Part shown: in pieces, positions 1 to 30,031 of the stretch | How positions within the stretch are numbered: position 1 is the stretch's first letter | How the letters are laid out: the number at the start of each line of letters is the position of its first letter | Source: a virus | Reading direction: 5' to 3' (one strand) | Virus record (IMG/VR): IMGVR_UViG_3300021171_000038 | Location: 1 to 30,031 of that record | DNA length: 30,031 nucleotides | Program-made: the position numbers and the translations under genes | The notes under the pieces: model-generated | Told to the model about the DNA's origin: nothing | What the model saw: the letters and a program-made list of their open reading frames with translations, nothing else | The model's database searches: none

Positions 1-1
1 C

Positions 2-30
2 TTGACGCAGTCCTTGTTATGGGACTATTT
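2..30 (+). promoter_or_regulatory. candidate early promoter (sigma70-like)
   Basis: TTGACG at 2-7 is followed by a 17-base spacer and CTATTT at 25-30, a fair match to -35/-10 spacing. It sits directly upstream of a leader that folds and then of the first gene at 129. The spacer carries a small inverted repeat, AGTCC at 9-13 and GGACT at 22-26. The -10 match is weak and the window begins here, so upstream context is missing. Confidence 0.4.
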
Positions 31-40
31 TGTGGACATA

Positions 41-104
41 GGCGGTCCGCTACGTCTCGCGCGCTCTTTCGTCCAGTCCCTGATCGGGAGCGAAGCGGAC
101 CGCC
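41..104 (+). other. structured 5' leader: 11-bp inverted repeat
   Basis: GGCGGTCCGCT (41-51) is perfectly complementary to AGCGGACCGCC (94-104). This gives an 11-bp GC-rich stem enclosing 42 bases, which contain a further small hairpin, TCCC (77-80) with GGGA (86-89). No T-tract follows, so it does not look like an intrinsic terminator. It lies between the candidate promoter at 2-30 and the start codon at 129, and would form the 5' untranslated region of the early transcript. A role in RNA stability or translation control is inferred; it could equally be a protein-binding site in DNA. Confidence 0.55.
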
Positions 105-128
105 CCACACATACCCATAGGGCGCCTC

Positions 129-542
129 ATGTCAGTCCTCGAAAAGCCCGCGCAATTCGCGCTCGCCGGCAACGCCGTCTTCACTCTCGTTTCGCTGAAG
201 ACTGGAACCCGGTTCACCTTCAAAGTGCGCGCGGCCGAGCAAGGCCCGATGCATTTCGTCTCGGTCCTCACCGGGCCCGACAACACCTCCGACTTCGCTT
301 ACTTCGGCTTCCTGCGCCGCGGCGTCTATTTCCACGGCGGGCAAAAAGCGCGGGTCGGCAAGGACGCCCCGAGCGTTAAGGCGTTCGATTGGTTCTGGCG
401 TCATATGGCCCAAGGCGACGATCTCAGCGCCCTGGTCGAGGTGCATCACGAAGGCCGCTGTGGCCGCTGTGGCCGGGCGCTCACGGTGCCGGAGAGCATC
501 AAATCCGGGTTTGGACCCGAGTGCATTGGAAAGGTGTTTTGA
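129..542 (+). CDS. DUF6011 domain protein
   Basis: This is a 137-residue protein. The last 30 residues carry CGRCGRALTVPESIKSGFGP followed by EC, the Cys-rich signature of DUF6011, with C111, C114 and C132 as likely metal ligands. In this family the domain is a small zinc-binding module found in many actinobacterial and phage proteins; the rest of the protein is unassigned. The N-terminal two thirds contains hydrophobic strand-like stretches (FALAGNAVFTLVSLKTGTRF) that suggest a beta-rich fold. The ATG at 129 is the first gene start after the structured leader. The stop overlaps the next ATG by one base (TGATG), indicating translational coupling. The molecular role is unknown; an early takeover or nucleic-acid-binding function is only a guess. 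Confidence 0.85.
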   Translation: MSVLEKPAQFALAGNAVFTLVSLKTGTRFTFKVRAAEQGPMHFVSVLTGPDNTSDFAYFGFLRRGVYFHGGQKARVGKDAPSVKAFDWFWRHMAQGDDLSALVEVHHEGRCGRCGRALTVPESIKSGFGPECIGKVF

Positions 543-748
543 TGATTACCCATCTCAGCGACAGCACGCTGCAGCGCCAGCTGTGGCTCAAGGAGGCGGG
601 ACGCTGCCTTCTCGATTACGCGCCTCCTGGCGCGATCATGAGCGTCGAACAGGCGCGCGCTTTAATGGCGCGCTTCGACGCTGGCTACATCGCAGCCGAC
701 GCCGCGGAGGCGGTGCAAGCGGCTACGCCGTGGAGAGACAATCGATGA
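542..748 (+). CDS. small hypothetical phage protein
   Basis: A 68-residue protein starting at the ATG that overlaps the preceding stop and ending with an ATGA overlap into the next gene. It is rich in Ala and in helix-favouring residues (SVEQARALMARFDAGYIAAD, then AAEAVQAA). It probably forms two or three helices. No motif is recognised. Its reality rests on the tight coupling on both sides and on consistent reading-frame use. A longer reading frame through this region would start inside the upstream gene and is not preferred. Confidence 0.7.
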   Translation: MITHLSDSTLQRQLWLKEAGRCLLDYAPPGAIMSVEQARALMARFDAGYIAADAAEAVQAATPWRDNR

Positions 749-942
749 GCAACCTTAAGAACCTCGTCCTAGAGGCGCAGGAAACCGCGGAGGCCTTGAT
801 CGAGGACCGCGGCCTCGCCAACGCCCGCGCTTGGGCGATCCATTGCGCCAACCGGACCACAGATGGGCTGTGGTCGCGCGTGGTGGCCGCGATCGAGAAC
901 ATCGACGCGGCGCAAGAGGAGCGTTCCTACTACGACGCTTGA
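745..942 (+). CDS. small helical hypothetical protein
   Basis: A 65-residue protein, starting with MSNLKNLVLEAQETAEALI and ending in EERSYYDA. It is acidic and predicted to be mostly helical. The start is the ATG sharing ATGA with the previous stop. No family is recognised. It is the third gene in the coupled early train. Confidence 0.65.
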   Translation: MSNLKNLVLEAQETAEALIEDRGLANARAWAIHCANRTTDGLWSRVVAAIENIDAAQEERSYYDA

Positions 943-953
943 AAGGAGGTGAG
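943..953 (+). promoter_or_regulatory. very strong Shine-Dalgarno sequence without a well-placed long ORF
   Basis: GAAAGGAGGTG follows directly on the stop at 942 and matches the 16S anti-SD almost completely. The first ATG at normal reach is at 967 and opens a frame of only 15 codons, ending at 1014. The next gene start (ATG 1020) has its own GGAG at about 1008-1011. The strong site may therefore drive a leader peptide or re-initiation into the small membrane protein gene. Confidence 0.4.
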
Positions 954-1019
954 GCGGTTCCTGCCCATGGCGCACCCATGGGCAGTGACGGCAACATCGC
1001 CGGCAATGGAGTGAAGACA

Positions 1020-1100
1020 ATGGCGCAAGGCAATGGAGCAGGCTTTGGTTTCTTGGTGGCGCTGATCATCGTCATCGGCATCTTGGCGCTGCACGCGTGA
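1020..1100 (+). CDS. tiny single-pass membrane protein
   Basis: A 26-residue peptide, starting MAQGNGAGFGFLVALIIVIG and ending ILALHA. A Gly-rich N-terminus is followed by one hydrophobic helix of about 17 residues. The chosen start has GGAG about eight bases upstream; an in-frame ATG at 978 would add 14 residues. The stop shares GTGA with the next gene's GTG start. Phages often encode such mini membrane proteins (superinfection exclusion, holin-like or host-modulating), but nothing here says which. Confidence is limited by size. Confidence 0.5.
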   Translation: MAQGNGAGFGFLVALIIVIGILALHA

Positions 1101-1414
1101 CCACCTGGGTCGCCCTCAGCCGGCGCTTTTGCGCCGGTGATCTCGGGTTCTTGTGGGACATCCTCATCCCCGAGGATGAACGCAAGGTCAAAGATCAATT
1201 GAACGATCGTTACGCCCATGGCGGCGGGTATCGCCCCTTTAAAGGCTTCAAGCTCGATCGCATGACGATGACCCTGCATTACCCCGGCGATCCGCCGTTC
1301 AAGCCTGCGGCGATGACCACCATCGGCGACGAGCAGGTCTTTTTCTATCCCTCAGGGGCCTGGCTCCTGATCCTGCAGCCCAATGGCGATTACGAGGTGA
1401 CCCGTGTCGACTGA
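1097..1414 (+). CDS. hypothetical phage protein
   Basis: A 105-residue protein using a GTG start that overlaps the preceding TGA. It contains aromatic-rich segments (DEQVFFYPSGAWLLILQPNG) compatible with a small beta-rich domain and has an acidic, charged N-terminal third (PEDERKVKDQLNDRY). No recognised motif. It overlaps the following gene by 11 bases. Function unknown. Confidence 0.7.
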   Translation: MTTWVALSRRFCAGDLGFLWDILIPEDERKVKDQLNDRYAHGGGYRPFKGFKLDRMTMTLHYPGDPPFKPAAMTTIGDEQVFFYPSGAWLLILQPNGDYEVTRVD

Positions 1415-1679
1415 AGTTTATTGGTATCACGCTAACGGCGACGGGACGGCGGACCGCTATCCCGATAGCCAGGAGCTGTGCCGCCTCATCGATCGAGATG
1501 GGCGCAATTGGTTCATCTCGCCCGAGGGCGCCATTCGCCACGGCGGCGTGATCGCGACCGCGTTCGAACTCACCCTCGAACCCCTCTTTGACGCCAAGCG
1601 CTGGTTCGACACCGGCAAGCTTGACCCGGCCGGGAAGCGCGTCGTGCTGAAAATCACTGAAGCGGTCCACATCAAATGA
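1404..1679 (+). CDS. hypothetical phage protein
   Basis: A 91-residue protein with a GTG start inside the end of the previous gene, ending in an ATGA overlap with the next. The sequence has short beta-like stretches (VYWYHANGDG, NWFISPEGAI) and an acidic pI. No family recognised. The paired overlaps and coherent codon use support expression; the function is unknown. Confidence 0.7.
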   Translation: MSTEVYWYHANGDGTADRYPDSQELCRLIDRDGRNWFISPEGAIRHGGVIATAFELTLEPLFDAKRWFDTGKLDPAGKRVVLKITEAVHIK

Positions 1680-1882
1680 CCTCAGCCGACCTCGCCGCTT
1701 CGGTCCAGGCTACGGCCCTCGCCATCGCTCAGGCGATGGCGACCTATCAGCATTGCCCGCGCAGCCGCTCGCAGCTGCGCGGCGAGCTGTTGGTCAGCGT
1801 CGACGGCCTGCATGAGCGACTCAGCCATGAGCTGTTGGCGCTCTGCCGCAAGCACAAGGAAGAACGATGGTCGACACTTTGA
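1676..1882 (+). CDS. small helical hypothetical protein
   Basis: A 68-residue, Ala/Leu/Arg-rich protein expected to be all-helical (AASVQATALAIAQAMATYQ; HERLSHELLALCRKHKEER). It starts at an ATGA junction and ends 16 bases inside the next gene. No motif or family is recognised. Confidence 0.65.
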   Translation: MTSADLAASVQATALAIAQAMATYQHCPRSRSQLRGELLVSVDGLHERLSHELLALCRKHKEERWSTL

Positions 1883-2106
1883 ACCTTCTGCGCGAGATCC
1901 TGGCTGATCTCAAAGATATCCGCAGCGACTTGCGGCGCATGGATCCTCATCAACCTGTTGGGACTGCAATGATGGAAACGGAAACTTTAGACTTTCTTCG
2001 CGATTTAGCCGAGCGGCTTATGGCGGTCCCGGCCATCTATGAAATCGACCAAGGCGACGTCGATCGCTTGTTAGAAATCGCGCGCGAACTTGAGGACCGC
2101 AAATGA
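1867..2106 (+). CDS. small acidic helical protein
   Basis: A 79-residue protein of alternating acidic and leucine-rich helices (LLREILADLKDIRSDLRR; DFLRDLAERLMAVPAIYEID). The heptad-like leucines suggest dimerisation. The start codon ATG follows GGAAGAACG, a usable Shine-Dalgarno. Its end overlaps the next start by ATGA. Unknown function. Confidence 0.65.
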   Translation: MVDTLNLLREILADLKDIRSDLRRMDPHQPVGTAMMETETLDFLRDLAERLMAVPAIYEIDQGDVDRLLEIARELEDRK

Positions 2107-2342
2107 AAAATCAATGGGAAAAACTGTTCGGCGCCAGCCGGCGAGCCAAGGACCGCAAGCTCTTGATGGAGGTGGAGAAAGAAATCACCGCGGCTGAGCT
2201 GCGCGAGATTGAGCTTGAAGTCGAACGCCAAGAACGCGCGCGCGCCAAGGTCGAAGAGGGGATGGCCAAGGTCGACGAGGCGGTTGAGCGCGCCATCGAT
2301 CGCGCAGCGATCGCCCGGGCGTTCGGTCGACCGTTGAATTGA
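2103..2342 (+). CDS. small coiled-coil protein
   Basis: A 79-residue highly charged protein whose residues 15-70 are nearly all Lys, Arg, Glu and Ala (KLLMEVEKEITAAELREIEL, then EVERQERARAK). A long helix or coiled coil is very likely. It is the last gene before the AT-rich HNH insertion; about 43 bases of spacer follow. No enzymatic motif. It could be a scaffold-like or DNA-binding helper, but that is not supported directly. Confidence 0.65.
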   Translation: MKNQWEKLFGASRRAKDRKLLMEVEKEITAAELREIELEVERQERARAKVEEGMAKVDEAVERAIDRAAIARAFGRPLN

Positions 2343-2385
2343 GGGCCGATTGTTGCTACATTAGGACTGCGAAGTGGACGGGACG

Positions 2386-2808
2386 ATGAATATCGCGCTG
2401 CGATTTGAGCAAAAATACATTCCAGAGCCTAATAGCGGTTGTTGGTTATGGATTGGCGCGGCGGGGCCAAACAAGGGAACTCGCCCAATGATCGGAACAG
2501 AATATGCGGCTCGCGTTTCGTGGAAGCTGCATAAAGGACCGATCCCTCCAGGATTAAAAATTCTTCATAAGTGCGACGTTTCCTTGTGCGTCAATCCAGA
2601 TCATTTGTTCGTTGGAACTCAGTTGGACAATGTGCGGGATATGGATGCAAAGGGTCGGCGTAATGTGACTCATATGATTAAGTTTTCAGATCGAGATGTT
2701 TGGGAAGTCAAACAATTAAAGGACCACGTTTCTCAACGGAAGCTGGCTAAAGCTTATGGGATGTCTGTTGCTTATGTTTGTCAGCTTCAACGAGGACGAT
2801 ATAGATGA
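2386..2808 (+). CDS. HNH endonuclease (probable homing type)
   Basis: A 140-residue protein with an HNH_3-type nuclease core at about residues 15-90. It shows SGCWLWIGA, then LKILHKCD (H61), CVNPDHLFVG (N70, H73) and GTQLDNVRDM. C63 and C68 are possible structural ligands. In this family the His and Asn residues bind the divalent metal that cuts DNA. The C-terminal 35 residues form a helix-turn-helix-like tail (QRKLAKAYGMSVAYVCQLQR), as in phage homing endonucleases that need a site-recognition module. The gene is visibly more AT-rich than all neighbours and uses codons rare here (aat, tta, ttt), evidence for recent transfer. An upstream in-frame GTG (2374) is an alternative start. It ends in an ATGA overlap with the next gene. 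Confidence 0.88.
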   Translation: MNIALRFEQKYIPEPNSGCWLWIGAAGPNKGTRPMIGTEYAARVSWKLHKGPIPPGLKILHKCDVSLCVNPDHLFVGTQLDNVRDMDAKGRRNVTHMIKFSDRDVWEVKQLKDHVSQRKLAKAYGMSVAYVCQLQRGRYR

Positions 2809-3158
2809 CTATGGCTCAACTTGATGAGACGCTTGTGTACAGAACCAAGCGCCGCGCGCGCGATGATGGCCTGACCCCGGAAGAGCGGGTGGCGATCAAC
2901 CTATTTTGGCGCAAGGACGTGAAAGTGCCGATCCTGGCGCGCGCCTTCAAGGTCGGCAAGAACACCATTTACTACAAATGCCTGACCGGCGAAGCGGACA
3001 GCTATCCGACCTCCAGCCGCATGAACGCCGCCAAGGAAACCAACGACCTGATCGAACGCCTGGGGGAGGACGCCGCATGGGAGCAATTCGTGACCGAGGC
3101 CATGGTCGAGGCGGTCAACAAGGAAATGGCCAAGGAAGCTCAGCGGCGAGCGCGGTGA
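2805..3158 (+). CDS. helix-turn-helix phage protein
   Basis: A 117-residue protein. Residues 24-60 (TPEERVAINLFWRKDVKVPI, then LARAFKVGKNTIYYKCL) read as a helix-turn-helix of the resolvase/transposase-helix type, where the second helix (KNTIYYKC) would enter the DNA groove. The remainder is a charged helical tail ending in KEAQRRAR. ATG 2805 overlaps the HNH stop; ATG 2811 is an alternative. It ends in a GTGA overlap. It may be a regulator of the early block. DNA binding is inferred from the pattern only. Confidence 0.7.
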   Translation: MTMAQLDETLVYRTKRRARDDGLTPEERVAINLFWRKDVKVPILARAFKVGKNTIYYKCLTGEADSYPTSSRMNAAKETNDLIERLGEDAAWEQFVTEAMVEAVNKEMAKEAQRRAR

Positions 3159-3421
3159 TCGACGAGCGGGCGCTGTTCATCCTGCAGCTGCAGCACAACG
3201 CCGCCCAGCGCGGCGTGCTCGCCTTCTGGACCGTCTACGACCATCCCAAGGACTATCCGCATGGGTTCTGCGCCCGGAGGCACGATGTGCCCGGCGGCCC
3301 GCAGGATTGCTATCTGATGGCGCCCTTGGAGGAGCTGCGCAGCGTTTTCGAGGGCGCCGGGCTCCATTGCCTGCCGCGCGCCGAGGGCGACGACTCGAAG
3401 ATCGTTGAAACCTGGATTTGA
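3155..3421 (+). CDS. small conserved-type phage protein ending in VETWI
   Basis: An 88-residue protein with GTG start overlapping the previous TGA. It has the arrangement (A)FWTVYDHPKDYPHGFCARRH, then an LEELR segment, and ends DDSKIVETWI. From general familiarity this resembles a common small protein of unknown function in phages, with a conserved 'hPkDyP...RR...E.WI' layout. No catalytic residues can be assigned. A start further upstream in the same frame would overlap the HTH gene extensively and is rejected. Confidence 0.7.
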   Translation: MIDERALFILQLQHNAAQRGVLAFWTVYDHPKDYPHGFCARRHDVPGGPQDCYLMAPLEELRSVFEGAGLHCLPRAEGDDSKIVETWI

Positions 3422-3434
3422 GGGAGGAAAAGCC

Positions 3435-3677
3435 ATGAAAGCCGTGGTCGAACTGACCCCGCCGATCAAAAAAGTGCGCAAGCCGTGCGACATGACCCTC
3501 GCCGAACTCAGGGCCGAGGTCAAACAGCTTAAGCGCGAGCTAAAAATGGCGCGCGAGGGCTTGAAGGGCATGCTCAAGACGATGCGCCAAATGGAGCGCG
3601 AGACGCTCTGGATGATGGAGCATTGCGAGTTCAGGACTTGCATCCCAACGCGGGCCGAGGCGATGGCGCGTGATTAG
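3435..3677 (+). CDS. coiled-coil small protein
   Basis: An 80-residue protein preceded by a good Shine-Dalgarno, AGGGAGGAAA at 3421-3430. Residues 20-60 form a coiled coil (MTLAELRAEVKQLKRELKMA; REGLKGMLKTMRQMERETLW). It is Met-rich near the end. No family is recognised. It overlaps the following mini membrane protein gene by eight bases. Confidence 0.7.
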   Translation: MKAVVELTPPIKKVRKPCDMTLAELRAEVKQLKRELKMAREGLKGMLKTMRQMERETLWMMEHCEFRTCIPTRAEAMARD

Positions 3678-3837
3678 CAACCTCGCCATCGCGGCGCTCA
3701 TCAGTATTCTGATGATCAGCTCGTATCTCTGGGGCTACCGCGACGGCGTCAAGTATTGCGCGCGGCAAATGCGGCCCTTGGCCGAGCAGGCGAAGCAAAT
3801 GGCCGACGCGCTCAGGGATCGGCATGACTCCGCTTGA
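3670..3837 (+). CDS. small membrane protein
   Basis: A 55-residue protein starting at GTG: VISNLAIAALISILMISSYL, then WGYRDGVKYCARQMRP and a charged helical tail. A single N-terminal transmembrane helix of about 18 residues would anchor a cytoplasmic or periplasmic tail of about 30 residues. The size and topology recall small i-spanin-like or anchor proteins, but no lipobox partner is next to it. It overlaps its neighbours at both ends, by 8 bases upstream and 14 downstream. Confidence 0.55.
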   Translation: MISNLAIAALISILMISSYLWGYRDGVKYCARQMRPLAEQAKQMADALRDRHDSA

Positions 3838-4354
3838 GGCCGCCGCGGTCGAGTTGGAGGAGCCCGACTGGCGTGAGCGTTTCGAGACGCATTGCGCCCG
3901 CTGGCCGAAACTACCCCGATACCTTCAGGAAGACGCCGCGTTCGAAAGTACCATGCGTGACTACCGGCGCTTTCACTTCAGCTGGGTCGAGGGCAAGCAG
4001 ATCCCGCTGGCTGCGGATCCGGCCAAGATCGCGCTCGCCAAGCTCGGGATCTTTCCGCCGCGCTTTACCATCAAGGATGTGCTGCGCGATGGCGTGAGCG
4101 GCTTTCAGTGTGACGATCATATGTGGGTCGGCCCTTGGCGCATCGTCGCGGTCGAGGACCGCACGCTATGCCTAGAAAAATATATGGAGATCGAGGGCAA
4201 GCCGGAAACGCGCCAGATCGATCTCACCCAGGCGGATTGGGCGAAATACACCGCGAGCGCGGTCGCGGCGTTGGCGGCGAGGAGCGAGCATGAGCGAGGT
4301 GCGCAAGGTTTGGATGGAAATGGAGGCGGCGGCGCTCGGGGAGGTGCGGACTGA
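3824..4354 (+). CDS. hypothetical phage protein (176 aa)
   Basis: A 176-residue protein. The central part (FTIKDVLRDGVSGFQCDDHM, then WVGPWRIVAVEDRTLCLEKY) looks like a small beta-barrel domain; the N-terminal 60 residues are helical and tryptophan-rich. The C-terminus becomes Gly-rich low complexity (GNGGGGARGGAD) exactly where it overlaps the next gene for 65 bases, so that tail may be a by-product of the overlap. No family recognised. Confidence 0.7.
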   Translation: MTPLEAAAVELEEPDWRERFETHCARWPKLPRYLQEDAAFESTMRDYRRFHFSWVEGKQIPLAADPAKIALAKLGIFPPRFTIKDVLRDGVSGFQCDDHMWVGPWRIVAVEDRTLCLEKYMEIEGKPETRQIDLTQADWAKYTASAVAALAARSEHERGAQGLDGNGGGGARGGAD

Positions 4355-4670
4355 CGCCAAATGGCGGACGCAGGTCAAAGCTTGGGCGGTCAGGCTCAAG
4401 CGCAAGACGGCGGTGCAAAAGACGCCCGGCGAAAAACGCAGCAAAGAGCAGATCTTGCGCGACAAGATTAAGATCATCTCGACCAGCGTCGCCGATCCCT
4501 CGCTCAGCTATCAGATGATCCTGCAGCACTCGGGGGTGAGCAACATCAATATCGCGCGGGTGTCGGAAACGCTGACCCGGGCGCTCGAAGGCTACAACAC
4601 GTTGCCCCATGCGCTCGCGGCCTACAAGGCTGAATACAATCGGAAATACCCCCGACTCGGGCCGCTTTAA
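4290..4670 (+). CDS. basic helical hypothetical protein
   Basis: A 126-residue, Lys/Arg-rich protein (KRKTAVQKTPGEKRSKEQIL). A C-terminal half (YQMILQHSGVSNINIARVSE, then TLTRALEGY) resembles a helix-turn-helix-like DNA-binding arrangement. It is the last gene of the first early cassette and its stop is followed within a few bases by the hairpin region at 4677. Nucleic-acid binding is plausible from charge and pattern, not demonstrated. Confidence 0.65.
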   Translation: MSEVRKVWMEMEAAALGEVRTDAKWRTQVKAWAVRLKRKTAVQKTPGEKRSKEQILRDKIKIISTSVADPSLSYQMILQHSGVSNINIARVSETLTRALEGYNTLPHALAAYKAEYNRKYPRLGPL

Positions 4671-4676
4671 ACGGTA

Positions 4677-4754
4677 ACGGGCTCCAGCAGCCAGAAGCTA
4701 GAGCCCGTCTGACGGTCCGCATGAGGCCGGGTGCGAAACAGCCTCGCGCCTCAT
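4677..4754 (+). other. two tandem hairpins between early cassette and helicase gene
   Basis: The first stem is ACGGGCTC (4677-4684) with GAGCCCGT (4701-4708), 8 bp with a 16-base loop. The second is ATGAGGC (4721-4727) with GCCTCAT (4748-4754), 7 bp; the inner GCCTC at 4741 offers an alternative partner for GAGGC, so two folds compete. No T-run follows either stem, which argues against a plain intrinsic terminator. The 4671-4840 stretch is otherwise non-coding. A regulatory RNA fold, processing site or Rho-dependent boundary is possible. Confidence 0.5.
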
Positions 4755-4840
4755 CTAACAGGGCAATTTGAAACTGTCCACATCACGGTTTGACAGCCCC
4801 GGCGAACAGGTCGACATCTCGACTCCCCGCGGGTGCGCCG

Positions 4841-7312
4841 ATGCCACAATTAACCACGATCCAGCGAAATTTAACCGTCAATTTCATCGCTCAACGCCGC
4901 CTCAATGTTTCAGCCGTCTGGTTCAAGAAAGAAAGCGCGGTCCCGGTCGAGGGGCCCGAGCAAACCATTACCCAGGACTGGCTAGTCGAAGGCGAGGAGC
5001 GCAATCTCGGGGCCGAATTACGCGATGGCTTCGTCGAGCTGCAGATCAAGGCCCCCGACGACGTCTGGTTCAAGCTTTTCGCTTCTCAGGTCGACGCGCG
5101 GGCGGCCTGGGGCGGCCATCTTAAGCCGGTCAGCTCCGTTCTCTTCAAGATCGCCGACCCCGCCTCCGTGGACGCCTGGATCGATCGTTGGCCCCGCGGT
5201 TCGCGCGACAACGCCAACGCCTGGGTCGAAACCAAGCTCGCCTACACCCCGGCGCCGACCAAGCGCGCCAAGCCGGTCATCCATTACAGCGCGCCTTTGC
5301 CGGGGTCGCGCTTCGCCGGGACGACCATGGTCTGGCGGCCGATGGGCAAGCCCGCAGCCGACGATATGGAGCTGGGAGCCGAGGATCTCGAAGCCAGGCC
5401 TGTGCCGGCGACCAATATGGAAACCCTTTGTCGGGCGATCGCTTTCGCCACCCTCGGCTATTGGATCAATGTCTACCTCGACCATGGACCTTGGGACGAG
5501 AGCCTGTTGCGCACACTCGGCGGCTGGATCGCGCGCGAGGCGTTCATTGACGGCCCGGCGGTCAACGCCAAGGGCAAGAGCCTCGAAGGCCTGTGCTGGG
5601 CGCCGGTCGACGGCGGGGCCAGCGCGGCTGAGCTGATCCGGTTCCTGGGCGGCCTGGGCGCGCCCAAGGCGCTGGAGGGTTTCTTTCACCGGGCCGAGCA
5701 AGAGCTTGAGCGCAACCGCCAAGCGCCGATCTCGGGCTGGCCGGCGATGGAGCGGACGCTCGGGGTTGCGGCCAAGATCGGAGTCCGGCGCGCCTTTCGC
5801 GCTGGCGGCGACGTCGAAGCGATCGAGGTGATGAGCGAACGCTACACCTATGATGTCTCGGGCGATGTGTATGTCGATCGCGATGCTCTGGTTAAGGGCC
5901 TTCCGTTCGAATTCACCTACAAGGCGCTATTTGCTCGTCACGGCAAAGATGATCAGATTTTCTTTGGTCAGAAGTCATACAATCCATTTCAGATTTATGC
6001 GCAATCGAAGCTCCGCACCGACGTCGAGCTGCATGAGTTCTATCCCGGCCAAGAGCCCGGGGCCTATCTGCGCTATTCGCGCGCCCATGGGCTGGTGACC
6101 AGCGATGATCGCTATGCCGACGAATATCGGATCCTCAACACCTTCCCCGGGTTCGCCGTCAAGCCGGTGGGCGTCATCGACCCACAAATCATGGTCGCCG
6201 CGATCAGCATGGTTGACCGCATGTTTGGGCTCTTAACCCGAGACAACGACGCCCAGATGATGTGGTTGAAGAAATTCATCGCCTGGATCATCCAGCATCC
6301 AGAGATCAAGCAGCAGGTCTGCCCGATCTTGGTCGGCGGCCAGGGGATCGGCAAGAGCCGGTTTGGCATCAGCTTTATGAGCGCGCTGTTTCAAGAGATG
6401 GCCGGGCAAGCCAAGGCCGGGTCGCTCGACGACGACAAGTTCTTGGTTACGCCCTTTCGCGGCAAGCTGATCACCTTCGTCGATGAAGTGCGTATGGAGA
6501 GCGTCGGCGCGATCAACATCATCAAGAACTTGGTCCGCGAAGATAAGATCTCAGGTCAGATCAAGTTCGGGCACCAGCGCGACTACTACATTCCCAGTCG
6601 GCTGATCTTGGCGACCAACTCGCCAGACATTGGCCTAACGCCAGAAGACGCCGCGGACCGGGCTTTCTTTTTCATCATGTCCCACACCCCTCAGAACATG
6701 CATAAGACCGACAACGAATTTTTGGCCTGGACAGGCACGCTCAAACCATTTTACGATACAGTCCTAGCGAACCTCCAAAGCGTCCCATTTAAACAACACC
6801 TCATGCGCTATTTCATGGACATTGCCGTCGAACGGGCTGAGTTGGAGGATCTCAGCCTGTCGTCGCGCGATGACGAAAATGTGGTGCGGGCCACGATGTC
6901 GAAATCACGCGAAGTGGCGCGAGCGATCGTCGCCGATGCGCGAGTGATCCAGGGGATGGATATTTCGGCATGGTTCAGTCCGGTTCAATTGCGAGATGCG
7001 ATCAAGCGGGTCGATGGTTCGCGCACCAAGGTCGAGGCGTCTGCGGTGCTGCTCGAATTCGAGCGCGCTGGGGTGATCGAGATGGCGCGCGGCGACCTGC
7101 GCAAGTTCAAGTTCAAATATGGCAAGCTGCTGCAGAAGATGGGCGAAGCGCACAATCTGGAGATCGCGCCGAACTGGAACTTTCGACCCGATGATTTCGC
7201 CGATAACGATGTCGTTTCACCTAGTGGGGGCGAGCCATGGCGCGGGAACAAGCAAGGTCAACAAGCGCATGGCAAGCGTTACGACCCCGACGACATTGGT
7301 ATGTCGGATTGA
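4841..7312 (+). CDS. phage primase-helicase / D5-VapE-like ATPase
   Basis: About 823 residues from ATG 4841 (a TTG at 4790 would add 17). The C-terminal half is a superfamily 3-like helicase of the DUF5906/D5 type. Walker A is ILVGGQGIGKS around residues 496-506. Walker B is LITFVDE near 543-549. Sensor-like ATNSPDI lies near 591, followed by the arginine-containing AADRAFFF. These bind and hydrolyse ATP to unwind DNA at phage replication forks. The N-terminal 450 residues show no clear primase catalytic motif (no Asp-x-Asp of an AEP primase, no zinc ribbon), so priming may depend on the host or on an undetected domain. The C-terminus is a winged-helix-like segment (RTKVEASAVLLEFERAGVIE) then a disordered Gly/Asp tail. 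It is the central replication gene of the window, alone in its cassette. Confidence 0.85.
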   Translation: MPQLTTIQRNLTVNFIAQRRLNVSAVWFKKESAVPVEGPEQTITQDWLVEGEERNLGAELRDGFVELQIKAPDDVWFKLFASQVDARAAWGGHLKPVSSVLFKIADPASVDAWIDRWPRGSRDNANAWVETKLAYTPAPTKRAKPVIHYSAPLPGSRFAGTTMVWRPMGKPAADDMELGAEDLEARPVPATNMETLCRAIAFATLGYWINVYLDHGPWDESLLRTLGGWIAREAFIDGPAVNAKGKSLEGLCWAPVDGGASAAELIRFLGGLGAPKALEGFFHRAEQELERNRQAPISGWPAMERTLGVAAKIGVRRAFRAGGDVEAIEVMSERYTYDVSGDVYVDRDALVKGLPFEFTYKALFARHGKDDQIFFGQKSYNPFQIYAQSKLRTDVELHEFYPGQEPGAYLRYSRAHGLVTSDDRYADEYRILNTFPGFAVKPVGVIDPQIMVAAISMVDRMFGLLTRDNDAQMMWLKKFIAWIIQHPEIKQQVCPILVGGQGIGKSRFGISFMSALFQEMAGQAKAGSLDDDKFLVTPFRGKLITFVDEVRMESVGAINIIKNLVREDKISGQIKFGHQRDYYIPSRLILATNSPDIGLTPEDAADRAFFFIMSHTPQNMHKTDNEFLAWTGTLKPFYDTVLANLQSVPFKQHLMRYFMDIAVERAELEDLSLSSRDDENVVRATMSKSREVARAIVADARVIQGMDISAWFSPVQLRDAIKRVDGSRTKVEASAVLLEFERAGVIEMARGDLRKFKFKYGKLLQKMGEAHNLEIAPNWNFRPDDFADNDVVSPSGGEPWRGNKQGQQAHGKRYDPDDIGMSD

Positions 7313-7527
7313 TTTTTCTCACCAGCCCCGCCGACGCCTGCCACATCTATCGTGTCTGGCACTATCCCAAGCCACAAAAGTGTTTCACTGCGCTGGCCCG
7401 ACAACCGAAAAGGTTGGAAAGTCGGATCGAGATCCCATTGCCCGCGCTCGATTGGATCGATTGCCCGCTGGGGGATGAGCGACTGCGCGGGATTGCGCTT
7501 TTGCGGGATTTGAAGGAAGGTCGCTGA
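7237..7527 (+). CDS. small hypothetical protein overlapping the helicase end
   Basis: A 96-residue reading frame that begins 76 bases inside the helicase gene, behind GGGGGCGAG. A TTG at 7309, overlapping the helicase stop (TTGA), would give 73 residues and a smaller overlap. The common part reads LIFLTSPADACHIYRVWHYP, then PKPQKCFTAL. No family recognised. The downstream gene starts two bases after its stop, so the spacing supports a real gene; the start is uncertain. Confidence 0.55.
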   Translation: MAREQARSTSAWQALRPRRHWYVGLIFLTSPADACHIYRVWHYPKPQKCFTALARQPKRLESRIEIPLPALDWIDCPLGDERLRGIALLRDLKEGR

Positions 7528-7529
7528 CC

Positions 7530-7898
7530 ATGCATGAGTATGACGGACCTCCAATCAATTGGAAGGATCGGACCATGGCCATCAAACGCACCACCTCCAC
7601 CACAATCTCCCGCACCCCGCCGCCGTTGCCCGCTGACGAACCGCCCCAGCGGTTAGGCGGTCGATTGCCCAGCGGCGAAGACAATCGTTGGCCCGACGTC
7701 GGGGTCGAGGAGGTCGAGCCCGGGGCGCCCGCGCAAGGCGAAGTGATCCCGGTCGGCGTCGAGCAACTCCAGCGCTCGCAAGAGATGCAGGCGATGGGAG
7801 TCCATAACTGGGTCGCCGCGCATGACGAGCGCAACCCCGATTATCAACAGCAGGCGGTCGAAGGCGTCTCGCCGACGATGATCGATTATGGTCGATGA
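7530..7898 (+). CDS. Pro-rich hypothetical protein
   Basis: A 122-residue protein with a disordered Thr/Pro-rich N-terminus (TTSTTISRTPPPLPADEPPQ) and a more ordered C-terminal part (AMGVHNWVAAHDERNPDYQQ). GAAGG lies upstream of ATG 7530; a second ATG at 7575 has a better Shine-Dalgarno (GGAAGGAT) and would remove 15 residues. Its end overlaps the next gene by 11 bases. The style of sequence is like the Pro/Ala-rich virion proteins of the minus-strand late module. Confidence 0.65.
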   Translation: MHEYDGPPINWKDRTMAIKRTTSTTISRTPPPLPADEPPQRLGGRLPSGEDNRWPDVGVEEVEPGAPAQGEVIPVGVEQLQRSQEMQAMGVHNWVAAHDERNPDYQQQAVEGVSPTMIDYGR

Positions 7899-9051
7899 CG
7901 CTTGGCAGACTCGGATCCCGCAAGGTTGGATCCGCTATCCTGACGGGACTATAGGGCCGCCGAACCAAGTCGGCAGCGACTGGAACGCGCCCTACCGCCC
8001 AGCTCCTGGCGTCACCATCCCGCAATCGCCTGGGGCCCCGACGCCTGGCGGCGGCCTGACCCCGACCGGCGCTGGCTCCAGCGGCACGATGCTGCCAGGC
8101 AGCGGCGTCCTGCCCCGCTCGGCCAGCGCGGGCGCGCCAACGATGGGCTACCCGGCGATGGGCGGCTCCAGCCTCAACACCACCGGACCGCAGGTCTTCC
8201 CGCCCAACCAACGTCCGATCGCCCCGAACAAACAGGTCGGACGGTTCACCGGCGGCACTTCGACCGACAACACCTTTGAAGCTGGCAAGCCGATGGGCGC
8301 CGCAGCCGCGGGCGGCGCTTTCCCATCCTGGCTTAGCGGCGGCAACCTCAATCCCTGGGCGCGCGCCGCGATCACGGGCGCTGGCGTGATGGCGCCGACT
8401 CCGACCGCCAATGACGCGGCGCCGACCAACGCATGGTTCCAGCGTCCGAGCGGCGTCGGCGGCATGCCAGGGCCGCAGGTGACCAACCCGACGCCTGGAC
8501 CCGCGCCGCCCGGCGTCGGCGGTCCCTACGTCGGCGGCCAGGGCGCTCCACCGCGGCCCGTAGCGTCAGCGCCTCCTGGCGCGCCCAGCCCAGCGCCCGC
8601 GGCGGCTCCGGTTGCGCCCCCTCCCGGCGTCACTCCGCCGCCGATCAATGGGCGGGTCAACCCGGCCTCGGTCAACCTCGGCAACAATCCCTGGATCACG
8701 GCGAGTCGGCCCAACATGAGCCCGCAGAATAGCGCGCAAGGCCGCCAGGGCGCGCCGCAGATGGGCATGCTCGATCTCTCGCGGCTGTTTGGCGGCGGTC
8801 AGCCCGCGGCTCCAGCTGCAGCGCCAGCGCCAGCGATCGGCTCGCCAGCGCCCGCCGTGCCTCCGGTTCGCCCGCGGGGCGCCTTGGCTTCACCGACGCC
8901 GCCGTCAGGACCGATGGATCCGAGCATCATCGCTCATCAAAACGCCGCCGGGGCCGGACCGATGGACCCGAGCATCCTCGCTTGGTCGAGACGACTGCAG
9001 CCGGGCTACAACGGGCCTGACGCGCTCACGCCGATAGGACTAACCCAATGA
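7888..9051 (+). CDS. large Pro/Gly/Ala-rich low-complexity protein
   Basis: A 387-residue protein. A short ordered N-terminus with aromatic residues (AWQTRIPQGWIRYPDGTIGP) is followed by some 330 residues dominated by Pro, Gly, Ala and Asn with no catalytic motif. Near the end the motif GPMDPSI occurs twice, at bases 8908-8928 and 8956-8976, which are 20/21 identical. There is no signal peptide or transmembrane helix. Candidate roles are a virion-associated spacer or an injected disordered protein, by resemblance to the Pro-rich proteins of the late module; yet it is encoded on the early strand behind the replication gene. It shares ATGA with the Ig-like gene, suggesting co-expression with it. 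Confidence 0.75.
   Translation: MVDDAWQTRIPQGWIRYPDGTIGPPNQVGSDWNAPYRPAPGVTIPQSPGAPTPGGGLTPTGAGSSGTMLPGSGVLPRSASAGAPTMGYPAMGGSSLNTTGPQVFPPNQRPIAPNKQVGRFTGGTSTDNTFEAGKPMGAAAAGGAFPSWLSGGNLNPWARAAITGAGVMAPTPTANDAAPTNAWFQRPSGVGGMPGPQVTNPTPGPAPPGVGGPYVGGQGAPPRPVASAPPGAPSPAPAAAPVAPPPGVTPPPINGRVNPASVNLGNNPWITASRPNMSPQNSAQGRQGAPQMGMLDLSRLFGGGQPAAPAAAPAPAIGSPAPAVPPVRPRGALASPTPPSGPMDPSIIAHQNAAGAGPMDPSILAWSRRLQPGYNGPDALTPIGLTQ
8908..8976 (+). repeat. short direct repeat coding GPMDPSI
   Basis: GGACCGATGGATCCGAGCAT (8908) recurs at 8956 with a single change (GATCC to GACCC) 48 bases downstream, in the same frame. Both copies code for Gly-Pro-Met-Asp-Pro-Ser-Ile. The near identity at the DNA level suggests a recent internal duplication near the C-terminal end of the Pro-rich protein. 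Confidence 0.7.
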
Positions 9052-9587
9052 TGGATCCCGTCACTTTCGCCGGTAAGCTCAACCTCATCGTTGGCTCTTA
9101 TCCGTTCTATGGCTCCATCGGGGCTGAGCTGCAGGCGATTGTCACTGCGCTCAATCCGGACCCGACGACCTGCGACATGACGATCCAGAACGCGCCGAGA
9201 GGTCTTCGCCCAGGCGTCAATGGGCAAACGCCGTTCGTAAACGAGGTGCTCTTGCTGATCAACCGCGGCAAGGCGGGCAATCTCGCCAATACGGTGATGG
9301 CCGATTTGATCGACAATGAACTGAGCGCGATCTTGCCGCCGGTCAACACCACGGCGCCGTTCGCCACCGGCACGACGACGCTTAGCGTCACCACCGGGAT
9401 CTGGCAAAACAGCCCAACCTCCTACACCTACCAATGGCTGCGCGGCGGGGCGAACATCGCCGGGGCGACCGCAGCGACCTATGTGACGGTTGGCGCCGAT
9501 GCGGGAACGAATGTTTCTTGCCGGGTGACCGCGCATAATGGCGCAGGTTCGGCCCCGGCGACCTCCAACGCAATCGCGGTGGCGTGA
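9048..9587 (+). CDS. Ig-like domain phage protein
   Basis: A 179-residue protein. Residues 1-95 are an unrecognised domain (FAGKLNLIVGSYPFYGSIGA; LLINRGKAGNLANTVMADL). Residues 97-179 form an immunoglobulin-like beta-sandwich of the kind fused to phage virion proteins: YTYQWLRGGANIAGATAATY, then DAGTNVSCRVTAHNGAGSA. Such domains usually sit on capsid or tail surfaces and bind host-surface carbohydrates or mucus weakly. Here it is encoded on the early strand, next to the Pro-rich protein, so it may be a decoration protein or a secreted or surface adhesin. No signal peptide is visible. The start is the ATG that overlaps the preceding stop. Confidence 0.8.
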   Translation: MMDPVTFAGKLNLIVGSYPFYGSIGAELQAIVTALNPDPTTCDMTIQNAPRGLRPGVNGQTPFVNEVLLLINRGKAGNLANTVMADLIDNELSAILPPVNTTAPFATGTTTLSVTTGIWQNSPTSYTYQWLRGGANIAGATAATYVTVGADAGTNVSCRVTAHNGAGSAPATSNAIAVA

Positions 9588-9775
9588 TGCCCCAGATCCT
9601 CGACGAAGCGGTCAAGCAGCTGAAGAAGAAGGGTTGGGGCACGTCGAGCGCCTACGCGATTGGCACCTCCGCGCTTCAAAAGAGCGGCTCGCTCAAGCCT
9701 GGATCGAACAAGCCGACCGCCAAAGGCGTCAAACGCGGCAAGATGTCCCAGGCCGAGCGCCGGAGGACGATGTGA
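9587..9775 (+). CDS. small basic phage protein
   Basis: A 62-residue basic protein: MPQILDEAVKQLKKKGWGTS, then SAYAIGTSALQKSGSLKPGS and a Lys/Arg-rich tail (VKRGKMSQAERRRTM). The 'KKGWGTSSAYAIGTSALQKSG' style is common in small uncharacterised proteins of proteobacterial phages. It could bind nucleic acid given its charge. A GTG three bases upstream is an alternative start. Its TGA lies within the GTGA start of the next gene. Confidence 0.7.
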   Translation: MPQILDEAVKQLKKKGWGTSSAYAIGTSALQKSGSLKPGSNKPTAKGVKRGKMSQAERRRTM

Positions 9776-9990
9776 AAGCGGAATGGCTCGACAGCACCGA
9801 CATCCATACTTGCCTGTGCTGCGGGCAGACCATTCTTGCGCGGCCTGCGCCGATGACGCCGGAGCGCGCCGAGAAGGCGCTTGAGAAGTTCATCAAGCTT
9901 GGCTTGACGCGCGAGGATCTGCTCGGCAAGCACCGGGCGCAGATCGACTATCAGGCGCCGGGGTTCGCGGAATGGCTACAGGGGCAATGA
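9772..9990 (+). CDS. small Cys-motif hypothetical protein
   Basis: A 72-residue protein with GTG start overlapping the previous stop. It carries a cysteine cluster HTCLCCGQT at residues 12-20 (C14, C16, C17), possibly half of a metal site. The helical C-terminal half is ERAEKALEKFIKLGLTREDL. The longer reading frame in this phase (from 9538) would overlap the Ig-like and basic-protein genes and is rejected. Function unknown. Confidence 0.65.
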   Translation: MKAEWLDSTDIHTCLCCGQTILARPAPMTPERAEKALEKFIKLGLTREDLLGKHRAQIDYQAPGFAEWLQGQ

Positions 9991-10202
9991 CCTTCGGCGA
10001 GCGTGCGGTCGGGCTGACCTTCAATCCGAGCGGCGACGAGACGGTGCGCGAGTTGAAGCAAGCCGCGGCGGCCTTCATCGATCTCTGCCACACTTACGGC
10101 GGCTCGACCGATGATCCCGAGATCAAGCGCATGTTCGCGATCGCCATCACCGAGGCGCAGACGGCGCAGATGTGGGCGGTGAAGGGCGCGACGTGGCGTT
10201 AA
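9972..10202 (+). CDS. Acb2/Tad1-hairpin-like small protein (candidate anti-CBASS/anti-Thoeris sponge)
   Basis: A 76-residue protein. It has TFNPSGDETVRELKQAAAAF near the N-terminus and AITEAQTAQMWAVKGATW at the C-terminus, two helices joined by a short loop. From memory this 'NPSG...(I/V)...LK.AAA..ID...' plus 'A.T..Q.AQMWAVKA.T' layout is the Acb2/Tad1 hairpin family (formerly DUF7681). Its best-known member, Acb2, is a phage protein that binds cyclic di- and trinucleotides and thereby blocks CBASS and Thoeris signalling. The assignment is by pattern, without a search. Many family members are untested, so binding activity is an inference. It sits among small accessory genes between the replication cassette and the SSB-like cassette, a normal place for counter-defence genes. 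An ATG at 9987 is an alternative start. Confidence 0.6.
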   Translation: MATGAMTFGERAVGLTFNPSGDETVRELKQAAAAFIDLCHTYGGSTDDPEIKRMFAIAITEAQTAQMWAVKGATWR

Positions 10203-10408
10203 ACGCGCACGAAAAAGACGCGCTCAGATTTCAAATTGTGGAATTGGTCGAGGCCGACGAGCCGGAGGCGGTGGTCGCGACGCTGAAGCGCATTGCTGAA
10301 AAGATGGCGATGCGGGCGATCCGTCAGGACGATCGGGATGCGGCGCGGCGTTGGGACGCGCTCGCCGAACGGCTCAGCCGGGTGCTGGATCCGATCAGCC
10401 GAGTCTGA
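10193..10408 (+). CDS. small helical hypothetical protein
   Basis: A 71-residue, highly charged helical protein (HEKDALRFQIVELVEADEPE; KRIAEKMAMRAIRQDDRDAA). The GTG at 10193 has GAAGGG upstream and overlaps the end of the previous gene; an ATG at 10172 would add seven residues. Its stop overlaps the stop of the convergent minus-strand gene by 14 bases. No family recognised. Confidence 0.6.
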   Translation: MALNAHEKDALRFQIVELVEADEPEAVVATLKRIAEKMAMRAIRQDDRDAARRWDALAERLSRVLDPISRV

Positions 10409-10877
10409 ACATATCGTGCCGCGCCGGGACGCAATTGCACCACTCAAGCGCCTGGGCTTGCGCGCCAAGGTTGCCTTGAAAGTAGTTCTGCTGCGCCAGG
10501 CCTTGATGGTACTGCGCTTGCTGCATATTCATGTTCGCCTGCTGCGATTGCGCCATCGCCATCAGTTGCTGCGCCTGAAACTGTGCTTGCAGGCGCAAGC
10601 GCATTTCCTCGGTAATCTGGTGAACGCCAAAATCTGGACCCGCAGGCCGCTGCTGCTCCTCGCGCCGTTCGGCCAACGCCCGCCAGCGATCGGCTTCAAT
10701 CCTCGAAGTCGTAAGGTCGAGAATAGTCTGGTCGAGCTCCCGGTTGATATCCTCAAACTCGCGCTCGAGCTTATCGAGCTTCGCCTGGAGGCGGGTGATC
10801 TCGACGTCGACCGGCGGTTCGCGAAGCTTGGCGACGACGGCGGAAGTCATAAGCGCGAGGGTGGTTAGAACCGACAT
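10395..10877 (-). CDS. coiled-coil, Gln-rich protein on the opposite strand
   Basis: A 160-residue protein starting at the minus-strand ATG at 10877 behind GGGAG. Residues 1-18 are mildly hydrophobic (MSVLTTLALMTSAVVAKLRE), a possible short membrane anchor. Residues 27-75 are a coiled coil (ITRLQAKLDKLEREFEDINR; ELDQTILDLTTSRIEADRWR). The C-terminal third is Gln/Met/Asn-rich (MAQSQQANMNMQQAQYHQGL). An N-terminal anchor plus periplasmic coiled coil recalls an i-spanin, while the Gln-rich tail recalls the virion protein at 24487-25848. It is the only minus-strand gene in the first 19 kb and converges on the early genes. The overlapping plus-strand frame (10293-10868) is Leu/Arg-rich in the manner of a shadow ORF. 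Confidence 0.7.
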   Translation of the reverse strand: MSVLTTLALMTSAVVAKLREPPVDVEITRLQAKLDKLEREFEDINRELDQTILDLTTSRIEADRWRALAERREEQQRPAGPDFGVHQITEEMRLRLQAQFQAQQLMAMAQSQQANMNMQQAQYHQGLAQQNYFQGNLGAQAQALEWCNCVPARHDMFRLG

Positions 10878-10942
10878 GGGATCTCCCAGCTGCGGACACC
10901 GACGAAGGGACCACAAAACGACAATCTTGGCAAGCTTTCCAC

Positions 10943-10972
10943 TTGACAGTCCCACACAGTCCTAATAGCTCT
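10943..10972 (+). promoter_or_regulatory. candidate promoter for the SSB-like cassette
   Basis: A perfect TTGACA at 10943-10948 lies 67 bases upstream of the next start codon (11015) in a 137-base intergenic region. At 17 bases spacing the -10 would be TAGCTC (10966-10971). A better-looking TAATAG (10963-10968) lies at only 14 bases. The segment CAGTCCTAAT (10957-10966) is found again, inverted, at 2360-2369 before the HNH gene. TTGAC followed by AGTCC also occurs at positions 3-13. Confidence 0.5.
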
Positions 10973-10993
10973 GAGTGCAAGGCCCCTGTGTGG
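10952..10993 (+). promoter_or_regulatory. inverted repeat over promoter/5' UTR (operator or leader hairpin)
   Basis: CCACACAG (10952-10959) and CTGTGTGG (10986-10993) are perfect 8-bp inverted arms separated by 26 bases. They flank the presumed -10 element and start point. This placement fits an operator for a repressor, or a hairpin at the very 5' end of the transcript. No partner protein can be named; the window's XRE-type protein (15506-15820) is one possible regulator. Confidence 0.35.
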
Positions 10994-11014
10994 TCTTAAC
11001 CAGAGGATAAGCAG

Positions 11015-11503
11015 ATGCAATTCGATACCCAGACTGCGGCCACGTACGCTGGCCAGAAACTCGACTCGTTGCTGGAGCGCGCCACGCGTGACGCCAACAT
11101 CTCGATCGAGAACAAGAACATCCCCGACGCTGTCACCTACTTCGCCGAGCTGCGCGACACGGTCAAAAAGCTCGCGTTGCGAATGAGCGCGCTCCAGTCG
11201 CTTGTCGACACTATGTCGCAGGAGATGATCCCCGGCCTGTTCGAAAACCAGGGCGTCAAGACGATCAACGTCATCGACGTGGGCCGGGTCAGCATCAACG
11301 ACCGTTGGTCGGCCTCGATGCTCAACAAGCCCGCCGCTTTCGAATGGTTGAAGAAGACCGGCAACGAAGGGCTGATCATCGAAACCGTCAACGCCCAGAC
11401 GCTGGGGGCTTTCGCCAAGGACGAGGCGCTCGCCAAGCGCCCGTTGCCGAGCGAAATCTTCAAAGTCACGCCAACGCCTTACGTTTCGATCACGAAGGCG
11501 TGA
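11015..11503 (+). CDS. phage protein associated with DNA metabolism (unknown)
   Basis: A 162-residue protein with Shine-Dalgarno AGAGGA at 11002. The N-terminal half is a long helical region (YFAELRDTVKKLALRMSALQ, then SLVDTMSQEMIPGLF). A small beta domain follows (VKTINVIDVGRVSINDRWSA). The last third (FEWLKKTGNEGLIIETVNAQ; TLGAFAKDEALAKRPLPSEI) matches a layout I recognise in many phages: a helical hairpin, a one-strand 'V..vGrv...dr' segment, 'W+...G..liietVN..TL.a' and a final 'p...sit'. Those proteins are often encoded beside recombination or ssDNA-binding genes, as here. No enzymatic residues. The exact role is unknown; it starts the cassette under its own promoter. Confidence 0.75.
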   Translation: MQFDTQTAATYAGQKLDSLLERATRDANISIENKNIPDAVTYFAELRDTVKKLALRMSALQSLVDTMSQEMIPGLFENQGVKTINVIDVGRVSINDRWSASMLNKPAAFEWLKKTGNEGLIIETVNAQTLGAFAKDEALAKRPLPSEIFKVTPTPYVSITKA

Positions 11504-11504
11504 G

Positions 11505-12449
11505 ATGAATTTCGAAAAGCCCCGCTATCGCTGGAATGGCGAAAAAGGAAAGTACATCATTATGGCAAATGAAGTCGCGAGAACAGAAAGCGCAGAGGTT
11601 CCTCAATGGATGAGGGCCGCCTCGACCGGCGCGTCGATGGGCAACATCGACCAGAGCGATCTCAAGCCGCCGCGGCTTAAGATCCTAGCCGGGCAGTCGC
11701 CGGAGATCATGGACCGCACGCCAGGGGCCCAGGTCGGCAACTTCTGGATGACGATCCTGAACATGGATTTCGGCCCCTCGGTCAGCGGGACGCCGATCTT
11801 CCTGCGCAAGAGCTACCAGCTCTGGGCGCCGAAAGGCCTCCCTGGCGATGGCGGCCAGAAGGGGCCGCTGGCGACCGCCTCGGACGGCATCCATTGGGAT
11901 GTGCCGAACCAAGTTTTCGAGGTCCGGTTCCCCGGCAATCCGCGCGTCTACAAGTGGCACGTCAAGTCGACGGTGTTTGAGAACAAGATGCATAAGTTTG
12001 GGTCGAGCCAAGACGACAATCCGAACTCCAAACCCGCGGCCACGCTGACCTATGACGTGCTGTGGCTGATCGACCTGCCCAACGGCAAGAAGCAATTGTG
12101 CGTGTTCACCAACGCCAGGACGGGCATTGGGCCGACCCAGAACTTCATCTCCACTGCCCGAGCGATGGGGGTTGATCAGTATTTCCAACGCTACAAGATC
12201 GTCAGCCAGCGCAAGACCGGGCCAACCGGCGACCCCTACTACACCTACGAATATCAATATCTGGGCAATCTGCAGACGGAAGCGGAGGGGATCGAGGCGA
12301 AGGCCTTGTATGACCAGTACGCCAAGAGCGGCTTCGTCACCGACTTCGAGGCCGAGGCCGAGACGATCAACGCCGACAAGCCGCCTGCGGGCCGGTACGC
12401 GAACACCACCCAGGCGCCAGCGCACGACCAGGACGACATTCCATTTTAA
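11505..12449 (+). CDS. SSB-like single-stranded DNA-binding phage protein (predicted)
   Basis: A 314-residue protein; ATG 11562 would shorten it by 19. It belongs by appearance to a widespread phage family: SDLKPPRLKILAGQSPEIMD near the start, then AQVGNFWMTILNMDFGP, YQLWAPKGLPGDGG, ASDGIHWDVP, NSKPAATLTYDVLWLIDLPN and a 'TARAMG' segment. No oligonucleotide-fold motif can be proven by eye. The last residues, DQDDIPF, reproduce the acidic tip of bacterial SSB (E. coli ends DFDDDIPF). That tip recruits host repair and replication proteins such as RecO, RecQ, PriA and Exo I. A disordered linker precedes it (NADKPPAGRYANTTQAPAHD). Together these make a single-strand-binding role likely, though unproven. 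The neighbour at 11015 is probably co-transcribed. Strong hairpins follow the stop. Confidence 0.7.
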   Translation: MNFEKPRYRWNGEKGKYIIMANEVARTESAEVPQWMRAASTGASMGNIDQSDLKPPRLKILAGQSPEIMDRTPGAQVGNFWMTILNMDFGPSVSGTPIFLRKSYQLWAPKGLPGDGGQKGPLATASDGIHWDVPNQVFEVRFPGNPRVYKWHVKSTVFENKMHKFGSSQDDNPNSKPAATLTYDVLWLIDLPNGKKQLCVFTNARTGIGPTQNFISTARAMGVDQYFQRYKIVSQRKTGPTGDPYYTYEYQYLGNLQTEAEGIEAKALYDQYAKSGFVTDFEAEAETINADKPPAGRYANTTQAPAHDQDDIPF

Positions 12450-12452
12450 GAA

Positions 12453-12471
12453 CCCCCTGCGTCCCAGGGGG
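12453..12471 (+). terminator. GC hairpin after the SSB-like gene
   Basis: CCCCCTG (12453-12459) pairs with CAGGGGG (12465-12471), 7 bp with a five-base loop CGTCC, four bases after the TAA. The stem is very stable, but no T-tract follows (TAGAAG), so it may work as a 3' end protector or Rho-linked terminator rather than an intrinsic one. Confidence 0.5.
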
Positions 12472-12473
12472 TA

Positions 12474-12524
12474 GAAGAGGTCCACCCACATCAATCGCCC
12501 CCCGATTGCTGGGTGGGCCTCTTC
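12474..12524 (+). other. long composite hairpin before the second gene train
   Basis: GAAGAGG (12474-12480) pairs with CCTCTTC (12518-12524). The stem continues through a T-G wobble and CCACCCA (12482-12488) with TGGGTGG (12510-12516). An inner stem CAATCG (12492-12497) with CGATTG (12503-12508) is capped by a CCCCC loop. About 21 pairs form in total with one small internal loop. The spacing places it just upstream of the Shine-Dalgarno AAAGGGGGAA and ATG 12540. A terminator/attenuator, an RNase III processing site or a leader element are possible. Confidence 0.55.
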
Positions 12525-12539
12525 GCAAAGGGGGAACGC

Positions 12540-12746
12540 ATGCCACAGCTCAGTCCAGAGAACTACGTCAAGGTTACGGCGATCGTTAACCATGGGGTGA
12601 TCAAGCTCGCTCTGCTCGACGCCTACCCAGAGCTTTCGCGTAAAGGGCAGGAAGAGATGATGATCGAGATCCTCGGCCTGATGGCGCGCCGCTACGGCTG
12701 CGAGATCCGGCGGTTTATTGTCGAGGAGCACGACGATGGAGAATAA
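12540..12746 (+). CDS. small hypothetical protein
   Basis: A 68-residue protein behind a good Shine-Dalgarno (AAAGGGGGAACGC before ATG). Helical with an acidic tail: VNHGVIKLALLDAYPELSRK, then GQEEMMIEILGLMARRYGCE. It opens the second plus-strand train of genes. The following gene starts 11 bases before its end. No family recognised. Confidence 0.65.
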   Translation: MPQLSPENYVKVTAIVNHGVIKLALLDAYPELSRKGQEEMMIEILGLMARRYGCEIRRFIVEEHDDGE

Positions 12747-12903
12747 ATGCGAGGGGTTCACTCGCCCGCAATGCGAACCATGCCCGAACGAGGATACTCG
12801 CGTGGTGCGCGTCGCCACGGTTGAGGGTGATGAAGACAAACGCCTCTGCGCGGTTTGCATCGCGCATCTTTTGCCCCAGCTCGGGCAGGGCGGCTGGGTA
12901 TGA
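12736..12903 (+). CDS. small putative zinc-binding protein
   Basis: A 55-residue protein with two Cys-x-x-Cys pairs, C13/C16 (PQCEPCPNED) and C38/C41 (RLCAVCIAHL), plus C5. This suggests a single zinc-ribbon-like site. The rest is acidic. It is coupled to the next gene by ATGA. The target (DNA, RNA or protein) cannot be told. Confidence 0.6.
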   Translation: MENKCEGFTRPQCEPCPNEDTRVVRVATVEGDEDKRLCAVCIAHLLPQLGQGGWV

Positions 12904-13154
12904 AGTTCGTCAACATCGGCAAAAACAAGCAGCTGATCGAAGTGCCCGAGACGTGGAAGGAGGCCGAGGACATGGCCACCCAGGCGCTCGGGGCCTATTA
13001 CGACGAGCGCGGTCGCAACGTCCTGCGCCTGTCGATCGCCACCCGCATCGCCTACGGCATGTTTGGCAAGCAGACGATGGCGTCCGATCCGACCACGGCG
13101 CTGCTCTACCTGATGCAGCGGATCTGCATGCGCAAAGGGGCCGGGCTTGACTGA
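12900..13154 (+). CDS. small hypothetical protein
   Basis: An 84-residue protein: MKFVNIGKNKQLIEVPETWK, then helical EAEDMATQALGAYYDERGRN and RIAYGMFGKQTMASDPTTAL. Start shares ATGA with the preceding stop. No recognised domain. The 3' end overlaps the following TTG-started gene by eight bases. Confidence 0.65.
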   Translation: MKFVNIGKNKQLIEVPETWKEAEDMATQALGAYYDERGRNVLRLSIATRIAYGMFGKQTMASDPTTALLYLMQRICMRKGAGLD

Positions 13155-13536
13155 TCGGCGCACCAAGCTGGAGAAGATCCGCGCCCTGGCTGAGGATCCG
13201 CGCGCCAACCCGTATATGCGGGAGATGGCGCGCAAGCTCCTGCCGCCGGAGCCGCGACCGAACAAGCGCAATCCTGGACTCCAGCCCTCGTTCGACTACG
13301 AACGCTACACCTTCATGGACCTCAGCAACTGGAGCCGAACCGCCAATGGCAACCGCAGCCATGTCGTCACCCACAAAAACAAGGCTTACAGAATTGTTTT
13401 GTTTGAATACAAGAGCACCCAGGATTATGGCTGGCTGCGGATTGGCGTTGGCGATCCTCTGCGGGATTTTTCGGGCCGGTTCTACAGCCTCGGGGAGGCG
13501 CACAGAGACGCATGGACCCAATTGATGAAGCTCTAA
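13147..13536 (+). CDS. hypothetical phage protein (129 aa, TTG start)
   Basis: A 129-residue protein. The only start near the junction is TTG 13147, overlapping the previous stop. The N-terminal helix pair (TKLEKIRALAEDPRANPYMR, then EMARKLLPP) resembles the short 'KLEKIRALA' repeat seen at the start of DUF2786 and several phage proteins. The C-terminal part (AYRIVLFEYKSTQDYGWLRI; GRFYSLGEAHRDAW) looks like a small alpha/beta domain. Function unknown. Confidence 0.65.
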   Translation: MTDRRTKLEKIRALAEDPRANPYMREMARKLLPPEPRPNKRNPGLQPSFDYERYTFMDLSNWSRTANGNRSHVVTHKNKAYRIVLFEYKSTQDYGWLRIGVGDPLRDFSGRFYSLGEAHRDAWTQLMKL

Positions 13537-13721
13537 CCTACCCCTTCGCCGTCACTCTGTACGAGGTGTTGGAGATCGTTGTTGAGCACATCGACAAGGC
13601 CCAAAACACTTCCGACATGCTAAGGATCGGGGTTCACCTGAGGATGGCCAGCCGGGCCATGCGGTGCGCTCTGGAGATCTACGGCTCGCAATTAGAGGTG
13701 CTCAACAAGGAACCGAAATGA
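13512..13721 (+). CDS. small helical hypothetical protein
   Basis: A 69-residue helical protein (FAVTLYEVLEIVVEHIDKAQ; LRIGVHLRMASRAMRCALEI). It begins 25 bases before the end of the preceding gene and ends in an ATGA with the next. No motif recognised. Confidence 0.6.
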   Translation: MDPIDEALTYPFAVTLYEVLEIVVEHIDKAQNTSDMLRIGVHLRMASRAMRCALEIYGSQLEVLNKEPK

Positions 13722-14116
13722 ACACGTATGAAATCACCTTCAAATGCCCGAATAAGGAGAGCTTCATCGAAATGATCGAGAAGGTCGGGCCGGTCGCCGG
13801 CACGATGCAGGTCATCGTCAGCAAGATCGTCAGGGAGACGGGCGACGCCACCCCGTCGCTTAGGCCGCGCCGGGAGCATGGGCCACCCCAACCGAAACGG
13901 GTGCGCAGCTCGAAGGTCAACGACACCATCCTGGCGACATTGGGCGAGCAGGGCGAAGCCAGCGCCAAGGATCTGAAGGACGCCCTGGAGCGCGCTAACC
14001 TATCGCCGGGCTCGCTCTCGACCGGGCTCGCGGCGCTGCAGAAGAGCGGTCAGATCGAACGCGTTCGTGAGGGCGTTTACGGCATCGTCGGCAACCATCA
14101 GCAAGCGGCGGAATAA
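13718..14116 (+). CDS. winged-helix DNA-binding protein, copy 1 of a paralogous pair
   Basis: A 132-residue protein with an N-terminal alpha/beta part (YEITFKCPNKESFIEMIEKV), a basic linker (PRREHGPPQPKRVRSSK) and a C-terminal winged helix (residues ~68-125). The latter reads ILATLGEQGEASAKDLKDAL, LSPGSLSTGLAALQKSGQIE and RVREGVYGIV, with the typical 'AL...G...+V..G.Y' wing. The gene at 16147-16536 has the same layout and a clearly similar C-terminal domain, so they look like duplicated regulators. A function in controlling phage or host promoters is inferred. Confidence 0.75.
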   Translation: MNTYEITFKCPNKESFIEMIEKVGPVAGTMQVIVSKIVRETGDATPSLRPRREHGPPQPKRVRSSKVNDTILATLGEQGEASAKDLKDALERANLSPGSLSTGLAALQKSGQIERVREGVYGIVGNHQQAAE

Positions 14117-14293
14117 ATGACGGACCCGATCAAGCAATTCGCCAAGACGTTGGACGCGCACATTCGCGCTCATGTCGAAAAGCACGATCTGGTCCTCATC
14201 GAAAACGACCTCCTGGTTGCTCACGATCCGCACACAGGCCGCATCGTCATCACCTTCGAAGTGGTCAAGAAGATCCTGAAAGCGGCTGAGTGA
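14117..14293 (+). CDS. small hypothetical protein (58 aa)
   Basis: A 58-residue protein: MTDPIKQFAKTLDAHIRAHV, then EKHDLVLIENDLLVAHDPHT and VITFEVVKKILKAAE. It starts at the base after the previous TAA and its TGA overlaps the next ATG (TGATG). The fold looks alpha/beta. Function unknown. Confidence 0.6.
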   Translation: MTDPIKQFAKTLDAHIRAHVEKHDLVLIENDLLVAHDPHTGRIVITFEVVKKILKAAE

Positions 14294-14655
14294 TGGACGA
14301 AGCGACCCGAAAACGCGAACTCGTCAGGGAGATCAATGCTCTCCCCGGCGGGTACGCGCGGCGGTGGGAGGACCGCTGGGCGACCGGGCTGTTGGATCTG
14401 GTGATGAAGCTACCCGGTCATCCCATCCTCTGGGGCGAAGGGAAGATTGTCAGCGGCAACCTTTTCTTCCCCACCGAGCGCCAGTGGGTCGAAGGCAACC
14501 GGATCATCGCCGCGGGCATGCCAGCGGTTCTGATCGGCTGGAAGGCGCGCAACATGTACGTCAGTCCATGGGTCGAGCAGGCCGACATCCGCACCTGCTT
14601 CTACGGCAGCGGGCAATGGGTCGGCGTGCTGTTCGAATATCTGAAGGGAACCTGA
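14293..14655 (+). CDS. PD-(D/E)XK-like small nuclease (VRR-NUC-like, tentative)
   Basis: A 120-residue protein. It contains the spacing of a PD-(D/E)XK nuclease: TGLLDLVM (D35), a strand ILWGEGK (E49, K51), then TERQWVEGNRIIAAGMPAVL with Q64. The order 'G..D / E-x-K / Q....+....G.....I' is that of the VRR-NUC and related Holliday-junction or repair nucleases. These residues would bind Mg2+ and cut DNA. No zinc or other domain. GTG 14290 is an alternative start. The SNF2 helicase two kilobases downstream could be a functional partner, as VRR-NUC and SNF2 genes are often found together in phages. The family call is from motif reading alone. Confidence 0.6.
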   Translation: MDEATRKRELVREINALPGGYARRWEDRWATGLLDLVMKLPGHPILWGEGKIVSGNLFFPTERQWVEGNRIIAAGMPAVLIGWKARNMYVSPWVEQADIRTCFYGSGQWVGVLFEYLKGT

Positions 14656-14969
14656 TGAACCTCGATGACAGCCTTTTCGAAGACATGAGCGCGCTCGCTC
14701 AGGGGCTAAAATTCGCATTTCGGCGCGGGAAAAACTGGGAGACGTTGCCGCCAGAAAGCAAAGAGGCGCTGGAGCTGATCGCGTCGAGCCTCGCTCAGAT
14801 CCTGACCGGCAATCCGAGCGACGCCAGACGCTGGGTCGACATTGCTACGCTAGCCAATCTTCGCAGCAAGGCGCTGGAAGGTTCGCTGGAGAAGAGCGTT
14901 GCTCAGACGCGCGTCATCACTCCAAAGAACCTGTTTGATCCCGCCCCGCGCCCGCTCGGTGACGCATGA
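14655..14969 (+). CDS. hypothetical protein (104 aa)
   Basis: A 104-residue protein, helical in its central part (LFEDMSALAQGLKFAFRRGK; ESKEALELIASSLAQILTGN). It is linked by TGATG to the nuclease-like gene and by ATGA to the next gene. No recognised motif; the Pro-rich end FDPAPRPLGDA is probably disordered. Confidence 0.65.
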   Translation: MNLDDSLFEDMSALAQGLKFAFRRGKNWETLPPESKEALELIASSLAQILTGNPSDARRWVDIATLANLRSKALEGSLEKSVAQTRVITPKNLFDPAPRPLGDA

Positions 14970-15163
14970 AGCTCGTCGAGATCCTAGCGCGCTGTGAAAC
15001 CGCTTACGGAGAGATGGTGGCGATGCGCGCTCAACTCGAAAGCGACACCTCAGATGAAACCGCCTTTGCGCTCGGTCAGGCGCTCGGCGCGGTCTACCGA
15101 GCAAAAGGATTGGTCGAGCGCGACCTCAAGCTGCAGAAAGAGCAGGAGGAGGCCGATGCGTAA
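14966..15163 (+). CDS. small helical protein
   Basis: A 65-residue acidic helical protein (LVEILARCETAYGEMVAMRA; DLKLQKEQEEADA). It overlaps the next gene by eight bases. No family recognised. Confidence 0.6.
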   Translation: MKLVEILARCETAYGEMVAMRAQLESDTSDETAFALGQALGAVYRAKGLVERDLKLQKEQEEADA

Positions 15164-15506
15164 CCTGCGCGCCCTCGACGCCTTTCGCATCCCCGACACG
15201 CCCACCGAGCACGCTGACAGCGAAGGCGCCTTCCTGATCCCCTACCCGCTCGCCGGAGAACAGCTGCGCTGCCTCGCCAGCAACCACGCGGGTTGGGATC
15301 ACCTTTCGGTCAGCCTTCATGTCAGTAAGCGCACGCCAACCTGGGCTGAAATGGAGTACGCCAAGCGCACGTTCTTTCATCCCAACGAAGTGGCGATGCA
15401 GCTGCACGTCGCCGAGGACGAGCACATCTCGATCCACCCCTACGTGCTCCATTTGTGGAGGCCGCACGACGTTAAGATCCCGCTACCACCGAGGATGATG
15501 GTCTGA
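15156..15506 (+). CDS. DUF7694-like phage protein
   Basis: A 116-residue protein. It has the phage-typical string GWDHLSVSLH, then TPTWAEMEYAKRTFFHPNEV, AMQLHVAEDEHISIHPYVLH and LWRPHDVKIPLPP. I recognise this 'W+H.SVS.....TP.W.EM..+k..F......Q.H........HP..LHLWRP' layout as a domain found in many phages and prophages (DUF7694). Its biochemical role is unknown. It is coupled to the XRE-type gene by TGATG. Confidence 0.8.
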   Translation: MRNLRALDAFRIPDTPTEHADSEGAFLIPYPLAGEQLRCLASNHAGWDHLSVSLHVSKRTPTWAEMEYAKRTFFHPNEVAMQLHVAEDEHISIHPYVLHLWRPHDVKIPLPPRMMV

Positions 15507-15820
15507 TGGCTAAAGGCTTCACCTACAAAAGCTACTCGTTCGTCGACAAGGATCCGATCATCGACGAAATCCGCGGCGTCGTGCAGCTGAGCGGGTTCTC
15601 CTACAAGAAAATCGAAGAGGCCTCTGGCGTCACCTCGAAGACGCTGCACGACTGGTTCGACGGCGAGACGCGCAAGCCGCAGGCCGCTACGCTCAACGCA
15701 GTGGCGCGGGCGCTGGGCTACAAGCTCGGCTTCGTCCCTTACGAGGCGGCCTCTGTCGCTCAACCCACGCCGTCTATGGGCCACGTCGTTCGCATGGCGA
15801 AGATCCGGAGGGCGAAGTGA
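15506..15820 (+). CDS. XRE-family helix-turn-helix regulator
   Basis: A 104-residue protein with a Cro/C1-type DNA-binding domain at about residues 18-75: IIDEIRGVVQLSGFSYKKIE, then EASGVTSKTLHDWFDGETRK and PQAATLNAVARALGYKLGFV. In this fold 'SYKKIEEASGV' is the first helix pair and 'SKTLHDWF' the recognition helix. It probably binds phage or host operators as a dimer. No peptidase domain of the LexA or CI type is attached, so it is not a self-cleaving repressor. The inverted repeat at 10952-10993 is a candidate site. Confidence 0.8.
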   Translation: MAKGFTYKSYSFVDKDPIIDEIRGVVQLSGFSYKKIEEASGVTSKTLHDWFDGETRKPQAATLNAVARALGYKLGFVPYEAASVAQPTPSMGHVVRMAKIRRAK

Positions 15821-16044
15821 TCTGGAACATCATAACCATCATCTCGATGTGGGCCTGCGTCCTCAGCGCGCTCGCCTGCGCGATCGCGATCAACGGAGTC
15901 ATTCGCGTGACGCGGCGATCCAACGTCGAAATGAAACTGGCGCTGGGCGCTCTCAACGACGCCTACAGAGAAAGCTGGGAGATCGTCCACGCTGACCTCG
16001 ATCTCTTCAATCGCCGGATCACTGAACTGGAGAACCGCCTATGA
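15817..16044 (+). CDS. small membrane protein with cytoplasmic/periplasmic coiled tail
   Basis: A 75-residue protein starting at GTG (overlap GTGA). A single N-terminal transmembrane helix (IITIISMWACVLSALACAIA) is followed by a charged helical tail (YRESWEIVHADLDLFNRRIT). The layout is that of a small membrane-anchored phage protein, for example an i-spanin-like or superinfection protein. There is no neighbouring lipoprotein with a lipobox. Confidence 0.6.
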   Translation: MIWNIITIISMWACVLSALACAIAINGVIRVTRRSNVEMKLALGALNDAYRESWEIVHADLDLFNRRITELENRL

Positions 16045-16157
16045 ACTGGTTCCCCATCCTGCTTGGCCTCATCGCCTTCGTTTGCATGTGCCTGCCGTGC
16101 CCTCCGGTCCGGGATTGGCTCGACGGCATGGACAAGGAACCGGGCGATGACTGTTAA
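16041..16157 (+). CDS. mini membrane protein (38 aa)
   Basis: A 38-residue peptide: MNWFPILLGLIAFVCMCLPC, then PPVRDWLDGMDKEPGDDC. One hydrophobic helix with four cysteines in the whole peptide and an acidic tail. It starts in ATGA overlap with the previous stop and the next gene starts inside its end. Holin-like or modulating function cannot be judged at this size. Confidence 0.45.
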   Translation: MNWFPILLGLIAFVCMCLPCPPVRDWLDGMDKEPGDDC

Positions 16158-16536
16158 ATTCAAGATCGGGTTCACCATCGACGGCGAGACGCTGTTCGGC
16201 CTGATGTCGAAGTTCCTGCCGATCGACGATCTCAGCGTCGAGGAGATGGTCGAGCGTCAACCCCGGATCCCGATCGAGGCGATCGCGCACGCCGTCAAAC
16301 ACATCACCAAGCCCAAGCGAACCGCGAAGCGCGCCTCGCCAGGCCCCAATCTGGAGAAGGGCCTCAACGGGATCATCATGGCCGCCCTGTCTAGCGGGCC
16401 TCAAAGCGCGAAAGATCTGCTGCCCAAAGCTGTGGCCGCGGGCTTCTCACCTAACTCGGTCACTTCGCGGCTGGAGGAGCTGCGCAAGTTCGGGACGATC
16501 GAGCGCGTCGGCGATGGAACGTGGAGGAAAAAATGA
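16147..16536 (+). CDS. winged-helix DNA-binding protein, copy 2 of a paralogous pair
   Basis: A 129-residue protein sharing the layout of the gene at 13718. The N-terminal alpha/beta part is VKFKIGFTIDGETLFGLMSK, the basic linker KPKRTAKRASPGPN and the winged helix IIMAALSSGPQSAKDLLPKA, then SPNSVTSRLEELRKFGTIER and VGDGTWRKK. The S-A-K-D-L, S-P-x-S and IERV positions match the first copy. It immediately precedes, and overlaps by ATGA, the SNF2 helicase gene. A DNA-binding or adaptor role is inferred. Confidence 0.75.
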   Translation: MTVKFKIGFTIDGETLFGLMSKFLPIDDLSVEEMVERQPRIPIEAIAHAVKHITKPKRTAKRASPGPNLEKGLNGIIMAALSSGPQSAKDLLPKAVAAGFSPNSVTSRLEELRKFGTIERVGDGTWRKK

Positions 16537-17930
16537 GCACGCTTGACCCGGTCCAGATCGCGGGCCTCGATTTCGCCAGGGGCAAGCCCGGCGTCGGCTG
16601 GTTCATGGAGCAAGGGCTCGGCAAGACCCTGACCGCGCTGACTGAGTTCGAAGGCCTGACGATCGCCGAGGAGGCTGATCGGCTGATCGTGATCTGCCCC
16701 AACACGTTTAAGGAGGGCTGGGTCGACGAAATCGAGAAGCACGAATTCGACTTCGACGTCCATGTCTTCGAGTCGGCCAAGAAGAAACAGGCGGGGCAAT
16801 TTATCAACAGCTTGCATGAGCGCCCGCCGGTGTTCATCCTGAACTACGAAGCCATCCGCAGGCCCAACGTGCTGCAGGCGATGGTGCTATGGGCCAAGCG
16901 CGGCAAGGCCTATTTGGTGATCGACGAGAGCATCCAGATCAAGAGCAACAAGTCCGAGCAGACCAAATGCGTCCACCGGCTCGCTCCGATCTGCCGCTGG
17001 GTGCGCTGCCTGACTGGGCGCCCGCAGACGCAAGGACCACAGGATCTGTGGGGGCAATTGCGCGCGCTCGGCCTGTTCCAAGATCGGAACTTCTACGCCT
17101 TCCGCGGCCTGTTCTGCATCATGGGCGGATGGCAGATGCGCGAGGTGGTGCAGGCCAAGAACACCGATCTCCTGGCCTCGATGATGACCCCTGTGGTGTT
17201 CCAGGCGAAAAAGAAAGACTGGTTGCCATCGTTGCCGCGCAAGGACTTCACCATTCGCGACTATGCGATGTCGAACGAGCAGGCGCGCCAATACGCCTCA
17301 ATGGAGCATGAGTTCCTACTCGCCATCGAGGAAGGCTATGTCACAGTCGACGTGGCGATCGCGAAATATGAAAAGTTGGCCCAGATCCAAACTGGCTTCG
17401 TTTACGATGAACATGGTGACGCGCATCAGCTTGTGCTCCCCGATGAGAACCCGCGTCTCAACCTTCTGCGCCAGCTTCTGGAAGAGGAAACTGAGGGCAA
17501 GGTGTGTATCGTTTATCGCCACCGGCCAGTCCTCGATATGCTGGCCAACGCGCTGGGCGGCGGCGCTTGGATCAAAGGGGGGATGAAAGCGGACGAGGTC
17601 GAGGACCAAAAGCGGCGCTTCAACACCGACCCCTTCTGCCGCACCATCTTCCTGCAAGCGGAAGCCTCCAAATACGGCCACACCCTGCTCGGCGGCCCGG
17701 GACCGGATGATTTATGCCGGACGATGATCTTCTTTGAAAATAGTTACAGCGCCGACACCAGGGACCAGATAGAAGATCGGATCCACCGGCGCGGCCAGAC
17801 GGGCGAATATGTGTCGTACATCGACCTCTCGGGTTCGGATCTCGACCGGCGGATTGTCAAAGCCCTGCAACGAAAAGACGCGCTCTATCGTTCAGTGTTC
17901 AAGAACCTCAAGGTCGCGGAGCCAGCATGA
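16533..17930 (+). CDS. SNF2-family DEAD/H-box helicase
   Basis: A 465-residue protein. Motif I is WFMEQGLGKT (K31, T32); motif Ia region LIVICPN lies near 51-57. Motif II is LVIDES (131-133, DES in place of DEAH) and motif III CLTGRP (TGRP instead of the usual TGTP, near 159-164). Motif V/VI appears as DQIEDRIHRRGQTG near 411-424. The order and the R-I-H-R-x-G-Q box are diagnostic of SNF2-type translocases. These use ATP to move on double-stranded DNA; small phage versions are common and act in replication, recombination or anti-restriction. About 465 residues is a minimal size with no accessory domains. The start is the ATGA overlap with the upstream winged-helix gene. Confidence 0.9.
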   Translation: MSTLDPVQIAGLDFARGKPGVGWFMEQGLGKTLTALTEFEGLTIAEEADRLIVICPNTFKEGWVDEIEKHEFDFDVHVFESAKKKQAGQFINSLHERPPVFILNYEAIRRPNVLQAMVLWAKRGKAYLVIDESIQIKSNKSEQTKCVHRLAPICRWVRCLTGRPQTQGPQDLWGQLRALGLFQDRNFYAFRGLFCIMGGWQMREVVQAKNTDLLASMMTPVVFQAKKKDWLPSLPRKDFTIRDYAMSNEQARQYASMEHEFLLAIEEGYVTVDVAIAKYEKLAQIQTGFVYDEHGDAHQLVLPDENPRLNLLRQLLEEETEGKVCIVYRHRPVLDMLANALGGGAWIKGGMKADEVEDQKRRFNTDPFCRTIFLQAEASKYGHTLLGGPGPDDLCRTMIFFENSYSADTRDQIEDRIHRRGQTGEYVSYIDLSGSDLDRRIVKALQRKDALYRSVFKNLKVAEPA

Positions 17931-18184
17931 GCTATCGCGTCCCTAGCACGCGCTGCACCAACTGTGGCAAGGATATGGACGCCGCCGATCCGACCAGCGG
18001 TGGTCGAGGACCGAAACCCGGCGATGTCGCGATATGTTTCTACTGTCATCATCTTATGGTCTATGGCGACGAATTGATCTTGCGCGAACTCACTGATCAG
18101 GAGATCAAAGAGGTCGCCGGGGAACCAGAGATCATCCTGGCGATGAAAGCGCTCGGTGAATTTAAAGCAAAGGAGAAACGCTAA
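17927..18184 (+). CDS. zinc-ribbon phage protein
   Basis: An 85-residue protein. C10-x2-C13 (TRCTNCGKDM) and C37-x2-C40 (ICFYCHHLMV) form a canonical four-cysteine zinc ribbon with a Pro/Gly-rich spacer. A short acidic helical tail follows. It overlaps the helicase stop by ATGA and the next gene by TAATG. Probably a nucleic-acid- or protein-binding accessory factor of the helicase; the partner is inferred from order only. Confidence 0.75.
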   Translation: MSYRVPSTRCTNCGKDMDAADPTSGGRGPKPGDVAICFYCHHLMVYGDELILRELTDQEIKEVAGEPEIILAMKALGEFKAKEKR

Positions 18185-18861
18185 TGGCACAAGGTTCGTG
18201 GGCGTACATTCAGTTTTTCGACCAACCGGGCGGCGGGCACCCCGACCATGAGCTTCCTGGGCGCCCTGGACGCCCCGGTCAGCTCCCTGGCTTCCCTGGC
18301 GCGCCTGGGCATCCCGGTCATTTGCCATCTCGCCCCGGTCGTCCTGGCCGGCCCGTGGATCCCGATTGGGGCGTCGACGAGGGCGAGGGCGGCGGCGAGG
18401 ACGCCGGCCAGCTGCCAGTGTGGCCGCTCGATCCCGAGCATCCCGACGTCGGCCTGCCGCCGGTCGCCGGTCAACCGTTGCCGCCCGTCGACCCGCCCCC
18501 GGGCACCGTCTGGCCGCCGCTCGACCTCCCCGGCGTTCCCGAGGGCAAGGCTTTGGTTCTAGCTGCGGTGGTCAGCTCGACTGGCCACAAGAAAATGCAC
18601 TATTTCGTCGTCGACATTCCCGAGGGCGGACAGCCCGATCAGGGACTGCCGGGCGAGGGCGAGGAAGGCCCCGATCAGGAGCTGCCCAGCCCCCAGCCGC
18701 CGCGGCCGGGTCAGGGTCTGCCTGGTCAGCGTCCGCCGCAAGGCGGTCGGCCGCCGCAGCCCGGCCAGGGTCTGCCTGGGCAGCGGCCGGGCCAACGACC
18801 GCCAACCGCTGGACAATTGCCGACCCGGCCCGGCGCGCCCCAGCGCCCGCAGCCGAAGTAG
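18184..18861 (+). CDS. collagen-like Pro/Gly-rich phage protein
   Basis: A 225-residue protein made of Pro-Gly-rich strings: HPDHELPGRPGRPGQLPGFP near the start and PGQGLPGQRPPQGGRPPQPG near the end. One ordered island lies in the middle (residues ~120-145: GKALVLAAVVSSTGHKKMHY, then FVVDIPEG). It is strongly suggestive of the 'HPDHGLPG / HPDQGLPG' phage protein group seen near virion or lysis genes. There are no signal peptide and no transmembrane helix, so a virion or cytoplasmic location is more likely than secretion. Collagen-like phage segments often serve as stalks of trimeric tail structures, but the repeat here is irregular, so that remains a hypothesis. It is the last gene of the early strand. 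Confidence 0.75.
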   Translation: MAQGSWAYIQFFDQPGGGHPDHELPGRPGRPGQLPGFPGAPGHPGHLPSRPGRPGRPVDPDWGVDEGEGGGEDAGQLPVWPLDPEHPDVGLPPVAGQPLPPVDPPPGTVWPPLDLPGVPEGKALVLAAVVSSTGHKKMHYFVVDIPEGGQPDQGLPGEGEEGPDQELPSPQPPRPGQGLPGQRPPQGGRPPQPGQGLPGQRPGQRPPTAGQLPTRPGAPQRPQPK

Positions 18862-18866
18862 CAAAA

Positions 18867-18893
18867 AATATCCGTATCAATGATACGGATATT
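18867..18893 (-). terminator. 27-bp perfect palindrome; terminator for leftward transcription
   Basis: AATATCCGTATCA (18867-18879) and TGATACGGATATT (18881-18893) are perfect inverted arms around one A. On the minus strand the stem is followed by a run of six T (complement of 18863-18868), the shape of an intrinsic terminator for leftward transcripts; on the plus strand no T-run follows. A symmetric palindrome of this length could instead bind a dimeric protein. Confidence 0.6.
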
Positions 18894-18907
18894 AGAGATC
18901 CAAGGAG

Positions 18908-18926
18908 CGTCGGCATCCCGCCGACG
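18908..18926 (+). terminator. hairpin ending the early operon
   Basis: CGTCGGC (18908-18914) pairs with GCCGACG (18920-18926), 7 bp with an ATCCC loop, followed by TTTCCCTTT. This reads as an intrinsic terminator for plus-strand transcripts arriving from the gene ending at 18861. The Shine-Dalgarno of the next gene (AGGAGGGTG) begins about ten bases later, so the element may also act as an attenuator for that gene. Confidence 0.55.
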
Positions 18927-18946
18927 TTTCCCTTTAGGAGGGTGAC

Positions 18947-19591
18947 ATGAATAAGCTTCTTCTATCAGCGGCGCTGCTCGCGGCGCTCGCGAGTCCGGCG
19001 CGGGCGACGTTGCAAATCGAGGTGTTCGATAACGGCGCGCTGATCGACAACGTCACCGGGATCACCACCGGCGCGGCCAGCCTCACCGCCAACGACGCCA
19101 ATTTCGCCAACATCACCATCGCCGCGCAGGGGAGCCCGATCCTGCCCAACGCCGACCTTTCCAGCGTCACCCTCGACGCCAGCGCCGCGGCCGGCTTCAC
19201 CGGCTCGCACACGTTGACGGTCGATATCCTGCAAAGCGCCATCGACGGGCGCGGGAACACGCTCAGCACGTTTACGGTCAACGGGCTCACCAACGACCCC
19301 GGCCCGACCACCGAGTCGACCTTCGCCGATGGCGGATTGCTCGCTTCGCACACCTTCCCGGTGGCGCTGCTCGACGGTTCCGCGGGTCCATTCTCGACGG
19401 CGACCGGGCCGTTCACCTCGGACGAAACGCAGTTCGCGATCGACTTCACCGCGCCGCGGCAGTCGTTCGGCGGCTCGATCCAGTTGACCACCGGCGTGCC
19501 CGAGCCCTCGACCTGGGCGCTGATGCTGCTAGGCTTTGGTCTGCTTGGCTTTGTGGGCGTTCGTTCACGGGCCAGCCGGATTGCCGTTTAA
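18947..19591 (+). CDS. PEP-CTERM (PEPxxWA) sorted secreted protein encoded in phage
   Basis: A 214-residue protein behind a strong Shine-Dalgarno (TTTAGGAGGGTGAC). Residues 1-21 are a Sec signal peptide (MNKLLLSAALLAALASPARA, then T). Residues 23-183 are a Ser/Thr/Asn/Ala/Gly-rich beta-type extracellular domain, low in charge and lacking cysteine. The C-terminus (184-214) is a textbook PEP-CTERM signal: VPEPSTW, then a hydrophobic helix ALMLLGFGLLGFVGV, then RSRASR. In this system exosortase in the inner membrane processes the PEP motif and the protein is delivered to the envelope or exopolysaccharide. No exosortase is in the window, so the phage protein would depend on the host's enzyme. It stands alone between two hairpins, codirectional with early genes and convergent with the late genes: a moron-like cargo gene. 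Confidence 0.88.
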   Translation: MNKLLLSAALLAALASPARATLQIEVFDNGALIDNVTGITTGAASLTANDANFANITIAAQGSPILPNADLSSVTLDASAAAGFTGSHTLTVDILQSAIDGRGNTLSTFTVNGLTNDPGPTTESTFADGGLLASHTFPVALLDGSAGPFSTATGPFTSDETQFAIDFTAPRQSFGGSIQLTTGVPEPSTWALMLLGFGLLGFVGVRSRASRIAV

Positions 19592-19622
19592 GCCTACACC
19601 CCCTGTGGCCGCGGCAATTCGG

Positions 19623-19651
19623 GGGAGGACGAGCACCGCTCTCGTCCTCCC
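19623..19651 (+). terminator. hairpin after the PEP-CTERM gene
   Basis: GGGAGGACGAG (19623-19633) pairs with CTCGTCCTCCC (19641-19651), 11 bp with a seven-base loop, followed by TATTTCCCG. It is a plausible terminator of the PEP-CTERM transcript. Reading leftwards it has no T-run, so late transcripts ending at 19668 may pass through it and stop at the palindrome near 18867. Confidence 0.6.
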
Positions 19652-19667
19652 TATTTCCCGTGAAACG

Positions 19668-21275
19668 CTATTGGCTCTGATCAGGTTGCGGGTAGCCTGA
19701 CGCCGCGTGCGCGATCGTCGCCCTCAAGATCGCGTTGCCGATGTCGCCGCCGGTGGTGGTGAGCGGTCGGCCTGTTCCAATCGTGAACCGCGCCGCATTG
19801 AGGTTCGCCGCCGGCTTGGGCGCCGCGGCTGAATGCAGTCCATGGAAGAGCATCGCCTCTTCGCCGCTGTGGATCAGCGCATTGGTGTAGGGATCCTGAC
19901 CCTCGGCGGCGTTCACATAGCCTTCGAGCGCGCCGGTTCCAGCGCCAGCGACCGGCGCTAGGATGTGCCGAGCGGCGAAAGGACTGAAGCTCGGGCTCAA
20001 GGATCCATAGAGCTTGGCGAGCGCGTCGCCCTGCGCCGTGCCGGGGGCGTTCGAAGGAAAACTCATGGTCTGCTTGACCGCCGCCTTGGTGAGTTCGCTC
20101 GGGTCGGCGCCCAGGCGGTTCAGATCTTGGATCTTCTGATACAGCGCATTGCCCGCCTTCTGCGCCGCGGCGGCCTCGCCGACCTGCGCTGGGGCTCCGG
20201 TCGCGCCGACGCTGCCCGGACTCGGCGCGCCGTTGGACAAGGTGGAGTCGAGGGCGTCGGCGAAGCGGTGCGCGACCGGATTGGCGCCGTTGTCTATGTT
20301 GTTGCGCAGTTTATAGCTCGCCTCCTGCAGGTTCTTGGCGGTGACCGAGGACTGGCTGGCGACATCGTTGACGATCTTGTCGATCTCGGGCGTGATGCCG
20401 ACGTCAATACCCTTCCGGCCCAGCGGGTTGTTCTGAAGATTGATGGCGTTCCTGACCGTGCTGATCGGCCCGGCGTACGACGGATTATCGAAGTAGATTG
20501 TGTTTAAGGGCGCGTAGGCCTTCTCCTTGTCGGCGACCATGCCGGTCGGCGCGCCGCCGCGGCCCGGTTGACCGACCTCGGCCTCGGTTGGGCCTTTCTG
20601 GGTTGGCCCAGCCTCGCCCCTGGAGGCTACGCCGCCGGCCGCGCCGGTAATCCCGCCCATCAGCGCGCCCTGGCCGACGTTGCTGAGATCGTCCCAGCCC
20701 TGGTTGTGGCCATAGGTTCCGGCTGCGCCCGCGGCTGCGCCTTCGAGCCCGCCCGCCGCCGCTCCGGCCCCGACTCGGGTGGCCAGCCCAGCCCCCGCCG
20801 AAGTCACTCCAGGCACGGCGCCGACGATCCCGCGCGCCGCTGGCCCGAGAACCGAACCTGGCCCGGCATAGCCGATCGCCTGCGCGCCATAATCCATCAG
20901 CCCCATGTTGCGATGCGCCTGGGCGATCGTCTGCTGCGCGCCGGGGCCGAGCATCTTGCCGCCGAAACCGAGCGTGGCGTAATCGCCGATCGACAGCGCC
21001 GTGTCGCTCGCCGCCGGGACCACGCCCTCGGTCTTGGCCATGGGGCGGGTGAAGAAGTCCTTGAGGCTATTGCCCGAGGGCTTCCAGTTTGGGTCGAGTT
21101 CGGAGGCTGGCGCAACGCCGAGATATTTGGTGAAAAAGTCGCCGGGCGCCTGCGGCTTGGGCGCATCGGTCGACAGCGGCACCGGCTTGACGATCTGGTC
21201 CCAGCTCGATCCCGAGGGCGCGGCGGCGGCGGCGCCGCCCTGTTGCGCTTTGATGGCGTCGTCCCAGCTGGCCAT
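19668..21275 (-). CDS. probable internal virion / ejection protein (535 aa)
   Basis: A 535-residue protein from ATG 21275 (TTG 21281 is an alternative). The N-terminus repeats the SW-D motif: MASWDDAIKAQQGG, then SSWDQIVKP. Residues 125-220 are extremely Gly/Ala-rich and hydrophobic (VGAVPGVTSAGAGLATRVGA; AAGGLEGAAAGAAGTYGHNQ), of the type seen in phage ejection proteins that enter the host membrane. The C-terminal half is helical and Ala/Asn-rich. No enzyme motif. It is the last gene of the late transcript. The assignment is by position and composition: several such large, low-complexity proteins follow the tail genes in podovirus-like phages. Confidence 0.65.
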   Translation of the reverse strand: MASWDDAIKAQQGGAAAAAPSGSSWDQIVKPVPLSTDAPKPQAPGDFFTKYLGVAPASELDPNWKPSGNSLKDFFTRPMAKTEGVVPAASDTALSIGDYATLGFGGKMLGPGAQQTIAQAHRNMGLMDYGAQAIGYAGPGSVLGPAARGIVGAVPGVTSAGAGLATRVGAGAAAGGLEGAAAGAAGTYGHNQGWDDLSNVGQGALMGGITGAAGGVASRGEAGPTQKGPTEAEVGQPGRGGAPTGMVADKEKAYAPLNTIYFDNPSYAGPISTVRNAINLQNNPLGRKGIDVGITPEIDKIVNDVASQSSVTAKNLQEASYKLRNNIDNGANPVAHRFADALDSTLSNGAPSPGSVGATGAPAQVGEAAAAQKAGNALYQKIQDLNRLGADPSELTKAAVKQTMSFPSNAPGTAQGDALAKLYGSLSPSFSPFAARHILAPVAGAGTGALEGYVNAAEGQDPYTNALIHSGEEAMLFHGLHSAAAPKPAANLNAARFTIGTGRPLTTTGGDIGNAILRATIAHAASGYPQPDQSQ

Positions 21276-21277
21276 GA

Positions 21278-22558
21278 TCAATAACCCGCGTAGCGAACTT
21301 GCCCTGCTTCATCGAAGCCCTTGGGCACGACATAGGCCCGCCCCTTGGGCAATTTGAGCAGGTCAGCGGTCGATTGGATCTGCGCCGGGGTCGAGGTCCG
21401 CTTCGGCGTGTTGTCTCCGGCCAACGCGCCGCCTGGCTTGTAGATGTCGTCGACCCGCTTGTCGTAGTCGTAATCGGTGAGGTTGGGCGAGTTCAATTGT
21501 TGCGCCTTGCCGAAGATCCCGGCGCGGTGATCCTGAAGCGTGTCCTGATAACGTTGGGTCGCCCGGATGAAGGCGTCGTAGCCCTGGCTCAGGGTCATGT
21601 TGCTCTTCGACGGCGCATCGGCGGTCAGCTCCTTGGTCGAGATCCGCGAGCCGGGGAAGTCCTGCACCGCGGAGCCGAACTGGCCGGCCATCACCTGATC
21701 GTAGATCCCCTTCAGCTCTTGCGCCTGCGGCGACAGGAGCACCCCTGGCGTATGCTGCTGGGCCGGACCCAGAAATTCATTGAGGTATTGCTTGTTCTTG
21801 GGATCGAGCAACTGGTTCACCTGACTCAGTTGCTGGTCGTAGGCCTTGGTGGCGCTGTCAAAATTGTTCTGGGTCGAGGCGATCTCCTTGGCCCGGTCGC
21901 CCTCGGTCTGGGTGTGGACCGCCCATTTGTCCGGCGAGTTGAAGTAATCGGGCGGCGTCTGGCCGGGGTTTTGCTGCTGCCAGGCCACCTTGGCCCGGGT
22001 CATGTCCTGAATGTTGGGCGGTCCACTGAGGCCCGACGCGGCGGTGATCATGTCGCCCGCCTTGCCCGAGTTGACCCCGGCCAGGACCATTTCCGGCGAC
22101 ATGCCGGTGCGGCTCGACATCTCGCTGATGAATTGCGGCGAGCGCAGCTGCGCCAAGGCGGCTTGCTGGTACTGCATCTGCTGCATCTTCATCATGTTGC
22201 CGAGCTGGGCGCCGGCGTCGCGCTCCTGCGGCATATTGCCCATCAGCGCCGCCGCCATGCTGGGCGTCGACAACGAGGCGGCCATGGTGGTGAGGCCGCG
22301 ATCGATTTCGTTGGCCGAGCGATTGCGGGCTTCGAGCTGCATATAGAGCTGGGTGAGATCCTGGGGGCTCTGCGGGGCCGCGCTGGGAGGCGCAGGAGGC
22401 CCGCTGGGCGGGGTTGGCGCATTGGGGCCGCCACCGGCAGGCGAGGCTGGCTTGGGCAAAGGCTGGCCGGCATTGGGCGTCGGGTTGGGCGCGCCGCCGA
22501 GCGTCCCAGGCGGCAGCACCGGGCCGCGGATCAGATTGAGCAGCTCCTCGCCGATCAT
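21278..22558 (-). CDS. probable internal virion protein (426 aa)
   Basis: A 426-residue protein. A Pro/Gly-rich N-terminal region of about 65 residues (PPGTLGGAPNPTPNAGQPLP) is followed by a largely helical, Gln/Ala/Met-rich body (LGNMMKMQQMQYQQAALAQL; FDSATKAYDQQLSQVNQLLD). The end is positively charged (LPKGRAYVVPKGFDEAG). ATG 22558 overlaps the previous stop by ATGA; its own stop is two bases before the next ATG. No catalytic motif. Internal or ejection role inferred from neighbours. Confidence 0.65.
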   Translation of the reverse strand: MIGEELLNLIRGPVLPPGTLGGAPNPTPNAGQPLPKPASPAGGGPNAPTPPSGPPAPPSAAPQSPQDLTQLYMQLEARNRSANEIDRGLTTMAASLSTPSMAAALMGNMPQERDAGAQLGNMMKMQQMQYQQAALAQLRSPQFISEMSSRTGMSPEMVLAGVNSGKAGDMITAASGLSGPPNIQDMTRAKVAWQQQNPGQTPPDYFNSPDKWAVHTQTEGDRAKEIASTQNNFDSATKAYDQQLSQVNQLLDPKNKQYLNEFLGPAQQHTPGVLLSPQAQELKGIYDQVMAGQFGSAVQDFPGSRISTKELTADAPSKSNMTLSQGYDAFIRATQRYQDTLQDHRAGIFGKAQQLNSPNLTDYDYDKRVDDIYKPGGALAGDNTPKRTSTPAQIQSTADLLKLPKGRAYVVPKGFDEAGQVRYAGY

Positions 22559-23175
22559 GCCGTCGCTCCCTTGGCCGCCTGCAGCTGGTTCAGGGTGTTG
22601 AAGAAGGTCGCATTGTTATAGCCGCCCGCCCCTGTAGAACCGCCCTGCGGGTGGGCGGCCAGGAAGGCGGCCAGGACCGAGGGCTGGGGCGCCCCGGTCT
22701 GGGCCGCGCCCGGCTGCATCGCCGCCCCCGGCGTCGTCACCTTGCCGGGGTTGGCGAGCGCCTGCAAATAGGCCTGGCGCGCATTGGCGGCGTTGTCTGG
22801 CGCCGCCGCCGCCGGGACCGGATTGACCGCCTGTGCGCCCGGCGTGAAGGCGGGATCCGTCCCGCCGAAGGCGGGACCGGGCCCCGATCCACCGGGGTTC
22901 ATGCCGTAGAAGAGGCTGTTGACCGGGCTGGGCGTCGCGGCGCCGCTGTTCAGCGTCGTGCCCGGCGCCGCGGGCGCTGGATTAGCGGCGTTGAGCCCGG
23001 CCAGGAGCCCTGGATAGCTGGCGATCGGCTGGCCGGTGGCGGCGTTGACCGGCGCGCCGGCATAACCGGCCATCGGGATCTGGCCGGTGAATTCGAGATA
23101 GGGGTTCGGGTTGGTCAGCCCCTGGATCCCCATGACATTCATCATGTCCGCGGCGGGATCGTCGTTGCTAGCCAT
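22555..23175 (-). CDS. Pro/Ala-rich probable virion protein (206 aa)
   Basis: A 206-residue protein rich in Ala, Pro, Gly and Asn (ASNDDPAADMMNVMGIQGLT; APGTTLNSGAATPSPVNSLF). The last 35 residues are more ordered (GGYNNATFFNTLNQLQAAKG). The start overlaps the lysozyme-like gene's stop by eight bases, ATGGCTAG, the same geometry as the two junctions upstream. Its internal APGTTLNSG echoes the PGTTxNSVP start of the two hydrolases upstream. No function can be assigned. Confidence 0.65.
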   Translation of the reverse strand: MASNDDPAADMMNVMGIQGLTNPNPYLEFTGQIPMAGYAGAPVNAATGQPIASYPGLLAGLNAANPAPAAPGTTLNSGAATPSPVNSLFYGMNPGGSGPGPAFGGTDPAFTPGAQAVNPVPAAAAPDNAANARQAYLQALANPGKVTTPGAAMQPGAAQTGAPQPSVLAAFLAAHPQGGSTGAGGYNNATFFNTLNQLQAAKGATA

Positions 23176-23959
23176 AGAGGCCTCCCGTGGAAGTCAAGGT
23201 GGTGCCAGGCGTCGTGGTCGGATCGGCCATCGGCAGCAATTGGCCGCCCGGACCGTAGGCTAGATGGGTGCCGACCTGCTGCGGGCCTCTCGGCTGCTGC
23301 ATTGCGCGCTGTTGATAGGCGGCCATCATTTGTTGCGCTTGGTTGGCGATCTGCGCCTGGCGCATCGCGCCGGGGCCGAAGCCCGCCGCCATCTGGCCTT
23401 GGAGATCGGCTTGGCCGGGCGGCGCGTTCTGCGCCGATCCGCCCGCGCCCGCGCCGCCGCCGAGCGTCTTCTGCAGGTCTTGGATCGGGCTCGGCCCCTG
23501 GCCGGCGTCGCCCGAGCCCGCGGTCAGCGAGGCGATCGCCGCCCCGACGCCGGTCGGCTTGGCCGCAGGAGGCGCGCCCGACGTGGCTGGAGTCGAGCCG
23601 CCGAGAAAAGACTTGTAAGCCCCGCTCTTATAGGTCGTCCAAGCATTAAGCCCTTCACTCCTGTAAATTTGGGCGGCCAGCGCCGCTTGCTGATCGAGCG
23701 GCAGGCTGGCGACCTTCGCGCCGCCCATCTGCGGATGAGCGGCGTCGTTGATCTGGAAGACTCCCCAATCGCGACTGCCGTTCTTGTTGGGAGGGCTGAC
23801 CGGATTGGCGCCGAAACGACTTTCCGCACCGCTGACCGCAGTCAAAGTCGGAACGACGCTCGCCGGAACGCCAGCGCGGATAAGCGCCGAAGCGATATCG
23901 GATGACGAATAAACGCCGGTCGGCACAGAGTTCGCAGTCGTGCCAGGGGTGTTAGCCAC
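23168..23959 (-). CDS. lysozyme-like lytic transglycosylase (virion-associated)
   Basis: A 263-residue protein starting at GTG. Residues 21-115 are a lysozyme/SLT-like domain: LTAVSGAESRFGANPVSP with E46 as the candidate catalytic glutamate, then SRDWGVFQINDAAHPQMGG, the G-x-x-Q-I-N loop, and YRSEGLNAWTTYKSGAYKSF. It would cleave the glycan strands of peptidoglycan. The rest is Gln/Ala/Gly/Pro-rich and disordered (QAQQMMAAYQQRAMQQPRGP), as in virion proteins that drill the wall on entry. The first 13 residues (MANTPGTTANSVP) closely match those of the preceding hydrolase. It is not a lysis endolysin by position: no holin is nearby. Confidence 0.85.
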   Translation of the reverse strand: MANTPGTTANSVPTGVYSSSDIASALIRAGVPASVVPTLTAVSGAESRFGANPVSPPNKNGSRDWGVFQINDAAHPQMGGAKVASLPLDQQAALAAQIYRSEGLNAWTTYKSGAYKSFLGGSTPATSGAPPAAKPTGVGAAIASLTAGSGDAGQGPSPIQDLQKTLGGGAGAGGSAQNAPPGQADLQGQMAAGFGPGAMRQAQIANQAQQMMAAYQQRAMQQPRGPQQVGTHLAYGPGGQLLPMADPTTTPGTTLTSTGGLYG

Positions 23960-23973
23960 TCATCGCCCCTATG
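23930..23973 (-). repeat. imperfect direct repeat, copy B (downstream side of SleB gene)
   Basis: Minus-strand TAGGGGCG, then GTGGCT, AC, CCCTGG and CAC/AAC positions match the copy at 24465-24508, roughly 70 percent by hand alignment over about 44 bases. It covers the end of the SleB-like gene and the first codons of the lysozyme-like gene. The two copies are 535 bases apart and bracket exactly one gene. Confidence 0.6.
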
Positions 23974-24494
23974 TCTTGGTAACCGCCGGTCACCTGATTG
24001 GGGATGGCCTGGCCCGGCCCCATCGAACCGCCAACGAAGATCTGACTCCCGACCTTGACCGAATTCTGAGCCGCCAGCGGACCGGCCCAAGGCGGCGGGC
24101 GGCCGGTCGCCATGCTGCGCGGCGCGTAATAATGGGTCGCGCCGTTGGTCGGGTCGGGGATCTGGCCGCTGTAAACCTGATCGACCAGATTGCCGAGCTG
24201 AGTGTAATTGGGGATCTGAGAAGGCGGCGCGGTGACCAGCTTGCTGGCTTCCTTGCCATGCGCGAACCCGGTCACCCCATTCCAACTTGAAAATTCACCG
24301 GGCTTCTGGATGACGCCGGCAACGCCTTGACCGTAGCCGCCATCGGCCACCCGGTTGAGGATGGTGTGCGCGACCGCCGCTTGACCCGCAGGCGGTTCGC
24401 CGCCCGCTTCGGCGGCCAAGGTCCGAACCATGACGTCGCGATCCTTCGGATCCATCGGGACGCTGTTGATCGTGGTTCCAGGGACGTCAGCCAC
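23952..24494 (-). CDS. SleB-type cell-wall hydrolase (Hydrolase_2 family)
   Basis: A 180-residue protein starting at GTG. The SleB/CwlJ core covers residues 18-140: DRDVMVRTLAAEAGGEPPAG with E29 as the candidate catalytic acid, then QAAVAHTILNRVADGGYGQG, the FSSWN box, and ATHYYAPRSM with PPWA. Family members cleave peptidoglycan (lytic transglycosylase or amidase-type, depending on the member). The N-terminal tag (MADVPGTTINSVP) repeats in the next gene, which is a different enzyme. It lies in the virion module, so use during entry is more likely than host lysis. The end overlaps the next gene by eight bases. Confidence 0.87.
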   Translation of the reverse strand: MADVPGTTINSVPMDPKDRDVMVRTLAAEAGGEPPAGQAAVAHTILNRVADGGYGQGVAGVIQKPGEFSSWNGVTGFAHGKEASKLVTAPPSQIPNYTQLGNLVDQVYSGQIPDPTNGATHYYAPRSMATGRPPPWAGPLAAQNSVKVGSQIFVGGSMGPGQAIPNQVTGGYQDIGAMSG

Positions 24495-24508
24495 CGAGCG
24501 CCCCTACG
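24465..24508 (-). repeat. imperfect direct repeat, copy A (upstream side of SleB gene)
   Basis: Minus-strand TAGGGGCG, GTGGCTGAC, CCCTGG and following bases recur at 23930-23973. Copy A spans the end of the S74-like gene (GALGG stop) and the first codons of the SleB gene (MADVPGTTINS). Confidence 0.6.
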
Positions 24509-25848
24509 ATGGGCGCGCCAGGAGCACGAAGTTTGCCGCCAGCGAGGATGCCCCGGGTCGGCGGGGTGGCGTTCGGCGACAGCGCCCCGCCGGGCTGCGG
24601 ACGCTGGCCGATCATGTCGATCGCCTTCTGCACCCCCGAGGAGGAGCGCGGGGTGGCGAGCGCGCTCAGGACGCCGGGGTGAACCATCATCTTGCCGCCC
24701 CCGCCCGGGATCGGCGCGGTCGAGCCAGGGAACTTCTTCTCCACGTCCTCGGCCATCGGGCCGACCACTTTCGGGTAGGACTTTGGATCCCCTTTGTACC
24801 TGTAAGCATGGATCGGGATCCCGTGGCTCATGCCGATCTTCTTGATGTCGGTCTTGAACTTCCGATCGGATTGCCCGCCGAACGCGCCGCTGGCCCCGAA
24901 CATGCCATTGGCGCCGAACAGGCCGCCGAGCATCTGCAGGCCGCCGAGCGCGGTCGCCGCCGGGTTCGACTGGGTGGTGGTCGAGGTGCTCGCCGACGTG
25001 CCCGACGTCCCGGTGTTGTAGGGCGTCATGCCGAGCGCCGACTCCATGATCCCGAGCTGCTGCTGCGGGTACTGGTTGGCCTGCTGGAACTGGGCGATCT
25101 GGGTGTTGATGTCGTTCTGCGCTTGCGTCTGCTCCTCGCCGCCCGCCGAGGTCAACATGCCGTAATTGGCGATGTTGTTTTGCATCTGCTGGATGCCCAA
25201 ATTGCCCAGCCCCTGCGAGGCTTGATTGACCAACCCCTCCTGGCTCAAGCCGGCCTGCTGATTGGCCGCCGCGGCGGCGTTCTGCTGGCCGACGTCGAAT
25301 TGCGCTCCTTGCTGCGCCTGGGCGTAGTTGGCTTGGTTGAGGCTGGCCGCCATCTGGCCTTCGTTCAAGGCCCCTTGCGCCTGCGCCACGCCTTGCTGGA
25401 CGCCCATGCGCGAGCCGCCATAGGCGTTGGCCGCCGAGGCCTGATCTTGGATCTGGTTCTGCTGCAGGGCGTTGGCCTGCTGCATCAACGGCAAGGTCTG
25501 TTGGATCACGCTGGACGTGTAAGGGTTCTCGTAACCTGACAGGTTGGTGGAGCTGAGCTGAGCCGGATTGATCGCGCCCGGCGTTTGCGACAGCGTGTTG
25601 AGATAGCCCGCTTGGGCGGCGTTTTGGGCGTCCTGGCCGACGTTGCCGCTATTGGCGGCGAGGTTCCAGCTCTGCTGGGTCTGCGGCGAGACGTCCGCGA
25701 CCATCTGCCCCTGGAATTGCTGCAAGGGCTGGTTGGCCACTTGCTGGGCCAGACCGTAATTCTGCTGCCCGGCGTTTTGCACCCATTGCGGGATCTCGTT
25801 GGTCGACTCGCTCGATCCTTGGGTGTTGGTGGTTGAGGATCCGCCCAT
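24487..25848 (-). CDS. Gln-rich virion protein with S74-type chaperone-like domain
   Basis: A 453-residue protein. Residues 15-260 are long helices very rich in Gln, Asn and Ala (QQNYGLAQQVANQPLQQFQG; LMQQANALQQNQIQDQASAA). Residues ~325-385 resemble the Peptidase_S74 / intramolecular chaperone domain of tail fibres: SDRKFKTDIKKIGMSHGIPI, then HAYRYKGDPKSYPKVVGPMA and EDVEKKFPGS. In S74 proteins that domain helps trimer assembly and is cleaved off at a Ser/Lys site. An ordered domain in the middle and a Gly/Pro-rich end (APGAPIVGALGG) make it unlike a plain fibre. A structural tail or internal component is likely. The end overlaps the SleB gene by eight bases. Confidence 0.75.
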   Translation of the reverse strand: MGGSSTTNTQGSSESTNEIPQWVQNAGQQNYGLAQQVANQPLQQFQGQMVADVSPQTQQSWNLAANSGNVGQDAQNAAQAGYLNTLSQTPGAINPAQLSSTNLSGYENPYTSSVIQQTLPLMQQANALQQNQIQDQASAANAYGGSRMGVQQGVAQAQGALNEGQMAASLNQANYAQAQQGAQFDVGQQNAAAAANQQAGLSQEGLVNQASQGLGNLGIQQMQNNIANYGMLTSAGGEEQTQAQNDINTQIAQFQQANQYPQQQLGIMESALGMTPYNTGTSGTSASTSTTTQSNPAATALGGLQMLGGLFGANGMFGASGAFGGQSDRKFKTDIKKIGMSHGIPIHAYRYKGDPKSYPKVVGPMAEDVEKKFPGSTAPIPGGGGKMMVHPGVLSALATPRSSSGVQKAIDMIGQRPQPGGALSPNATPPTRGILAGGKLRAPGAPIVGALGG

Positions 25849-26207
25849 CAGAGTGCTCGCTGATAAAGGAAGCTTTTGGTCCTAATCTTCCAGCCTTGGG
25901 TCAACGGATGGTCGAGCCATCCGCGGCGACCGTAGGCCTGAACCAGACCGATGTCATTGGCGTCTGCAAACTGGAAAATTCGGTCTAAGAGTTTCCGGCA
26001 ATCCTCGAGCGCGCCGACCACCACGAGAATTTCGAGCAGCTTGGCCCGGGGAAAACAGGCGATTTGGGTGATCGCCCAGGTTTCGCCCTCGACGAAGCTC
26101 TGCATCCGGCCCTCGGCGATCGCCGACAGGATGTCGGACACGGTATAGAGCCCGCCCATCCGGTCGAGCAGACGCGCCAGCTTGGCGTGATAGGGATGCA
26201 TGGTCAT
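25848..26207 (-). CDS. GNAT-fold-like internal protein (T7 gp13-like, tentative)
   Basis: A 119-residue protein from ATG 26207 (or 26201). The layout is that of a small group of phage GNAT-fold proteins: AEGRMQSFVEGETWAITQI, then PRAKLLEILVVVGALEDCRK, then FADANDIGLVQAYGRRGWLD and PLTQGWKIRTKSFLYQRA. The 'fA...g...vq..GR+GW...L...G' ending is characteristic. In T7-like phages such a protein (internal virion protein A) is part of or needed for the internal core. True acetyl-CoA binding cannot be shown, since the usual R/Q-x-x-G-x-G/A loop is absent. Its presence supports a podovirus-like virion. Confidence 0.7.
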   Translation of the reverse strand: MTMHPYHAKLARLLDRMGGLYTVSDILSAIAEGRMQSFVEGETWAITQIACFPRAKLLEILVVVGALEDCRKLLDRIFQFADANDIGLVQAYGRRGWLDHPLTQGWKIRTKSFLYQRAL

Positions 26208-26497
26208 CGCGTCGGGCCTGGACCTCCGAGCGGCACCGGAACGGCGGTGAACGTCCCATTCTGACTGACCGTGAGCAGCCAGACGTTCGGCGCCACGCCG
26301 GGCGGGGCGTCGGTCGCCTGCAGCAAGATCCCGTTCAACGCCGTATTGGCGTTGAGCTTGGCGGCGAACCCCTGCCGGCACCACAAGCTAAACTGGTTGA
26401 GGAAGTTCGACAGCACCGTGGAGATGGTCGGGTCGTTGGGCAGCGGCGGCGGCGGACGGGCCTGCGGCGGCGAACCGGAGCCAGGGCTGGTGACCAT
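26204..26497 (-). CDS. small virion-module protein (97 aa)
   Basis: A 97-residue protein starting at ATG 26497 with GGGGAGAT upstream. A Pro-rich N-terminus (SGSPPQARPPPPLPNDPTIS) leads to a helical part (LSNFLNQFSLWCRQGFAAKL) and a short beta end (VWLLTVSQNGTFTAVPVPLG). The same frame extends upstream without a better start. Its stop overlaps the GNAT-like start by ATGA and its start overlaps the large hub gene's stop by TGATG. Role unknown. Confidence 0.7.
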   Translation of the reverse strand: MVTSPGSGSPPQARPPPPLPNDPTISTVLSNFLNQFSLWCRQGFAAKLNANTALNGILLQATDAPPGVAPNVWLLTVSQNGTFTAVPVPLGGPGPTR

Positions 26498-28311
26498 CAG
26501 CGATCTCCCCGCGGTGCGCTGTCGACCAGGTGCTGGCCGACTGTGACCGGATTGACCTGCGGCCCCTGCAGCTGGATCCTGAGCCGGATGTCGCGCCCAG
26601 TGGTGCGCAGGTCGACGAAACCATTCGAGGTGTTGACCGGGCGCGGCGCGGTCTGCGCCTCCTGCACCGCGATCGGCGCTCCGGTCGGTCCAGGCATCAC
26701 CGACCGAGAATTTTTGTAAAATAGGGAATAGAGCAGATTGGCGACATCGCCCATGATGTCGGGGATCATCTGCTTGACGGTGACCAGCCGCGAGCCCGAG
26801 GTCAGGTTGAGATCGAAGGTTTCCGCCCACGGCAGCGGCACGTTGGCCGGGTAGACGACGCCGATCTCATGTTGATAGGCGTTGAGCCCATCGGCCATGA
26901 TGGTTTGCACGGTGTAAGAAGCGGCGACCCCGGCTGAACGGGCCATCTGCCCCATCGACCACCAGCCATCGCGATAATTGTAAATCACGCACCGGGTGTT
27001 CGTGCCCGAGGGGTTGTTGGCCACGCCCTGCGGGAAGAACCACCAGAACTCCGAGAACGGGCTCACATGCACGGCGCAGGCTTGCTCGCGCACGTTGAGG
27101 ATGTCGATGTCGGCGTCGATCCAGGGCCGCACCTTGCATGGCACCGGCTGCACCCAAGCGCCGTTGTAGCTGAACATCCCCTGCTGCGAGAACCACAGCG
27201 TCAGCGTCGCCGTCGGCACCACGCTCTGCGGCGACCAGGGGGTGCAGTTCTTGCTGATCTCGGTGTAGTTGTAGATGTAGGGCAGGCCGAGAAAGGCGTT
27301 GAGATAGGTTCGGGTCGCGGTCCACATCAGGACGCCGAGCGGCCCGGCCACGGCGGCGATGATCGGGCTCGCGGGCTCGACGTCGAGATAGCCGGCTTGG
27401 CTGGTGATGTTGGAGTAATCCCAAGCGTAGGGGTTCTCCTGATCACACCAGGCGAAGCGCCGGAACGAACCGCCGTTGACGTTGTCGTACGCGCCGAAAA
27501 TCATCACAAACCGTTCGTTTGTGACCACGAAAGAGCGCCCGATGGGAACGACGCCGCGCCCGGAGTCCGCGATCACCGGCGTGGCGACGTTGCCGAAATA
27601 AAGCAGGTCGCCCGACGCGCCTGCATTAAGCGCCGGTGCAGTTAGAGTGAGGGTGTTGCCGGTATAGCTCTGAACCGCGCCAACCTCATTGTTGGCGGTG
27701 TTGTTATAGACGTTCATTCCCGGCGCAGCTTGGCCGCCGCTTGGTGAAACCATGGTGATGGTGGTCGCCGTCGTATCCCAGGCCGCCGACGCGCCAATGC
27801 CAAAGATAAACCCCGGCGGCCCATTGCTCGGATCCCATTGCAGCAAGCGGCCATCAGGCGAGGTCATCGCCAGCAGGATCGCGCCGAAATTATCGAGCGA
27901 GAAGGCGTCGGGCGCCTTGTCGAGCGCGCTGATGGTCGACTCGGGCCGCGGCGTGCCATAAGTCCCGGCGCTATACGGCCCCTCGCCATAACCGCCTTCC
28001 GTCAGCGGAACCGGCGCCGTGATGCCGCCGCCTGGGGTGATGTCGTAGAGCGCGCCGCCGAGGTCGACGTAGAGATTGCTCTCGCACAAATAAGCGATGT
28101 AAAACACATCGTTGAGGTCATACCAGCTGTGGATCACCTTGCAGCGCGAGGCGAACTGGTAAGTGTATTGGGCTTGTCCGCCGACCGGAGCGAGCCGGCC
28201 CTCGACCCAGCGCATGAGGTTGACTTCGGCCCAATTGGACGAGCGCATCTGCTTGGTCGGCAGCGCGACCACGCCGGGCGGGATCTCGATCGGTCGAAAT
28301 TGCGTCGACAC
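26497..28311 (-). CDS. large tail/hub or head-completion protein (604 aa)
   Basis: A 604-residue protein using GTG 28311 overlapping the previous TAG. It consists of a long series of beta-strand-rich repeats with many aromatic residues: VIHSWYDLNDVFYIAYLCES, FEVDLGG-like loops, NERFVMIFGAYDNVNGGSFR, RFAWCDQENPYAWDYSNITS, WFSQQGMFSYNGAWVQPVPC and TRCVIYNYRDGWWSMGQMAR. The repeating pattern resembles the beta-propeller of P22-type gp10 (packaged-DNA stabilisation or tail hub) and of related proteins. No enzyme site. It is the largest gene of the late module and sits between collar and internal proteins, a natural place for a tail nozzle or hub. Confidence 0.7.
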   Translation of the reverse strand: MSTQFRPIEIPPGVVALPTKQMRSSNWAEVNLMRWVEGRLAPVGGQAQYTYQFASRCKVIHSWYDLNDVFYIAYLCESNLYVDLGGALYDITPGGGITAPVPLTEGGYGEGPYSAGTYGTPRPESTISALDKAPDAFSLDNFGAILLAMTSPDGRLLQWDPSNGPPGFIFGIGASAAWDTTATTITMVSPSGGQAAPGMNVYNNTANNEVGAVQSYTGNTLTLTAPALNAGASGDLLYFGNVATPVIADSGRGVVPIGRSFVVTNERFVMIFGAYDNVNGGSFRRFAWCDQENPYAWDYSNITSQAGYLDVEPASPIIAAVAGPLGVLMWTATRTYLNAFLGLPYIYNYTEISKNCTPWSPQSVVPTATLTLWFSQQGMFSYNGAWVQPVPCKVRPWIDADIDILNVREQACAVHVSPFSEFWWFFPQGVANNPSGTNTRCVIYNYRDGWWSMGQMARSAGVAASYTVQTIMADGLNAYQHEIGVVYPANVPLPWAETFDLNLTSGSRLVTVKQMIPDIMGDVANLLYSLFYKNSRSVMPGPTGAPIAVQEAQTAPRPVNTSNGFVDLRTTGRDIRLRIQLQGPQVNPVTVGQHLVDSAPRGDR

Positions 28312-29105
28312 TATTGAAACCTGATGATGTACGGCACCGCGACATAGGTCGGGACGACGGTGATCGGCGCCCCGCCGCCCGCGTTCTGGATGCTGATATT
28401 CGTTGGCGAAGCATAGACGCCGATGCCGGTCGCGGCATAACCGAGATAGATCCCGGTTCCAGCTCCGGCGATGTAAACGTTGTTGGCCGAAGCCCCGCCG
28501 CTATTACCCATTTGAAGATTGCCGCCGCCGACTGCGCCAGCAATAGAACCGGTCCCAGCCCCTGAAATGCCAACGCCGACGCCGCCATGCGTATGCGCGT
28601 CCTGGCTTGCGCCGTGGGTGTGGGTCGGATCGCCGACGCCGTGGATATGCTCCGGATCGTAGATGTTATGAGCGTGCTCCGGATCGCTAACCCCATGCGC
28701 ATGCACCGGCATCTGCGCCGCGCTGATGGTGTAGCTGAACGAGCCGCCCGCCGAAGCGGGCGGATTGGCGCTCGCGCTGGCCCCGAGCGCAAAGACATCC
28801 TGTAAATTCGGCACGTTGAAATTCGCGCCGGAACCGCCCCAGGCATAGCCGATGGCGGCGAACAGCTTGGCGTAGGTTCCGGTGGTTGGATAGGACGAGC
28901 CGTCGCACAGGATCCAGTTGGTCGGCGGGGTCATGCCGCCGCCCCATTGCACGATCATGCCGACCAGCACCGAGGCCTGCTCGTTGGCGTAGACCTGGGC
29001 GTCGATCAGCGCCAGATCGTTGTTGAGTTCAGTGCCCCAGGTGGTCGGATCGCCGCCGACCGCGGGCTGAGTCCAGCCGTAATTAGGGGTTTGTGTGGCG
29101 GCCAT
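28311..29105 (-). CDS. phage tail-collar domain protein with His-rich HxH repeats
   Basis: A 264-residue protein from ATG 29105 (GGAGAGCGACG upstream). Residues 48-110 match the phage tail-collar family: VGMIVQWGGGMTPPTNWILC, then DGSSYPTTGTYAKLFAAIGY and ANFNVPNLQDVFALGA. Residues ~135-175 carry five His-x-His units (VHAHGV, EHAHNI, EHIHGV, THTHGA, AHTHGG), the pattern that coordinates metal ions along trimeric fibre tips, as in T4 gp37. The end is a Gly-rich beta structure. It should form a trimeric collar or short-fibre tip that contacts the host surface. Confidence 0.88.
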   Translation of the reverse strand: MAATQTPNYGWTQPAVGGDPTTWGTELNNDLALIDAQVYANEQASVLVGMIVQWGGGMTPPTNWILCDGSSYPTTGTYAKLFAAIGYAWGGSGANFNVPNLQDVFALGASASANPPASAGGSFSYTISAAQMPVHAHGVSDPEHAHNIYDPEHIHGVGDPTHTHGASQDAHTHGGVGVGISGAGTGSIAGAVGGGNLQMGNSGGASANNVYIAGAGTGIYLGYAATGIGVYASPTNISIQNAGGGAPITVVPTYVAVPYIIRFQ

Positions 29106-29355
29106 CGTCGCTCTCCAAGGCGTCGACCCTCGTTTCAAGATCGGCGACGCGGTCCTCGACCGGCGCGATTTCCGGCAACAATGTCGGCGGCGGCGCGGCG
29201 GCTTTAGGCGCGTTGCCCCCATCGAGCCAGGCGAGGTAATCCTGGCAGTCGACATTGTCCGGGTCCATGGGGATGAAGGCGCCATCCTCGTCGCGCACGA
29301 TGCATTGATCGCTAGGTTGGTTACGCAGGTGATCCCAGACTTGCGTATAGGTCAT
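29083..29355 (-). CDS. small coiled-coil protein of the tail module
   Basis: A 90-residue protein from ATG 29355, with GGAG eight bases upstream. The N-terminal half (PSDQCIVRDEDGAFIPMDPD, then NVDCQDYLAWLDGGNAP) has the 'p.dp.N.d.Q.YLaWla.GN.P' signature frequent in small proteins near phage tail-fibre genes. The last 30 residues are a coiled coil (VEDRVADLETRVDALESDDG). It overlaps the next gene by 23 bases. Probably a fibre- or baseplate-associated protein or assembly factor. Confidence 0.75.
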   Translation of the reverse strand: MTYTQVWDHLRNQPSDQCIVRDEDGAFIPMDPDNVDCQDYLAWLDGGNAPKAAAPPPTLLPEIAPVEDRVADLETRVDALESDDGRHTNP

Positions 29356-29357
29356 GG

Positions 29358-30031
29358 TCAAAGCTCCGCGCTCATTGAAGCCGTCGCTTGGGCGTAAGCC
29401 AAGCCAACCGCCGTAGCCAAACATTGATTGACAACCATATTTGCTGTAACAGCGCCAGCAGCGAGAGCAGAAGAATTTCCGTAAACGATGCCGGTATAAG
29501 CAACCGTAGGCACCGCTCGCATAACAACCGGAAACGGCATTGGAAAATAAAGATTATTACCAGCAGCACTGTACCCAGACACTAACATAGCCTGGCCAAT
29601 GGTCTGGTAATACCTCTGGCAATCCGCCATGCTCTTAGCGAGCGACTGCCGGTTGTACGACGTTGCTACCGAGCCGATCTCTAGCTTGACGCCGGTCACA
29701 TAGAAAGTCGCGCCGTTGACGGCGACGATGCTGGCTGCTCCATTTGCGGAAACTGCGCCAGTGGCGCTCCAGGCTCCCGCAGGGGCCGTTAAGCTTGCAC
29801 CGCAGCCGAGCCCGAAACAGAGTTGAGCCGCCCCCGCATTGCCGTGCATTACCCATGTTCCGGCGGTGTCGCCAGGAATGGGGACGACGATCTTCGTCCA
29901 AGTGTTCGCAGTCAGCAGCGAATAGGTGAATGGATAGGACCGCGTGCCAGCGTAATTGCGAATTGCGCCGCCAAACGTGCCGGTCAGAGTTGAATTAGCC
30001 CAAAACGACAGCGTGACTGGCTGGGCTCCCG
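29358..30031 (-). CDS. tail fibre protein, C-terminal part (cut by window end)
   Basis: An open frame runs from the window end to the TGA at 29358, with no stop between, giving at least 223 residues. It contains VTLSFWANSTLTGTFGGAIR, then RSYPFTYSLLTANTWTKIVV, PIPGDTAGTWVMHG, NGATFYVTGVKLEIGSVATS and DCQRYYQTIGQAMLVSGYSA. This is the common C-terminal layout of phage tail fibres with a carbohydrate-binding-module-like jelly roll ('SFW.+s..tGt..g...', 'Q.E.G..at.f.r....e...CqRYy'). It binds host surface sugars or proteins. The N-terminal attachment part lies outside. The Met within the frame (29849) is not a real start. Confidence 0.85.
   Translation of the reverse strand, partial: GAQPVTLSFWANSTLTGTFGGAIRNYAGTRSYPFTYSLLTANTWTKIVVPIPGDTAGTWVMHGNAGAAQLCFGLGCGASLTAPAGAWSATGAVSANGAASIVAVNGATFYVTGVKLEIGSVATSYNRQSLAKSMADCQRYYQTIGQAMLVSGYSAAGNNLYFPMPFPVVMRAVPTVAYTGIVYGNSSALAAGAVTANMVVNQCLATAVGLAYAQATASMSAEL

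Follow-up and report, generated by a model that had tools for sequence, protein, structure and literature searches.

A tandem hairpin behind an SSB-like phage gene, selected as RNA and gained or lost as a module: a possible U-less transcript-end element

Just behind the stop codon of an SSB-like gene in an uncultured phage lie two adjacent hairpins, HP1 and HP2, which, judging from the pattern of change in their stems, are an RNA structure under selection. By comparison with close relatives, they are also a module that has been gained or lost as a unit. We tentatively read this element, which closes the SSB-like cistron on its 3' side, as a cis-acting tandem hairpin that is U-less and leaky and serves transcript-end formation or attenuation. 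For this phage group it is a well-defined, portable RNA cassette backed by compensatory changes.

The window, by which we mean the whole stretch of DNA analysed, is a virus record of 30,031 bases. Its early arm runs on the + strand to about 19.6 kb and its late arm lies on the - strand, the same two-arm layout as in Ochrobactrum phage vB_OspP_OH (OH below). A megablast search against phage records gave no match. The features of the junction are collected in Table 1.

Table 1. Features of the junction between the SSB-like gene and the following ORF in the window
Feature	Position	Strand	Basis
SSB-like gene, 314 aa, acidic tail ending DDIPF	11505..12449	+	phrog_2402, PF23977 Pam3_Gp34, weak gp32/SSB fold matches
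HP1, 8-bp hairpin ACCCCCTG/CAGGGGGT, loop CGTCC	12452..12472	+	sequence and fold; 6-7 bp in other variants
Invariant GGTAG across the HP1-HP2 linker	12470..12474	+	alignment of carriers
HP2, 15 continuous outer pairs (one U.G) and inner 6-bp stem	12474..12524	+	fold, stem scan
Invariant loop motif CCCCCGATTG	12499..12508	+	alignment; in the window partly within the inner stem
HP2 end and invariant tail YCGCAA, module boundary	12523..12528	+	alignment of carriers
Shine-Dalgarno AAAGGGGG of the next ORF	12527..12534	+	sequence
Downstream ORF, 68 aa, function unassigned	12540..12746	+	sequence, PHROG/Pfam scans

A sequence-only reading had described two hairpins between the SSB-like gene and the next ORF, and every detail it gave was right. 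In the predicted fold, HP1 pairs CCCCCTG with CAGGGGG and adds one A-U pair. HP2 has an outer stem of 7 pairs, a U.G wobble and 7 further pairs, then a 3/1 internal loop, an inner 6-bp stem (CAATCG/CGATTG) and a CCCCC loop, giving 21 pairs in total in the window. The distances given earlier also hold: the stop codon TAA (12447-12449) ends 24 bases 5' of HP2, and the Shine-Dalgarno sequence follows HP2 directly, within GCAAAGGGGGAACGC, before the ATG at 12540. Folding, which that reading had proposed as a check, gave a minimum free energy of -53.6 kcal/mol; 200 dinucleotide shuffles averaged -36.55 +/- 3.53 kcal/mol (z = -4.8; 0 of 200 as low), about 17 kcal/mol higher. HP2 was the top-scoring stem of window positions 1-19900 (score 14.3; 5 stems above threshold), and the element's junction had the lowest z of the 21 window junctions (-5.5), the minimum of 20 control ORF ends being -2.9. 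Strong junction hairpins are not rare as such, since 10% of 372 control junction windows lay at z < -3. The proportion among the junctions targeted was 16 of 52, a count that includes identical or near-identical contigs. This overall enrichment is modest because z-scores from 100-nt windows underrate the short T-tailed hairpins of the distant clade described below.

A GC-rich stem-loop at a transcript-end position, as in a canonical intrinsic terminator, is present, but the U tract directly 3' of the stem is absent: none of the 8 bases after HP2 is a T, as had been noted from the sequence. The terminator scan of the window did not list the element. At the gathering threshold, Rfam gave no match in the window or in the stretches of six relatives, and a relaxed threshold applied to the element yielded chance-level scores only. 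Only 15 nt separate HP2 from the next ATG, and a promoter does not fit in that gap; the promoter scan of the window found nothing sigma-70-like near 12450. A PHROGs scan of 30 window ORFs recognised no phage RNA polymerase, and none was recognised in the OH annotation. A minus-strand open frame of 528 aa (11685-13271) crosses the element and is probably a composition effect of GC-rich coding DNA.

The name of the upstream gene needs some caution. The DDIPF tip is there, as the label 'SSB-like' supposes, and the protein falls in PHROG 2402, of unknown function, and in Pfam Pam3_Gp34. Its predicted model is of low confidence (mean pLDDT 62) and gave weak matches to gp32/SSB OB-folds only (RB69 gp32: Z 5.0, rmsd 4.5, 152 residues aligned); a Foldseek search with this model found no match at E <= 0.001. 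On a model of this quality, the label can be called only weakly supported. A search of genome contigs with the SSB alignment returned 73 stretches, none of which was confirmed, so that no prophage or host copy was found.

Relatives were collected by protein searches, blind to the hairpin. Ten records carry the element, namely the window and L001, L002, L003, L004, L005, L006, L007, L009 and L021, and four variants can be told apart among them (window/L001 type, L003, L005-L007, and L021). The covariation alignment consisted of six distinct rows covering these four variants. Standard pairs filled 99.2% of its 120 pair cells, and 7 of the 20 pairs had changed on both sides, which bears out the covariation sought in relatives. 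In 500 shuffles the percentage paired was never matched, nor were the two-sided counts and the covariation score; when the partners were shifted by 1-3 columns, pairing fell to 45-59%. One measure, that of 'further pair types', was not above shuffles in the six-row alignment (492 of 500 reached the observed value). Two pairs of HP1, which is 6-7 bp long in the other variants, had changed on both sides; in HP2, 14 outer pairs were formed in all six rows, five of them with two-sided change, and the unbroken outer stem measures 14-18 bp across variants. Among the four variants, the non-Watson-Crick pairs in those 14 positions were all G.U when read on the + strand, never A.C; they fill 6 cells and represent four distinct changes. 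Four changes are a small number, but this pattern points to selection acting on the sense RNA.

While the stems vary, GGTAG, CCCCCGATTG and CGCAA do not. The inner 6-bp stem is confined to the window/L001 and L003 types, so that the conserved feature is the loop motif and not the inner stem. None of the six rows has a U tract, the T counts in the 8-nt tail being 0, 0, 0, 0, 0 and 2. It is because pairing is kept with two-sided compensation, together with an invariant loop, linker and tail, that the alignments indicate a selected RNA structure.

Lack of either stem in related phages had been named as the result that would speak against the structure. Both stems are kept wherever the element exists; the element as a whole, however, is missing from 11 close contigs with related SSB or downstream proteins (L008=L019=L045, L020, L022=L047, L023, L046, L048-L053). 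Nine of these were scored: the spacer is 10-21 nt in seven and 59 nt in L050, no start was assigned in L046, and no stem at these nine junctions stands out (shuffle fraction 0.16 or more). The C-terminal 143 residues of the SSB of L021, a carrier, are 94% identical to those of element-free L047 and 72% identical to those of the window. In a tree of 16 SSB rows, of which the L021 row is only 46% filled, well-supported branches require the element to have been gained or lost twice. Since the Shine-Dalgarno leader found 3' of the element in L021 is like that of element-free relatives, the unit moved or lost is some 80 nt long, starting directly behind the stop and ending near CGCAA. Sequence comparison thus indicates a module gained or lost among close relatives.

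A search of 26 records with a covariance model of the element (R1) found one full copy per record in eight; six of these eight sequences had built the model, and their matches are by construction. The other matches were weaker antisense echoes at the same places and one weak sense match, in L098. L012-L014 and L035-L037, taken in by the motif pattern from outside the clade, were folded and none shows the twin-hairpin module; L026 and L027, taken in likewise, had no match in the R1 search.

More distant relatives, OH (a Wolominvirus) and L054-L086, are like the window in that the SSB-like gene is in most of them separated from the following gene by a hairpin, but the sequences differ and many have T-rich tails. 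The junction stems were surveyed in a reduced set of 42 rows from the protein-search loci, plus the window, L021 and L087, near-identical contigs having been removed by hand. In 22 of 27 distant rows (L054 onward) the stem reached a fraction of 0.05 or less against mononucleotide shuffles, one of them (L081) lying inside the next gene, and 10 of the 27 had four or more T among the 8 nt of the tail. In L068 and L072, where T-tailed hairpins are visible by eye, and probably in L066, the rule for finding starts put the stop or gap in the wrong place; it gave no start for L046 and L065. By eye, two successive hairpins could be seen in L055, L059, L069, L070, L072, L077, L080, L085 and L086. These hairpins are unrelated in sequence to the window element, and the CCCCCGATTG pattern was not found in OH or in L054-L086. 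The OH junction carries a GGGGGC-UACG-GCCCCC hairpin (shuffle fraction 0.08), and the DNA polymerase I gene of this phage lies two genes beyond; a reading of their frames suggests that a polymerase is next to the junction in many of the distant contigs. Inspection by eye showed hairpins at further early junctions of these contigs, in some cases with a TTGACA-like box behind them. The words terminator, promoter and hairpin do not occur in the main text of the OH paper (PMC7139368).

A related stem was met at the end of the early arm. The best R1 match beyond the SSB junction was L098 13361-13445 (E = 1.6e-4, 18.4 bits), whose stem (13383-13427), GGAGAGGCGGGAGG...CCTCCCGCCTCTTC followed by GC, is of the same GGAGAGGC...GCCTCTTCGC type as that of the element and stands 3' of the last early gene, facing minus-strand ORFs. 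The arm-end stems of L099, L100 and L103 resemble it in purine/pyrimidine composition, and 5' of them lies a conserved multibranch RNA that has two C5 loops. As transcript-end formation is the natural function at such a site, the SSB-junction stem is most simply read as a transcript-end hairpin too. The arm-end hairpins of this group have more T 3' of the stem than the SSB-junction element. By analogy, the latter may be a stem of the arm-end type whose U tract gave way to the purine-rich leader of the next gene, and which would be leaky for that reason.

The arm end has features of its own. A three-way-junction-like RNA of about 100 nt occurs there (L098 13290-13440, L100 18785-18945, and the minus strand of L099 and L103), in eight contigs altogether (L098, L099, L100, L103, L109, L110, L113 and L115). 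Its invariant segments are GTCTGAGGC, ACCCCCT, GCCARAGG and GGACCGTRTCAGGC, and a strong hairpin comes next; two-sided changes affect 5 of 26 predicted pairs in eight rows, three of which are near-identical. No Rfam match was found for it in L098, L099, L100 or L103, and we class it as a candidate for a new structured RNA. In L099 (reverse, 17771-17828) and in L113 (after 6700), the arm-end hairpin is followed by a long inverted repeat, TTTTCGTGAGACGACT.../...TCTCACGAAAA.

The transcript-end reading is the best fit because of the position of the element, the hairpins at the same junction in distant relatives and the similar arm-end stem. Once a polymerase, presumably that of the host, has passed the stop codon, HP1 would fold first and the highly stable HP2 next. 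Together they would halt or release some polymerases and shield the upstream message from 3'-5' exonucleases. The remaining polymerases would read on into the next genes, the Shine-Dalgarno of which lies just outside HP2, and the outcome would be a high ratio of SSB to downstream products. The earlier proposal of an attenuator or regulatory RNA is upheld insofar as covariation argues for a functional RNA element and its position suits an attenuator or transcript end best; a switch blocking the Shine-Dalgarno is not supported by predicted accessibility, as detailed below. Against the transcript-end reading stand the lack of a U tract in all six rows and the 11 close contigs that evidently manage without the element. 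The invariant 10-nt loop motif, which a plain terminator does not need, also counts against it.

In layout, adjacent hairpins shortly after a stop codon with no U trail, the element resembles known U-less tandem terminators, and its membership of that class hangs on termination itself. Single and clustered hairpins after stop codons are treated as intrinsic terminators in the relevant part of PMC8355165, two-hairpin units being the commonest; the same source cites higher termination from two tandem hairpins behind M. smegmatis gyrA. For U-less hairpins, a section of PMC5335608 gives partial termination in vivo and a contrary in vitro result (Czyz 2014), so that the matter is disputed. The U-less ('I-shaped') and tandem or cluster terminators of GC-rich bacteria, as those parts of the two papers present them, share with the element stable hairpins after the stop and no U trail; in contrast to them, its stems covary around an invariant loop and flanks, and it comes and goes among close relatives. 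A phage case appears in the reference list of PMC5335608: going by its title, Ingham 1995 deals with U-less terminators of the actinophage phiC31 early region. Phage early genes and the lack of poly-U tails would be the points in common, the phage itself being unrelated. If termination does occur at the element, it would offer a clean natural test of the disputed question of U-less termination.

Intercistronic RNA structure sets message levels in T4 gene 32 and T7 early mRNA, which undergo processing. As in the window, an SSB-like cistron stands there in a replication operon, a likeness by description and not by shown homology. Processing is in fact the main rival to a transcript end, although we consider it unlikely: the host RNase III would cut HP2 in a polycistronic early mRNA, as it does T7 early RNA, so that the SSB message would gain a protected 3' end and the message of the genes beyond would begin at a new 5' end. 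A long duplex with an internal loop, 21 pairs in all in the window, set between two genes and free of a U tract, would suit the enzyme. Sites of this kind are expected to span about two helical turns of duplex; the window has 15 + 6 pairs, and the variants have 14-18 outer pairs without a break. Against cleavage, no more than these 14-18 bp are unbroken, and conservation does not extend to the inner stem. Cleavage would not explain the invariant loop motif, and the hairpins that distant relatives have at the same spot are shorter and T-tailed. The motif is what specific recognition would account for, a rather improbable reading in which CCCCCGATTG and its GGTAG and CGCAA flanks would be recognised by a protein of phage or host, or by another RNA. 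The RNA might, for instance, act in cis on the elongating polymerase and modify it, in the manner of antitermination by HK022 put, or its C5 loop might pair with G-rich Shine-Dalgarno sites. HK022 put consists of two adjacent stem-loops, and the likeness of the element to it is one of general description. Recognition agrees with stems that covary around an invariant motif and flanks, with the finding that 3 of the 8 C5 runs on the + strand of window positions 1-19700 (at 12453, 12498 and 19599) lie in two junction hairpin elements, and with the two C5 loops of the arm-end RNA in relatives. The invariance, however, is that of four closely related variants and may partly be shared descent, there is no Rfam match, and L021 lacks the C5/G5 complementarity to the Shine-Dalgarno. 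If the loop is read specifically, it would be a new RNA control element. A broader proposal, which we hold to be doubtful, would unite the element and the arm-end RNA in a new phage RNA family (C5-loop domains, then TAG, then a purine/pyrimidine hairpin ending CGC), an 80-nt cassette moving between phages, through which early transcription would be controlled by a specific partner, be it elongating RNA polymerase, a protein of the phage or an RNA target.

Two further explanations fare worse. A translational switch on the next ORF, in which the GGGGG Shine-Dalgarno would pair with the C5 loop or with the C-rich HP1 arm, would draw on the presence of both C5 in the loop and G5 in the Shine-Dalgarno in 5 of 6 rows, and on fragments (L001, L003) that fold with a pairing that blocks the Shine-Dalgarno in place of HP1. 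Mean predicted accessibility of the site, however, is 0.47-0.67 in the six element rows compared to 0.45-0.57 in three element-free ones. Moreover, L021 has no G5, and the tail of 4-6 nt would be short for a pseudoknot over a stem of 14-18 bp. We rejected both sequestration and a C5/G5 pseudoknot on the predicted accessibility and L021, and the switch as a whole seems improbable. It is very improbable that the element is an inert palindromic mobile sequence of the REP/BIME type, with no function for the phage. Its presence or absence at the same site in close relatives, with L021 having a background otherwise like that of element-free L047, would be expected of such a repeat. Copy number largely refutes this, as each of the eight records holding the element among the 26 searched has one full copy and the sole sense-strand match elsewhere is weak; the stems, moreover, appear to be selected as RNA.

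Several other features of the early arm of the window were observed. A further pair of adjacent hairpins (4658-4754) lies just 5' of the primase-like ORF at 4790. The ORF at 9048-9587 matches Hoc-like head-decoration and tail families, a virion-type domain amid replication genes. Between the converging arms (19560-19660), a 12-bp stem encloses a C5-loop hairpin and is followed by GGGAGGACGAG/CTCGTCCTCCC and the tail TATTTC; this is probably a bidirectional arm terminator. A perfect 12-bp inverted repeat with a 3-nt spacer, AATATCCGTATC/GATACGGATATT (18867-18893), is intergenic and kept in L101, and could be an operator or a - strand terminator. The last early gene (18947-19591) encodes a C-terminal PEP-CTERM motif (PF07589, E = 1e-7), which is kept in relatives and is odd for a phage early protein.

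Follow-up and report, generated by a model that had tools for sequence, protein, structure and literature searches.

Ejection Enzymes and Packaging Signals

In ejection proteins of the T7 gp16/gp15 type, a wall-hydrolase domain is found at the N-terminus, and swaps of such domains between the ejection proteins of related phages have been described for K1E and K1-5 (Swanson et al. 2022, PMC8954989). In the literature, ejection proteins count as mosaic. A second kind of described system is the capsid targeting sequence (CTS) of phage T4, an encapsidation signal that is the only conserved part of the diverse internal proteins of T-even phages (PMC3012670). Among phage hydrolases of the SleB/Hydrolase_2 family (PF07486), those of Agrobacterium and Rhizobium phages carry the annotation “endolysin”. 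Annotated phages have, after an S74-type ejection gene, a gene for an internal virion protein of the lysozyme type; a gene for a small protein comes next in some of them, and then genes for larger products labeled “hypothetical” or “DNA injection protein”.

The DNA analyzed here, a virus record of 30,031 nucleotides that is referred to as the window, carries its structural genes on the minus strand. Between an ejection gene (ej) and a gene for a lysozyme-like protein lies a SleB-type hydrolase gene, and the short peptide PGTTxNS recurs in both enzymes and in the neighboring protein p4. As in the T7 gp16/gp15 type, the putative wall-cutting domain is N-terminal and appears to be movable among ejection proteins; unlike in gp16, the change extends to a separate gene, several enzyme classes are found in the slot, and a short motif accompanies them. 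Modular ejection enzymes are the known kind of system to which this locus belongs, here with a group-specific motif. PGTTxNS resembles the T4 CTS in being one short conserved peptide on diverse proteins, but it is a putative tag only, is specific to a phage group, and is found internally (in p4) and at the C-termini of slot proteins as well. Because it is not confined to N-termini in the manner of a CTS-type signal, PGTTxNS is, judged by its positions, not a classical N-terminal targeting tag.

The window SleB is like the annotated endolysins in its full-length family match and differs from them in lying in an ejection operon, in being coupled by an overlap to ej, and in carrying the motif of this phage group. 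The Ochrobactrum phage vB_OspP_OH and the spring-water phages MW202496 and MW202711 share the S74-type ejection gene followed by a lysozyme-type internal protein; they differ in an ejection protein that is only 33-39% identical and in having no SleB, and PGTTxNS was absent from the slot proteins read out from these phages. In MW202711, a “reductase” gene is found at the same place instead of SleB.

The Enzyme Slot of the Ejection Operon

On the minus strand, the genes follow each other in the order ej (25848-24487), SleB (24494-23952), lysozyme (23959-23168), p4 (23175-22555), p5, and p6. The ej product, which ends in ..GALGG*, is of the DNA-ejection type and carries an S74 chaperone domain at its C-terminus; it matched phrog_4287 “DNA ejection protein” in a PHROGs search (E 1.3e-31), and its Peptidase_S74 domain was found at E 8.7e-5. 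The SleB product (180 aa) matches PF07486 Hydrolase_2 over residues 32-153 (E 1.4e-15), with 58.1 bits against a cut-off of 27 and with profile positions 1-99 of 100 covered, and by this full-domain match it is a putative cell-wall hydrolase. The lysozyme-like slot protein (263 aa) matches SLT_3 (PF18896) over residues 27-109 (E 5.5e-8), with 33.6 bits against a cut-off of 27, and a PHROGs search returned a weak transglycosylase match (E 0.065). The initial annotation had called the two enzymes unrelated, and their different domains, Hydrolase_2/SleB and SLT_3, bear this out. The small ejection-cluster protein p4 was recognized by its synteny in relatives and by an alignment of 13 homologues, the others being 29-82% identical to that of the window.

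An S74-type ejection gene, a lysozyme-type internal protein, a small protein, and large injection-type proteins together make up the gene order of a podovirus ejection cluster, and an annotated relative has ej, an “internal virion protein”, small and hypothetical proteins, and then a “DNA injection protein”. By its sequence, the locus is assigned to the ejection operon of a short-tailed phage (ej, slot enzyme, p4, p5, p6), in which it forms the slot for cell-wall enzymes. Searches with ej, p4, and the slot protein yielded some twenty relatives with this block, almost all of which have a single slot gene between ej and p4. The enzymes in this slot vary from relative to relative and include SLT, SLT_3, VanY or M15 peptidase with a lysozyme domain, and Amidase_2 with Transglycosylas. 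A DNA-level search of the phage collection and a tblastn search with the lysozyme there gave no match.

Gain of the SleB Gene

When the same locus was compared in relatives, a check that the initial annotation had proposed, the bracketed gene was found to be absent from L153, L154, L011, L022, and L156. In L153 and L154, ej is directly followed by one gene with the lysozyme domain of the window (SLT_3), without SleB, and these close relatives represent the unoccupied site; the best segment shared by the window lysozyme and their single slot gene is 53-54% identical. A single slot gene, coding for a different lysozyme-type domain, is present in L011, L022, and L156, again without SleB. In the ej tree, the window lies inside the SleB-less group, where L011 and L012 are its neighbors (98/96); in L012, the slot gene is truncated by the end of the contig. 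Since the closest relatives are without SleB and the window is nested among them, SleB was most likely gained in the lineage of the window, between ej and the resident lysozyme gene.

A different SleB gene is found between ej and the slot gene of L166, whose ej groups with those of L025 and L027 (99/96). To account for the two SleB genes found in the slot, the SleB tree needs two changes; on these trees, the SleB of L166 is a second, independent gain at the same place, two gains being a small sample.

SleB and the lysozyme could instead descend from a single slot protein with two domains, comparable to the fused VanY and SLT of some relatives, that was broken in two when a new stop and a new start arose. 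We regard such an origin as quite improbable. Fused relatives do carry the motif just before their second domain, as the window lysozyme does, but the closest relatives (the five named above) all have a single-enzyme slot gene and disfavor such a split. Moreover, the lysozyme start is the canonical slot start, with PTGVYSSS aligning to STGVYQPS of L154, and the C-terminus of SleB is like that of SleB proteins elsewhere. No near relative with SleB fused to an SLT_3 domain was found.

The Repeat and the Junctions

The SleB ORF begins MADVPGTTINSVP and the lysozyme ORF begins MANTPGTTANSVP, and the two starts (24494 and 23959, both on the minus strand) are spaced 535 bases apart. An ungapped match from -12 to +39 around each GTG has 36 of 52 positions identical and a score of 20, which 2 of 200,000 random GTG-anchored pairs on the same strand reached; no other pair among eight gene starts scores above 9. 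The near-identity of the first codons, and the continuation of the match upstream into the ends of the preceding genes so that two copies at this spacing lie around SleB, had both been noted in the initial annotation and are confirmed by this comparison. A general repeat finder did not have this repeat among its 20 largest families. Chance composition, as the source of the repeat or of the motif, was ruled out by the random pairs, by shuffles, and by a reversed-pattern control.

The repeat is made up of two parts, namely upstream translation signals and a PGTTxNS protein motif. The upstream half can be read as a ribosome-binding stretch with an 8-base start/stop overlap behind it. At the first junction (24487..24505, minus strand), the AGGGGCG ribosome-binding stretch is followed by an N4 spacer and the 8-base overlap GTGGCTGA, and at the second junction (23952..23970, minus strand), where the SleB stop and the lysozyme start overlap by 8 bases, by N4 and GTGGCTAA. 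In the window, AGGGGCG-N4-RTGGCTRA occurs at these two SleB-bracketing junctions only. It is also present at the ej/slot junction of L011, L012, L013, L015, L023, L026, and L149, and most other relatives have close variants of it there; L166 has the arrangement after its own SleB, before the slot gene (AGGGGCGTACAATGGCTGA). The end of ej and the start of the gene that follows are common to relatives, and the lysozyme gene and p4 overlap in the same way, by 8 bases (ATGGCTAG), with a different ribosome site. The end of the window SleB resembles the unlinked SleB of L003 (..DIGETMS*, GACATCGGGGAAACGATGAGTTGA) almost to the last codons. As the upstream half is common to many relatives and the SleB end is like that of an unlinked SleB, translation signals, together with the ends that belong to the genes themselves, account for this half of the repeat.

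Other ORFs were seen around the slot. In L015, an HNH-endonuclease-like ORF (8664-9092) lies between the slot gene and p4, also with an 8-base start/stop overlap. In the distant relatives L021 (7885-8574), L039, L041, L042, L048, L050, L051, and L065, a PAPS-reductase-like ORF (..FSGGKDSLACLYL..) is often the first after ej, which it usually overlaps or abuts, and additional genes in general seem to enter at this junction.

DNA Copy or Protein-Level Likeness

The downstream half of the repeat encodes PGTTINS in SleB (codons 5-11, 24462..24482, minus strand) and PGTTANS at the N-terminus of the lysozyme (23927..23947, minus strand). After the start codon, the two tags have nine residues in common, of which four are encoded by the same codon, against 3.7 expected from codon usage; the DNA identity beyond the need of the encoded amino acids that marks a recent recombination repeat was not found. 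Similarly, the six pairings of the four motif copies in the window have 13 identical codons, where about 13 are expected. Because codon agreement in the window is no higher than codon usage predicts, the likeness of the tags lies at the amino-acid level, kept by selection or very old, and a recent DNA duplication was rejected on this comparison. Over all genomes, motif copies share 82 codons, against 65 expected (sd 6), and two copies in L025 and in L027 are identical or nearly so; this modest codon excess indicates that some copying of the motif within genomes is likely.

These codon counts bear directly on the notion that SleB was gained recently by recombination between two DNA direct repeats, the tag being a by-product of the duplicated segment. 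It has in its favor that the repeat exceeds chance, that relatives show the site without SleB, and that the junction between SleB and the lysozyme gene resembles a duplicate of the one between ej and the slot gene. We nevertheless consider it unlikely: the tag codons agree only as usage predicts, the end of SleB (DIG..MS) matches SleB genes elsewhere, this junction and tag arose again in L166 beside a different SleB, and the same overlap is found at the lysozyme/p4 junction, where no gene was gained. The initial annotation had suggested gene gain or module swapping through recombination between repeats. Gene gain is upheld by the SleB-less L153 and L154 and by the second gain in L166, whereas the codons, the translation signals, and the SleB end speak against the recombination of DNA repeats.

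Distribution of the PGTTxNS Motif

The tag had originally been described as shared by two N-termini. That it is shared holds true, but it is not restricted to these termini: in the window, further copies lie at the C-terminus of the lysozyme (PGTTLTS, 23189..23209, minus strand; TTPGTTLTSTGGLYG) and inside p4 (PGTTLNS, in the context AAPGTTLNSG, 22945..22965, minus strand). The suggested search for the tag on other internal proteins thus found it on other proteins of the ejection cluster. In relatives, it is present in p4, at the C-termini of slot proteins, and elsewhere in slot proteins, where it often immediately precedes an enzymatic domain, as in L025, L026, L027, and the SleB of L166, whose version is PGTTLNT.

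Six-frame translations of eight contigs (~320 kb) contained 17 strict matches, 15 of them within SleB, slot, or p4. When 13 records were scanned with a DNA pattern, 19 matches were found, and 0 with the reversed control pattern. The 27 slot, SleB, and p4 proteins had 22 core matches, compared with 0.05 in shuffled sequences, where 2000 rounds never gave more than 2, the regular expressions having been picked after the motif had been seen. The motif is not a general feature of SleB, as only the two window copies and L166 were found to have it among the 79 SleB loci scanned. The N-termini of 15 other SleB proteins were also read out; no recognizable ej gene adjoins any of them, and all are without the motif. 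It is likewise missing from the SleB domains that start the first gene after ej in the much more distant viral or bacterial contigs L062, L084, and L111. The motif accompanies the slot rather than SleB as such, and since even SleB behind the distant ej genes of these three contigs is without it, it is a property of this phage group. A text search of the literature for PGTTLNS found no earlier description.

Versions of the motif outside the cluster are found in L027 (36275-37156) and in an early-region gene of L029. The L027 gene (minus strand of that contig, G008) ends PPGTTLNTPPNWSP and is the one strict match outside the ejection cluster there; toward the N-terminus, its product looks similar to that of a 603-residue ORF beside SleB in L173. 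In the window, the Pro/Gly-rich product of an early-strand gene (7888-9051, plus strand) has a 21-residue stretch, AAPTNxWxQRPSGVGGMPGPQ, in common with the N-terminus of the L166 SleB (3369-4091; 90%, E 2e-10), and it includes a weak version of the motif, GGSSLNTTGP.

The motif may be no more specific than a flexible linker between domains, prone to reuse and recognized by no partner. This is a possibility that we take seriously but would not favor. It fits the positions of the motif where structural models give no confident structure, and its frequent occurrence between two enzymatic domains (L025, L026, L027), in P/A/G/Q-rich sequence. On the other hand, sequence and not only composition is kept, with G and N of the p4 motif invariant in 13 homologues while synonymous codons are free, and SleB genes outside the slot have other linkers. 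The conservation of the p4 motif is 0.76, against an average of 0.54, a value equaled by about 20 other 7-column windows.

A Model for Enzyme Recruitment

The explanation that we consider probable is that SleB was inserted between ej and the lysozyme gene, that it is translated in a coupled manner, and that the motif has been kept at the protein level, most likely as a common adaptor segment, of which a linker would be the minimal version. SleB and the lysozyme would be made in step with their neighbors, through a ribosome site in the end of the upstream gene and the 8-base overlap. For the later steps, we infer that the ejection proteins are built into the virion during assembly and that, at infection, the slot enzymes would cut the wall for a DNA conduit, as described for T7 gp16 (PMC8954989), with SleB adding a second wall-cutting activity beside the lysozyme. 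As a common adaptor, PGTT-x-NS would allow unrelated enzymes to join, or be handled by, one ejection complex.

A more specific form of this idea, put forward tentatively, is that PGTT[LI]NS is a putative group-specific docking or packaging motif, and that any wall-cutting enzyme picking it up at the ej junction would be built into the ejection complex during its assembly. The structures that AlphaFold predicts for p4 and the lysozyme are of low confidence (mean pLDDT 48 and 51) and lend no support to docking. What draws attention to this reading is that one junction took up SleB twice, each newcomer with the peptide of its neighbors, and that SleB outside the slot is without it. If docking were true, this phage group would possess a plug-in system for changing its wall-breaching chemistry, and the peptide would offer a small, mutable handle on the recruitment of wall enzymes, comparable to the CTS for T4 heads.

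Apart from the ejection operon, an ORF on the plus strand of the window (18947-19591) has a signal-peptide-like start and a C-terminus, VPEPSTWALMLLGFGLLGFVGVRSRA, that resembles a PEP-CTERM sorting signal, which is unusual in a phage. A reverse-frame ORF in L011 (12027-12659) suggests a homologue.
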